Source: Streptosporangiales bacterium
Lineage (GTDB): Bacteria > Actinomycetota > Actinomycetes > Streptosporangiales > WHST01
Assembly: GCA_009379955.1 (NCBI GenBank)
Contig: WHST01000044.1
Location: 1 to 45,368 of the forward strand
Reading direction: 5' to 3'
Length of the DNA stretch: 45,368 nucleotides
Below, in pieces: positions 1-45,368 of this stretch (within the stretch, counting starts at the first letter, position 1; each line of letters starts with the position of its first letter). The translations under genes were made by a program, and so were the position numbers. The notes beneath the pieces are model-generated. The model was not told where the DNA came from, ran no database searches, and worked only from the letters and a program-made list of their open reading frames with translations.

Positions 1-125
1 CCGGCCTGACTCTTTACGCCGTCCTCCGCGAACTCCAGGCCCTACTCGGCGTCTGGACCGGCGCTTGCCGTCTCTGCCTGCAACCCGTCCTGCCACGCCC
101 ACCCACCCCCGCAGACTCGACATAA
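1..125 (+). CDS. C-terminal fragment of a possible transposase (5' end outside window)
   Basis: An open frame enters from the left edge (codons begin at base 3) and ends at a TAA at 123-125, giving about 40 residues. The peptide contains LRELQALLGVWTGAC followed by a CRLC-type cysteine pair and a proline-rich tail. Short tails of this kind, with a leucine-rich LRELQ helix and a Cys pair, resemble the ends of some actinobacterial DDE transposases, but the match is from memory and weak. No terminal inverted repeat or target duplication can be seen because the rest of the element is outside the window. It could equally be the end of an unrelated gene. Confidence 0.35.
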   Translation, partial: GLTLYAVLRELQALLGVWTGACRLCLQPVLPRPPTPADST

Positions 126-140
126 CAAAGTACTACTAGG

Positions 141-605
141 TCACCCGGCGCGGCGCTCGTAGCGCGCGCGGGCGAGGTGGTGGGCCTTTCCGAGCAGCTC
201 TCGGGTCGACCCGTCGGTACGCCGGCCGGGGTTCACCACCGCGAGCCAGCCGAGGGAGCCGTAGACGGGATGGGCGATGACAGCGTCGACGGCACCGGTG
301 TCGACGGTGTCATCGGTTCGTGCGCGCGGCACGTGGCCTGTCCAGCGAACGAAGGACTCCTTCCCGGCGGCGACGTTGACGCGGAACGCGGCCGGGCGGT
401 CCAGGCCCGACGTCTCGTCGCCCGGGTAGTTCTTCGTCACGATCGTCGCGAACGGCTGAGTCGCTTCCGGCATGACGCCATCGGGAGCGTAGTAGAAGAA
501 CGTGTCGCCCCAGCTGACCTCGGGTGAGCCGTCGCCGGGCCCCGGCCTGACGATCAGCACTCCGTCGAGGGCTGCCACGAAGTCGATGATCTCGTCGATG
601 GTCAT
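141..605 (-). CDS. DUF6194 family protein
   Basis: A 154-residue soluble protein without signal peptide or membrane segment. The sequence MTIDEIIDFVAALDGV, the WGDTFFYYAPDG strand and the PFATIVTKNYPGDE segment are the pattern I associate with the DUF6194 family of actinobacterial proteins of unknown function. The ending HPVYGSLGWLAVVNPG is also typical and resembles MmcQ/YjbR-like small domains, so a DNA-binding or ligand-binding role is possible but unproven. It is transcribed away from the MerR-type regulator starting near 693, so the two may share a control region. The length is about right for the family and nothing is truncated. Family call moderately sure, function unknown. Confidence 0.8.
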   Translation of the reverse strand: MTIDEIIDFVAALDGVLIVRPGPGDGSPEVSWGDTFFYYAPDGVMPEATQPFATIVTKNYPGDETSGLDRPAAFRVNVAAGKESFVRWTGHVPRARTDDTVDTGAVDAVIAHPVYGSLGWLAVVNPGRRTDGSTRELLGKAHHLARARYERRAG

Positions 606-692
606 GCACTCCAGCGTTTCATTAAGGTGCTTGTGGAGACTTCGGGTCCGCGGACGGGAGCGTCAGGGGTGTCGACTCTCAACTCGTCGACC

Positions 693-1397
693 ATGCGCAC
701 GGTCGACGTCGCGCGACGCGCCGGGTACTCCGTACAGCAGGTGCGCAACCTCGAGCGCGACGGGGTGCTGCCGACGGCGACGCGCACGGCAGCGGGCTAC
801 CGCAGGTACGAGGAGATCCACCTGCGTTCCGCGCAGGCCTACCGGGCGCTGGCAGCCGGCGCGGGCCCGGTCGAGGCCAAGCGGATCGTTCGAGCGGTAC
901 ACGAGTGCCCGGCGCCTGAGGTACTTGCCCTCCTCGACGCGGCACACGCCCGACTCGACCGCGAGCGAACGGACCTCGCACTCGCCGTGCGGGCCGCCGA
1001 GGCGATCACCGCGGAGCCGATCGACGACGTACGCGCGCGGGACTCGATGAGCGTGTCCGAGCTCGCCGCCGCGCTCGGCGTGCGCACATCGACGTTGCGG
1101 CACTGGGACGCCGAGGGACTGGTCGTTCCCGACCGCGTCTCGACGCGGGGAACGCGACAGTACGCACCCGCCGACGTCAGGGACGCGCGGATCGTCCACC
1201 AGCTACGCGGTGCCGGGTACCGAATCGACACCCTCCGGGCCCTGATGCCGGACCTCCCGCGCGGGCACCGGTCGGGGGACGTCGCAGCCGCGCTGGCGGC
1301 CCGGGACGCGAGCATCGCGGCCCGCTCCCATGCCCTTCTCGACGCCGCCGCCGCCCTCAGTGCCGTAATCGCGCTCGGGGCGAATCCGCCTCGGTGA
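693..1397 (+). CDS. MerR-family transcriptional regulator with two MerR-type HTH units
   Basis: A 234-residue regulator. Residues 1-70 form a MerR winged helix (MRTVDVARRAGYSVQQVR, then LERDGVLP and GYRRY). A second MerR-like unit begins near residue 121 (MSVSELAAALGVRTSTLRHW, then AEGLVVPDR and RQYAPADVRDARIV). Normal MerR proteins have one N-terminal HTH followed by a dimerising coiled coil and effector domain; here the effector domain appears replaced by a second DNA-binding unit. The ATG at 693 places the HTH at the N terminus as usual. An in-frame GTG at 627 would add 22 residues without similarity, and neither start has a strong ribosome-binding site. The 3' end overlaps the convergent PAP2 gene by 41 bases. 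Target genes cannot be read from the sequence; the divergent DUF6194 gene is the nearest candidate. Confidence 0.85.
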   Translation: MRTVDVARRAGYSVQQVRNLERDGVLPTATRTAAGYRRYEEIHLRSAQAYRALAAGAGPVEAKRIVRAVHECPAPEVLALLDAAHARLDRERTDLALAVRAAEAITAEPIDDVRARDSMSVSELAAALGVRTSTLRHWDAEGLVVPDRVSTRGTRQYAPADVRDARIVHQLRGAGYRIDTLRALMPDLPRGHRSGDVAAALAARDASIAARSHALLDAAAALSAVIALGANPPR

Positions 1398-2247
1398 CGT
1401 CGCCGCCGTGCGTGCGGCGTGAGACCCAGGACGCCGCGACCGGCAGCTGCCTTGCCGCTCGGACCTCCCGGGCGCGTGACACCGGCAGCAGCGGTCTGCC
1501 CACCGGCAGGAACCGGTCAGGCAGGGCCGCCTCGGCCCGCACGATGATCCGCAGCACCACACCGCCCGCGACGACACCTCCGACGAGGTCGGTCACCCAG
1601 TGCCAGCCGAGGACGAATGACGTGAACACCGCGTTGAGCGTGATCAGAGCCGCGCAGAAGCCCAGCAACGTGACGAGCCGCCTCGACGCCGAGCTGTACT
1701 TCGCGATGAGGCACACGGCGAGGCCGTAGAAGATCACGGACTCCGCGGCGTGCCCGGAGGGATAGCTGATGCCGTGCCAACCCTGGCTGAAGAGGCCGCC
1801 CTGGAAGAACGACGGGTCGTTCAGCTGCGGCGCCGGCCGGGCGAACCCGATCTTCATCAGCCCGATGACGCCGAGGAACCCGACCTCCGCCGCGAAACCG
1901 GCGAGGATCGGCCGCCAGGAGCGTCGCCGCCACGCCAGCGGGATCGCGACCGCGGCGAGGACGGGAAGGACGACGGCCTGACCGGCGATGCGGTCGAGGA
2001 CCTCCTGGAAGAACGGGCGCAGGGACGGCGCGTACCACCGGATCCACTGGAAGTCCAGTAGCTTGTCGAGCTCGCGCAGCGGGCCGCTGGCGAGCACGGT
2101 GACGACGACGAACGCCACCACGAGCACGGGCAACGAGGCCGCGCGACCAGCGAGCCGCCGCAGCCGTGAGGGCCTCGCATCGGCGCCGGGCGAGTCCGCC
2201 GTCTGGCTGATCTCGCTATCGACCGAGTGCGCTTCGACTACCGACAT
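1357..2247 (-). CDS. PAP2-family membrane phosphatase
   Basis: A 296-residue integral membrane protein with about six hydrophobic segments. The phosphatidic-acid-phosphatase type 2 signature is visible: a first motif K-x4-RPAP (KIGFARPAP), the central SYPSGHAAES, and the third motif LGWHWVTD carrying the His and Asp. Members remove phosphate from lipid or isoprenoid phosphates at the membrane, for example undecaprenyl diphosphate. Two usual arginines look changed: the second RP of motif 1 is AP, and the residue normally Arg before the LG of motif 3 is Phe (TSFVLG). Activity may therefore be altered. The Arg-rich C-terminal tail lies opposite the end of the MerR-type gene (41-base convergent overlap). 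Substrate not predictable. Confidence 0.88.
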   Translation of the reverse strand: MSVVEAHSVDSEISQTADSPGADARPSRLRRLAGRAASLPVLVVAFVVVTVLASGPLRELDKLLDFQWIRWYAPSLRPFFQEVLDRIAGQAVVLPVLAAVAIPLAWRRRSWRPILAGFAAEVGFLGVIGLMKIGFARPAPQLNDPSFFQGGLFSQGWHGISYPSGHAAESVIFYGLAVCLIAKYSSASRRLVTLLGFCAALITLNAVFTSFVLGWHWVTDLVGGVVAGGVVLRIIVRAEAALPDRFLPVGRPLLPVSRAREVRAARQLPVAASWVSRRTHGGDVTEADSPRARLRH

Positions 2248-2308
2248 GAGACCTCAGGGTAAACGCCCACCCGGACCGCGCTTGCAGGTCACCCCCACTT
2301 TCGTGCTC

Positions 2309-2329
2309 ACGAGGCGATAACGACCTCGT
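2309..2329 (-). terminator. Weak hairpin downstream of the membrane glycosyltransferase gene
   Basis: ACGAGG (2309-2314) pairs with CCTCGT (2324-2329) across a nine-base loop, 14 bases beyond the stop of the leftward gene ending at 2343. There is no T-run. It could be a weak intrinsic terminator or chance in GC-rich DNA. Confidence 0.25.
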
Positions 2330-2342
2330 CCGAGCGGCATGT

Positions 2343-3827
2343 TCAGGGCCGGGATGGTGCGAAATATGCGTAGATAGGCGCTTCTTCGTTCAACCGGATG
2401 CGCGGCCAGCCGGCCACACCGTCGGGTGGTCGCTCGCCGAACAGCACCGTCACGAACCGGGCGTCCTCCCGCTGCGCTCTGCGCTGGTCCCGCCGGAACT
2501 CCCGTTGCCAGTTCGCGCTGGCCAGCGCCGAGAGGTTGTCGCCGGCCTCGCAGCCGAGGGCGTAGGCGAGGGCCGGTGCCTGGTAGCCGGAGACGACACA
2601 GGGCGGCGAGATGCCGTGCTCGCCGATGCGCTCCGCGTAGCCCTGCCGCGCCTGCCGTACCGCCAGGGAGCCGGGCGCCCTGTCGAACGCGGCGACCACC
2701 TGGACGCCGGTGTACAGGAGGACCGCGATGGCTGCCGCACCCGCGACCACGTTCCTCCTGCTGCCGACCGACGACCTGACGAGCCGCACCAGCGCCGCGG
2801 CGGCCACCACGACGAGCACGCACTGTGCGGGCAGCAGGTACCGGTCGGAGGCGTACGAGAGCAGCAGGAAGTACGGAAGGATGAGCCCGGCGGACGCGAC
2901 CAGTGTCAGCACCCAGACGGGCCTCGGCCAGCCCCCGCACACGCCACGGACGACCGCGACCGTCACCACCACCGCGGCCGCCCACCCCACGCCGAGGGCG
3001 AGCGTCGGCAGCGGCGCCGTGGCGGCCTGGGCCGCGATGCTCGCCGCCCACTGGGACACGAGCGGGTCGCTCCCGGCGTCGGTGATGGTCTGCATGCCCG
3101 CCAGCCGCGTGACCGGACCGCCGAAGCGCACGAGCGCCTCGACCAGCCAGGCGACGCCGCCGATGCCGAGCCCGGCCAGCACCGCGACCGGCGGCCCCAC
3201 CCGCCGCCACCGACGTACCACGACACACGCGGCGAACAGCGGAACGGCGAGGAACACGGCATCGGTCGGCCGCACGAGCGACATCAATCCGAGCGAGCCC
3301 GCCACGCCGACCAGCGCCCGCCACTCCCCTGCCCCCTCCACCGCGCGCACGAAGAACGCGACGGTGGCGACGGCCGTGAGGGCGGTGTACAGGTTCGGCA
3401 GGGCGAGGTGGGCGATCAGGAGAACCTCGCTCGAGAAGGCGAACAGCAGGGCCGCGAGCGGCGCGACGCGCGCGTCCACCGCCAGCCAGGGCCGGAACGC
3501 CAGGAAGAGGCCGAGAGCGCTCACCACGGTCAGGTAGCCACGGATCACGGTGAACGAGGACGTCACGGCCGTGACGGGTGCGAGCAGGAACGCCATGCCG
3601 GGTGCGCGATGCGGCGACGGCGTGAGGTCCGGTGCGTGCTGCGAGAACTGGCTGACGTAGACGACCTCGTCCCAGCTCTGGAACACGTCGAGCGGGATGA
3701 GCGCCACCTGCGTCACGGCGAACCCGGCCGCGACGACGGCGAGCCAGAAGACGCCCGAGCGTCGCGTCACCCACGCCAAGGCACCCATCGACATGCCCCA
3801 GATCATGCCCCCGGCGCGAATGATCAT
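2343..3827 (-). CDS. GT-C type membrane glycosyltransferase (family 39-like)
   Basis: A 494-residue polytopic membrane protein. After one N-terminal helix an acidic loop motif SWDE (residues 51-54) appears, followed by HRAPG near residue 73 and roughly ten further hydrophobic helices, then a soluble C-terminal part (about residues 385-494). This layout fits the GT-C fold of the ArnT/PMT group (GT39/GT83), which uses polyprenyl-phosphate sugars on the outer face of the membrane with a catalytic Asp/Glu in the first loop. Acceptor and donor are unknown. The start at 3827 is the longest; ATG codons at residues 8 and 12 are alternatives. It is divergent from the SRPBCC-like gene, across a spacer containing a perfect palindrome. 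Confidence 0.75.
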   Translation of the reverse strand: MIIRAGGMIWGMSMGALAWVTRRSGVFWLAVVAAGFAVTQVALIPLDVFQSWDEVVYVSQFSQHAPDLTPSPHRAPGMAFLLAPVTAVTSSFTVIRGYLTVVSALGLFLAFRPWLAVDARVAPLAALLFAFSSEVLLIAHLALPNLYTALTAVATVAFFVRAVEGAGEWRALVGVAGSLGLMSLVRPTDAVFLAVPLFAACVVVRRWRRVGPPVAVLAGLGIGGVAWLVEALVRFGGPVTRLAGMQTITDAGSDPLVSQWAASIAAQAATAPLPTLALGVGWAAAVVVTVAVVRGVCGGWPRPVWVLTLVASAGLILPYFLLLSYASDRYLLPAQCVLVVVAAAALVRLVRSSVGSRRNVVAGAAAIAVLLYTGVQVVAAFDRAPGSLAVRQARQGYAERIGEHGISPPCVVSGYQAPALAYALGCEAGDNLSALASANWQREFRRDQRRAQREDARFVTVLFGERPPDGVAGWPRIRLNEEAPIYAYFAPSRP

Positions 3828-3850
3828 GTTTAGTGGGTGAAGCCGTCGTT

Positions 3851-3872
3851 CCCACGGCGCATGCGCCGTGGG
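3851..3872. promoter_or_regulatory. Perfect 22-bp palindrome in a divergent intergenic region
   Basis: CCCACGGCGCA is followed directly by its exact reverse complement TGCGCCGTGGG. It lies 24 bases upstream of the leftward glycosyltransferase start and about 95 bases upstream of the rightward SRPBCC-like start. A partial copy of the arm (ACCGTGGGAAG) follows near 3889. A regulator operator is the simplest reading; a cruciform or attenuator hairpin is the alternative. Confidence 0.45.
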
Positions 3873-3967
3873 CAGGACGTACTCACCGTGGGAAGTGGAC
3901 GCGAAGACCTGGAGGGACGCCCCATGCCCAGCGGAGACGACGCCGCCCGTTGGTCGGGAGCGCGGTC

Positions 3968-4399
3968 ATGAGTGGCGGGCAGCGCCGGCTGCTGTTCGAG
4001 GTGTCCGCACCAGTGCGCGCCACGCTCGACGAGCTGCACGGCCTGATCGACGAGGGCTGGCTCGGGCGTGCGCTCGGCTGGGGCGAGATGCCTCCCGACG
4101 ACGGACCGGGGGCAGGACGCGGAGTCGCCCACGCCCCGGGGATGCTCGGCATGCAGGGCGGCTGGTGGTACCGGGGCGAGTACACGGCCGAGCAGACGGG
4201 ATCCGAGGTGCGGCTGGTGCACCGCGTCTTCAATGTCGCCCGGCAGGGACGCTGGGCGGTGGCACTGGCCAACCGCTTCTTCGTCGGCTATCGCGTGGCC
4301 CTGCAGGACGGCGTCGACGACCTGGCACGACAGGCCGACGAGCACCTCGCCGCCCAGGGGAACGGCCGGGAGGGGACGCGGCGCGAAGGAGAATCTTGA
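3968..4399 (+). CDS. SRPBCC-like (polyketide cyclase/START superfamily) small protein
   Basis: A 143-residue soluble protein. The sequence RRLLFEVSAPVRATLDELHGLIDEGWLG, a central WWYRGEY strand and VRLVHRVFNVA, ending in an amphipathic helix (YRVALQDGVDDLARQADEHLA), follow the beta-strand/long C-terminal helix plan of SRPBCC domains, which bind hydrophobic ligands. The ATG at 3968 was chosen because upstream codons (frame open to 3833) encode low-complexity Arg/Pro sequence and span the palindrome at 3851. Function is not predictable. A promoter for the next gene begins at its very 3' end, so it need not be co-transcribed with the peptidase. The fold call is by pattern only. Confidence 0.65.
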   Translation: MSGGQRRLLFEVSAPVRATLDELHGLIDEGWLGRALGWGEMPPDDGPGAGRGVAHAPGMLGMQGGWWYRGEYTAEQTGSEVRLVHRVFNVARQGRWAVALANRFFVGYRVALQDGVDDLARQADEHLAAQGNGREGTRREGES

Positions 4400-4425
4400 C
4401 CCCCGTCGCGCGCAACCGCGATACT
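4396..4425 (+). promoter_or_regulatory. Putative sigma-70-type promoter for the M14 peptidase gene
   Basis: TTGACC (4396-4401) and GATACT (4420-4425) are separated by 18 bases and lie 60 bases before the peptidase ATG at 4485. The -35 box matches the consensus at five of six positions, the -10 box at four of six. It overlaps the stop of the preceding gene. Confidence 0.45.
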
Positions 4426-4484
4426 CCTCTCCATCAGCAGTCGGAGTTCCGAGGGGACCCGGAGCTCCAGGTCATGTCGCTCCT

Positions 4485-7214
4485 ATGACCGGACGTGTCC
4501 CCGTGGAACCCAGACAGCGCAGGCTCGCAGGCAGCTCGACCAGGCCGGTGCGGACGTGGGTGTCGCTCACGGCAGCGGTGGCCCTCGCCGTCTCGGGGTT
4601 CGCGCTGCAGGCACCCCCGAGCGTCAGCGCGCAGACGACGGCTCCGTGGGACGGCAACCCCCTCTCGGCCGGGCTCGGACCCACGTACGGCGAGGAATGG
4701 TGCGAGCCACCGGCCGCCGGGTCGAGCATCGCGGACCAGCAGGGTCCGCCCCTCGCCCTCATGCCCGGCGCCGCCGTCAGGTGCACACTGGACCGGTTCA
4801 CGACGGAGGCACGCCGGGCCGGCGTCCCGGACCGGATGTCGTACTCGGTCATCGGGAGGTCCGTCCAGGACCGCGACCTGTACGGCGTCGTGGTCAACGC
4901 CAGCGAGACGCCGCAGCAGCGACGCGACTACCGGCGCTGGGTCCAGCTGCGCTCGGTCATGACGACCGACCCGAAGCGTGCGCAGTCGCTGCTCGCCGAC
5001 TGGGGCCCTGACGTCAAGATCCCGATCGTCGTCGAGGCCAACATCCACGGGAACGAGGAGGAGGGCACCGACGCGGCGATGCAGGTGATCCGCGACCTCG
5101 TGACGACACCGCGCGGCACCGACCCGATGGTCGACACCCTCCTCGACCACGCGTTCCTCGTCGTGCACCCCACGATCAATCCGGACGGCCGGTACGCCGG
5201 CACGCGCGCGAACGCCAACGGCTTCGACATGAACCGGGATCTCCTCGTACAGGGGCAGCCGGAGATACGCGCGAGCATCACGAACATGCTGAAGTGGCTG
5301 CCACCCGTCGGGCTCACCATGCACGGGTACACGAACATGATCCAGTCGATGACCAAGCCACACAACCCGGGCTACGAGTACGACCTCATCCTCAAGTGGA
5401 ACCAGCGGCGGGTCGACGAGAACGACAAGGACCTCACCGCGATCGGCATGGACGTCATCCGTCAGGTCAACGACTGGAACGCGAACGCCGAGTCCGAGCC
5501 GCCGCCGGTCGGGCCCGCCTACGCCGAGGGTTGGGACGACTGGGGGCCGTTCTACACCGCGGGCCACGCGTCCACCTGGGCCGTCGACATCCAGACCGTG
5601 GAGATGTGCGACAGCGGTCCCGGTTGCGACGGGCGGTTCGGCTCGAAGCGCATGCAGTACGTGGCGTTCTACTCCTCCGCCCGGTTCTGGACCGCGCACC
5701 GCAACGCCCTGCTGAACGACCAGGTCGAGATGTTCCGCAGGGGTCTCGCCGACGCCGAGCGTGTCGACTGCTGTGACGACCCGCTCGTCGCCGACCGCGG
5801 CTTCACCGAGGCCGAGCACAACTGGACGGTCGAGTACCCCAAGGCCTACGTGATCCCGTTCGACCGCGCGCCGGCGGGACGCTCGCGCGGTCACGACGCC
5901 CAGCGAAGCGACGCCGAGGCCAACCGGCTGACCCGGTGGCTGCTCGACAACGGGGTCCGCGTCACCGAGACGACGAGGGACTTCGAGTGGGGCGACACGA
6001 CGTTCCCCGCACGTTCCTACGTCGTGTGGATGGACCAGCCGCTACGCGGGCTGGCGCTCACCACGCTCGGCGCGGGCCAGGACATCTCGGACCGCATCGC
6101 GCGCCTCTACGCGCCGCCCGGCGCCTGGAGCCCCGGTCACATCTGGGGCGCGGACGTCGTCGAGATCCCCCGCGGGGACTCCACGTTCGACCCGCGCACC
6201 GTCCGCGTGTCCTCGACGAACCGGCTGACCGGCGGCGTCCGCGGCGGTGGTCACGCCGACTGGTACGCGGTGACACCGCGTGGACCGTCGGAGGTGCGCG
6301 CCGTCCTCGACGTACTGCGCGACGGCGTGGACGGCGGAGTGGCCGAGGAGGAGTTCACCAGCGCGAGCGCGGGGACCATGCCGGCCGGGTCGCTGATCTT
6401 CCCGAGTGGGCACAAGGCGGTCACGGCACTGCGGGCCGCGGGCATGAAAGCCGGCTTCTACTTCGAGCGCGGGAAGGGCAATAAGCCGGAGACGTCGAAC
6501 CTGTCCGGCGTGCCGCGCATCGCGGTGCTCGTGGACAGCGCGGCCCCCGCCATGAATGACACGCTCTGGTCGCTGCAGCGGATCTTCGGCGACGACGCCG
6601 AGTTCGTGTCCGTCGCGGCCGGCGACGACTCGCTCCAGAACGCTCCGGACGACCCGCTGCGCGACTTCGACGTCGTCTACAACGCCGGCCAGAACTACCC
6701 GGCGGCGGAGAACGACACCGCCCGCACCCGGCTGCAGGCGTTCTTCGAGCGGGGCGGCGGGTACATCGGCACGAGCCAGTCGGCGAACAACTTCGCCTTC
6801 CTCAACAACGCCGACCCCGCGCTGATCGACGGAGCCCTGACGCAAGCAAGCCAGCCGGCCGGCGGCGGTATCGCCCGCTGGGCCAACACCGGGTCCGGCG
6901 GACCACTCACCGGGGGCTACCCGAGTGAGGACTTCCTCTACCTGCCGACGAACGTCACGTACTTCTCGTCGGTGCCGGCCGCCGCCACGGTCGACGGGCG
7001 CTACCTCGACGACACCACCGACATGTTCGTCGCCGGCCTGTGGCGCGACCGGCAGGAGGAGGCGGCGGGAGCGCCGGTGATCGCGCACGGGCAGACCACC
7101 GCAGGGAGCCGCTATGTCGCCTTCGCGACGAACCCGTTCTCCCGCGGCGACGCGGAGCGTGAGTGGACGCTGATGGGCCAGGCCGCCTTCTGGTCCGACC
7201 TGACCGACGAGTAG
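4485..7214 (+). CDS. Secreted M14-family zinc carboxypeptidase with C-terminal GATase-like region
   Basis: A 909-residue exported protein. Residues about 20-50 form a signal peptide (Arg-rich n-region, SLTAAVALAVSGFAL core, probable cleavage after VSA). The M14 fold is shown by the zinc motif HGNEEEG (H188, E191), the third zinc ligand in LTMHGYTNM (H280), the FDMNRD motif, and a candidate catalytic Glu in DIQTVEMCD. It would cleave peptides or amidated cell-wall/peptide substrates outside the cell. The last 250 residues, beginning at VPRIAVLVDSAAP with ERGGGYIGTSQ and a final FATNPFSRGDAEREW, resemble a class-I glutamine-amidotransferase/ThuA-like fold, which many M14 proteins lack. The ATG at 4485 is used because it immediately precedes the signal peptide; the frame is open further upstream but there it overlaps the previous gene. 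Confidence 0.85.
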   Translation: MTGRVPVEPRQRRLAGSSTRPVRTWVSLTAAVALAVSGFALQAPPSVSAQTTAPWDGNPLSAGLGPTYGEEWCEPPAAGSSIADQQGPPLALMPGAAVRCTLDRFTTEARRAGVPDRMSYSVIGRSVQDRDLYGVVVNASETPQQRRDYRRWVQLRSVMTTDPKRAQSLLADWGPDVKIPIVVEANIHGNEEEGTDAAMQVIRDLVTTPRGTDPMVDTLLDHAFLVVHPTINPDGRYAGTRANANGFDMNRDLLVQGQPEIRASITNMLKWLPPVGLTMHGYTNMIQSMTKPHNPGYEYDLILKWNQRRVDENDKDLTAIGMDVIRQVNDWNANAESEPPPVGPAYAEGWDDWGPFYTAGHASTWAVDIQTVEMCDSGPGCDGRFGSKRMQYVAFYSSARFWTAHRNALLNDQVEMFRRGLADAERVDCCDDPLVADRGFTEAEHNWTVEYPKAYVIPFDRAPAGRSRGHDAQRSDAEANRLTRWLLDNGVRVTETTRDFEWGDTTFPARSYVVWMDQPLRGLALTTLGAGQDISDRIARLYAPPGAWSPGHIWGADVVEIPRGDSTFDPRTVRVSSTNRLTGGVRGGGHADWYAVTPRGPSEVRAVLDVLRDGVDGGVAEEEFTSASAGTMPAGSLIFPSGHKAVTALRAAGMKAGFYFERGKGNKPETSNLSGVPRIAVLVDSAAPAMNDTLWSLQRIFGDDAEFVSVAAGDDSLQNAPDDPLRDFDVVYNAGQNYPAAENDTARTRLQAFFERGGGYIGTSQSANNFAFLNNADPALIDGALTQASQPAGGGIARWANTGSGGPLTGGYPSEDFLYLPTNVTYFSSVPAAATVDGRYLDDTTDMFVAGLWRDRQEEAAGAPVIAHGQTTAGSRYVAFATNPFSRGDAEREWTLMGQAAFWSDLTDE

Positions 7215-7238
7215 GGACGCGGGACGTACGCTTGTCGG

Positions 7239-8249
7239 GTGGATGAGCGCGACGTGCTACGCGACCTCGGTACGGCCATTCGGAGCTGGGCGGACGAGGG
7301 GGTCGGCGTCGTCCGGGTGCTCGACCGGCATGGGTTCGGCACGGTCGAGGCAGGGCAGCTGCTCGCCGGCACCGGCGGCGGCGATGTCGCCGGGCGCCTG
7401 TTGCGCGGCGCGGTCGACACCGTCGCGATCCCGCTGACCGCGTCCGCGGCCTCGGCACCGGGCACGACGCGCACCGACGTCACCGAGGACGCCGCCGTCG
7501 CCGCCGGCCTCGGGTGCGCCGGCCACGCCCACCTGCTCGCGCATCCCCTGCCACGCGACCGGGCGGCGGCACTGGGCGACGCCCTGGAGGCGGGGTATCC
7601 GGTGGCGCTCGCGAGCACCGTCGACGGCGGTCGACAGCTCGTCGTCTCGTGGACGCCGGGCGAGGAGCGCCACGGCACCCTCGGTGCGGCGGAGGTCGAC
7701 GACGCGGCCTGCCAGGCCGCGGAACGCCTGCTGCGTCGCGGTGCCACCGCGACCGACCGGCTCACCGCCGCGGGCGTCGACGTGCTGCTCGACATCTGGG
7801 TCCCGGTGCCGACGGTCCTCGTGGTGGGCGCGGGAGCCATCGGTGATGCGCTGGTCGCGCAGGCGCACGTGCTCGGCTGGCACGCTCGCGTCGTGACGGC
7901 TCTCGCGGACGCCCGCGACGCCGTCGCCGCGTTCTCCCACGCCGACGTCCTGGTGCTGCTCGACCACTCACCCGACTTCGACGCCCTGCTGGTCGACGGC
8001 GTCGGTCACGGTCGCGGGTTCCTCGGCGCGCTCGGCTCGCGCACCACCCAGGCCACCCGCCGGGAACGCCTGCTCGCCACCGGGTTGACCGCCGACGACC
8101 TCACCGCGCTGCACGCCCCGGTCGGGCTCGACCTCGGCGCACGCTCCCCCGCCGAGACGGCGGTGTCCGTCGTCGCCGAGGTGATCGCGTCGCGATCGGG
8201 GCGCGCTGCCCGTCCGCTCGCCTCGACCGGCGGCCAGATCGGCAGCTGA
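7239..8249 (+). CDS. XdhC/CoxI-family molybdenum-hydroxylase maturation factor
   Basis: A 336-residue cytoplasmic protein. The N-terminal part (about residues 1-130) matches the XdhC/CoxI domain plan. After VPTVLVVGAGAIGDALVAQA (Rossmann-like, about residue 187) comes the XdhC C-terminal domain with GFLGALGSRTT and the diagnostic ending APVGLDLGARSPAETAVSV. XdhC proteins bind the molybdenum cofactor, promote its sulfuration and insert it into xanthine-dehydrogenase-type enzymes. No hydroxylase gene is adjacent. The only candidate client in this window is the three-subunit enzyme at 40.1-45.1 kb, so the link is plausible but distant. The start is a GTG at 7239, 25 bases after the peptidase stop. 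Family call strong; client uncertain. Confidence 0.85.
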   Translation: MDERDVLRDLGTAIRSWADEGVGVVRVLDRHGFGTVEAGQLLAGTGGGDVAGRLLRGAVDTVAIPLTASAASAPGTTRTDVTEDAAVAAGLGCAGHAHLLAHPLPRDRAAALGDALEAGYPVALASTVDGGRQLVVSWTPGEERHGTLGAAEVDDAACQAAERLLRRGATATDRLTAAGVDVLLDIWVPVPTVLVVGAGAIGDALVAQAHVLGWHARVVTALADARDAVAAFSHADVLVLLDHSPDFDALLVDGVGHGRGFLGALGSRTTQATRRERLLATGLTADDLTALHAPVGLDLGARSPAETAVSVVAEVIASRSGRAARPLASTGGQIGS

Positions 8250-8273
8250 CCCGGACCATCCCGCTGTGTCACC

Positions 8274-8309
8274 GGCACCTCGATGTCGCCATGACAGCAG
8301 CGAGGTGCC
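8274..8309. terminator. Bidirectional hairpin between convergent genes
   Basis: GGCACCTCG (8274-8282) pairs perfectly with CGAGGTGCC (8301-8309). The 18-base loop holds a small inner stem TGTC/GACA. It sits between the stop of the xdhC-like gene (8249) and the stop of the leftward hydrolase gene (8312), as expected for a terminator serving both strands. There is no U-tract, which is common in high-GC actinobacteria. Confidence 0.6.
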
Positions 8310-8311
8310 CT

Positions 8312-9163
8312 TCACACGAGGCTCGCGCCGCCTCCTTCGCCAGCTTCGAGGAAGGCAAGGATCGCGGTGGTGACCTCGGCGGGGTACTGCGCATGAGCGT
8401 AGTGGCCCGCGCCCTCGATCATCTCGAGCGAGCCGAGACCTTCGGGCATGCCCGCCACGACGGCCGCACCCTCGGCCCCGGGGTCGGCCCAGTCGGGGTC
8501 GAGCGTGCCCTCGATGACCAGAGCGGGGCACACGATGTCGGCGAGCTCGGCACCGGCATCGGTGGGCGCGGACATGCCCATCCTGCTGACGACGGCCATC
8601 CGGCCCGGCCTGCGCAGGTCAACGTCGAGAGCGGCGACATGGTCGGCGAAACCGGTGGGCTTCGTCCCCGGGTAGGCATGGTCGAGGTAGCGCTTCCACA
8701 GTCCGAGGCTGCGCAGCACGCCGGTACCCATGAGCAGGGCCATGCCCTTCCGGTAGCGGGCGTTGGACACCAGAGCACCCAGCTCGATCTTCTGCGGGCG
8801 GGTGAAGGGGCTGATCTCGACGATGGCGGTGACGAGCTCGGGTCTCCGCGCCGCCGCGATGGTGGCGGAGCCGCCGGCGAACGAGTGACCCACGATGACG
8901 GCAGGGCCGCCGAGGTCGTCGATCACGGCGAGCAGGTCGCCTGCCGTGTCGGTGCGCGTGTAGGACGCCCAGCCAGTACTGGACTCGCCGTGACCACGCA
9001 GATCCGTGCTGGCGACCCGGAATCCGCCCGTCGCGAGTCGGGCGGCAACGTCGCGATAGGCCGCCCTGTTGTCGCCCATGCCGTGGGCGAGCACGATCAG
9101 CGGGCCGTCGCCGGTCACGTCGTACGCGAGCTGTCCGCCGTCGATCGTCAGGAACTCGGTCAT
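8312..9163 (-). CDS. Alpha/beta hydrolase
   Basis: A 283-residue cytoplasmic hydrolase of the fold shared by esterases, epoxide hydrolases and lipases. The oxyanion motif HGMGDN follows the second strand (about residue 27). The nucleophile elbow is GHSFAG (about residues 112-117), where the position after the usual GxSx is Ala rather than Gly, a common variant. The acid is in the GTLDPDW segment and the catalytic His in EGAGHYAHAQYP. The substrate cannot be read from sequence. It lies 14 bases downstream of the DUF2207-type gene on the same strand, so the two are probably co-transcribed, and it ends against a bidirectional terminator. Confidence 0.88.
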   Translation of the reverse strand: MTEFLTIDGGQLAYDVTGDGPLIVLAHGMGDNRAAYRDVAARLATGGFRVASTDLRGHGESSTGWASYTRTDTAGDLLAVIDDLGGPAVIVGHSFAGGSATIAAARRPELVTAIVEISPFTRPQKIELGALVSNARYRKGMALLMGTGVLRSLGLWKRYLDHAYPGTKPTGFADHVAALDVDLRRPGRMAVVSRMGMSAPTDAGAELADIVCPALVIEGTLDPDWADPGAEGAAVVAGMPEGLGSLEMIEGAGHYAHAQYPAEVTTAILAFLEAGEGGGASLV

Positions 9164-9177
9164 GATTCTCCTCGGGT

Positions 9178-10299
9178 TCAGTAGCCGCCGACACCGCCCG
9201 CGCCGCTCCCCGTCGAGCCGGTCCCGCCGACGTCCAGCTGGCCGTCCGGCCGGTCACGTCCGCCGCCCTGACTCCCACCGCCCCGCGTCCCGCCGCCCGA
9301 CCGCCCCCCGACGAGCTCGTGGACGAGCATCACCACCAACGGCCACGCCACGAAGCCGAGGAACGGGAGACCGACGAACAGGAGGGTGCGACCGGCGCTC
9401 TTCTTGCCGCCGGGTGTCTCGACTCTCTGTCCCGCGAACGAGCCCGTCACGGAGACACCCTCGTCGCTCGGGACGGACGTCTTGACGACCGTCACATGTC
9501 GCGACCCGTGCATCCGCGCCGCACAGGGCGTGTCGCGCTCGCTCCAGGTGCACGCGACACCGGACATCGCGACGTCGCTGGTCACCGTCGCCTCCAACCG
9601 GTCGACCCGGCCGGGCCAGGACGGCGACACGGCGTCCAGCACGAACCCGTGGCCGAATCCCGGCGTGCGCATGCGGTACTCGAACGCGAACCGCTGCCGG
9701 CCGGTCCAGCCACCCTCGGGTGCGGCCACCCGCACGACCATGTGCCGGTCACCGAGCACACCGCGCTCGTTGCGCTCACGCACGCTCGTGCGCGCGCCGG
9801 CGGGTGCGTCGACCTCGATCCCGGACGTGCCGCGCCCGACGGCCGACCTGTCGTACGACTCCAGCAGGCTCCTGGTGAATCCCCGCGCCGGTCGGCTGCC
9901 GAAGTCGTACTCGAACACCTCGCGTACCGAGGCGACGCCGTTCGCACCGACATGCATCGAGACCGCGAGCCGTTCCACGTGCTCGCCGGGACGGGCGGGC
10001 CGTTCCCGCAACGGCTCAAGCCCGGGCGGGAGGAAGCCGAAGCACAGCATTCCCGCGACGTAGTAGGCGATCAGGAGGGAGACGACGACCACCGCCTTGC
10101 GGAGGTCGCGCCGCCGCTCGGCGCGTTCACGCGCGATGCGTGCCTCGAGCCGTGCACGTGCGGCGCGACCCGGCGCCCTGGCCAACAGTTCTCGTTCACG
10201 GCGGCGCCTGGCCGACGTGTACGTGGATCCGCCGCGTTTCCGTCCGGGCGGCGAAGTGGCGCCGGGCCGACGTGCCGGCCCAACGTCGTTGTCGCCCAC
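9178..10299 (-). CDS. DUF2207-type membrane protein with Gly-rich C terminus
   Basis: A membrane protein of 373 residues from the GTG at 10299. An Arg-rich cytoplasmic N terminus (about residues 25-70) precedes one helix (VVVVSLLIAYYVAGMLCFGF), a large outer beta-rich domain (SMHVGANGVASVREVFEYDFG, then ARGFTRSLLES) and a second helix (TLLFVGLPFLGFVAWPLVVML). The tail is Gly/Ser-rich. The extracellular part resembles the DUF2207 domain; function unknown. An in-frame GTG at 10350 would add 17 residues but would run into the palindrome at 10330-10344 and abut the iron box, so 10299 is preferred although its ribosome-binding site is poor. Probably forms an operon with the hydrolase downstream. 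Confidence 0.75.
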   Translation of the reverse strand: MGDNDVGPARRPGATSPPGRKRGGSTYTSARRRRERELLARAPGRAARARLEARIARERAERRRDLRKAVVVVSLLIAYYVAGMLCFGFLPPGLEPLRERPARPGEHVERLAVSMHVGANGVASVREVFEYDFGSRPARGFTRSLLESYDRSAVGRGTSGIEVDAPAGARTSVRERNERGVLGDRHMVVRVAAPEGGWTGRQRFAFEYRMRTPGFGHGFVLDAVSPSWPGRVDRLEATVTSDVAMSGVACTWSERDTPCAARMHGSRHVTVVKTSVPSDEGVSVTGSFAGQRVETPGGKKSAGRTLLFVGLPFLGFVAWPLVVMLVHELVGGRSGGGTRGGGSQGGGRDRPDGQLDVGGTGSTGSGAGGVGGY

Positions 10300-10329
10300 C
10301 TCTCCAGTATGACCAGCAGCCAGGGTCCA

Positions 10330-10344
10330 TGGTCGGTCCGACCA
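10330..10344. promoter_or_regulatory. 15-bp odd-centred palindrome beside the iron box
   Basis: TGGTCGG and CCGACCA flank a single central T. The palindrome ends seven bases before the DtxR/IdeR-like box, in the divergent spacer between the DUF2207-type gene and the siderophore uptake operon. It may be an operator for a second regulator or part of the core promoter. Confidence 0.35.
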
Positions 10345-10350
10345 ATCCAC

Positions 10351-10369
10351 TTAGGGTAGCCTTACCTCA
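10351..10369 (+). promoter_or_regulatory. DtxR/IdeR-type iron box upstream of the siderophore uptake operon
   Basis: TTAGGGTAGCCTTACCTCA agrees with the 19-bp DtxR/IdeR consensus TTAGGTTAGSCTAACCTAA at 16 of 19 positions. It lies 22 bases before the first permease start. In actinobacteria this site is bound by iron-loaded DtxR/IdeR to repress iron-uptake genes, so the operon is expected to be induced by iron starvation. Confidence 0.85.
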
Positions 10370-10391
10370 ATTTCCCTGGTGAGAGCGGGTC

Positions 10392-11450
10392 GTGGTGGCC
10401 GAGTCGGCGGTCGAGGCACGTGCGGGTGACGGTGCCCGGCCGGCCGCGGCTCGGAACGTGGCTCGTGGCGCCGGCCTCCTGGCCGCGCTCGGCGTCCTGA
10501 CCGCGTTGAGCGTGCTGGGCGTCTGGGTCGGGTCCGACCCGGTGCCCCTGCGGGCCGTGTGGGAGACCGTGGTCCGTTACGACGACACGAACGCCGACCA
10601 GCTGATCGTCGCCACCATGCGACTGCCCAGGATCGTCGTGGGTCTGCTCGCGGGCGCCGCGCTCGGACTCGCCGGCGCCGTCATGCAGGGCCTGGCGCGC
10701 AACCCACTGGCCGATCCGGGAATCCTGGGCGTGAATGCGGGCGCGTCGCTGGCGATGATGTGCGGCATCGGCGTGTTCGACGTCACCACGTTCGACGGCT
10801 ACCTGTGGTTCGGCTTCGCCGGCGCGGCGCTCGCCGCCCTGCTCGTGCACCGGGTCGCATCGCTCGGCGGGAGCGGTGCGACGCCGGTCAAGCTCGTCCT
10901 GGCCGGCGCGGCCGTCAGCACCGCGTTCGGTTCGCTGACCACGGCCGTCCTGCTCACCCGCACCGAGGTCTTCGACCAGTTCCGGTTCTGGCAGGTCGGC
11001 TCGCTGGCCAACCGGAGTCTCGGCCTGTCCGCGCAGGCCGTGCCGTTCCTCGTCGTCGGTGGGCTGCTGGCCCTGATCAGCCGTCGGCTGCTCAACGTGC
11101 TCGCCCTCGGCGACGACGTGGCCCGCGGGCTCGGCGTGAACCTCGGCGTGGCGCAGGGCATCGCCGCGGTCGCCGTCGTCCTCCTCTGCGGCACGGCCAC
11201 GGCGATCGCCGGGCCGCTCGCCTTCGTCGGCCTCGCCGTGCCACATGCGGCACGGCTGATCGCCGGGCCGGACTATCGCTGGATCCTGCCCTACTCGGCG
11301 GTGCTCGCTCCTGCGCTCCTCCTGTCCGCCGACGTCATCGGTCGGGTCGTCGCGCCACCCGGCGAGGTCCAGGTGGGCGTGGTCACCGCGGTCGTCGGCG
11401 CGCCCGTCCTCGTCCTCCTGGTGCGACGCGGGAAGCTGGTCCGGTCGTGA
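10392..11450 (+). CDS. FecCD-family iron-siderophore ABC permease, subunit 1
   Basis: A 352-residue membrane protein with about ten transmembrane segments, the normal size for BtuC/FecCD permeases. Family hallmarks are RLPRIVVGLLAGAALGLAGA, the motif MQGLARNPLADPGILGVNAGAS, and the cytoplasmic ATPase-contacting region ALGDDVARGLGVNL, followed by GPLAFVGLAVPHAARL. It would pair with the second permease to move ferric siderophore across the membrane. GTG start 22 bases after the iron box. The stop overlaps the next gene's GTG by four bases. Confidence 0.93.
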   Translation: MVAESAVEARAGDGARPAAARNVARGAGLLAALGVLTALSVLGVWVGSDPVPLRAVWETVVRYDDTNADQLIVATMRLPRIVVGLLAGAALGLAGAVMQGLARNPLADPGILGVNAGASLAMMCGIGVFDVTTFDGYLWFGFAGAALAALLVHRVASLGGSGATPVKLVLAGAAVSTAFGSLTTAVLLTRTEVFDQFRFWQVGSLANRSLGLSAQAVPFLVVGGLLALISRRLLNVLALGDDVARGLGVNLGVAQGIAAVAVVLLCGTATAIAGPLAFVGLAVPHAARLIAGPDYRWILPYSAVLAPALLLSADVIGRVVAPPGEVQVGVVTAVVGAPVLVLLVRRGKLVRS

Positions 11451-12508
11451 CCGCCACGCGTCGACGAGACGACGAGCGGTCGGCCACGGACGTCGTCGCC
11501 GCCGTACGCCACGGGGACCTGGCCAGGTCCCGGACCGTGGTCCTGGCCCTGACGGGGATCGTGCTCGCACTGCTCGCCGTGGCACTCCTCGCAGGGAGTG
11601 TGTCGGTCACCGTGACGGACGTGTGGCTCGCGTTCCTCGGTCGCGGCGCACCGTCGGTGGAGTACATCGTGCGGGAGGTGCGCGAGCCGCGGGCGCTGAC
11701 CGGGGTGCTGGCCGGGGCGGCGTTCGGCCTGTCCGGTGGGATCTTCCAGAGCCTCATCCGCAACCCGCTGGCGAGTCCCGACATCCTCGGCATCACGATG
11801 GGCGCCAGCGTCGCGGCCGTGATGTGCCTCCTGGTCGTCGGTGGGTCGGGCGTCGCCGTGACGGTCAGCGCTCTGTGCGGAGCCTTCGGCACCGCCTTCC
11901 TCATCTACCTGCTGGCCTGGCGCCGAGGGGTCAGCGGTCATCGGCTGGTGATCGTCGGCATCGGGGTGTCCGCGGTGCTCTCGAGCGTCGTGTCGTACGT
12001 GATGACCCGCTCGCAGGTGCGCGACGCGCAGCAGGCACTGGTCTGGCTGACCGGGAGCCTCGCCGCACGGACCTGGACCGACGTGCGACCCCTGGTCCTG
12101 GCGCTGGTCGTGCTGGTGCCGGCCGCGCTGGTGCTCGCCGCCGCGCTACGGCCCCTGCAGTTCGGTGACGAGACCGCCAGAGGGCTCGGCGTCGGGGTCG
12201 AACGGAGCAGGCTGGGGCTGGTCCTCGTCGCCGTCGCGCTCGCGGCCTTCGCCACCGCGGCCGCCGGCCCGGTCGCCTTCGTCGCGTTCATGTCCGCCCC
12301 CGTCGCGCGACGGCTGGTCGGCAGAGGCGGGCCGGCCCTGGTGCCGGCGGCCCTGGTCGGCGCGGTCGTCCTGCTCGGCTCGGACCTCGTGGCTCAACGG
12401 GTGCTCGGCGCCGTCACGCTCCCCGTCGGCGTGGTCACCGGCGTACTCGGCGCCCCCTATCTCCTGTGGCTGGTCGCCACCACCCACCGGATCGGATCCA
12501 CCGGATGA
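11447..12508 (+). CDS. FecCD-family iron-siderophore ABC permease, subunit 2
   Basis: A 353-residue paralogue of the preceding permease. It has a charged cytoplasmic N terminus (about 30 residues), then about ten membrane segments. Diagnostic stretches are REPRALTGVLAGAAFGLSGG, IFQSLIRNPLASPDILGIT, the ATPase-contact region FGDETARGLGVGVERS and GPVAFVAFMSAPVARRLVG. GTG 11447 overlaps the previous stop (GTGA), and its own stop overlaps the ATPase start (ATGA), so the three genes are translationally coupled. Paired FecC/FecD-type subunits are usual for siderophore importers. Confidence 0.93.
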   Translation: MTATRRRDDERSATDVVAAVRHGDLARSRTVVLALTGIVLALLAVALLAGSVSVTVTDVWLAFLGRGAPSVEYIVREVREPRALTGVLAGAAFGLSGGIFQSLIRNPLASPDILGITMGASVAAVMCLLVVGGSGVAVTVSALCGAFGTAFLIYLLAWRRGVSGHRLVIVGIGVSAVLSSVVSYVMTRSQVRDAQQALVWLTGSLAARTWTDVRPLVLALVVLVPAALVLAAALRPLQFGDETARGLGVGVERSRLGLVLVAVALAAFATAAAGPVAFVAFMSAPVARRLVGRGGPALVPAALVGAVVLLGSDLVAQRVLGAVTLPVGVVTGVLGAPYLLWLVATTHRIGSTG

Positions 12509-13377
12509 ACGGCCGTCGCGAAGGTCCCGGCGAACTCGAGATCGACGAGGTGTCGCTCGGCTACGAAGGCCGTCCCGTGGTCGACCGGCTGTCGGCGGGG
12601 ATCCCGCGCGGGCGACTCGTCGCCATCGTCGGCCCGAACGCCTGCGGGAAGTCGACCCTCCTCCGTGGCATGGCCCGGTTGCTCACGCCGTCCTCCGGTG
12701 CGGTGCTCCTGGACGGCCGGGCCATCAGCACCATGCCGACCAGGCAGGTGGCGACGAGGCTCGGGATCCTGCCGCAGCATCCGGTCGCACCCGAGAGCGT
12801 GACGGTCACCGACCTGGTCGGTCAGGGACGGCACCCCTACCGCGGCTGGCTGCGGCGCTGGAGCCCGGCCGACGACGCGGCGGTGGCCGACGCCATGCGG
12901 GCCACCGACACGCTGGCACTGGCCGACCGCCTCGTCGACCAGCTGTCCGGTGGCCAGCGGCAGCGGGCCTGGATCGCGATGGCACTCGCGCAGCACACCG
13001 GCATCTTGTTGCTGGACGAGCCGACCACCTACCTCGACGTCACCCATCAGATCGAGATCCTCGACCTGCTCACCGACCTGAACCGCGCGAGCGGCGCCAC
13101 GATCGTCATGGTGCTGCACGACCTCAACCTCGCGTGCCGGTACGCCGACCACCTGCTCGTCATGAAGGACGGCGGGATCGTGTCGACCGGCCGGCCGGCC
13201 GACGTGATCACCGAACGGCTGGTGGCCGAGGTGTTCGCACTGGACAGTCAGGTCATCACCGATCCGGTCTCCGGCGGCCCTCTCGTCGTCCCCTTCGGTC
13301 GCCATCACGGCGGCTCTCCCGACCCCACCGATGCCTTCGCACCCCCGAGCCCGAACCATGGAACGAGGTCAGAGTGA
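12505..13377 (+). CDS. Iron-siderophore ABC transporter ATPase (FecE/FepC-like)
   Basis: A 290-residue ABC ATPase. Visible elements are Walker A GPNACGKST, a Q-loop near LPQHPVAPE, the signature LSGGQRQRAWIAMALAQ, Walker B ILLLDEPTTYLD and the H-loop VMVLHDLNLA. The HDLN H-loop and the YLDVTHQIEIL segment are typical of the iron-chelate/B12 group. It powers the two FecCD permeases on the cytoplasmic face. The ATG at 12505 overlaps the upstream stop and is preferred over an in-frame upstream start at 12466 inside the permease. The 3' end overlaps the receptor gene by four bases. Confidence 0.94.
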   Translation: MNGRREGPGELEIDEVSLGYEGRPVVDRLSAGIPRGRLVAIVGPNACGKSTLLRGMARLLTPSSGAVLLDGRAISTMPTRQVATRLGILPQHPVAPESVTVTDLVGQGRHPYRGWLRRWSPADDAAVADAMRATDTLALADRLVDQLSGGQRQRAWIAMALAQHTGILLLDEPTTYLDVTHQIEILDLLTDLNRASGATIVMVLHDLNLACRYADHLLVMKDGGIVSTGRPADVITERLVAEVFALDSQVITDPVSGGPLVVPFGRHHGGSPDPTDAFAPPSPNHGTRSE

Positions 13378-14396
13378 CTGCACCGACGATCACCAGAGAA
13401 CCCACCCGACGCCCTCTCCCGGAGCGGCTCGTGCCGTACGACGCCGTCGACCGGCGCGGCTTCCTCGCCGGCGGCGCCGGACTCGCCACGATCACGCTGC
13501 TCGGCGCCTGCGGCGAGTCCGACGACGGCGGCAGTCGAGCGACCGAGCGGCAGGTACGGACCGACAAGGGTCGGGTCGGCGTGCCGGTCAAGGTCGCGCG
13601 GGTCGCCTGCGCGGACTTCTTCGGCGCCTTCGCGGTGATCGACCTCGGCCTCGTGCCGGTCGCCGTGTCGGGCTCCGGCTACCAGGACACCGGACCGACG
13701 TACGCACCCAAGCTCGCCAAGGTGCCGACCGTCGGTGACTTCACGACACCGGACCCGGAGAAGGTCGCCGGGACGAACCCCGACCTCATCCTCCGAACCA
13801 TCGACACCGCGGACGCCCTCTACCGGCAGCTGACCGGCATCGCACCGACCGTCGTGGTCAGCTTCCAGCGGCTCAGCCTCACCGAGGTGACCAGCAGGGT
13901 CGGCGACGTGCTCGGCCGCAAGACCGAGGCCGACGCGCTGCTCGCCACCTACCGGAAGCGGTACGGGGAGATCAAGACCAAGCACGCCGACGTCCTCGAC
14001 AGCCACACGTTCACCTTCGCCCAGACGGCCTCCGACTCCACGTTCTGGACGCTGGGAGAGAAGTGGACCGACACCAAGGTGCTGGTGGACTGCGGGGTCC
14101 GATTGGCCGAGCCGTCGGCGTCACAGAAGGACCCCACCCAGGAGTACTCGATGGAGCGCATCGGAGTCCTGGAGCGGTCCGACGTCCTCGTGATCCCGGC
14201 AGGCCCGGACGGTGTCACCGAGGCACCCGACAACAAGCCGTTGACCCGTAACGCGTTGTGGCGCCGCCTGCCGGCGGTGCGCGCGGGTCAGGTCTATCCC
14301 GTGCCGTCCGGCGCGGCGTCACTCGGCACCGCGCTCGAGCTGATCACCCGTCTCGACACGGTGCTGACCGATGTCGCCGCGACCGCGGGTGGGTGA
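13374..14396 (+). CDS. Iron-siderophore ABC substrate-binding lipoprotein (FecB/FhuD-like)
   Basis: A 340-residue receptor. The N terminus has a twin-arginine motif (DRRGFLAGG, R27-R28) and a lipobox LLGAC (C46), so it is probably a Tat-exported lipoprotein. The mature part follows the periplasmic-binding class III plan: PVKVARVACADFFGAFAVID, GSGYQDTGP, TPDPEKVAGTNPDLIL and a final RLPAVRAGQVYPVPSG. It would capture ferric siderophore outside the membrane for the FecCD/ATPase complex. The GTG start overlaps the upstream stop. Which siderophore is bound cannot be told; no biosynthetic genes are present here. Confidence 0.92.
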   Translation: MTAPTITREPTRRPLPERLVPYDAVDRRGFLAGGAGLATITLLGACGESDDGGSRATERQVRTDKGRVGVPVKVARVACADFFGAFAVIDLGLVPVAVSGSGYQDTGPTYAPKLAKVPTVGDFTTPDPEKVAGTNPDLILRTIDTADALYRQLTGIAPTVVVSFQRLSLTEVTSRVGDVLGRKTEADALLATYRKRYGEIKTKHADVLDSHTFTFAQTASDSTFWTLGEKWTDTKVLVDCGVRLAEPSASQKDPTQEYSMERIGVLERSDVLVIPAGPDGVTEAPDNKPLTRNALWRRLPAVRAGQVYPVPSGAASLGTALELITRLDTVLTDVAATAGG

Positions 14397-14399
14397 GCG

Positions 14400-15230
14400 A
14401 TGCCGCGTACCAACATCGCCGCGACCAGGATCAAGCCGGCGGACGCCGAGCTGCTCACGCTCCAGGTCGTGCGGCGCGAACGGATCTCGCCGCACTTCGC
14501 CCGCGTGACGCTCGGCGGCGGTGACATCGAGCGATTCGTCGCCATGGGGTTCGATCAGTGGTTCCGGCTGTTCATCCCCGTGGCCGAGGACTCGCTGGCG
14601 CGACTGCCGCGCAAGCTCGACACGCTGGCCTATCTGAAGTATCTCGCGATCGCGAAGACGTCGCGTCCGGTCCTTCGCAACTATTCGGTACGGACGTACC
14701 GGCCGGACGGACCGGCGGGGCCGGAGCTCGATGTCGATTTCGTGCTGCACGGTTCCCCGGCCGACGGCACGGCCGGCCCGGCCGCGGAGTGGGCCGAGAC
14801 CTGCACGGTCGGCGACACGGTCGCGATCCTCGACGAGGGCATCGGGTTCAACCCGCCCCCGGAGCTGCGGCACGTGCTCCTCGTGGCGGACGAGTCCGGG
14901 CTGCCTGCGGCCGCGGCGATCCTCGCCTCCCTGCCCTCCGACACCACCGGTCACGCGATCATCGAGATCCCCGACGCCGACGACGCGCAACCGGTCGAGG
15001 GCCCCGACGGCGTACGCGTGGAGTGGGTGGTGCGAGAGGACGCCCACGCCGTCCCCGGTCGTGCCGCACTGGCGTGCGCCGAGGCGCTCACGCCGACCGA
15101 GCCGTTCTACGGCTGGGTGGTGGGCGAGCAGACGCTCCCCGTCTCCCTCCGCAGGCACTGGATCAGGGCGGGCGTACCGAAGGAGAACATCATGTTCTGC
15201 GGCTACTGGAAAAACGGGCGCAGACACTGA
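14400..15230 (+). CDS. Siderophore-interacting protein (ViuB/SIP-type ferric reductase)
   Basis: A 276-residue cytoplasmic flavoprotein. The FAD-binding motif RNYSVR lies near residue 98, preceded by HFARVTLGG and DQWFRLFIP. The C-terminal NAD(P)-binding half contains ELRHVLLVADESGLPAAAAI and the family ending FCGYWKNGR. SIP proteins release iron from imported ferric siderophores by reduction, the last step of the uptake system encoded just upstream. It starts three bases after the receptor gene stop, so it belongs to the same iron-regulated operon. Family call strong. Confidence 0.93.
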   Translation: MPRTNIAATRIKPADAELLTLQVVRRERISPHFARVTLGGGDIERFVAMGFDQWFRLFIPVAEDSLARLPRKLDTLAYLKYLAIAKTSRPVLRNYSVRTYRPDGPAGPELDVDFVLHGSPADGTAGPAAEWAETCTVGDTVAILDEGIGFNPPPELRHVLLVADESGLPAAAAILASLPSDTTGHAIIEIPDADDAQPVEGPDGVRVEWVVREDAHAVPGRAALACAEALTPTEPFYGWVVGEQTLPVSLRRHWIRAGVPKENIMFCGYWKNGRRH

Positions 15231-15259
15231 TCCGGCGCGTCACGATGACGTGGCTCGCT

Positions 15260-15637
15260 CTAACCAATCGTGGCGGCGCCGTCGCACGCCTCGATCAGGT
15301 ACAGCCCGTCCCTCACCTCGGTCACCGAGTCGACCCGCAGCCCGGCGCGTTCGGCGAGAGCGGCGAACTCGTGGCGACTGCGTTCGCCACCGCCGAACAT
15401 GGTGTACATCTGCAGGTCGAACGCGAGATCGTGGTCGTCGTCGACGCGAGGGATGCGTTCCACCAGCACGACGCGCCCGCCGGCGACCCGGCGGAGGATG
15501 GCGACCGCCTCGGCGTCGGGCCAGTCCGCGATGCTGGCCGACGGATTCGGCCTGGACGCCCACGTCTTCGCGGATCCGCACGACCACCTGCCGACCGTCG
15601 TCCCCGTGCGCCGACACACGTGACCGCCGTGCGCCAT
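15260..15637 (-). pseudogene. C-terminal remnant of a SAM-dependent O-methyltransferase
   Basis: The recognisable part runs from about 15535 down to the stop at 15260 (roughly 88 residues). DWPDAEAVAILRR, GRVVLVERIP, FDLQMYTMFGGGERS and FAALAERAGLRVDSV are the closing segments of family-2 O-methyltransferases of the acetylserotonin/polyketide methyltransferase type. The SAM-binding glycine motif and dimerisation domain are absent: the frame upstream (15536-15637) codes for unrelated Arg/Ser-rich sequence, and the next gene begins at 15648. This is a 5'-truncated relic, probably inactive, left between the iron operon and the regulator. The rest of the 15231-15647 interval shows nothing else I can support. 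Confidence 0.65.
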
Positions 15638-15647
15638 CTCCGCAGAC

Positions 15648-17576
15648 TCAACCGGTGTGTCGGCGCAGATCGCTCGTGAGGCGCCGGAGCTGCAGCGCCA
15701 CCTCGATCTCGAGCATCCGGGGTCGGTCCTGCCATCCCTCTCCCAGCAGCTGGGTGATGCGGTCGAGGCGTTGCCTGAACGTGTTCACGTGCAGGGACGC
15801 GAGGCGTGCCGCACGCGACAGGTTGCGGTTGCTCTCGAGATAGGCGTCGAGAGTCGACAGCAGCTCGGTCCCGCGTCGGTCGTCGACGTCGATCACCGGA
15901 CCCAGTACCGACCGGACGAACTGTGCGCTGTCCGGCTCCGACGCCATGAGAAGGCCCGCGACACCGAGGTCCGACACACTCGCCCCCTCCCCGACCACAC
16001 CGAGTCGACCCAGCACCTCCAGGCAGCGAAGCGCCTGCGAGTACGCGGTCCCGATCTCGACCGGACCGACGGCCGGACCCGCGCCGCCCGCCGTCACCTT
16101 CCGGCCGGTCGCCGATCCCACCTCGGCCGAGGTGGCCCTGGCCGCATTCCCGGGATCCGGGTCCGGAAGCAGGAAGACGAACCTGCCGCCGTGCTTCCCG
16201 ACGAGACCGTTGCGCGCCTTCGCCCAGCGTGCGACCTCGTGCGAGATGTCCCGGTCCGTGTCGGAGTCGATCACCACGACCGAGTGCCGCTCGTCCGTAT
16301 CGACGCCGACGACGAGGGCCCGCTCCCGGAGGGTCGTCGCGTTCTGGCCGCCCGAGGAGATCAGATCGTCCACGAGATCCCGGTGGATGCGGTTCTCCGT
16401 CTCGGCCACCACCTGGCGGATCATGAGCAGCAGCGCGAGCACCATCGCACCGCGTTCGAGTATCAGGACGTCGGTCTCGGACAGCTCCTCGGTCGACTCG
16501 AGGACGATCCCTCCCGCCCGATCGGATGCGGGCGGCGCCATGGCGACATAGAGACCGTCATGCCGGTAGGCACGCCCGGAGCCGTCCTGGCGTTCGAGCG
16601 CGCCGACGACCGCCTCGGGCACGGTGCCGGCGTGCGGGCTGTTCGACGATGCCAGGAGGTCTCCTCGTCCGTCGACGATCAGGAGAGGGACGTCTCGCAG
16701 AGACGCCGACAGCGTCGCCGCGAGATCCGACAGGTCGCCGCCACGGAGAATGAGGTTGGTGAGCTTCACGTGTGTCTCCGCCGCGAGCGCGACCGACTGA
16801 CTGTTCTCGTAGATGATCGTGTTCGCACGGTTCAGCTCGGCGAGAGCGCTCTGCATCTGGTCGAAGAGTCTCGCGTTCTCGTATGCCACGGCAGCGTGCG
16901 CTCCCAGGGAGCTCGCGAAGGCCACCTCCCCGGCCGTGAAGACGCGGGCCGACCGCTCCGCGACGTACAGCACGCCGGTCACGACGTCACCGATCAGGAG
17001 CGGAACTCCGAGCAGCGAGACGATTCCTTCGTCCCTGACGGCATCGTCGAGTGCGGGCGTGTGCCGGAAGTGCTCCTCGGCGAAGTAGTCCGATGTCGAG
17101 ACCGGCGTCCTGGTCTGGCCCACCAGACCGCCCAACCCGTCTCCGAGAGGCATCTGGGTCCCCTGGAACCTCGTCGAGACGGACCCGATCGTGATCCGGT
17201 GGTAGTACCTGTCATCGCTGTTCTCGTCGATCAGGTCCAGGTACGCGACGTCGACGCGGAGCATGCTCTTCGCACGGCTGACGATCGTGTGCAGCAGCTC
17301 ATCGAGATCACGTACGGACGCGAGGTCCATCGCGGTCTCCAGCAGCGCCAGCGACTCCTGCTCGCGTCGCCTTCTACGTTCCAGTGCCGAGAGCACCGGA
17401 CCCGAGACCGCCACCATCTCGTCGATCAGCTTCGCCTCGCTCTCCCCGTCGGCGGCCGAGAGAGCCGACTCACGGAGTCGGGCGAGCTCGTCGGCGGGCG
17501 CCTCGCGCGCAAGCAGCCGCAGGATCGCTCGCGCTGTGCGGACCACGAGTGGGTCGTCGTCCGATTGGGCTGTCAT
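15648..17576 (-). CDS. GAF-domain transcriptional regulator with PucR-type C-terminal HTH
   Basis: A 642-residue cytoplasmic regulator. A helical N-terminal part (about residues 1-70) is followed by a GAF domain (about 70-210: ALLETAMDLASVRDLDELLH, FQGTQMPLGDGLGGLVGQT, GVPLLIGDVVTGVLYVAE). A linker helix, a region with a second sensor-like part (PLLIVDGRGDLLASS) and a GGDEF-like/PucR middle section come next. The C terminus (about 575-630) is the PucR-type HTH: LLSTLDAYLESNRNLSRAAR, ASLHVNTFRQRLDRI. Such proteins activate catabolic operons in response to a metabolite. It is divergent from the dehydrogenase-led operon starting at 17721, which is the likely target. GTG or TTG alternatives do not change the domains. 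Confidence 0.88.
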   Translation of the reverse strand: MTAQSDDDPLVVRTARAILRLLAREAPADELARLRESALSAADGESEAKLIDEMVAVSGPVLSALERRRRREQESLALLETAMDLASVRDLDELLHTIVSRAKSMLRVDVAYLDLIDENSDDRYYHRITIGSVSTRFQGTQMPLGDGLGGLVGQTRTPVSTSDYFAEEHFRHTPALDDAVRDEGIVSLLGVPLLIGDVVTGVLYVAERSARVFTAGEVAFASSLGAHAAVAYENARLFDQMQSALAELNRANTIIYENSQSVALAAETHVKLTNLILRGGDLSDLAATLSASLRDVPLLIVDGRGDLLASSNSPHAGTVPEAVVGALERQDGSGRAYRHDGLYVAMAPPASDRAGGIVLESTEELSETDVLILERGAMVLALLLMIRQVVAETENRIHRDLVDDLISSGGQNATTLRERALVVGVDTDERHSVVVIDSDTDRDISHEVARWAKARNGLVGKHGGRFVFLLPDPDPGNAARATSAEVGSATGRKVTAGGAGPAVGPVEIGTAYSQALRCLEVLGRLGVVGEGASVSDLGVAGLLMASEPDSAQFVRSVLGPVIDVDDRRGTELLSTLDAYLESNRNLSRAARLASLHVNTFRQRLDRITQLLGEGWQDRPRMLEIEVALQLRRLTSDLRRHTG

Positions 17577-17601
17577 CGGTCCACCCCCGAACGGTGACGG
17601 G

Positions 17602-17616
17602 TGTATGAACCATACA
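17602..17616. promoter_or_regulatory. Inverted repeat between divergent regulator and catabolic operon
   Basis: TGTATG and CATACA flank AAC, giving a perfect 15-bp odd-centred inverted repeat. It is AT-richer than its surroundings and lies 26 bases upstream of the PucR-type regulator start and about 105 bases upstream of the dehydrogenase ATG. A binding site for the divergent regulator is the natural guess. Confidence 0.4.
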
Positions 17617-17720
17617 TTCGGCGGTCGGGATCATGGACAGGATGCACGTGTACCTCGTGCGGCGACATGCGTACCGTAAGGCCAATCCGACCGACCAGCC
17701 CTGCGCGGAGGACCTGTGTG

Positions 17721-18737
17721 ATGCGGCACCGAGCCCACCCGGACTCGCGCTCGAACCTGGCCGTCCGCTGGCGGGGACCGGAGAGCCTGACGGTGGAGCA
17801 GGTTCCGTTCCCGTCGCGTGAACCGGACGAGGTCGTCGTCAAGGTGGAGAGCGCCGGAGTGTGCGGCACCGACGTGAGCGCCTGGCGCGGTGACGTCGCG
17901 CGCATCGACGACGGCACCGTGATCGGGCACGAGTTCGGAGGCACCATCGTCGAGGTCGGCGACGGGGTCGACCGGTGGGACGTCGGACAGCGCGTCGCGA
18001 TCGATCCCAACGACGTATGCGACCGCTGCGACTCCTGCCGGACGGGGTCACTCGGATTCTGCACGCAACGCCGGCTGATGGGCATCGACCTCGACGGCGG
18101 CATGCGCGAGTACGTCGCGGTGAAGTCACAGCGTCTCGTCCCGGTCGGCGCGAACACCGATCCCCTCGCACTCGCGCTGGTCGAGCCGGTGGCCGTGGCG
18201 GTGCGCGCATGCGCCCGAGCGGGGGTCGTGCCCGGGACACATGTGGGCGTGATCGGCGGCGGATCGATCGGCACCGCGTGCGTCCTGCACGCACGAGACC
18301 TCGGTGTCCGCTCCCTCACGGTCGTCGAGTCCGATCCCGCCCGACGAGCGATCGCCGCCGCCCACGACGTCGCGGCGATCGCACCGGGCGAGCGGCCGAG
18401 CTCGCCGTGGGACAGCGTGATCGACACCGTGGGAACGAGCACGACCATCGGCTCGTCCCTGGGCCTCGTCCGGGCCGGTGGCACCGTCTGCGTCGTCGGC
18501 GTCGCCCACGACGGCTCGCTCCCGTTCGCCGAGAAGATCGTCCGGGACGAGATCACCGTCACCGGCTCGTTCTGCTACAGCCGACGAGATCTCCATGAAG
18601 CGGCCGACCTCGTCAGCCGCGTGGAGCTCTCCACCTTCGCGGTCGACGTCGTCCACGGTCTGGCCGATGTGCCCACCGTGTTCGCGTCGCTGGCCAACGG
18701 GATCCGCGGCCCAGGGAAGGCAGTCGTCGTTCCCTGA
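17721..18737 (+). CDS. Zinc-dependent medium-chain alcohol/polyol dehydrogenase
   Basis: A 338-residue MDR dehydrogenase. The catalytic zinc site shows as AGVCGTDVS and GHEFGG, the structural zinc as CDRCDSCRTGSLGFC, and the NAD-binding fold as HVGVIGGGSIGTACV. The set resembles L-threonine/sorbitol/galactonate-type dehydrogenases that oxidise a secondary alcohol of a sugar or sugar acid. The ATG at 17721 is supported by GGAGGA at 17707-17712 with eight-base spacing; the frame is open to 17601 but that part reads as spacer and crosses the inverted repeat. First gene of the eight-gene operon running to 26034 and divergent from the PucR-type regulator. Exact substrate unknown. Confidence 0.88.
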   Translation: MRHRAHPDSRSNLAVRWRGPESLTVEQVPFPSREPDEVVVKVESAGVCGTDVSAWRGDVARIDDGTVIGHEFGGTIVEVGDGVDRWDVGQRVAIDPNDVCDRCDSCRTGSLGFCTQRRLMGIDLDGGMREYVAVKSQRLVPVGANTDPLALALVEPVAVAVRACARAGVVPGTHVGVIGGGSIGTACVLHARDLGVRSLTVVESDPARRAIAAAHDVAAIAPGERPSSPWDSVIDTVGTSTTIGSSLGLVRAGGTVCVVGVAHDGSLPFAEKIVRDEITVTGSFCYSRRDLHEAADLVSRVELSTFAVDVVHGLADVPTVFASLANGIRGPGKAVVVP

Positions 18738-18788
18738 CGTACCGGAGCCCGCCAGAACACACTGGATCTGCGTCGAAGGAGATGCTCA

Positions 18789-20165
18789 GTGAATCCCCCA
18801 GATCAGGCAAGCGACAGCACACTCTCGCCGCAACCCGTCGTCCGAACGCCGAAGGCGGGCAGGAGCCCCGTACGAGCCGCGGTCGCGAGCTTCGCCGGCG
18901 GCACGCTCGAGTACTACGACAACCACATCTACGCTCTCTCGGCCACCCTCGTCTTCAGTCAGGTCTTCTTCCCGAACGCGGGAGGAGTCGCCACGCTCGC
19001 ATCGCTCGCGACGTTCGGCGTCTCCTACGTCGCCCGGCCACTCGGAGCGATCCTGATGGGCCACTTCGGTGACCGTGTCGGCCGCAAGCGCGTGCTGGTG
19101 TTCATCCTGGTCCTCATGGGCGCGTGCACGTTCCTCGTCGGATGCCTGCCCGGCTACGCGCAGATCGGCATCTGGGCGCCGATCCTGCTGGTCACCCTGC
19201 GCATCCTCCAGGGCATCTCCATCGGAGGGGAGACAGCTGCGGCGACGACGCTCACCATCGAGGTCGCTCCCCCGCGACGCCGCGCCTTCTTCACGAGCTG
19301 GGCGCCTGGCGGGATCGTCACCGGGTTCGTCCTTGCCTCCCTCGTGTTCATGCCGATACTCGCGCTGCCGAAGGATCAGCTGTTGAGCTGGGGCTGGCGG
19401 ATCCCGTTCTGGTTCAGCGTGTTCGTCATGGTCACCGGATACATCATCCGCAAGAAGCTGGAGGAGCCGGAGGCGTTCGTCGAGGCGAAGGAGGAGAACG
19501 CGCTCGTCAGGGTCCCGCTGCTCGAGGTGTTCCGCTCGCACTGGTCGGCGGTCATCCGGGTGGCGTTGTGCTCGCTGGCGTTCATGGTCGACATGATCAT
19601 CAAGGTGTTCGCCCTGTCTCTCGCGACGGGGGTGTACGGCATCTCCGCGAGCACGATGTTGTGGGTGCTCATCGTCAGCAACGTCTTCGCTCCGCTGACC
19701 CAGCCGCTCCTGGCGATGGTGTCCGACCGGGTGGGTCGAAAGCCGGTGTTCATCGCCGGGAACCTGGCCTGCGCGGGTTCGATCTTCGCCTACTTCGGTG
19801 CGATCCAGAGCGGCAACATCCCGCTGCTCTTCGTCACCGGATTCCTGTCCGTGTCCTGTGCCTACGCGGCCGTCAGCGCGGTCTATCCGTCCTTCTTCGC
19901 GGAGATGTTCAACCTCAAGGTGCGGCAGACCGGCATGGCGTTGGGCCTGCAGGTCGGACTGATCGCCGCCGGTTTCGGCCCCGCGGTCGCGATCGCGTTC
20001 ACGGCCGGCACGTCCGACTGGCTGCCCGTCGCGGTGACCACGGCGATCGTGACGCTCATCGCCATCGTCGCCGCGCTCACCGCGAAGGAGACGTTCCGCG
20101 TCCCCCTGCACGAGCTCGGCGTCCCGATCGAACGCGCCGCCGCGAAGCCGAGCGGCTCCCCGTGA
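18789..20165 (+). CDS. MFS transporter, metabolite:H+ symporter (MHS) type
   Basis: A 458-residue membrane protein with about twelve helices. MHS-family features are the start FAGGTLEYYDNHIYALSATL, the loop 2-3 motif GHFGDRVGRKRVLV, the long ARPLGAILMG helix and LRILQGISIGGETAAATTL. Relatives (ProP, KgtP, ShiA and citrate-type carriers) import carboxylic acids or betaines with protons, which fits a sugar-acid or hydroxy-acid substrate for this operon. GTG start with AAGGAG at 18776-18781, seven bases away. The stop overlaps the next gene's GTG by four bases. Confidence 0.92.
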   Translation: MNPPDQASDSTLSPQPVVRTPKAGRSPVRAAVASFAGGTLEYYDNHIYALSATLVFSQVFFPNAGGVATLASLATFGVSYVARPLGAILMGHFGDRVGRKRVLVFILVLMGACTFLVGCLPGYAQIGIWAPILLVTLRILQGISIGGETAAATTLTIEVAPPRRRAFFTSWAPGGIVTGFVLASLVFMPILALPKDQLLSWGWRIPFWFSVFVMVTGYIIRKKLEEPEAFVEAKEENALVRVPLLEVFRSHWSAVIRVALCSLAFMVDMIIKVFALSLATGVYGISASTMLWVLIVSNVFAPLTQPLLAMVSDRVGRKPVFIAGNLACAGSIFAYFGAIQSGNIPLLFVTGFLSVSCAYAAVSAVYPSFFAEMFNLKVRQTGMALGLQVGLIAAGFGPAVAIAFTAGTSDWLPVAVTTAIVTLIAIVAALTAKETFRVPLHELGVPIERAAAKPSGSP

Positions 20166-20635
20166 GACTCACCCACCGGTCATCCGTGGTCGACGCACTC
20201 CGAACGGCGCCGCCCGCGTCGATCGGGACGCCCTGCTTCGTCCGATGTGGCGTCGTCGTCCCGCAGATCACCACGGTGACCGTCGCGTCGGTCCTGACGC
20301 GGCTCGCCAGGACGGGTGCGGATCTCCTGCGTCGCACGGCAACGCAGGCGTGGCTCACCGCCAACCCCGGGTCCGTCATCGCGTCGCTGACCTTCGGTGA
20401 CTCGGCCTCCGCACTGTTCGCCCTCTGGACCGAGCCCGGACACGGCGAGCCGCGCGAGCCCGTATTGACGCTGCGCGAGTTCCTCGTGGTCGGGACGACC
20501 GGCTCGGTCGAGGGCGCGGACATCACACTGCCGGCGGGTGACGATGTCGACGATGACGTGAGCTTCGAGGCGGCGGTGCGGATCGCCCTCGACACGGGCT
20601 GGTCGAGCTGGTCGTCCGGGGAGGTCCACGCGTGA
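20162..20635 (+). CDS. Small protein resembling a detached Gfo/Idh C-terminal domain
   Basis: A 157-residue soluble protein that I do not recognise with certainty. GTPCFVRCGVVVP, LTRLARTGADLLR, SVIASLTFGDSASALFALW and LREFLVVGTTGSVEGADI follow the order of elements in the C-terminal (substrate/dimerisation) domain of Gfo/Idh/MocA oxidoreductases, but the N-terminal nucleotide-binding domain is missing. The gene directly downstream encodes a complete Gfo/Idh protein. Both junctions are four-base GTGA overlaps, so the small protein is translationally coupled to the transporter and to the oxidoreductase, which suggests a subunit or partner. Composition equals its neighbours, so it is not obviously debris. 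Function assignment is inference. Confidence 0.7.
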   Translation: MRLTHRSSVVDALRTAPPASIGTPCFVRCGVVVPQITTVTVASVLTRLARTGADLLRRTATQAWLTANPGSVIASLTFGDSASALFALWTEPGHGEPREPVLTLREFLVVGTTGSVEGADITLPAGDDVDDDVSFEAAVRIALDTGWSSWSSGEVHA

Positions 20636-21819
20636 GTGTCCCCTCGGCGCGACGTGAGCCCTACGGTGTGCTCTTCGTCGGCGGGATGCGTACCCACCTC
20701 GAGCTGTACGCGCCCAGGTTCGCGGCGGACCCTCGCGTCCGACTCGTCGGCGTCACGGACGAGCGCGGCATCGACGACGGCACCCGCCGGCTGAACGAGG
20801 AAGCGGCACGGTGGCTCGATATCCCGTACCTGCCGGACCTCGATGCGGCACTCGCCGACCCGGCGGTGTCCATCGTGTGCGTCACGCCCGCGGTGGAGCG
20901 TCGAGCTCGGGTGTTGACGACGTGCGCGGCCGCGGACAAGCACCTCTACCTCGACAAGCCTCTCGTCGCCCGGCGCAGCGAGCTGGAGCACGTCCATGCC
21001 GCATTCCGGGACTCGACGAGCACGCACCGCGCCTACTCGTTCGCGAAGACGCCGTGGCTGCGGCACGCGATCGAGGTCGGAGACTCGGGCACGCTGGGAA
21101 CGCTGACCGGCATCCACGCGGAGGTGCTCTACGCCAAGGGGCAGCAGGACCTCGACACCCCGAGCGTCCGCAAGGAGACGGGTCATCCGACATACACGTT
21201 CTTCGACGCGAAGCGCGAGCTGGCCGAGATCGGGTTCTACGGCATCAGCGCCATCCTCCTGCTCTCGCCGAGCCGGGTGAGGTCGGTGTTCGCCCTTACC
21301 TGCAACTACTTCTTCGAGGGCCACGTGCGTCGGGACATCGAGGACTTCGGCACGCTGATGCTGCGGATGCAGGACGGGCTCGTGGCCAGCGTCACGGCGG
21401 GCAGGTACGGCCGGAGCAGCCACGCCCAGGGCGGAGCGCAGCGGATCAGGCTGGTCGGCACCCGCGGATCCGCTTCGTTCGACGCATGGGAGCGCAGGCT
21501 CGAGGTGAACGGCCGCGAGGAGGCCGTCCCGGCGACGACACACCCCGAGGATCCCCTGAGCATGTGGCCGAGTACCTCCACCGGCCCACCGACCGCGCCC
21601 AGGTGGGTCTCGGAGACGACCACGGTCGACTGGGAGCAGCAGGACGTGTCGGAGTTCATCGACGCGATCGCCCAGGGACGCAAGGATCGACTCGGGATCG
21701 ACCACGCCGTTCGGGTGAACGAGATCATCCTCGCGGCCTACCAGTCAGCAGCCATTCGACAACCCGTCGACGTCAGCGGATACCTCGACGACCGAGCGGA
21801 AGACACTCCATGCACCTGA
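20632..21819 (+). CDS. Gfo/Idh/MocA-family oxidoreductase
   Basis: A 395-residue NAD(P)-dependent oxidoreductase. The N-terminal nucleotide-binding domain (about residues 10-130) ends in the family motif YLDKPLVA (in place of EKP). The C-terminal domain contains GTLGTLTGIHAEVLY, ELAEIGFYGISAILLL and a final IDAIAQGRKDRLGIDHAVRV. The first beta-alpha turn reads VLFVGGMRTHLELY, which lacks the usual GxGxxG, so cofactor binding may differ. Relatives oxidise or reduce hydroxyl groups of sugars, inositols and sugar acids. Overlapping start codons link it to the small C-domain-like protein upstream and to the FAH-family gene downstream (10-base overlap). Confidence 0.85.
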   Translation: MSVPSARREPYGVLFVGGMRTHLELYAPRFAADPRVRLVGVTDERGIDDGTRRLNEEAARWLDIPYLPDLDAALADPAVSIVCVTPAVERRARVLTTCAAADKHLYLDKPLVARRSELEHVHAAFRDSTSTHRAYSFAKTPWLRHAIEVGDSGTLGTLTGIHAEVLYAKGQQDLDTPSVRKETGHPTYTFFDAKRELAEIGFYGISAILLLSPSRVRSVFALTCNYFFEGHVRRDIEDFGTLMLRMQDGLVASVTAGRYGRSSHAQGGAQRIRLVGTRGSASFDAWERRLEVNGREEAVPATTHPEDPLSMWPSTSTGPPTAPRWVSETTTVDWEQQDVSEFIDAIAQGRKDRLGIDHAVRVNEIILAAYQSAAIRQPVDVSGYLDDRAEDTPCT

Positions 21820-22652
21820 TGACCTGCACGACCGACGGACGCACCTCCGTGCTGGCCGAGACCGCCGAAGGCCTCACGCGAACCGGATTCGACGACATGC
21901 TCGACATCGTCGACGGTGGGGCGGAGGCACTCGCCACCGCTCACGACAACTCGCGTCTCGCAGCGTCGCACGGGGAGTTCGTCACCGCCGACAGGGTTCT
22001 GGCACCGATCCCCCGCCCGGCACGCATGCTCTTCGCCGGGCTGAACTACCGGGACCACCTCGTCGAGTCCGGAACGGACCAGGTCCCCGAGTCGCCCCTG
22101 ATCTTCGCGAAGACGTGGAACACGGTCATCGGGCCGGGTGACCCGATCGTGCTCGACTCCCGCGAGCGCGACGTCGACTACGAGGTCGAGCTCGGAGTCG
22201 TCGTCGGACGCGCGTTGGCGAAGGCCTCCCCCGACGAGTGCCTGGACTCGGTGTTCGGGTACACGGTCGTCAACGACGTGTCGTCTCGGCGGGTGCAGCT
22301 CGCCGACGCGCAGCTCACCCTCGGGAAGAACTTCGACACGTACTGCCCCATGGGTCCGGCGATCGTCACGGCCGACGAGGTCGCGGACCCGATGAACCTC
22401 GAGCTGACCTGCACCCTCAACGGACGGGTCATGCAGCGGGCCAGCACCGCCGAGATGCTGATGGGCGTCGCCGAACTGCTCGCGTTCCTCAGCGACCACA
22501 CGCGGCTCCACCCGGGCGACGTGATCGGCACGGGAACGCCCGCGGGGGTCGGGTGCTACCGGAACCCGCCCGTGTACCTCGCTCCGGGCGACGTGGTCGA
22601 GGTCGCGGTCGCCGGTGTCGGGGCGATGAGCAATCCGGTGCAGGCGCAGTAG
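21810..22652 (+). CDS. Fumarylacetoacetate hydrolase (FAH)-family protein
   Basis: A 280-residue protein with the FAH fold. It has the entry motif LFAGLNYRDHLVES, then PLIFAKTWNTVIGPGDPI, the metal site DVDYEVELGVV, GYTVVNDVSSRRVQ and the end GDVIGTGTPAGVG. Family members use a divalent metal to split C-C bonds of acylpyruvates or 2,4-diketo acids, or to act on 2-keto-3-deoxy sugar acids. In this operon a 2,4-diketo-3-deoxy acid hydrolase role, as in non-phosphorylating deoxysugar acid routes, is possible. ATG at 21810 overlaps the preceding gene by ten bases. Complete length; reaction not proven. Confidence 0.9.
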   Translation: MHLMTCTTDGRTSVLAETAEGLTRTGFDDMLDIVDGGAEALATAHDNSRLAASHGEFVTADRVLAPIPRPARMLFAGLNYRDHLVESGTDQVPESPLIFAKTWNTVIGPGDPIVLDSRERDVDYEVELGVVVGRALAKASPDECLDSVFGYTVVNDVSSRRVQLADAQLTLGKNFDTYCPMGPAIVTADEVADPMNLELTCTLNGRVMQRASTAEMLMGVAELLAFLSDHTRLHPGDVIGTGTPAGVGCYRNPPVYLAPGDVVEVAVAGVGAMSNPVQAQ

Positions 22653-22665
22653 AGACGAGGCGACG

Positions 22666-23757
22666 ATGACAGACGGTTCATCGGTGGTCTTCACCGACAT
22701 CCCGGGCCGAGATCTCGATCTCGAGCAATCCATCCTGTCGTCCGCCGGCGTCGAGGCCCGCGTGATGGAGGAGGCCCGCCCCCTGGCCGAGCAGGTGGCG
22801 GAGGCGCGGGGAATCGTCACGCTCTTCGGACAGGTGCCCGCCGACGCCATCGGGGCAGCGCCCCACCTCCTGACCGTGGCGCGCTATGGCGTGGGCGTCG
22901 ACAACATCGACGTGGCATGCGCCTCGCGGCGAGACGTCGTCGTCACCAACGTCCCCTCGTACTGCGAGAACGAGGTCGCGGAGCATGTGATCGCGCTCCT
23001 GTTCGCCTCGGCCCGCAAGGTCTGCGTACTCGATCGCGATGTCAGGGCGGGCAACTGGAGACTCGACCCGGCCCGACCGATCTACCCGATCGCGGGCAGG
23101 ACACTCGGGCTCGTCGGTTTCGGCCGTACCGCTCGTGCCGTGTGTCAGAAGGCGCACGCGCTGTCTCTCCGGGTGCTGGTGCACAGCCCGAGGACGAGCG
23201 CGGAGTCGATCGAGGAGCTGGGTGCCGAACGGGTCGACGACCTCGCCACCCTGCTCGGGGCCTCGCACTTCGTGAGCCTGCACACCTCGCTGACCCCGCA
23301 GACCGAGGGATTGATCGGACGTGAGCAGCTGGCGCTGATGCGACACGATGCCTTCCTGGTGAACGCGTCACGGGGAGGTGTGGTCGACGCATACGCTCTC
23401 GCCGACGCGCTCCGCGCCGAGAGCATCGCCGGCGCGGCGCTGGACGTCTTCGACCCCGAGACTCCCCCTGCGGACCATCCGCTGCGCGGTCTGGAGAACG
23501 TCATCATCACGCCACACGTGGCCTACTACTCGGAGGAGTCGATGCTCAGGCTCCGCCGCCGGACGGCCCAGAACGTCGTGGCCGTCCTGACCGGGCGGAT
23601 GCCCGGCTCAGTGGTCAATCCCGCGGTGCTGGAGAGTCACCGCTGGCGAGGTCGACTCGTGGAGAACGGGAATGGGGAACGGTGTGACGACGTGGCCGGC
23701 TCATCGGCGGGAACAGGCGAAGTACGCGCCGCCGCACCTGATTCCGCGCATTCGTGA
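22666..23757 (+). CDS. D-isomer-specific 2-hydroxyacid dehydrogenase (PGDH/CtBP-like)
   Basis: A 363-residue NAD-dependent dehydrogenase. The substrate domain leads to RYGVGVDNID. The Rossmann motif is TLGLVGFGRTA (about residues 146-156), and catalytic Arg, Glu and His lie in VNASRGG, DVFDPETPP and ITPHVAYYS. Relatives interconvert 2-keto and D-2-hydroxy acids (hydroxypyruvate, glyoxylate, 3-phosphoglycerate). The last 40 residues or so (after VVNPAVLE) are low-complexity and overlap the next gene by 86 bases, so the tail may be dispensable. In context it could supply or use a D-glycerate-like acid for the kinase/enolase pair that follows. Confidence 0.9.
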   Translation: MTDGSSVVFTDIPGRDLDLEQSILSSAGVEARVMEEARPLAEQVAEARGIVTLFGQVPADAIGAAPHLLTVARYGVGVDNIDVACASRRDVVVTNVPSYCENEVAEHVIALLFASARKVCVLDRDVRAGNWRLDPARPIYPIAGRTLGLVGFGRTARAVCQKAHALSLRVLVHSPRTSAESIEELGAERVDDLATLLGASHFVSLHTSLTPQTEGLIGREQLALMRHDAFLVNASRGGVVDAYALADALRAESIAGAALDVFDPETPPADHPLRGLENVIITPHVAYYSEESMLRLRRRTAQNVVAVLTGRMPGSVVNPAVLESHRWRGRLVENGNGERCDDVAGSSAGTGEVRAAAPDSAHS

Positions 23758-24730
23758 ACTCGGCCTCATCCCGTCGAGCGTCGACGACACGGACGTGACG
23801 CAGACGCCTCTGCCGGGTGGCGTCTCCGCACGCATCCACCGGGTGTCGTGGCACGGAACGAGCATCGTCACGAAGCAGGCGCTCCCCAGACTGGCCGTGC
23901 AGGCCACGTGGACCGCCGACCCCGCTCGGGCCGGTCGCGAGGTGGCGTGCATCAGGGCGCTGGCACGCGGACTCGGTCGACCGTCCTGGCTCCCGACGGT
24001 GCTGCTGTACGACGAGGCGAACTGCGCGTACGTGATGGAGTCCGCGCCGGCCGGGGCGCGGAACTGGAAGGACACCCTCCTGAGCGGCGACGTCGACCTC
24101 GACGTCGTCCGGAGGTTCGCCGCGATCCTGGCGGCGATCCACGCCAGCCCGCTCGACCAAGACGAGCGGGCGCTCTTCGAGGACTCCGACGCGTTCGTCG
24201 AGCTGAGGATCGATCCCTTCTACCGAGCCACCGCCGACCGTCACCCCCGCCTGGCCGGCGTGATCAACTCCGCGGGTGCGCAGCTGCTCCAGAACCGCAC
24301 GGCCCTCGTGCACGGCGACTTCAGCCCGAAGAACATGCTCGTCTGGGACGACGGCCTCATCGTGCTGGACTACGAGGCCGCGCATCTGGGGGATCCCGCC
24401 TTCGACCTGGCGTTCATGCTCTGTCACCTCGCCCTCACCGCGCTGACGCTGCCCGAGAAGGCGCCGGAGATCCTGCATGCGAGCGACGCCTTCTGGACGC
24501 AGTACCTGTCGTCCACCGGTCGCGGCGATCTGGAGAGGCGCACGGCCCTCCACGTGGCCTGCCTGCTGCTCGCCCGCGTCGACGGCAAGTCGCCGGTCGA
24601 CCATCTTCCGGACGACGCGGCGACGACGGCCGTACGGAGCGTCGCCCTCGCACTCCTGGACCGGCCCGCCGGCACCCTGGAGGACGTCAACCGGTTGATC
24701 CTGACCGCCGCACGGGAGATGAGCTCATGA
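23672..24730 (+). CDS. APH-fold small-molecule kinase (phosphotransferase family)
   Basis: A 352-residue kinase of the aminoglycoside-phosphotransferase/choline-kinase fold. The N-lobe carries VTKQAL (ATP lysine) and the acidic partner in ARAGREVACIRAL. The catalytic loop is HGDFSPKNMLV and the metal-binding DxE is LDYEAAHLGDPAFDLAF. Such enzymes phosphorylate a hydroxyl of sugars, choline, amino acids or antibiotics. Inside a catabolic operon next to an enolase paralogue a metabolic kinase is far more likely than antibiotic resistance. ATG 23672 has GGAG at 23661-23664 (seven-base spacing) and overlaps the dehydrogenase by 86 bases; its stop overlaps the enolase ATG. Confidence 0.87.
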   Translation: MGNGVTTWPAHRREQAKYAPPHLIPRIRELGLIPSSVDDTDVTQTPLPGGVSARIHRVSWHGTSIVTKQALPRLAVQATWTADPARAGREVACIRALARGLGRPSWLPTVLLYDEANCAYVMESAPAGARNWKDTLLSGDVDLDVVRRFAAILAAIHASPLDQDERALFEDSDAFVELRIDPFYRATADRHPRLAGVINSAGAQLLQNRTALVHGDFSPKNMLVWDDGLIVLDYEAAHLGDPAFDLAFMLCHLALTALTLPEKAPEILHASDAFWTQYLSSTGRGDLERRTALHVACLLLARVDGKSPVDHLPDDAATTAVRSVALALLDRPAGTLEDVNRLILTAAREMSS

Positions 24731-26034
24731 CGACGATCCGCACGGTACGCGCACGCGAGGTGCTCGACTCTCGGGGACGTCCGACCGTCCAGGCCGACGT
24801 GCACCTCAGCGACGGAACGCTCGGGCGCGCGTCCGTGCCGAGCGGAGCGTCGACCGGACGGCACGAGGCCGTCGAGCTGCGCGACGGTGGATCCCGCTAC
24901 GGCGGTATGGGTGTCCTGAAAGCCGTCGAGTCCGTCGACGGCGCGATCTCCGATCGCCTCCGATCGGAGTCCGTCGACGACCCCGAGCGCCTCGACCGCG
25001 CGATGATCGAGGCCGACGGCACCGACGACAAGTCGGTCCTCGGGGCGAACGCGATCCTCGCGGTGTCGCTCGCGCTGGCCAGGGCCTGCGCGGCCCACCA
25101 GCGGCAACCGCTGTACCGGTACCTCTCCGCGGGAGCTCCCGTCACGCTGCCCCTCCCGATGACGAACATGATCTCGGGCGGCATGCACGCACGAAGCGCC
25201 ATGGACATCCAGGACGTCCTCGTCGTGCCGGTGGCGGCGCGGACCTACTCGCAGGCGCTCGAATGGATCTCGGATGTCTTCCGTTCACTCGGCGAGTTGC
25301 TGGACCAGGCGACCCTGTTGCCTTCTGGTGTCGCGGACGAAGGCGGCTACGGGCTGTCGGTGACGTCCGAGGAGGCACTCACACTCGTCACCGAGGCGAT
25401 CGCGTCGTCCGGGCACGAACCGGGGAACGACATCGCGATCGCCGTCGACATGGCGTCGTCCCGCCTCGTCGACTCCCGGGGTGGTTACCTGGTCGACGGG
25501 GACCGGCTGACCAGCGCCGAGATCGTCGACCGCGTCGTCTCCTGGACCGAGCGCTTCCCGATCATCTCCGTCGAGGACGTGCTGGACGAGGACGACTGGG
25601 ACGGCTGGGTCGCCGCGACCCAGCGGTTGAGCCACGTTCAGCTCGTCGGCGACGACCTCTTCACGACGAACGTGCGGCGCATTCAGCGCGGCCTCGATCT
25701 CGGCGTCGCCAACAGCGTCCTCGTCAAGGTCAACCAGATCGGAACGCTGACGGAGTCTCGCGCGGCCGTCGCCCTGGCACGAGAACACAGCTACAGCACC
25801 GTGATCTCGGCACGCTCCGGCGAGACCGAGGACGACTTCCTCGCGGACCTCGCCGTCGGCCTGGACGGCGGGCAGATCAAGATCGGCTCTCTCACCCGGT
25901 CGGAACGACTGTCGAAGTACAACCGCCTCCTCCAGATCGAGGAGGAGCTGGGCGAGTCCGCGACGCTCGCGCGCCCGTTCGCCGCTGCGCGTACGGCGGG
26001 AGCCGGCGCGGTCAACCCACGACGAAACGGCTGA
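24727..26034 (+). CDS. Enolase paralogue with substituted catalytic positions
   Basis: A 435-residue member of true enolase architecture, full length. Conserved elements are the SGASTG loop (residues 40-44), GGMH (H154), DEGG (E205), metal ligands D241, E283 and D309, VKVNQIGT with the catalytic base K334, and QIK (K385). Two positions that are nearly invariant in glycolytic enolase differ: the Glu of the IQEF motif is Asp (IQDV, D163), and the His of SHRSGETED is Ala (SARSGETED, A362). It is also placed in a catabolic operon beside a kinase, not with glycolytic genes. I infer a related beta-elimination on a phosphorylated hydroxy acid other than, or besides, 2-phosphoglycerate. The 3' end overlaps the convergent dehydratase gene by 23 bases. 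Confidence 0.9.
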   Translation: MTTIRTVRAREVLDSRGRPTVQADVHLSDGTLGRASVPSGASTGRHEAVELRDGGSRYGGMGVLKAVESVDGAISDRLRSESVDDPERLDRAMIEADGTDDKSVLGANAILAVSLALARACAAHQRQPLYRYLSAGAPVTLPLPMTNMISGGMHARSAMDIQDVLVVPVAARTYSQALEWISDVFRSLGELLDQATLLPSGVADEGGYGLSVTSEEALTLVTEAIASSGHEPGNDIAIAVDMASSRLVDSRGGYLVDGDRLTSAEIVDRVVSWTERFPIISVEDVLDEDDWDGWVAATQRLSHVQLVGDDLFTTNVRRIQRGLDLGVANSVLVKVNQIGTLTESRAAVALAREHSYSTVISARSGETEDDFLADLAVGLDGGQIKIGSLTRSERLSKYNRLLQIEEELGESATLARPFAAARTAGAGAVNPRRNG

Positions 26035-27166
26035 GAGCGTCCTCGTCGATCTCGATGCCGAGCCCGGGACCGGTCGGGACGGCGACGTATCCGTCCACGG
26101 CTCGGATCGGTTCGCGGCACAGTGTGTCGCGGATCGGGTTCGGCTGCTGGTGCAGCTCGAGCAGGGGAGACTGGTTGAGCGGTGTCGGCGTTCGGCTGTC
26201 GGGGAAGTCCCGCATCGTGGCGAGGAGGTGGAGCGCAGCCGCGAGTGCGATGGGGGTGCTCGACACCACGTGCGGGATGTAGTGGATGCCCCAGGCGTCG
26301 GCCAACGCAGCGATACGTCGGCATTCCGTGAAGCCACCGGCGTTGGCGAGATCCGGTTGGACGATGTCGACGGCCCCGCGAACCAGCAGGTCACGAAAGC
26401 CGAAGCGCGTCCACTCCACCTCGCCGCCGGCGATCGCAAGCCCGAGCGCGGACCGTAGCCGCACGTATCCGTCCAGGTCGGTGCACGGCACCGGTTCCTC
26501 GAACCAGACGACACCGAGGCGGTCCAGCTCCCGTCCGACGCGGAGCGCCGTGTGCACGTTGTACGCTTGGTTCGCGTCGGCCGCGATGACGAACTCGTCG
26601 CCGAGCGCCTCCCGGATGGCCGTGACACGACGGAGATCCTCACGCGGGTGGAGACCACCGATCTTCACCTTGAGCGCCGCGTACCCCTGCGCTCGGTACG
26701 CGAGTGCCTCTTCGACGGCTCGTTCGGGGACGGCCTCGTCCGCGAAGTAGTACGGCCCGCTGGCGTACGCCTGCACGCGATCGCGGTAGCGCGCGCCGAG
26801 CAGCCGCCACAGCGGGAGGCCCAACGCACGCGCCTTGATGTCCCACAGCGCCATGTCGACACCGCTCACAGCCTGCATGACCATGCCTTGGACACCGAAC
26901 GGACTGAAGGACCCGACGACCCGCTGCCACAACTCCTCGACGAGGAACGGATCCTTCCCGTGCAGCACCGGAGCCACCTCCTGAGCCAGCACGGTCGCGA
27001 CCGACCGTTGCGCAGGCCCGCCGCACTGCCCCCACCCGACCACCCCGTCGTCGGTCGTGATCTTCACGACGACCGCCACCCGGGTGGAGTTCATCCGTTG
27101 CGCATAGCCGTATGTCGTATCGAGCGGAGCGCTGAGCGTGAACGTCTCGACCTCGGCGATCCTCAC
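26012..27166 (-). CDS. Mandelate racemase/enolase-superfamily acid-sugar dehydratase
   Basis: A 384-residue enzyme with the MR-type active site complete: KVKIG (K166/K168), metal ligands D197 (AADANQ), E223 (WFEEP) and E249 (AGGEV), and the Asp/His dyad D267 and H299 (IPHVVSS). The spacing closely follows mandelate racemase. Members with KxK and a His general acid/base typically dehydrate acid sugars (mannonate, gluconate, fuconate, galactarate) to 2-keto-3-deoxy acids. The start is a GTG at 27166 behind a strong GGAGGAGG. It follows the uronate isomerase gene by 22 bases on the same strand, which suggests a hexonate or uronate-derived substrate. Exact specificity cannot be read. Confidence 0.9.
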   Translation of the reverse strand: MRIAEVETFTLSAPLDTTYGYAQRMNSTRVAVVVKITTDDGVVGWGQCGGPAQRSVATVLAQEVAPVLHGKDPFLVEELWQRVVGSFSPFGVQGMVMQAVSGVDMALWDIKARALGLPLWRLLGARYRDRVQAYASGPYYFADEAVPERAVEEALAYRAQGYAALKVKIGGLHPREDLRRVTAIREALGDEFVIAADANQAYNVHTALRVGRELDRLGVVWFEEPVPCTDLDGYVRLRSALGLAIAGGEVEWTRFGFRDLLVRGAVDIVQPDLANAGGFTECRRIAALADAWGIHYIPHVVSSTPIALAAALHLLATMRDFPDSRTPTPLNQSPLLELHQQPNPIRDTLCREPIRAVDGYVAVPTGPGLGIEIDEDALSRFVVG

Positions 27167-27188
27167 GGCTCCTCCTCCCGAGGTGGCG

Positions 27189-28589
27189 TCACGTCAGCTT
27201 GAAGATGCGCTTCGGGATCCGGTAGGCGAGATCCACGATCGTCTCGGCGGCCTCGTCCAGGGGCAGACGATGCTCGGCGACCAGCTTGGCGAGGAAGGCG
27301 GCGTCGACCCGGCGTGCGACCTCGTGCCGGACCGGGATCGAGCAGAAGGCTCGGGTGTCGTCCACGAAACCGGCGGTGTTGTAGAAGCCCGCCGTCTCGG
27401 TGACGGCCTCCCGGAACCGCCGCAACGCTTCCGGCGCATCCAGGAACCACCACGGCGCTCCCAGGTAGACCGCGGTGCAGCCGCCGGCGATCGGTGCCAG
27501 CTCGCGGTAACAGCTCGACTCGTCCAACGTGTACACCACGAGCGTGAACCGGGGATCGTTGCCGAACTCCTCCACCAGCGGACGCAACGCGTGCACGTAG
27601 CCCGTGGCCTGCGGGATGTCCCCGCCGGTGTCCCGGCCATGCGTCGCGTGCAGCCAGGTGTTGTGATTTCGCACCGCACCCGGATGCAGCTGCATGACCA
27701 TGCCGTCCTCGACGGACATCTGGGCGAACTCCATCAGCATGTGGCCCTGGAACGCCTCCGCATCGTCACTCGACGCCTCTCCGCGCAGACCCCGTTCGAA
27801 GAGGGCCGCGACGTCGGCGGGATCGAGTCTCCCGGTGCGAGCCGTCGGGTGACCATGGTCCGATGACGTCGCACCCGCCTTGACGAATGCCTCCCTGCGG
27901 CGACGGAGCGCGGTGAGATATCCCGCGAAGGTGGAGGTGTCCTCTCCCGCAATCTCGCCGAGCCGGGCGACGCGACCTGACCAACCTGCCCACTCCAGGT
28001 CCACTACGTCATCCGGACGGAACGTCGTGATGACACGCCTTCCCCACCCGTCCGAGGCGAGCGCCGCATGTGCGGCCAGGTCGTCGAGCGGCGACTCGGT
28101 GGTGGCCAGCACCTCGATGCCGAAACGCTCGAACATGGCACGCGGCCGGAAGCTCGACTCGGCCAACCGTGCGGTCAAGGCGTCGTAGACGTCGTCCGCG
28201 CTGCTCGGCCCCAACGGAGTCTCCACACCGAACACGTCGGTGAGTGTCCGCTCCAGCCACAGACGTGAGGGCGTACCTCTGAACAGGTGCCAGTTGTCTG
28301 CGAACGTCCGCCAGATCACCCGCCCATCGGTCTCGACCGGCTCTCCGGTGATGGTCGGCACCCCCAACCCGGCCGGCGGGATCCCCTGCGACAGCAGCAT
28401 CCGGGTCAGGTAGTGATCCGGGGCGATGATCAACCGCGCCGGGTCGGGAAACGACGCGTTGTCGGCGAGGATGGCCGGGTCGACGTGCCCGTGCGGGCAG
28501 ATCAGCGGCAGGTCACGAGCGTGGGAGAACAGCTCCCTGGCGATCCCACGCTGGGTGTGGTCCGCCGGGAACAGCAGGTCCGCGGACAT
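27189..28589 (-). CDS. uxaC: Uronate isomerase (glucuronate/galacturonate isomerase)
   Basis: A 466-residue amidohydrolase-fold enzyme of normal UxaC length. The metal-binding motif CPHGHVDP (H33, H35) follows DLPLI. Typical UxaC stretches are FADNWHLFRGTPSRLWL, ILA-type GIEVLATTESPLDDL, VITTFRPDDVVD, MQLHPGAVRNHN and FCSIPVRHEVARR. UxaC converts D-glucuronate to D-fructuronate or D-galacturonate to D-tagaturonate, the entry step of uronate catabolism. ATG 28589 is preferred over an upstream in-frame start at 28664 because the latter would overlap the operator at 28624-28637. First gene of the leftward unit controlled from the LacI intergenic region. Confidence 0.93.
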   Translation of the reverse strand: MSADLLFPADHTQRGIARELFSHARDLPLICPHGHVDPAILADNASFPDPARLIIAPDHYLTRMLLSQGIPPAGLGVPTITGEPVETDGRVIWRTFADNWHLFRGTPSRLWLERTLTDVFGVETPLGPSSADDVYDALTARLAESSFRPRAMFERFGIEVLATTESPLDDLAAHAALASDGWGRRVITTFRPDDVVDLEWAGWSGRVARLGEIAGEDTSTFAGYLTALRRRREAFVKAGATSSDHGHPTARTGRLDPADVAALFERGLRGEASSDDAEAFQGHMLMEFAQMSVEDGMVMQLHPGAVRNHNTWLHATHGRDTGGDIPQATGYVHALRPLVEEFGNDPRFTLVVYTLDESSCYRELAPIAGGCTAVYLGAPWWFLDAPEALRRFREAVTETAGFYNTAGFVDDTRAFCSIPVRHEVARRVDAAFLAKLVAEHRLPLDEAAETIVDLAYRIPKRIFKLT

Positions 28590-28623
28590 TCGACCCCTAC
28601 CCTTCTCCGGTGCAGGCGCGCGA

Positions 28624-28637
28624 TGCAAAGGCTTGCA
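28624..28637. promoter_or_regulatory. LacI-type operator O1 (uronate isomerase side)
   Basis: TGCAA-AGGC-TTGCA: a 14-bp inverted repeat with perfect five-base arms, 35 bases upstream of the uxaC ATG. It repeats exactly the arms and spacing of the site at 28774-28787. The position fits repression of the leftward isomerase/dehydratase unit. Confidence 0.7.
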
Positions 28638-28763
28638 GCGAGAGCAAATCATCAAACCCGTCACGTGGTCAACAGCCCGAACGTCTCGCGCAACATGTCG
28701 CTACATGCCCTGAAACCACTCATTTCGATGAGATCGACGACGGAGGGAGTGCTGACTCAGGTG

Positions 28764-28792
28764 TTGACATGACTGCAAGGGTTTGCACTAAT
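28764..28792 (+). promoter_or_regulatory. Promoter of the LacI regulator/importer operon
   Basis: A perfect -35 box TTGACA (28764-28769) and ACTAAT (28787-28792, four of six) are separated by 17 bases. The operator TGCAA-N4-TTGCA lies precisely between the two boxes, so a bound repressor would block RNA polymerase. The lacI-type GTG is at 28828. Confidence 0.65.
28774..28787. promoter_or_regulatory. LacI-type operator O2 (autoregulatory)
   Basis: TGCAA-GGGT-TTGCA: the same half-sites and the same four-base spacing as the site at 28624-28637, with centres 150 bp apart. It sits inside the promoter spacer upstream of the LacI-family gene, which implies autoregulation and control of the downstream importer and hydrolase-like genes. 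Confidence 0.75.
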
Positions 28793-28827
28793 AGCGAGAC
28801 GAGTCGGCCACGGCTGGGAGGTCACGC

Positions 28828-29880
28828 GTGCGGGCCACCATCCATGACGTCGCGGAGGCGTCGGGGGTGCACATCTCCACCGTCTCCCGCACCTTCTCCG
28901 CGCCGCATCTGGTGAAGGAGGAGACCCGGCATCGCGTCCTGCTCACGGCCGACAGCCTGGGTTACCGGCCCAATCGGGCAGCCAGCTCGCTGATCACCGG
29001 AAAGACGCACAACATCGCGTTGATCGTCGCGGACATCGCCAATCCGTTCTTCGCGCCGATGATCAAGGCGGCCGAGAGCCAGGCTCGTCTCCGCGACTAC
29101 AACATCTTCGTCGCGGAGACCGACGAGGATCCCGGGGTCGAGGAAGACCTCGCGCGCGCTCTGGCCAAACAGGTCGACGGCGTCCAGCTGTGCAGCCCGC
29201 GCATGAGCAACGTCCAGATCGAGAAGCTCTCCCAGGAGATGCCTGTCGTCGTCGTGAACCGCCTGGTCACGGGCCTGCCTTGCGTGCTCATGGACGTCGC
29301 GTCCGGTGCACGGAGTGCGCTCGAGCACCTCGCCGGACTCGGCCACCGCGACATCGCGTTGCTCGGTGGACCTCGTGGTTCCTGGACGAGTCGCGAGATC
29401 GGCAGGTCCGCCGCCGCGGCGGCGCGGAGGCTCGGGGTGACGCTCACCGTGCTCGGCCCCAACCCACCGACCGTCGAGGGCGGATACGCGAGCGCAGAGC
29501 GTGCCGTCCGTGAGGGCGTCACCGCCGTGCTCGCCTACAACGACCTCGTCGCGATCGGCTTGATCGAGGGACTGGAGGCACAACAGGTCGTGGTCCCCAC
29601 CGACGTGAGCGTCGTCGGCATCGACAACATCGAGATGGCCCAGCGGATTCGGCCCAAGCTCACGACGGTCGCCAATCCGACCTCGGCCGCCGGCCGGACC
29701 GCTGTCGACATGTTGCTCCAGCTGGGGGACGACCGTACGACGACCGCGCAGGTGACGCTTCAGACGGAGCTGATCGTCCGCGACTCGACCGGCCCCGGCC
29801 CGCACGCCAAGGAGCAGTCAGCAACGGAAGGTAGAGGTCGACGTCGGGGGCGCCGACGGACCGAGATGCGCAAGATGTAG
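28828..29880 (+). CDS. LacI-family transcriptional regulator
   Basis: A 350-residue repressor. The N-terminal HTH (ATIHDVAEASGVHISTVSR) and hinge (GYRPNRAASSLITGKT) are typical, followed by a periplasmic-binding-type effector domain (NIALIVADIANPFFAPMIK, AVLAYNDLVAIGLIEGL, VSVVGIDNIEMA). It probably senses a sugar, uronate or pathway intermediate. The two TGCAA-N4-TTGCA sites in its upstream region are the likely operators. The GTG at 28828 gives the standard LacI start. The importer gene begins only 20 bases after its stop, so regulator, transporter and hydrolase-like genes form one operon. Confidence 0.95.
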   Translation: MRATIHDVAEASGVHISTVSRTFSAPHLVKEETRHRVLLTADSLGYRPNRAASSLITGKTHNIALIVADIANPFFAPMIKAAESQARLRDYNIFVAETDEDPGVEEDLARALAKQVDGVQLCSPRMSNVQIEKLSQEMPVVVVNRLVTGLPCVLMDVASGARSALEHLAGLGHRDIALLGGPRGSWTSREIGRSAAAAARRLGVTLTVLGPNPPTVEGGYASAERAVREGVTAVLAYNDLVAIGLIEGLEAQQVVVPTDVSVVGIDNIEMAQRIRPKLTTVANPTSAAGRTAVDMLLQLGDDRTTTAQVTLQTELIVRDSTGPGPHAKEQSATEGRGRRRGRRRTEMRKM

Positions 29881-29900
29881 AGCAGCAGGAGGCACTGCCA

Positions 29901-31175
29901 ATGAAGACAAGGCCGCTTCTGGGGCTTCTCACGGCCCTCATCCTGGTGGCGTGCGGCGGATGCGCAGGCGAATCCGCCGATGCCGACGACCCCGTCACGT
30001 TGTTCCTTCCCACCGGCACCTTCGAGCGCTCGATGCTCCCCATCCTCGATGCGTTCACGAAGGAGACCGGCATCAAGGTGGAGCCGATCGCCGTCCCGGC
30101 CGAGGACGCACGGTCGCGCCAGGTGCTCGACATGAACACCGGCAAGGGCGACGTCGATCTGGTGCTGCTCGACGACACGGCCTGGATGGGCGAGGTGGTG
30201 CACAACCTCCAGCCGCTCGATGACCGCATCAAGAGCGACGACGTCAAGGTCGACGGCTACATCCCCGCGCTGCTCGACATCTTCGAGTCCGAGGGCAAGC
30301 AGTACGCCTTCCCGCTCGGGCTGAGCAGCCGTTCGCTGATCTATCGTGCGGACCTGTTCGAGAAGGAGGGACTCGAACCGCCGAAGACCTGGCAACAGTT
30401 CTACGACTACGCCGAACGCTTCACCAAGGGCGACATGTACGGCTTCGCCGGTCCGTGGGGCAGGACCACCACCTACGTGTCGGTGTGGCAGTTCATCGCC
30501 CGCAACTACGGGCTCGACGGGGTCATCGACGAGAAGGCCAAGAAGCCGCTGTTCAACTCCGAGGCAGGCATCGCCGCCGGCGAGCTCATGGTCGACCTCT
30601 ATCGCAAGAAGCTGATGCCGCCGGACTCCATCGAGTTCGACCACGATGCCACCGTGGGCGCGATGCGTAAGGGACGTGCCGCCATGGCAATTCTCCCGAG
30701 CACCTACATTCCGGAACTCAACAAGGAGGATGCGTCACCGTACGCGGGAGAGTTCAAGTACGCCCTCGCGCCCACCCTGAACTCCGGCATGGAGGACAGC
30801 TACGTCGTGACCGGCTGGGGATACGGGTTGTCCAAGATCTCCGACAACCAGGACAACGCCTGGGAACTGATGAAGTACCTCAACAAGAAGTTCCAGACTC
30901 CCGGTGACGACGCCACCAAGGAGCAACTCAGGAGTCCCAACTCCGAGGCGGCGTTCGCACACCCCATGGCCAAGGAGATCTTCCCTGACGGCCAGGAGAA
31001 ACTGGTCAAGGAGGCCCTCGGCCGGGGACACGCCAGACACGGCATCCCAGAATGGGTCGAGATCGAGAACCTGATCGCGGACGTGTTGTCGCGCGCATTC
31101 CTCGGGAAGACCACCGTTGCCAAGGGTTTCGCCGAGATCGATCCCAAGGTACGGAAGATCCTGGCGGAGTCGTGA
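29901..31175 (+). CDS. Sugar ABC transporter substrate-binding lipoprotein
   Basis: A 424-residue extracellular solute-binding protein (family 1). The signal peptide ends in a lipobox LVAC (C18). Characteristic segments are VTLFLPTGTFERSMLPILDAF, DVDLVLLDDTAWMGE, YAFPLGLSSRSLIYRADLFEK and AGELMVDLYRKKLMPP, ending with a conserved ALGRGHARHGIPEW stretch. It captures an oligosaccharide or glycoside for the two permeases that follow. ATG at 29901 behind GGAGG. Ligand not predictable; context suggests a uronic-acid-containing glycoside. Confidence 0.93.
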   Translation: MKTRPLLGLLTALILVACGGCAGESADADDPVTLFLPTGTFERSMLPILDAFTKETGIKVEPIAVPAEDARSRQVLDMNTGKGDVDLVLLDDTAWMGEVVHNLQPLDDRIKSDDVKVDGYIPALLDIFESEGKQYAFPLGLSSRSLIYRADLFEKEGLEPPKTWQQFYDYAERFTKGDMYGFAGPWGRTTTYVSVWQFIARNYGLDGVIDEKAKKPLFNSEAGIAAGELMVDLYRKKLMPPDSIEFDHDATVGAMRKGRAAMAILPSTYIPELNKEDASPYAGEFKYALAPTLNSGMEDSYVVTGWGYGLSKISDNQDNAWELMKYLNKKFQTPGDDATKEQLRSPNSEAAFAHPMAKEIFPDGQEKLVKEALGRGHARHGIPEWVEIENLIADVLSRAFLGKTTVAKGFAEIDPKVRKILAES

Positions 31176-31212
31176 GACGCGCCAGAGAGGTGGTGAGTGA
31201 CCGGAGTAGACG

Positions 31213-32145
31213 ATGACGGTGACCACCGACGCCGCTCGGAGAACCGAGGGCAGGTCGGTCTCTCCCAAGGTGCCATGGTGGCGGCACAAGAACACCCTTG
31301 CGTACGCTCTCGTCGCGGTACCACTCGTCGTTCTCGCCATCGCGCTGCTGCTCCCCGTGGGGTTCAACGCCTGGGTGAGCCTGCACTCGTGGTCACTGGT
31401 GGACCAAGGCGGGCCCAAGTTCATCGGCCTGGGCAACTACGAGCAGATCTTCACCGATCCTCGCTATCGCGGGACCGTGCTGCGGACCTTCGTCTTCGTC
31501 GTCGGCACCGTCGGAGTGCAGCTGATCGTCGGATTCGCCATGGCCCTGTTCCTCAACCGGCACTTCCGCACGCTCAAGGCGCTCCGCACCGTCCTCCTCC
31601 TTCCGATGATGGTGTCGGAGGTCGTGGTGGGGATGGCGTGGCGGTACATGTACGAGTACAGCGGCGGCGCCCTCAACTGGTTGCTGAGTCTGGTAGGACT
31701 CGGTCCGGTCCATTGGCTGGGACCGGACCTCGCCCTGCTCAGCATCATCTTCGCCGATGCGTGGTCCAACATCCCCTTCGTCACCCTGATCCTCTTCACC
31801 GCCCTGCAGACGGTACCCAGGGACATCCTCGACGCCGCCGCCGTCGACGGGGCTCAACGGTGGACCCGCCTCCGACACGTGATCATCCCCATGGTGCAAC
31901 CGGCGATCCTGGTCGTGCTGATGTTCCGCACGATGTTCGCCATCCGCGCCTTCACCCTCGTGTGGATCCTCACCGAAGGCGGGCCGGGCGGTACGACGAA
32001 CCTGATCGCCATCGACGTGTACAAGTCGGCCTTCAGCAACTACAACCTCGGGCTGGGCGGCGCCCTGTCCTGGGTGCTGGTCGCCATCAGCCTCGTCATC
32101 GCCATCCTCTACATCAGGTGGTTGAACCGTGAGCCGCTCTACTGA
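31213..32145 (+). CDS. Sugar ABC permease, MalF/UgpA-like
   Basis: A 310-residue permease with six hydrophobic segments and a charged N terminus. The ATPase-contacting EAA loop is visible as VPRDILDAAAVDGAQRWTR followed by LRHVIIPMVQPAI. LRTVLLLPMMVSEVVVGMAW and ILTEGGPGGTTNLIAIDVY are typical of CUT1 sugar importers. It pairs with the next gene product in the membrane. It starts 37 bases after the binding-protein gene. Confidence 0.93.
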   Translation: MTVTTDAARRTEGRSVSPKVPWWRHKNTLAYALVAVPLVVLAIALLLPVGFNAWVSLHSWSLVDQGGPKFIGLGNYEQIFTDPRYRGTVLRTFVFVVGTVGVQLIVGFAMALFLNRHFRTLKALRTVLLLPMMVSEVVVGMAWRYMYEYSGGALNWLLSLVGLGPVHWLGPDLALLSIIFADAWSNIPFVTLILFTALQTVPRDILDAAAVDGAQRWTRLRHVIIPMVQPAILVVLMFRTMFAIRAFTLVWILTEGGPGGTTNLIAIDVYKSAFSNYNLGLGGALSWVLVAISLVIAILYIRWLNREPLY

Positions 32146-32992
32146 CATCGCGAACGACCCCACCATCCGTGGCGGGCCCAGCAGGGTGTTCGCCTACGTC
32201 CTCGTCGGCGGCATGGTCGTAGCAGCTGTGCTGCCGCTCGCGTGGCTCGTGCTCCTCAGCGTGACGCCACAGAGTGTCATCAACCGGCGCACACCGGCCG
32301 TCTTCTTCGAGCCGACGCTGGCGCACTTCCGTGAGATCCTCGCCGGACAACGCTCGACGATCGTGCTCTCCCTGGCCAACTCGCTCATCGTCAGCGTCGT
32401 GTCCACTGTCGTGGCGGTGGTCCTGGCCGCGTTGTGTGCCTATGGACTGGCGAGGCTTCGACCGCCCGGGCACCGTTTCATCAGCCTGCTCATCCTCGCG
32501 GGGCGCCTGCTGCCGCCCGTCGCACTCATGGTGCCGATGTACATCGCCGCGACTCAGACCGGCCTGTTCGACACACGCACCGCACTCATCATTCCCTACA
32601 TCGCCCTGAGCCTTCCACTGGCGACGTGGATGCTCCAGGGATTCTTCATGGACCTGCCCAGGGAGCTGGAGGAGGCCGCACTCATCGACGGCTGCAATCG
32701 GCTGACGGCGTTCGTCAGGGTGATCCTCCCTCTCGCCGGGCCCGGTATCGCGGCGGCGAGCATCTTCTCGTTCATCCTGGCGTGGAACGACATGGCGATC
32801 GCACTCACCCTGACGTTGACCGACGCGGTCACCCTGCCTCCGTTCGTCTCTCAGGTCAGAGCCGAGGAGGGAATCATGTGGGGTCAGCTGGGTGCCATCA
32901 CCGTCTTCATCATGGCGCCCGTTCTCCTCCTCTCCTTCCTCGTCCAGCGATGGATCGTCGGTGGGCTCACCGGCGGCGCCACGAAGGGGTGA
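32129..32992 (+). CDS. Sugar ABC permease, MalG/UgpE-like
   Basis: A 287-residue permease with six membrane segments. The EAA loop reads LPRELEEAALIDGCNRLTAF, then VRVILPLAGPGIAAAS. SVVSTVVAVVLAALCAYGLAR is also typical. The GTG start overlaps the preceding gene by 17 bases. No ABC ATPase gene follows: CUT1 systems of actinobacteria often share one MsmK/MsiK-type ATPase encoded elsewhere, and that is the likely case here. Together with the binding protein and the first permease it forms the uptake arm of the uronate locus. Confidence 0.93.
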   Translation: MSRSTDIANDPTIRGGPSRVFAYVLVGGMVVAAVLPLAWLVLLSVTPQSVINRRTPAVFFEPTLAHFREILAGQRSTIVLSLANSLIVSVVSTVVAVVLAALCAYGLARLRPPGHRFISLLILAGRLLPPVALMVPMYIAATQTGLFDTRTALIIPYIALSLPLATWMLQGFFMDLPRELEEAALIDGCNRLTAFVRVILPLAGPGIAAASIFSFILAWNDMAIALTLTLTDAVTLPPFVSQVRAEEGIMWGQLGAITVFIMAPVLLLSFLVQRWIVGGLTGGATKG

Positions 32993-33049
32993 TGCGAGCA
33001 GAGCAGGGCTCCGGGACGGTAGGCAACGGCCAGCACGAAGGGAACCGAA

Positions 33050-34702
33050 GTGCAGAACTATGAGACGCGTGCGCTCGAGATCCACAGCGACCTGATGTGG
33101 CGGGAGGAGGAGATCCGCCACGCGCTCGATCTCATCGAGAGATACGAGATGAACGCGCTCATCCTGCACGAACCCGACCTGCTCAACCGGATGACCTATC
33201 CGCGTCGCTACTTCACGCCCAACTCCGCCTGGGGTGCGGCTCCGCCTCGACGCGGCGAGAATCTCATCCTCAACACCACGGCCTACATGCGCAACGTGAT
33301 GGCACAGTGTCGTCGACGCGGCATCGACTTCTTCCTGAACCTCAAGGAGCTGGCGTTTCCTGACGAGTTCATGGAGATCGCTCCGGACGTGATCGTCGAC
33401 GGGAAGGTGTGCCCCACCCATCCCGCATGGGCCGAGCTCATCGACGCCAGGTACACCGACCTCTGCGAGGATTATCCCGACCTCGCCGGCGTGATCGTCA
33501 GTGTCGGCAGCCCCGAGGGTCGCGCCACTCTCTCCTCACGAAAGTGCGGCTGCGAGCGCTGTGCCGGCACCGATGCCGCCGAGTGGTACCGATGGATCAC
33601 CGAAGGCCTCTCCCGCCCACTCGCCAAGGCGGGTAAGAGGCTCGTCGTCCGCGAGTTCTCGTACCTTCCCGCGGATCAGGACGCGGTCGTGGCAGGACTC
33701 GCCGATCTGCCCGCGGACATCGAGTTCGCAGTGAAGCCCTACGCCAGGGACTACTACCCCACCTATCCGGACAACCCGGCGCTCGCCGCGCTGCCGGAGC
33801 GCCGTCGGTGGCTGGAGTACGACGTGAACGGGCAGTACTTCGGCTGGGGAGTGTTCCCCTGCCCCGTCGTCGACGACCTGCGTCATCGGCTCACCCGCGG
33901 GCTCGAGGTCGGTGCGACGGCCGTGCTGCTGCGGACCGACTGGGAACGAATCAACGACCTCACCGCGCTCCACAACGTCAACGGCCTCAATCTCGCCGCG
34001 GGCGCCCTCCTCGCGCGGCACCCAGAGACTTCACCGGTCGACGCACTCGCGCGCGCTCTGGAGCAGACGAACATCGTCGATCCCAGCGTCGATCCCGAGG
34101 TACGCCTGCAGGTCGCCACCACCCTGCTGGGTCTATGGCCGGTCGTGGAGAAGACGCTCTACATCCAGGGGTTCGTCTACAACGACTCCAGTCGCATCCC
34201 CAATGGCGTCGACCATGCGTGGTGGGTGTTCGCGGAGAACCACAATCTCGACGACTGGGACCCAGGCGCGGCCGCACGCATCGACGTCAGTGATCCCGAC
34301 GTCACCGCCGCGATGCTGACCGAGAAGGATCGGGGACGCGCCGACCTTCTCCGCCTGGTGGCCGAGATCAGGGACTGGATCACCCTGGGAGTCCTGCGGA
34401 TCCCCGACGTGTACCGGCTCGGCGACGTCGCCGGTTTCATGGCGACCTACATCGAGGAGTTCGTCGCCAGCGGAAAGATCACCATCCTGGTGCGGGCCGC
34501 TCAGCGTCGAGACGGAGGGATCACCGGCCAGGAACGGGAGTCCCTCGCGGCCGAGACCACCGTGCTTCGCGACGTCATGGCACGGACGGAGCGACAGCGG
34601 ACGGTCGGTGCCCACACGCACCACGTCGGGCAGCTCCTCGACACCGCACGGATGGAACGGATGATCGCAGATGCCGAGCAGGTGCTCGCGGAGGAGAAAT
34701 GA
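33050..34702 (+). CDS. Predicted GH67-like (alpha-glucuronidase-related) protein, paralogue 1
   Basis: A 550-residue protein without signal peptide, so intracellular. I do not recognise it as a named family. Several stretches line up with GH67 alpha-glucuronidases as I remember them: CPTHPAWAELIDARY with PDLAGVIVSVGSPEG (Glu156, cf. SEG carrying the acid), VKPYARDYYP (Asp234, cf. VKNGPIDFQP) and WLEYDVNGQYFGWG (Glu256, cf. EFQITQEYLG), then a DWERI...NGLNLAAG segment. It adds a Cys motif C-x-C-x2-C (166/168/171) not typical of GH67, perhaps a metal site. It begins 57 bases after the sugar permease and overlaps its paralogue by four bases. The fold call is inference; DUF4838-type glycosidase-like proteins are an alternative. 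Confidence 0.8.
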   Translation: MQNYETRALEIHSDLMWREEEIRHALDLIERYEMNALILHEPDLLNRMTYPRRYFTPNSAWGAAPPRRGENLILNTTAYMRNVMAQCRRRGIDFFLNLKELAFPDEFMEIAPDVIVDGKVCPTHPAWAELIDARYTDLCEDYPDLAGVIVSVGSPEGRATLSSRKCGCERCAGTDAAEWYRWITEGLSRPLAKAGKRLVVREFSYLPADQDAVVAGLADLPADIEFAVKPYARDYYPTYPDNPALAALPERRRWLEYDVNGQYFGWGVFPCPVVDDLRHRLTRGLEVGATAVLLRTDWERINDLTALHNVNGLNLAAGALLARHPETSPVDALARALEQTNIVDPSVDPEVRLQVATTLLGLWPVVEKTLYIQGFVYNDSSRIPNGVDHAWWVFAENHNLDDWDPGAAARIDVSDPDVTAAMLTEKDRGRADLLRLVAEIRDWITLGVLRIPDVYRLGDVAGFMATYIEEFVASGKITILVRAAQRRDGGITGQERESLAAETTVLRDVMARTERQRTVGAHTHHVGQLLDTARMERMIADAEQVLAEEK

Positions 34703-36369
34703 AGACCCGCGCGCTCGAGCTGCATGCCAGTAGCAACATCTGGAACCCGGATGGCCTGATCGAGGTCCTCGATCTCATGGCCGACATAGATCTCAACACC
34801 CTGGTCATTCACGAGATCGGCATCATGGAACGTCTGGTCTATCCGGGCAGGTTCTTCGGTGCCGGCGACGAGCCGGGCATCCACCACCGCTACCGCAGCA
34901 CGTTCCGGGACCTCTACCGGCTCGACCCGGTCAGGAGGTCGCGGCCGTACCAGCACCTCTCCTTCATGCGCTGGCTTGCCCGCCGCGCCGCGGAACGGGG
35001 AATCGCGCTCTTCCTCAACAACAAGGAGCTGTCGTATCCCGACTCCCTGTTCCGGCTGCGCCCGGACCTCATGGTCGACGGTTCACCCTGTCCCACCGCA
35101 CCGGGGTGGATCGAGTTCCTCGAGACCAAGTACGACGAGCTGTTCACCGACTTTCCCGAGCTCGCCGGGACGATCACCTCTCCCGGCACCGGGGAGAGCC
35201 GGCTGTCCTTCTCGGCCGGATGGTGCTCGTGCGACCGCTGCGGACGTACCGACCCCTCTGATTGGTATGCAACGGTCATCGACGCGATACACAAGGTCGC
35301 CACGCGGCACGCGAAGACGTTGGTGGTACGCGACTTCGTCTTCACGCGCTCGTCGCAGGATGCACTCGCCGACGGCCTGCGCGGGTCGTCCGACGACATC
35401 GTCATCTGCCTCAAGAACACGCCGCACGACTACTATCCGACCTTTCCCGACAATCCCAGGATCGGCGAGATGGGCGCACACCCCCAGTGGGTCGAGCTCG
35501 ATGCCATGGGGCAGTACTTCGGTTGGGGCATCGCTCCGGCGATCATGACCGAGGACATCCGGCGCAGGCTCGATCACGCCCGTGCCAACGGAGTGGACGG
35601 CGTGTTGGTGCGGATCGACTGGGAAGGACTCGAAGGACACAGCGCGCTTCGAACGTTCAACGCGCTCAACATCCACGCCGCCGCCGCCCTCGCTGCCGAT
35701 CCGAGCACGCCCACCGACCTCATCTACCGATCCTGGGCGACGTACAGCCGGGCCGTCCACGAGGACGCGACGCCCGAGGTCGCCGACGGTGCGAGGGCAT
35801 GGCTGCGGGACCTGCTCGAACGGACCTGGCCGGTGACCGCCAAGACCCTCTACGCACATGACTGCGTCTTCAGCGATTCGAGCCAGTTCCCGGTCTCCAT
35901 CGATCACGCCTTCTGGCTCGCCGAGGAGAAGAACAGCCTCCGCGACTGGGATCCCTCCAAGGAGAACGCGCTCTCACCGGACCCCGGCAACATCGAGCGC
36001 CTCCTCGAGGAGAAGCGGCAGGCCGTCCGCGACGTCGCGGACCTCGCCGCCAGAGCCGACGAGGGCCATCCCGGTCTGAACGTGGACTGGCATGCCGAGC
36101 TCCGACGGCGCTTCCGCGTCTTCCAGGAGTACGTCGGCGCCTTCGAGCTCGCCGCGCGGGCCGTCTTCACTGGACGTCATGTCCGGGACGCCGATGACAT
36201 CGACCCTCACCTTCTCGCGGAGGCGCGTGCCGCGGTGCGCGAGATGCGGGAGGTCGTCGACCGCCTCCGGCGCGACGGTCTTGCCGACTGGCACCCCGCC
36301 GCCGCCGTCCTCAGCGCCGACCGTCTCGAATGCCTGAGGGAGGACGTGGCCAAGGCGATCGACCGGTGA
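34699..36369 (+). CDS. Predicted GH67-like (alpha-glucuronidase-related) protein, paralogue 2
   Basis: A 556-residue intracellular paralogue of the preceding protein, collinear over the full length. Shared landmarks are LFLNNKELSYPD, the CPTAPGWIEF helix with PELAGTITSPGTGES (Glu166), the Cys motif C-x-C-x2-C (176/178/181), LKNTPHDYYPTFPDNP (Asp244) and WVELDAMGQYFGWG (Glu266). The same three acidic positions are kept, so both copies look potentially catalytic, but the loops around the first acid differ. A heterodimer or two hydrolases with different linkages are possible. ATG at 34699 overlaps the previous stop (ATGA). It ends the LacI-controlled operon. No signal peptide. Confidence 0.8.
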   Translation: MKTRALELHASSNIWNPDGLIEVLDLMADIDLNTLVIHEIGIMERLVYPGRFFGAGDEPGIHHRYRSTFRDLYRLDPVRRSRPYQHLSFMRWLARRAAERGIALFLNNKELSYPDSLFRLRPDLMVDGSPCPTAPGWIEFLETKYDELFTDFPELAGTITSPGTGESRLSFSAGWCSCDRCGRTDPSDWYATVIDAIHKVATRHAKTLVVRDFVFTRSSQDALADGLRGSSDDIVICLKNTPHDYYPTFPDNPRIGEMGAHPQWVELDAMGQYFGWGIAPAIMTEDIRRRLDHARANGVDGVLVRIDWEGLEGHSALRTFNALNIHAAAALAADPSTPTDLIYRSWATYSRAVHEDATPEVADGARAWLRDLLERTWPVTAKTLYAHDCVFSDSSQFPVSIDHAFWLAEEKNSLRDWDPSKENALSPDPGNIERLLEEKRQAVRDVADLAARADEGHPGLNVDWHAELRRRFRVFQEYVGAFELAARAVFTGRHVRDADDIDPHLLAEARAAVREMREVVDRLRRDGLADWHPAAAVLSADRLECLREDVAKAIDR

Positions 36370-36424
36370 CAGGCGGTTCCCGACACCGAGTCGCTGTCGC
36401 ACGAGATCATGCTCGGGGTCTTGC

Positions 36425-36457
36425 ATAGACAACTGAATACTAATTACTGTTGCCTAT
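36425..36457. promoter_or_regulatory. Imperfect inverted repeat in an AT-rich patch upstream of the second ABC operon
   Basis: ATAGACAACTG (36425-36435) and CTGTTGCCTAT (36447-36457) pair at nine of eleven positions around an AT-rich 11-base centre containing TACTAAT. It is one of the few AT-rich patches in the window and lies about 100 bases before the binding-protein ATG at 36559. A dimeric regulator operator overlapping the promoter is likely. The sub-motif TTG-N6-CAA at 36421-36432 recalls GntR/FadR-type sites, but no such regulator is in the window. Confidence 0.5.
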
Positions 36458-36558
36458 CAGCGGTCCAGGCGCCTGGGGACGAAACCTCGACCGACTGTGT
36501 ACGCCCGCAGGCACGGTGATGTGAAGACCGAGGAGTCCGACATGGGACCACGACCGTC

Positions 36559-37599
36559 ATGAGGGCAGCCGGCCACGAGTCACAGCTCACTCGGCGTCAG
36601 TTCGCGCAGATCACGGGCGTGGCGGGCGTGGGTCTGCTCGCCGGGGCCTGCGGAGGGTCCGGTGGAGGAAACGGCAAGCTTCCCACCGTGCACATCCAGG
36701 CCCTCGACGGCGGGATGTCGGCGCTCTCGCTCCGGGTGATCGAGGAGGAGGGCTTCGACGAGGCGCACGGGTTCAAGGGCGACTTCCAGTATGTCTCGGC
36801 GGATGCGTCGGCCCAGAACTTCCTCGGCCACGAGAGCGACGTCGCGTTCGACATCGGCCCGCCCGACATCGGCGTGATGAAGAGCAAGGGCAACGACGTC
36901 GTCATGTTCTCGGGCAACACCAAGAACCATCTCCGGATCATCACCCGTGCCGACGCCCCGTTCGAGTCGATCGACGATCTGGTGGGTCGCAAGGTCGGCC
37001 ACTACGGCGACGACTCCACCGGCACGCTGTCGCTCTCGATGCTGCTCGATCAGTATCACGACGGACTGAGCTTTCAGAAGGACTTCCGCCTGGTACTGGC
37101 GGCACCCGCGGCCCTGGTGCCCCTGCTCGCCTCCGACCAGGTCGACGCGATCCTGAACTTCGAGCCCAACATCAGTCGAGCCACCCAGACCGTGAAGGGC
37201 GGCATCAAGGAGGTCTACGACCTTGGCGCGGAGTGGGAACGACACACCGGTGGCACCCTCTGGACGACGACGGTCGGCGCGTTCCGCGGCTGGCTGACGA
37301 AGAACCCCCGGCTCGCGAAGGCCGTGCTCGCCGCGTGGGGCGACGCGGCGAAGGTCCTGAACGCCGATCCGGGCAAGATCGTCGCCGACCGCGCATACAA
37401 CGATCTGCTGGGTCTCCGTGGTAAGGGGCTCGAGACGTTCACGACCTACCTCGAGAAGCGCAAACTGTTCACCACCGGCCTCACGCCAGAAGAGGCGAGC
37501 AACATCGGAACCTTCCTCGAGCTGATGGCGAAGCAAGGCACCCTGTTCGACAAGGCACCCCGGCATGTGGCCGAGCCACTCGACTCGCTCCTGAAGTAG
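36559..37599 (+). CDS. ABC substrate-binding lipoprotein, SsuA/TauA/NMT1-like
   Basis: A 346-residue receptor. The N terminus carries a twin-arginine motif (TRRQF, R12-R13) and a lipobox LAGAC (C31), indicating a Tat-exported lipoprotein. The mature part follows the SsuA/ThiY/NMT1 class: GGMSALSLRVIEEEGFDEAHG, DVAFDIGPPDIGVM, DDLVGRKVGHYGDDSTGTL and VDAILNFEPNI. Relatives bind sulfonates, nitrate, thiamine precursors or aromatic carboxylates. The enzymes encoded downstream favour an aromatic or heteroaromatic acid. First gene of the operon reaching to 45118. The ribosome-binding site at 36559 is weak. Confidence 0.92.
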   Translation: MRAAGHESQLTRRQFAQITGVAGVGLLAGACGGSGGGNGKLPTVHIQALDGGMSALSLRVIEEEGFDEAHGFKGDFQYVSADASAQNFLGHESDVAFDIGPPDIGVMKSKGNDVVMFSGNTKNHLRIITRADAPFESIDDLVGRKVGHYGDDSTGTLSLSMLLDQYHDGLSFQKDFRLVLAAPAALVPLLASDQVDAILNFEPNISRATQTVKGGIKEVYDLGAEWERHTGGTLWTTTVGAFRGWLTKNPRLAKAVLAAWGDAAKVLNADPGKIVADRAYNDLLGLRGKGLETFTTYLEKRKLFTTGLTPEEASNIGTFLELMAKQGTLFDKAPRHVAEPLDSLLK

Positions 37600-37605
37600 A
37601 CGTCC

Positions 37606-38418
37606 ATGACCACCGACGCGAGGACGCAGGGCGGATGGTCGCGTTCGAAGGTCCTCCTCCGCGCGCTCCCGGTCGTGTCCGTGCTCGTCATGGTCCTGCT
37701 CTGGACCGTCGTCTACCGGTTCACGGTCTTTCTGCCGTCACCGAGCGAGGTCACGTCGGCGGCCATCGAGATCGTGAGCGATCCCGCCACCTACGGCCCC
37801 GTGTTGAGCTCCCTGGTCCGCCTGGTCATCGGCATCGGTGTCGGCATGATTGCGGCACTCCTGCTCTGTCTCGCGGGAATGCGCAGCAGCTTCGTGCAGG
37901 CGATGGTCAGAACATACGTCCGGATCGCCATCGTGGTGCCGAGCCTGTTGCTCGCACTCCTCGGCCTGGTGATCCTCGGCACCACGACCTGGAGCGCCGT
38001 CCTCATCGTCGCGGTGCTCGTGTTCCCGTTCGCCGCGGTACCGATGCAGGACGGGCTCCGGTCGTTGGAGGGCGCCCATCTGGAGGCCGCGCACGTCTAC
38101 CGGTTCGGCCGGGCCAGGACGATACGCCACGTCGTCCTGCCGCACATGGCTCCGTACGTCTTCTCGGCCATTCGCAACTCGCACGCGCTCGGGTGGAAGG
38201 TGCTCATCGTCGCCGAGATCTTCGCGGTGCGATCAGGGATAGGTCACGAGTTCCAGAGAGCGTTCGACCTGTTCGACATCGCTCGCGTCGCCGTCTGGTT
38301 GATCGTCTTCCTCGCCATCATCGCCGTCATCGAGTACGGCGTTCTCGAGATCGTCGAGCGACGGGTCTTCCGATGGCGACCGGGCAAGCACCGCGAGCAG
38401 CTCGTTGCGGCCGGCTGA
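37606..38418 (+). CDS. ABC permease, SsuC/TauC-like, subunit 1
   Basis: A 270-residue permease with about six membrane segments. LPSPSEVTSAAIEIVSD at the outer face and the cytoplasmic EAA loop SLEGAHLEAAHVYRFGRART, then IRHVVLPHMAPYVFSAI, are diagnostic for the BPD permease group of sulfonate, nitrate and aromatic acid importers. The sequence HALGWKVLIVAEIFAVRSGIG also fits. It starts six bases after the binding-protein gene. A second, different permease follows the ATPase gene, so the transmembrane part is probably a heterodimer. Confidence 0.92.
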   Translation: MTTDARTQGGWSRSKVLLRALPVVSVLVMVLLWTVVYRFTVFLPSPSEVTSAAIEIVSDPATYGPVLSSLVRLVIGIGVGMIAALLLCLAGMRSSFVQAMVRTYVRIAIVVPSLLLALLGLVILGTTTWSAVLIVAVLVFPFAAVPMQDGLRSLEGAHLEAAHVYRFGRARTIRHVVLPHMAPYVFSAIRNSHALGWKVLIVAEIFAVRSGIGHEFQRAFDLFDIARVAVWLIVFLAIIAVIEYGVLEIVERRVFRWRPGKHREQLVAAG

Positions 38419-38450
38419 CGACAACGTGCGCGACCACTCGGGACGGGAAC

Positions 38451-39245
38451 ATGTCTGAGAAATACGTCGAGGTCCACAACCTGACAACGTGGTATGACCC
38501 GGCTGTGCCCATCCTCGAGGACGTCAGCTTCGAGATCGGCAGCGGAGAGTTCATCTGCGTACTCGGGCCCAGTGGGTGCGGCAAGTCCACGCTGCTGGCC
38601 ACGCTCAGTGGCCTGAAGCCTCCGCAGGCCGGACGCATCCTCGTCGACGGCGAGGACATCTACGACCGGCAGGCATCGCTTCCCCGTCTCGGTTACGTCT
38701 TCCAGGACCACAGACTCCTGCCGTGGCGCACCGTCTCGCAGAACATCTCGCTCGCGCTCGACGCCGCCGGCGTGGCATCCGAGGAGCACGAGGACATCAT
38801 CAGGACCTACCTCGACGCGCTCCAGATAGGTTCGTTCCACGACGCGTGGCCGCTGAACCTCAGTGGCGGTCAACGCCAGCGTGCCTCCATCGCCCGAGCC
38901 ATGGCGATCGATCCCGACTACCTGTTGATGGACGAGCCGTTCAGCACATTGGATGAGCTCACGGCGCGTGAGCTCCGCGACGAGCTGCTCAGGATCTGGG
39001 AGGCGTCGGGGAAGACGATCGTCTTCGTCACCCACTCGGTGCACGAGGCCATGTTCCTCGCCGACCGCATCTTCGTCCTCAGCACCTACCCCGGCCGCCT
39101 GTACCGGACGATCGACGTGAACGTGCCCCGCGTGCGCTCGCACGAGGACGTCGACCTCGCCAAGCTGGAGGCCAGCGTCATCGAAGACCTGCTCGTCGAG
39201 TGGGGGCAGAAGGGCGCCCCGGCCCCGGAACGGGAATCGACGTGA
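38451..39245 (+). CDS. ABC transporter ATPase, SsuB/TauB-like
   Basis: A 264-residue ATPase. Walker A GPSGCGKST, Q-loop VFQDHRLLPWRTV, signature LNLSGGQRQRASIARAM, Walker B YLLMDEPFSTLDE and H-loop VFVTHSVHEAMFLADR are all present. The Q-loop HRLLPW and the THSVHEA motif mark the nitrate/sulfonate/taurine subgroup. It drives the two flanking permeases. The ATG at 38451 follows a 32-base gap after permease 1. The next permease GTG overlaps its stop by four bases. Confidence 0.94.
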   Translation: MSEKYVEVHNLTTWYDPAVPILEDVSFEIGSGEFICVLGPSGCGKSTLLATLSGLKPPQAGRILVDGEDIYDRQASLPRLGYVFQDHRLLPWRTVSQNISLALDAAGVASEEHEDIIRTYLDALQIGSFHDAWPLNLSGGQRQRASIARAMAIDPDYLLMDEPFSTLDELTARELRDELLRIWEASGKTIVFVTHSVHEAMFLADRIFVLSTYPGRLYRTIDVNVPRVRSHEDVDLAKLEASVIEDLLVEWGQKGAPAPEREST

Positions 39246-40084
39246 GGACCACCGACGTGCGGGAGCGCGAAGCGGACCCGCCGAACGTGACGGTGCCCCG
39301 TCGCCGGGTGCGCGACCTCACCACCCGCCTGGTGCCACGCGACTCGTTGGCGGCGGTGGTCGCGGTCCTGTCGATCGTCGTCGCGTGGTACCTCGTCGCC
39401 GCGGCCGTACCGCGCCTTCCGGTACCGACCGAGACCCTGGGTGCGGCGGCCCGCATCCTCGCCGACCCGAGCTCCTACGTTGACGTGCTCTCGACGCTGC
39501 GGCGTGTCGCCATCGGCTTCGTCGCGAGCACGATCCTGGGAGTCGTCATCGGTGTGGCCATGGGCAGCTCACCGTGGTGGCAAGGGGTGCTCAAGCCGTG
39601 GGTGCTGGCCGCGCTGGCGGTCCCCGGGCCGGTCGCCATCATCTTCGCCACATTGCTCATCGGCATCTCGGAGCTGAGCGTCCTCATCGCCCTCGTGTTC
39701 ATCGTGACGCCGTACGCGTCGAACATCCTCGTCAGTGCCGTCGCCGGACGGGATCACTCGCTGGAGGAGATGGCGTACGTCTTCAAGTTCACGTCGATGA
39801 AGCGTTTCCGTCACGTGGTCCTGCCGCAGCTGCTGCCGGCACTGTTCGCGGCGATGCGCACGTCGTTCGCCCTCTCCTGGAAGCTGGTCGTCGTCATCGA
39901 GGCCGTCGGTGCGAGCCGCGGCATCGGGACACAGATCAGTCGCAGCTTCCGCCTGCTGGACGTCGCCTCGGGCATCGCCTGGGCCGCGCTGTTCGTGATC
40001 GTCATGTGGCTGATCGACGCGATCGGGTTCCAGCGAGTCGAACGACACCTGTACCGGTGGCGGTCAGGGACGAGGGTGGCATGA
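39242..40084 (+). CDS. ABC permease, SsuC/TauC-like, subunit 2
   Basis: A 280-residue permease with a charged cytoplasmic N terminus and about six membrane helices. EAA-loop: DHSLEEMAYVFKFTSMKR, then FRHVVLPQLLPALFAAM. SWKLVVVIEAVGASRGIG matches the same family as permease 1 but the two proteins are clearly different. The GTG at 39242 overlaps the ATPase stop and is preferred over an upstream in-frame start at 39200 within the ATPase gene. Its stop overlaps the molybdenum hydroxylase ATG by four bases, which ties transporter and enzyme production together. Confidence 0.92.
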   Translation: MRTTDVREREADPPNVTVPRRRVRDLTTRLVPRDSLAAVVAVLSIVVAWYLVAAAVPRLPVPTETLGAAARILADPSSYVDVLSTLRRVAIGFVASTILGVVIGVAMGSSPWWQGVLKPWVLAALAVPGPVAIIFATLLIGISELSVLIALVFIVTPYASNILVSAVAGRDHSLEEMAYVFKFTSMKRFRHVVLPQLLPALFAAMRTSFALSWKLVVVIEAVGASRGIGTQISRSFRLLDVASGIAWAALFVIVMWLIDAIGFQRVERHLYRWRSGTRVA

Positions 40085-42405
40085 GCGGCGCCGACTACCC
40101 GGCTCCCCATGCGGTCGGACAGGCCCTCCCCCGTGAGGACGGCTACGAGAAGGTCACCGGTCGCGCGATGTTCGCCGGCGATGTCAGGCTGCCGGGAATG
40201 CTGGAGGCCGCCGTCGTGCGCAGCCCGGTTCCCAAGGGTGTGATCAGACGGATCGACGTCGAGGCCGCGTTGGCGACCCCGGGCGTCCACGCCGTGCTCA
40301 CCGCGGCCGATCTGCGCAAGCCTCCCGTCGGATGCACCGACACCAGGTACGGCGTGGTGATCCGCGACAGACCCATCCTCGCCGAGGACCGCGTCACCTT
40401 CGCCGGCGAGCCGGTCGCGGCAGTGGTCGCCGACACCCGGCAGCTGGCTCGATCGACAGCGCTCGCGGTGACCGTCGAGATCGAGGCGGAGGAAGCAGCA
40501 CTCACGCTCGACGACGCACTGCTTCCACACAGTCCACTTGTCCATCCCACGGGGTTCGAGGTCGAGGATGCCGTGTACTCCTCGCCCCTGCCGCTCACCT
40601 TCGGTGAGTCGAACACCGGGCTGGTGTACGAGACGTCCCGCGGCGACGTCGACGCCGCACTTCGCGACTGCGCCCGCACCTTCGAGGGCACCTACCGGTT
40701 CCCGGCCGTCTACCAGTACGCGATGGAGCCGTTCACCGTGGTCGCGAAGACGGTGGAGGACACCATCACGGTGTGGTCGCCGGCGCAGCACCCGTCGCAG
40801 GTGACGCGTGACCTGGCCCGCCTGTTCGGTGTCGGCGTCAACGACGTGCGGGTCTCCGTGCCGTTCGTCGGCGGAGGCTTCGGGAGCAAGTCCTTCACCC
40901 ACATCGAACCGCTCACGGTCGCGCTGTCGCGTGCCGTGGGACGCCCGGTGCGCCTGGAGTTCGACGTGTCCGAGGCGATGACCGTCAGCCGCCGGCACAA
41001 CGCCCTCGCCCGGATCCGCTCGGGCGTGGACGAGGACGGCGACATCGTCGCCTACGACCTGGACATCTCCTACGACACCGGCGCGTACACGCTTCTCGGC
41101 CCGTACGTCGTGGCCAAGGGTGTCTTCCGAGGCCTGGGCGCGTACGACTTCCCGCACTATCGGGCTCGTGGACGGTTGGTCTTCACCAACACGTCTCCTG
41201 CCGGCTCGATGCGCGCGGTCGGTGGCCCGCAGGCGGCGTTCGCCCTCGAGTCACACCTGGACGAGATCGCCGTGGCGCTCGACCTCGATCCGGTCGAGAC
41301 ACGTCGCCGCGTCGTCGCACGGCGCGGAGCCGAGTTCAGGGCCGGCCGTACCCCCATGGACGCCGACATCTCCGAAGGCCTCGACTCGCTGGAGCGACTC
41401 GCACGAGATCTCGACACCGGCACCCCTTCGCAGTCGCGCCAACGGTTCGGCACGGGGTTCGCCATGGGGGTGGCCGATCCGGGAGCATCGCCGGTCTCGA
41501 CGGCGGTGCTGCGGTTGGCCGCGGACGGGTCGCTGACGGTCGCGGTCGGGAGCACCGAGATCGGTCAGGGCGTCCGCACCGTCATGCGTCAGATAGCGGC
41601 GGACGCACTCGGGGCTCGCTACGACGACGTCACCGTGACCCCGACCGACACGGGTCACGGTCCGTACGACGCGTCCACCGGAGCCAGCCGGTCGACCTCG
41701 ATGTCGGGTCTCGCCGTGTACCGCGCGGCTTCCGGCATTCGCGCGCGGTTGGTGCGGGCGGCAGGTGACGAGTGGGACTGCTCCCCCGACGACGTCGTCG
41801 TCCACGAGGGAGTCGTGACCGGCCCCGGCGACCGTGCCAGGCCGATGGAGTACTTCGTCCACCGGCACTTCGGCCAGAACGGTGGGAACTTCTACGGAAT
41901 CGGTGAGGTGACGGGAGGCGAGTTCGCCACGACACCCGCGTTCTGGGAGGTCGGTGCGGGTACCGCGAGCGTGAGCGTGGACACGGACACCGGCCAGGTG
42001 CGGCTGATCGGCTATGCCTCGGTGGCGGACGTCGGCAAGGCCGTCAACCCGCTGCTCCTCGCCGGCCAGGAGCACGGTTCGGTGGTCCAGGGCATCGGTC
42101 ACACCCTGTACGAGGAGCTGGAGTGGGATCAGGGGCAGCTCGCCAACGACTCCCTGCTCTCCTACCGGGTGCCGCGGACGACGGATGTCCCGGAGAGCTT
42201 CGCCGAGGCGTTCATCGAGAACGGCGACGGCCCGGGCCCGTACGGCGCGAAGGGCGCGGGTGAGGGCGGCATCCTCCCCGTCGGAGCCGCGATCGCCAAC
42301 GCGGTGTACGCCGCCACGGGCGCGCGCCTGCGCGAGCTCCCGCTGACACCTGAGCGCGTATGGCGGGCACTCCGAGACCTGGACGGAGCCTCGGATGAGC
42401 GCTGA
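40081..42405 (+). CDS. Xanthine-dehydrogenase-family Mo hydroxylase, large (Mo-cofactor) subunit
   Basis: A 774-residue catalytic subunit. It has the N-terminal ald/xan hammerhead domain (GYEKVTGRAMFAGDVRLPG, ITV-type AVVADTRQLA), then the Mo-pterin domains with GGGFGSK (264-270), MRAVGGPQAAFALESHLDE and STEIGQGVRTVMRQIAAD. The C terminus shows GAKGAGEGGILPVGAAIANAV, with the catalytic Glu728. Such enzymes hydroxylate aromatic or N-heteroaromatic rings, aldehydes or acyl-CoA thioesters using water. The partner 2Fe-2S and FAD subunits are encoded at 42395 and 44294. The ATG at 40081 overlaps the permease stop; the 3' end overlaps the Fe-S gene by 11 bases. Substrate unknown. Confidence 0.94.
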   Translation: MSGADYPAPHAVGQALPREDGYEKVTGRAMFAGDVRLPGMLEAAVVRSPVPKGVIRRIDVEAALATPGVHAVLTAADLRKPPVGCTDTRYGVVIRDRPILAEDRVTFAGEPVAAVVADTRQLARSTALAVTVEIEAEEAALTLDDALLPHSPLVHPTGFEVEDAVYSSPLPLTFGESNTGLVYETSRGDVDAALRDCARTFEGTYRFPAVYQYAMEPFTVVAKTVEDTITVWSPAQHPSQVTRDLARLFGVGVNDVRVSVPFVGGGFGSKSFTHIEPLTVALSRAVGRPVRLEFDVSEAMTVSRRHNALARIRSGVDEDGDIVAYDLDISYDTGAYTLLGPYVVAKGVFRGLGAYDFPHYRARGRLVFTNTSPAGSMRAVGGPQAAFALESHLDEIAVALDLDPVETRRRVVARRGAEFRAGRTPMDADISEGLDSLERLARDLDTGTPSQSRQRFGTGFAMGVADPGASPVSTAVLRLAADGSLTVAVGSTEIGQGVRTVMRQIAADALGARYDDVTVTPTDTGHGPYDASTGASRSTSMSGLAVYRAASGIRARLVRAAGDEWDCSPDDVVVHEGVVTGPGDRARPMEYFVHRHFGQNGGNFYGIGEVTGGEFATTPAFWEVGAGTASVSVDTDTGQVRLIGYASVADVGKAVNPLLLAGQEHGSVVQGIGHTLYEELEWDQGQLANDSLLSYRVPRTTDVPESFAEAFIENGDGPGPYGAKGAGEGGILPVGAAIANAVYAATGARLRELPLTPERVWRALRDLDGASDER

Positions 42406-42907
42406 CCCCCGCAGCCACGAGGTTCCGATCGCGTGTGCGGTGAACGGCCGTACCGTCGAGCTGACCGTGCAGGCGCACGAGCTGGCCATCGACGTCATCA
42501 GGGACACGCTCGGACTCACGGGGACGAAGCGGTCCTGCGACGTCGAGGTGTGCGGGGCCTGCGCCATCCTCGTCGACGGTCGCACCGTGAGCTCGTGCAC
42601 GACGCTCGCTCTCGAGCTGGACGGGCGTCAGGTGCGCACCATCGAGGGTCTGGGCAACCCCGACGGCACGCTGCACCCGCTGCAGCAGTCGTTCCTCGAT
42701 CACGGCGCGCTCCAGTGCGGATTCTGCACGGCGGGCTTCCTGCTGACCGCCCACGAGCTGCTCACCGACGGCGTGCGGGAGCGGGAGGAGCTGCGCGAGG
42801 CATTGGAAGGAAACATCTGTCGCTGCACCGGGTACGTCACGATCATGGACGCCGTGGTCGCCGCAGCCGACAGCATGGACCGAGCCGACGAGGGAAGGCA
42901 CACATAG
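42395..42907 (+). CDS. Mo hydroxylase small subunit, two [2Fe-2S] clusters
   Basis: A 170-residue electron-transfer subunit. The plant-type ferredoxin cluster is bound by C48, C53, C56 and C68 (SCDVEVCGACAILVDG). The second cluster, in the helical C-terminal domain, is bound by C108, C111, C142 and C144 (LQCGFCTAGF and NICRCTGYVTI). The usual CxxGxCGxC reads SCDVEVCGAC, the same spacing. It passes electrons from the molybdenum site to the FAD subunit. It overlaps the large-subunit gene by 11 bases, and its TAG shares one base with the next GTG. Confidence 0.95.
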   Translation: MSADPRSHEVPIACAVNGRTVELTVQAHELAIDVIRDTLGLTGTKRSCDVEVCGACAILVDGRTVSSCTTLALELDGRQVRTIEGLGNPDGTLHPLQQSFLDHGALQCGFCTAGFLLTAHELLTDGVREREELREALEGNICRCTGYVTIMDAVVAAADSMDRADEGRHT

Positions 42908-44265
42908 TGGACCGGCTGCCGAGCAACTTTCGCGAACAGGTCGATTTCCTCGAGGCGCGAGGCGATCTCGTCCGGATCAGGAAGACCGTCGACCCGCGTT
43001 TCGAGGTGGCCGCCGTCGCCACCAGGATGGATCCGGGACCCGCGTTGCTCTTCGAGGACGTCGCGGGTCACGACCTTCCCGTCGTCATCGGCACCGACGG
43101 CGACCGGCAGCGCATCGCGGCGTCTCTCGGCGTGTCGACGATGGACCTCGCCCAGCACTACGCCGACGCGATCGCCCACCCGATCGCGCCGGAGTTCGTC
43201 GAGACCGGACCCGTCAAGGAGGTCGTCCGCACGACGGACATCGACCTCGCGGCGGAGATGCCGGTGCTGACGCACTACGAGCGCGACGGCGGCCCCTACC
43301 TGACCACGGGCATCGTCGTGGCCGAGGACCAGGAGCGCGGCGTACGCAATCTGTCCTACCACCGGTTGCAGGTGACGGGACCCGACGAGCTACGCGGGCT
43401 CCTCCTCCCCCGGCACCTGCGCAGGATGCTGGAGGCCGCGGAGGCCGAGGACCGCCCGGTCCCCGTCGCGATCGTGTTGGGGATGGACAGCGCCGAACGT
43501 CTCGCGGCGGCGACGTGGGGCTCGTCGATCCCACTGGGCTTCGACGAGCTCGGCATCGCCGGTGCGCTCAAGGGCTCGCCGGAGCGGCTCGTCAGATGCG
43601 AGACGGTGCCGGTGCACGTGCCTGCGCACGCCGAGATCGTCATCGAGGCCGAGATCGAGCCCGGTGTGCGCCTGCCCGAGGGACCGTTCGCGGAGTACAC
43701 GGGCAACTACGGCAGGGAGACCAAGAGCCCGGTCTTCCGCGTGAAGGCCATCACCCGCCGCGCCGACGCCCTCTGCCAGTCGCTGGTCGCGTTCACGTCC
43801 GAGCACCACAACCTGCTCGGCATGCCGTACGAGCCGGTCGTCCTCTCGACCCTGCGCGGCATGCTCCCCGACACCGAGGCCGTCCACATCACGCCGGGCG
43901 GCTGCGGCAAGTTCCACGCCGTCGTGCGCATCCGCAAGCGTCACCAGGGCGACGGCAAGGACGCCATCATCGCCGCCCTGTACGCGGTCAGGGACATCAA
44001 GCACGTGACCGTCGTCGACGACGACGTCGATCCCTTCAACGCCCGCGACGTGGAGTGGGCCGTGGCGACACGCTTCCGCGCCGACCGCGACCTCGTCGTC
44101 ATCGAGGGCGGCAAGGGCAACGAGCTCGACCCGTCGGTGGGCGAGGACGTCATCACCGCCAAGCTCGGGATGGACGCGACCAAGCCATTGGGCGCCGCCG
44201 GTCGGTTCGAGAAGGTCAAGGTCCCCGGTGCGGCCGACCTCGACCTGTCGCAGTACCTCGGTTGA
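42907..44265 (+). CDS. UbiD-family prenylated-FMN decarboxylase
   Basis: A 452-residue enzyme of the UbiD/Fdc1 family. The catalytic Arg-Glu-Glu set is present: R153 in SYHRLQV, E258 and E263 in LPEGPFAEYTGNYG. Other hallmarks are GVRNLSYHRLQ, WGSSIPLGFDELGIAGAL and IPGGCGK-type ITPGGCGKFHAVV. UbiD enzymes reversibly decarboxylate aromatic, heteroaromatic or unsaturated acids and need prenyl-FMN made by a UbiX, which is not encoded in this window. The gene lies between the Fe-S and FAD subunit genes of the molybdenum hydroxylase, so hydroxylation and decarboxylation probably act on the same substrate. GTG start overlapping the preceding TAG by one base. Confidence 0.93.
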   Translation: MDRLPSNFREQVDFLEARGDLVRIRKTVDPRFEVAAVATRMDPGPALLFEDVAGHDLPVVIGTDGDRQRIAASLGVSTMDLAQHYADAIAHPIAPEFVETGPVKEVVRTTDIDLAAEMPVLTHYERDGGPYLTTGIVVAEDQERGVRNLSYHRLQVTGPDELRGLLLPRHLRRMLEAAEAEDRPVPVAIVLGMDSAERLAAATWGSSIPLGFDELGIAGALKGSPERLVRCETVPVHVPAHAEIVIEAEIEPGVRLPEGPFAEYTGNYGRETKSPVFRVKAITRRADALCQSLVAFTSEHHNLLGMPYEPVVLSTLRGMLPDTEAVHITPGGCGKFHAVVRIRKRHQGDGKDAIIAALYAVRDIKHVTVVDDDVDPFNARDVEWAVATRFRADRDLVVIEGGKGNELDPSVGEDVITAKLGMDATKPLGAAGRFEKVKVPGAADLDLSQYLG

Positions 44266-44280
44266 CCAGAACGCATCGGC

Positions 44281-44286
44281 AAGGAG
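44281..44286 (+). promoter_or_regulatory. Shine-Dalgarno site that fixes a TTG start
   Basis: AAGGAG followed by seven bases and then TTG at 44294. No ATG or GTG at this distance opens the FAD-subunit frame, so this site decides the start. Confidence 0.65.
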
Positions 44287-44293
44287 TGAACGG

Positions 44294-45118
44294 TTGCTTC
44301 CGCGGTTCGCAGTCGAACGCCCCCGGTCTCTCACCGATGCACTCGATCTGCTGCAGCGCTTCGGTGACGACGCGGCCTTCTACATGGGCGGCACCGAGCT
44401 CCTGCTCCTGATGAAGCTCGGCATGGCGGACGCGTCACTACTCGTCGACGGCAAGCGCCTGCCCGAGCTGCGGCGCCTCGACAGCACCGATGGCATCCTG
44501 CGCATCGGGGCCGGTGAGACACACCGTGACATCGAGCGTTCGCCCGTCGTACGCACGGCGATGCCGGCACTCGCCGCACTGGCGCGCGGTGTGGCCAACC
44601 TGCGCGTGCGCAACGCCGGCACGCTGGGCGGCAACCTGTGCTTCGCCGAACCGCACTCGGACCCGGCCACCCTGCTGATCGCGCTGGGTGCGGAGGTCCG
44701 GCTCGCCTCCACCGGGGGCGAGCGGACAGTGGCACTCGAGGACTTCATCCTGGGCGCGCTGACGACAGCTCTCGCGGACGGCGAGGTCATGACGGAGGTC
44801 CACGTCCCGATCCCGCGCCACGACGTCGCCGTCGCGTACGAACGCGTCAAGTTCCGCGAGCGGCCGGTCGTCAACGTGGCAGTCGTGCACGACGCGCATG
44901 CGCCACGCGTCGTCGTCGGAGCCGTCGGCAACCATCCGTGCCGGGTACCCGAGGCGGAGGCGCGCCTGGCGGCCGACCCGTCGGACACCGATGCCGTCGC
45001 AGCGGCGGCCGGTGCGGCCGCGAACCCGGTGGCCGACGCCGACGGAAGCGACGACTACAAACGCCACCTGGTGTACGTCGCCACGAAACGAGCCTGCACC
45101 GCAGCCGGCGTGACCTGA
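44294..45118 (+). CDS. Mo hydroxylase medium (FAD-binding) subunit
   Basis: A 274-residue FAD subunit of the xanthine-dehydrogenase/CO-dehydrogenase medium-chain type. FAD contacts are seen in YMGGTELL (30-37) and TLGGNLCFAEPHSDPA (110-125). The CO-dehydrogenase flavoprotein C-terminal domain begins near AVAYERVKFRERPVVNVAVV. It accepts electrons from the Fe-S subunit and passes them to the final acceptor. It is separated from its partners by the UbiD gene, an unusual order. TTG start supported by AAGGAG at 44281-44286; an upstream in-frame start at 44228 would lie inside the UbiD gene. Last gene of the operon. Confidence 0.93.
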   Translation: MLPRFAVERPRSLTDALDLLQRFGDDAAFYMGGTELLLLMKLGMADASLLVDGKRLPELRRLDSTDGILRIGAGETHRDIERSPVVRTAMPALAALARGVANLRVRNAGTLGGNLCFAEPHSDPATLLIALGAEVRLASTGGERTVALEDFILGALTTALADGEVMTEVHVPIPRHDVAVAYERVKFRERPVVNVAVVHDAHAPRVVVGAVGNHPCRVPEAEARLAADPSDTDAVAAAAGAAANPVADADGSDDYKRHLVYVATKRACTAAGVT

Positions 45119-45137
45119 CCGTCCGCGTCCGGCGGGA

Positions 45138-45188
45138 CTTGTCAGTCATCCATCGCCGCTGGTACGGCGACCCCGGGCGGGTGACAAG
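45138..45188 (+). terminator. Nested hairpin after the Mo hydroxylase/UbiD operon
   Basis: An inner hairpin TCGCCG-CTGGTA-CGGCGA (45153-45170) lies 34 bases after the FAD-subunit stop. It is flanked by the outer pair CTTGTCA (45138-45144) and TGACAAG (45182-45188). There is no T-run. It is a plausible terminator for the operon. Confidence 0.4.
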
Positions 45189-45198
45189 GGTGGACTCG

Positions 45199-45229
45199 GT
45201 CGTGGTGCCGGTCGCCTCGCGGCCACGAC
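45199..45229. repeat. Inverted repeat with seven-base arms
   Basis: GTCGTGG (45199-45205) and CCACGAC (45223-45229) flank 17 GC-rich bases. It is one of several successive palindromes in the gene-free right end. Confidence 0.4.
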
Positions 45230-45231
45230 AC

Positions 45232-45279
45232 GTGAACGGCACCCTCACCGTGTCGGGGCATGGTGAGGGTGCCGTTCAC
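45232..45279. terminator. Strong perfect 18-bp stem hairpin
   Basis: GTGAACGGCACCCTCACC (45232-45249) pairs without mismatch with its reverse complement at 45262-45279 across a 12-base loop. It is the strongest hairpin in the window and is probably a bidirectional terminator or a dispersed palindromic repeat. Confidence 0.6.
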
Positions 45280-45323
45280 GGGTGCGCTGCGAGGGTCGTC
45301 GGTGGAGCTTCACCTCACCGACA

Positions 45324-45359
45324 TGGACTTCACCTCGTCCCGGCACGAGGTGAAGTCCA
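45324..45359. repeat. Perfect 15-bp inverted repeat at the right edge
   Basis: TGGACTTCACCTCGT (45324-45338) and ACGAGGTGAAGTCCA (45345-45359) flank CCCGGC. A related TTCACCTC also occurs at 45309-45316. A terminator or palindromic repeat is likely; what lies to the right is not visible. Confidence 0.5.
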
Positions 45360-45368
45360 CGTTGATCA

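Follow-up and report, generated by a model that had tools for sequence, protein, structure and literature searches.

The gene pair and its operon

The window (the whole stretch of DNA analyzed here, 45,368 nucleotides from a Streptosporangiales bacterium) encodes two tandem paralogous proteins, denoted famI and famII, at the end of an operon that consists of lacI, an ABC importer and this pair, with uxaC in divergent orientation. The features of this region are:

26012..27166, minus strand: MR/MLE (enolase superfamily) protein resembling sugar-acid dehydratases, 22 bases from uxaC
27189..28589, minus strand: uxaC, glucuronate isomerase (524.7 bits against a cut-off of 387)
28624..28637: one of two LacI-type operator-like palindromes, roughly 35 bases ahead of the likely uxaC start
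28774..28787: LacI-type operator-like palindrome preceding lacI and the importer-famI-famII operon
28828..29880, plus strand: LacI-family regulator, opening the operon (family models)
29901..31175, plus strand: solute-binding protein of the ABC sugar importer (SBP_bac_1, family 1; family model)
31213..32145, plus strand: importer permease 1 (BPD_transp_1; family model)
32129..32992, plus strand: importer permease 2, assigned by BLASTP grouping with same-position genes of related loci rather than by a family model
33050..34702, plus strand: famI, 550-aa barrel protein, GTG start, clade I
34699..36369, plus strand: famII, 556-aa barrel protein, ATG start, clade II

The start of uxaC was set at M26 of the open reading frame 27189-28664, where the family-model match begins; the adjacent MR/MLE protein scores under all NCBIfam equivalog cut-offs. 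An earlier note on this DNA had placed the pair behind a sugar importer, in agreement with the lacI, family-1 binding protein and permease genes found upstream, and had inferred joint control with a uronate isomerase, which is now backed by the two palindromes: the operator pattern was matched at only these two places in the 6.6-Mb genome, one ahead of uxaC and the other ahead of the operon with the importer. The suggested link to uronate metabolism gains from these common operators and from the Jiangella locus, where uxaC also adjoins a family gene.

The two proteins are collinear paralogues, as previously described, encoded on the same strand in reading frames that overlap by 4 bases, and share 36% identity over 454 columns (E 4e-90). 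No signal peptide was seen in either of them, as the same note had it, and the first barrel strand of the models opens at residue 3 or 6. All the motifs that had been pointed out were recovered, namely E156/E166 after PDLAG/PELAG, D234/D244 within VK/LK-x4-DYYP, E256/E266 within W(L/V)E-x-D-x2-GQYFGWG, and C-x-C-x2-C (residues 166-171 of famI and 176-181 of famII). No variation at the three motif acids or the cysteines occurs in an alignment of 21 rows (famI, famII and 19 relatives). The residues listed as invariant are E156, R201, K229, D234, E256, D258, Q262, C121 and C166-x-C168-x2-C171 in famI and E166, R211, K239, D244, E266, D268, Q272, C131 and C176-x-C178-x2-C181 in famII. Residues H9, H38, N321 and N324 are invariant in 19 of 19 sequences but not in the full set of 28 family members, where one or two deviate. 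A structural zinc is the probable ligand of the four invariant cysteines.

Relationship to GH67, DUF4838 and GH138

No Pfam or NCBIfam model claims famI or famII, consistent with the earlier suggestion that they may be a new family. The Pfam GH67 cut-offs are not reached (no match for famI; 10.5 bits against 23.5 for famII), and the GH67 middle-domain model is touched by 4 of 19 members, with a best E of 0.023. When the family profile was compared with PDB sequences, GH67 alpha-glucuronidase ranked first, with a whole-sequence E of 4e-4 that comes from two weak stretches, in which K-N-x-P-x-D and E-x5-(Q/E)-Y-x-G are aligned; the best single stretch has an E of only 0.21, which was counted against a uronidase function, as was the presence of a GH67 protein elsewhere in the source genome. 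In profile-profile comparison (hhalign, each value from a single comparison), the family matched GH67 with a score of 52 (prob 78, E 1.8e-5), an intermediate unnamed set with prob 100 and E 2.6e-42, and DUF4838 with a score of 69 (prob 94, E 1.4e-7), and the intermediate set in turn matched GH67 with prob 96.6 and E 6.3e-10. As controls, two unrelated barrels scored 17.3 and 18.3, and 90 column shuffles scored at most 25.1.

By profile comparison, then, the family lies in the GH67/DUF4838 superfamily. The relationship to DUF4838, which the earlier note had named for comparison, is thus supported, even if the Pfam DUF4838 (PF16126) cut-off is not reached (1 of 19 members touches the model, E 0.038). 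The same note did not recognize the cysteine motif from GH67, and indeed C-x-C-x2-C with an upstream Cys is common to DUF4838 and not to GH67. The four-Cys set aligns with DUF4838, where, by eye, C-x-C-x2-C followed by a P-S-D-W-Y-like stretch, plus the upstream Cys, occurs in 5 of 6 sequences; this is a feature of a six-sequence set (three were run against Pfam and all three pass), not a curated definition. DUF4838-type proteins differ in having long N-terminal extensions, and none was found in the source genome (0 of 1) or in the genomes of relatives (0 of 11).

Several other matches were discarded: those of famII to the Pfam models GH97 and Sorb (E 0.018 and 0.099) are under cut-off, and dehydroquinase and other PDB phmmer matches have E values of 0.72 or worse.

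The AlphaFold models, with pLDDT figures of 89.1 (famI) and 92.0 (famII), consist of a barrel and a helical C-domain; each of the eight barrel strands has at its end polar residues that vary little or not at all across the family. Both give their highest Z with GH67 (24.1 and 22.9, with 435 and 428 residues aligned at rmsd 4.0 and 3.9), so that the claim of a GH67-like fold survived a check that could have returned an unrelated one. A GH67N-type domain ahead of the barrel is absent, model residue 1 aligning with GH67 residues 139-152. For GH115, the best Foldseek E values are 6.5e-6 (famI) and 5.9e-8 (famII), with no sequence match by profile among PDB sequences. Two structural results were counted against a uronidase function: GH20 and GH84 folds reach Z of 17.6-21.5, nearly as high, and GH138 is ranked ahead of GH67 for famII by Foldseek. 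Given these near-equal GH20/GH84 scores and the first rank of GH138 for famII, the fold alone leaves the chemistry unfixed.

The GH138 similarity bears on the choice of substrate. GH138 has the same fold (Z 20.8 and 20.9) and aligns across both domains, over 479-494 residues against 423-452 for GH67 among the matches listed, and its representative BP0997, titled as an enzyme targeting rhamnogalacturonan II, is one that we take to be a galacturonidase. Accordingly, famI and famII could be alpha-galacturonidases with pectin or gum fragments as substrates instead of glucuronidases that act on xylan fragments, given that UxaC takes both uronates. This is a serious alternative, although we give it distinctly less than even weight. 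A galactarate/altronate-dehydratase-type protein encoded near the L010 family gene and a Klebsiella aerogenes relative (24% identical) located by rhiN and a polygalacturonase gene point the same way. However, the profile sequence matches are to GH67, with no GH138 match among PDB matches up to E 10 with three profiles; the Klebsiella relative has Asp, Arg and Arg at the positions of E166, D244 and Q272 and lacks the Cys motif; and a Pelagibacterium relative is followed by a GH43 protein of beta-xylosidase type and an SDR.

Candidate catalytic positions

The residues can be compared with those of GH67 (Geobacillus AguA, 1k9d/1mqq; Cellvibrio GlcA67A, 1gqi), which gives the best Z and the best sequence match. 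In addition to the barrel and helical C-domain, GH67 shares with famI and famII the acid Glu after strand 4, the Arg ending strand 5, K-x4-D after strand 6 and, in strand 7, a Glu equivalent to E386. E166 aligns in hhalign, across a one-residue gap, with the Glu of the GH67 (D/N)SEG motif, the general-acid position E285/E292 after strand 4; E292 is presumably the general acid, as the title of 1h41 indicates. D244 matches D364, which together with E392 we assume to be the GH67 base pair. Thus, the motif line-up with GH67 in the earlier note holds in that the motifs align, and two of its three acids match the catalytic set; the Glu of the third motif corresponds to E386 and not to the Glu of QEY.

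The E392 position is occupied by Q272, which is Gln in 28 of 28 members (and in two L007 copies outside this count, seen in the 21-row alignment), compared with Glu in 10/10 of an unnamed sister set and 5/5 of a GH67 set; this, too, was counted against a uronidase function. The two L007 copies, which contain masked bases or a shifted frame, were left out of the profile alignment, the tree and the 28-member count. Also dropped were a partial L077 copy whose sequence stops short of the Gln site and an 82-residue piece at a G452 contig end; one of the 28 members (L076 1-1515) is N-terminally cut by a contig end. Given the missing N-terminal domain and the Gln at the second base position, famI and famII are not GH67 members, and assignment to plain GH67, whose Pfam cut-offs they also miss, was rejected; the four-Cys set is a further difference.

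In GH67 a pair of carboxylates binds water, according to PMC4599007. The Gln might signify a changed reaction, such as slow hydrolysis accompanied by transfer, or phosphorolysis that yields a uronate 1-phosphate, and the same paper describes GH130 phosphorylases with basic phosphate-binding residues where hydrolases have carboxylates. We regard such a change as quite unlikely: D244, the other candidate base of GH67, is retained, and in a GH130 hydrolase one Glu to Gln change lowered activity only 30- or 200-fold (PMC4599007). Furthermore, UxaC works on free uronate rather than on a phosphate ester. A broader version, likewise unlikely, is that the carboxylate fixed as Gln in this glycoside hydrolase-like family results in changed uronoside cleavage (with a single-Asp base, transfer or phosphorolysis) by the pair, which would cooperate and have a loop held in place by metal.

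Inactive copies are common among tandem duplicates, and one or both proteins could be ligand sensors or inactive paralogues. This appears very improbable: both retain all candidate catalytic residues, bar the shared Gln, together with the Cys set, and clades I and II are each represented in both Actinobacteria and Proteobacteria.

Relatives and predicted function

In genomes with multiple copies, a clade-II copy is paired with a clade-I or clade-III copy, the latter clade having a tree support of only 46. The family was found in 1 of 396 genomes of a phylum sample (the source genome) and, in its close form, in 1 of 345 of an order sample (the source genome again), with distant relatives in 6 more. 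Among 391 genomes of the class to which the Clostridium asparagiforme genome belongs, 3 had close members, that genome among them, and a further 14 had weaker matches. In two other samples, 367 genomes from the class of an Acetobacteraceae genome and 22 from the Jiangella family, the starting genome was the only one with the family. As wider samples added few relatives, the family looks rare. A literature search with GH67-like terms, GH138 and new uronidase families returned no paper on it, a result that refers to this search and is not a claim of absence from print or from CAZy.

The gene contexts are varied. uxaC is present in 2 of 17 loci (the window and 16 others, several cut by contig ends), and an SDR adjoins the family gene in 7 of 16 relative loci, both counted against a uronidase function. 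Counted in its favor is a spirochaete relative that has nearby a galactarate/altronate-dehydratase-type protein and a 3-dehydro-L-gulonate 2-dehydrogenase. A known system for comparison is the aldouronate utilization cluster of Paenibacillus sp. JDR-2, in which, according to PMC4765114, an ABC importer and intracellular GH67 and GH43 enzymes serve imported glucuronoxylan oligosaccharides. The combination of importer and intracellular enzymes is shared; unlike the JDR-2 cluster, with its true GH67 and GH10 xylanase, the present locus has a two-paralogue unnamed family and uxaC under one regulator.

Taken together, these observations make it fairly probable that famI and famII are cytoplasmic exo-uronidases of an unnamed family of the GH67/DUF4838 superfamily, feeding UxaC; the interpretation in the earlier note is supported in part. 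Under this prediction, the LacI-controlled importer would take up short oligosaccharides bearing alpha-linked uronic acid, probably plant-polysaccharide fragments that lose their sugar acids to famI and famII. The two enzymes, which probably represent two specificities, would differ in linkage or aglycone preference and free uronate, which would be isomerized by UxaC, with a possible later step by the MR/MLE dehydratase-like enzyme. If the roles of the GH67 residues carry over, E166 (E156 in famI) would protonate the leaving oxygen, R211 and K239 would line the uronate site, and D244 (D234) would be left to activate water without a partner, given the Gln (Q272/Q262) at the second base position of GH67.

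An unnamed and probably catalytic family thus joins a superfamily with few characterized uronidase branches, and DUF4838 gains a link to GH67. The natural invariant Glu-to-Gln replacement at a debated catalytic-base position offers a direct test of the GH67 base assignment, and from the layout of operator, importer and uxaC the class of substrate can be guessed and then put to the test.

Gene pair and its control

FamI and famII, the tandem paralogues under study, are 36% identical and their ORFs share four bases; both fall below the cut-off of every Pfam and NCBIfam model searched. They are the final two genes of a same-strand run, and the features relevant to this arrangement are the following.

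28624-28637, palindrome before the likely uxaC start
28774-28787, palindrome before lacI
28828-29880, same strand as famI and famII, lacI
29901-31175, same strand as famI and famII, importer binding protein
31213-32145, same strand as famI and famII, permease
32129-32992, same strand as famI and famII, second permease (by BLASTP grouping only)
33050-34702, + strand, famI ORF, 550 aa
34699-36369, + strand, famII ORF, 556 aa

The opposite strand carries uxaC (524.7 bits against a cut-off of 387), whose start is likely at position 28589 (M26 of the ORF). It also carries an MR/MLE gene with similarity to sugar-acid dehydratases that reaches no equivalog cut-off. When up to two mismatches were allowed, the palindrome motif had three strand matches in the window, all at the two listed sites, against an expected 0.04. 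A degenerate pattern matched the 6.6-Mb, 225-contig genome to which the window belongs at those two places only; given that the pattern was derived from both sites, their recovery is by construction and the informative result is the absence of other matches. The reversed control pattern had zero matches in the same 225 contigs. A single regulator very probably serves both uxaC and the importer-famI-famII operon, and this regulator is presumably the LacI protein encoded at 28828-29880.

At 20632-26034, ahead of the MR/MLE gene and uxaC, the window encodes a MocA-type oxidoreductase, a 2-hydroxyacid dehydrogenase, an APH-type kinase and an enolase. What seems to be a separate locus, at 36559-44265, encodes an NMT1-type binding protein and an ABC ATPase, followed by molybdopterin dehydrogenase subunits and a UbiD-type decarboxylase.

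Homology, fold and distribution of the family

A profile built from 19 members of the family (famI, famII and their relatives) and searched against PDB sequences matched GH67 best, with a whole-sequence E of 4e-4; two weak stretches add up to this value, and taken singly the stronger of them has an E of 0.21. In profile comparisons, each representing one single pair, the family matched the GH67 set (n=5; probability 78, E 1.8e-5), the DUF4838 set (n=6; probability 94, E 1.4e-7) and an unnamed sister set (n=10; probability 100, E 2.6e-42), which itself matched the GH67 set (probability 96.6, E 6.3e-10). The real comparisons scored 52.2, 65.2 and 331, compared to at most 25.1 for 90 column-shuffled alignments, at most 21.9 for three reversed ones, and 17.3 and 18.3 for the MR/MLE and UxaC control barrels, respectively.

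The unnamed sister proteins (L057-L061, L048-L050, L052 and L053) are 581-1028 aa long and stand between the family and GH67. Among the five run against Pfam, three passed the cut-off of the GH67 C-terminus model, and of that model only, and two passed none; all three DUF4838-set proteins run against Pfam passed. The C-x-C-x2-C motif was not found by eye in these ten sister proteins.

The AlphaFold2 models (mean pLDDT 89.1 for famI and 92.0 for famII) consist of eight barrel strands, starting at residues 6 and 3, respectively, and a helical C-terminal domain. By Z score, GH67 is the best match of both famI (24.1, rmsd 4.0, 435 aligned residues) and famII (22.9, rmsd 3.9, 428 aligned), followed by GH20C (21.5) and GH138 (20.8, 494 aligned) for famI, and by GH138 (20.9, 483 aligned) and GH20 (19.9) for famII; Foldseek E-values rank GH67 first for famI and GH138 first for famII. 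Given these small margins, the activity cannot be read from the fold by itself.

When genome contigs were scanned with famII as the query, 11 loci with relatives were obtained; extra copies are present in the same genomes, and members are also encoded by two further genomes from the class to which the [Clostridium] asparagiforme genome belongs. The member set comprises 28 proteins (27 complete, one N-terminally cut by a contig end) from 14 genomes, the hosts including Jiangella asiatica, [Clostridium] asparagiforme, a Hungatella, spirochaetes, an Accumulibacter, Acetobacteraceae and others. The family is rare among the genomes sampled. The maximum-likelihood tree contains clade I (including famI; 7 members, support 100), clade II (including famII; 15 members, support 91) and clade III (6 members, support 46). 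Clade II, which is over-represented by design because famII was the scan query, co-occurs with clade I or III in all eight genomes with more than one tree member; six genomes have a single one.

Candidate active site

In famII numbering, with GH67 numbered after 1k9e as printed in the PDB sequence search alignment, K239, D244, E266 and Q272 align with K359, D364, E386 and E392; in the profile comparison alignment, E166 stands opposite the Glu of the GH67 (D/N)SEG motif and R211 opposite the Arg of WRAF. These six residues and D268 are identical in 28 of 28 members, as are K109, E110, R305, W308, E309 and four cysteines. The cysteines, C131 and C176-x-C178-x2-C181, align with those of DUF4838 and may bind zinc.

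The position of GH67 E392 is occupied by Glu in all 10 unnamed sister proteins and all five GH67 proteins, and by Gln in the family; a Pelagibacterium relative, as judged by eye, has the Gln as well. We take D364 and E392 (D365/E393) to be the base candidates of GH67; the family, with D244 and Q272, has therefore kept one candidate base, the other being fixed as Gln. According to one account, the nucleophilic water of GH67 is bound by a pair of carboxylates, which makes the base hard to assign (PMC4599007). GH115, the other xylan alpha-glucuronidase family, is described as having the core fold in common with GH67 but not the active-site residues (PMC3879575), so an altered catalytic residue is compatible with alpha-glucuronidase activity. 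Filing famI and famII as GH67 was rejected, because some defining GH67 features, when tested for, proved absent.

Gene neighborhoods and possible function

The context survey covered 16 loci besides the window, several of them truncated by contig ends. Among these 16, uxaC (514.5 bits) adjoins a family gene, of clade II, only in Jiangella (L001). An SDR gene, assigned by BLASTP grouping (six of the seven loci were checked further), lies either behind or between the family genes in seven loci (L002, L003, L004, L005, L009, L075 and L077), and tripartite Tct importers take the place of ABC importers in three (L005, L010 and L075). L010 also encodes a galactarate/altronate-dehydratase-type protein (by Pfam; its NCBIfam score is under the cut-off), together with a 3-dehydro-L-gulonate 2-dehydrogenase (355 bits against a cut-off of 316). 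Behind the relative on a Pelagibacterium plasmid come genes for a GH43, whose C-domain is of beta-xylosidase type, and for an SDR. The 4-kb plasmid record (L080:1-4050), in which the family member is unannotated and spans the record start, may be an assembly fragment. A Klebsiella aerogenes relative (24% identity; L079:7995-9654), lying in two overlapping frames, adjoins rhiN and polygalacturonase genes; it has Asp, Arg and Arg in place of E166, D244 and Q272 and is devoid of the Cys motif. Altogether, the neighborhoods point to uronic-acid-bearing plant oligosaccharides and do not settle between glucuronide and galacturonide.

In its presumed working, the locus most resembles the Paenibacillus sp. 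JDR-2 aldouronate cluster, in which an ABC importer is described as supplying intracellular GH67 and GH43 enzymes (PMC4765114). The genome that contains the window also encodes a true GH67 (L014, G000:C10:4576-5523; 468.8 bits), the frame of which opens with a twin-arginine-like stretch (by eye), so that this genome probably exports one GH67 in addition to having the cytoplasmic famI/famII pair. FamI and famII represent a candidate new family, whose members are most likely intracellular uronidases working in pairs.
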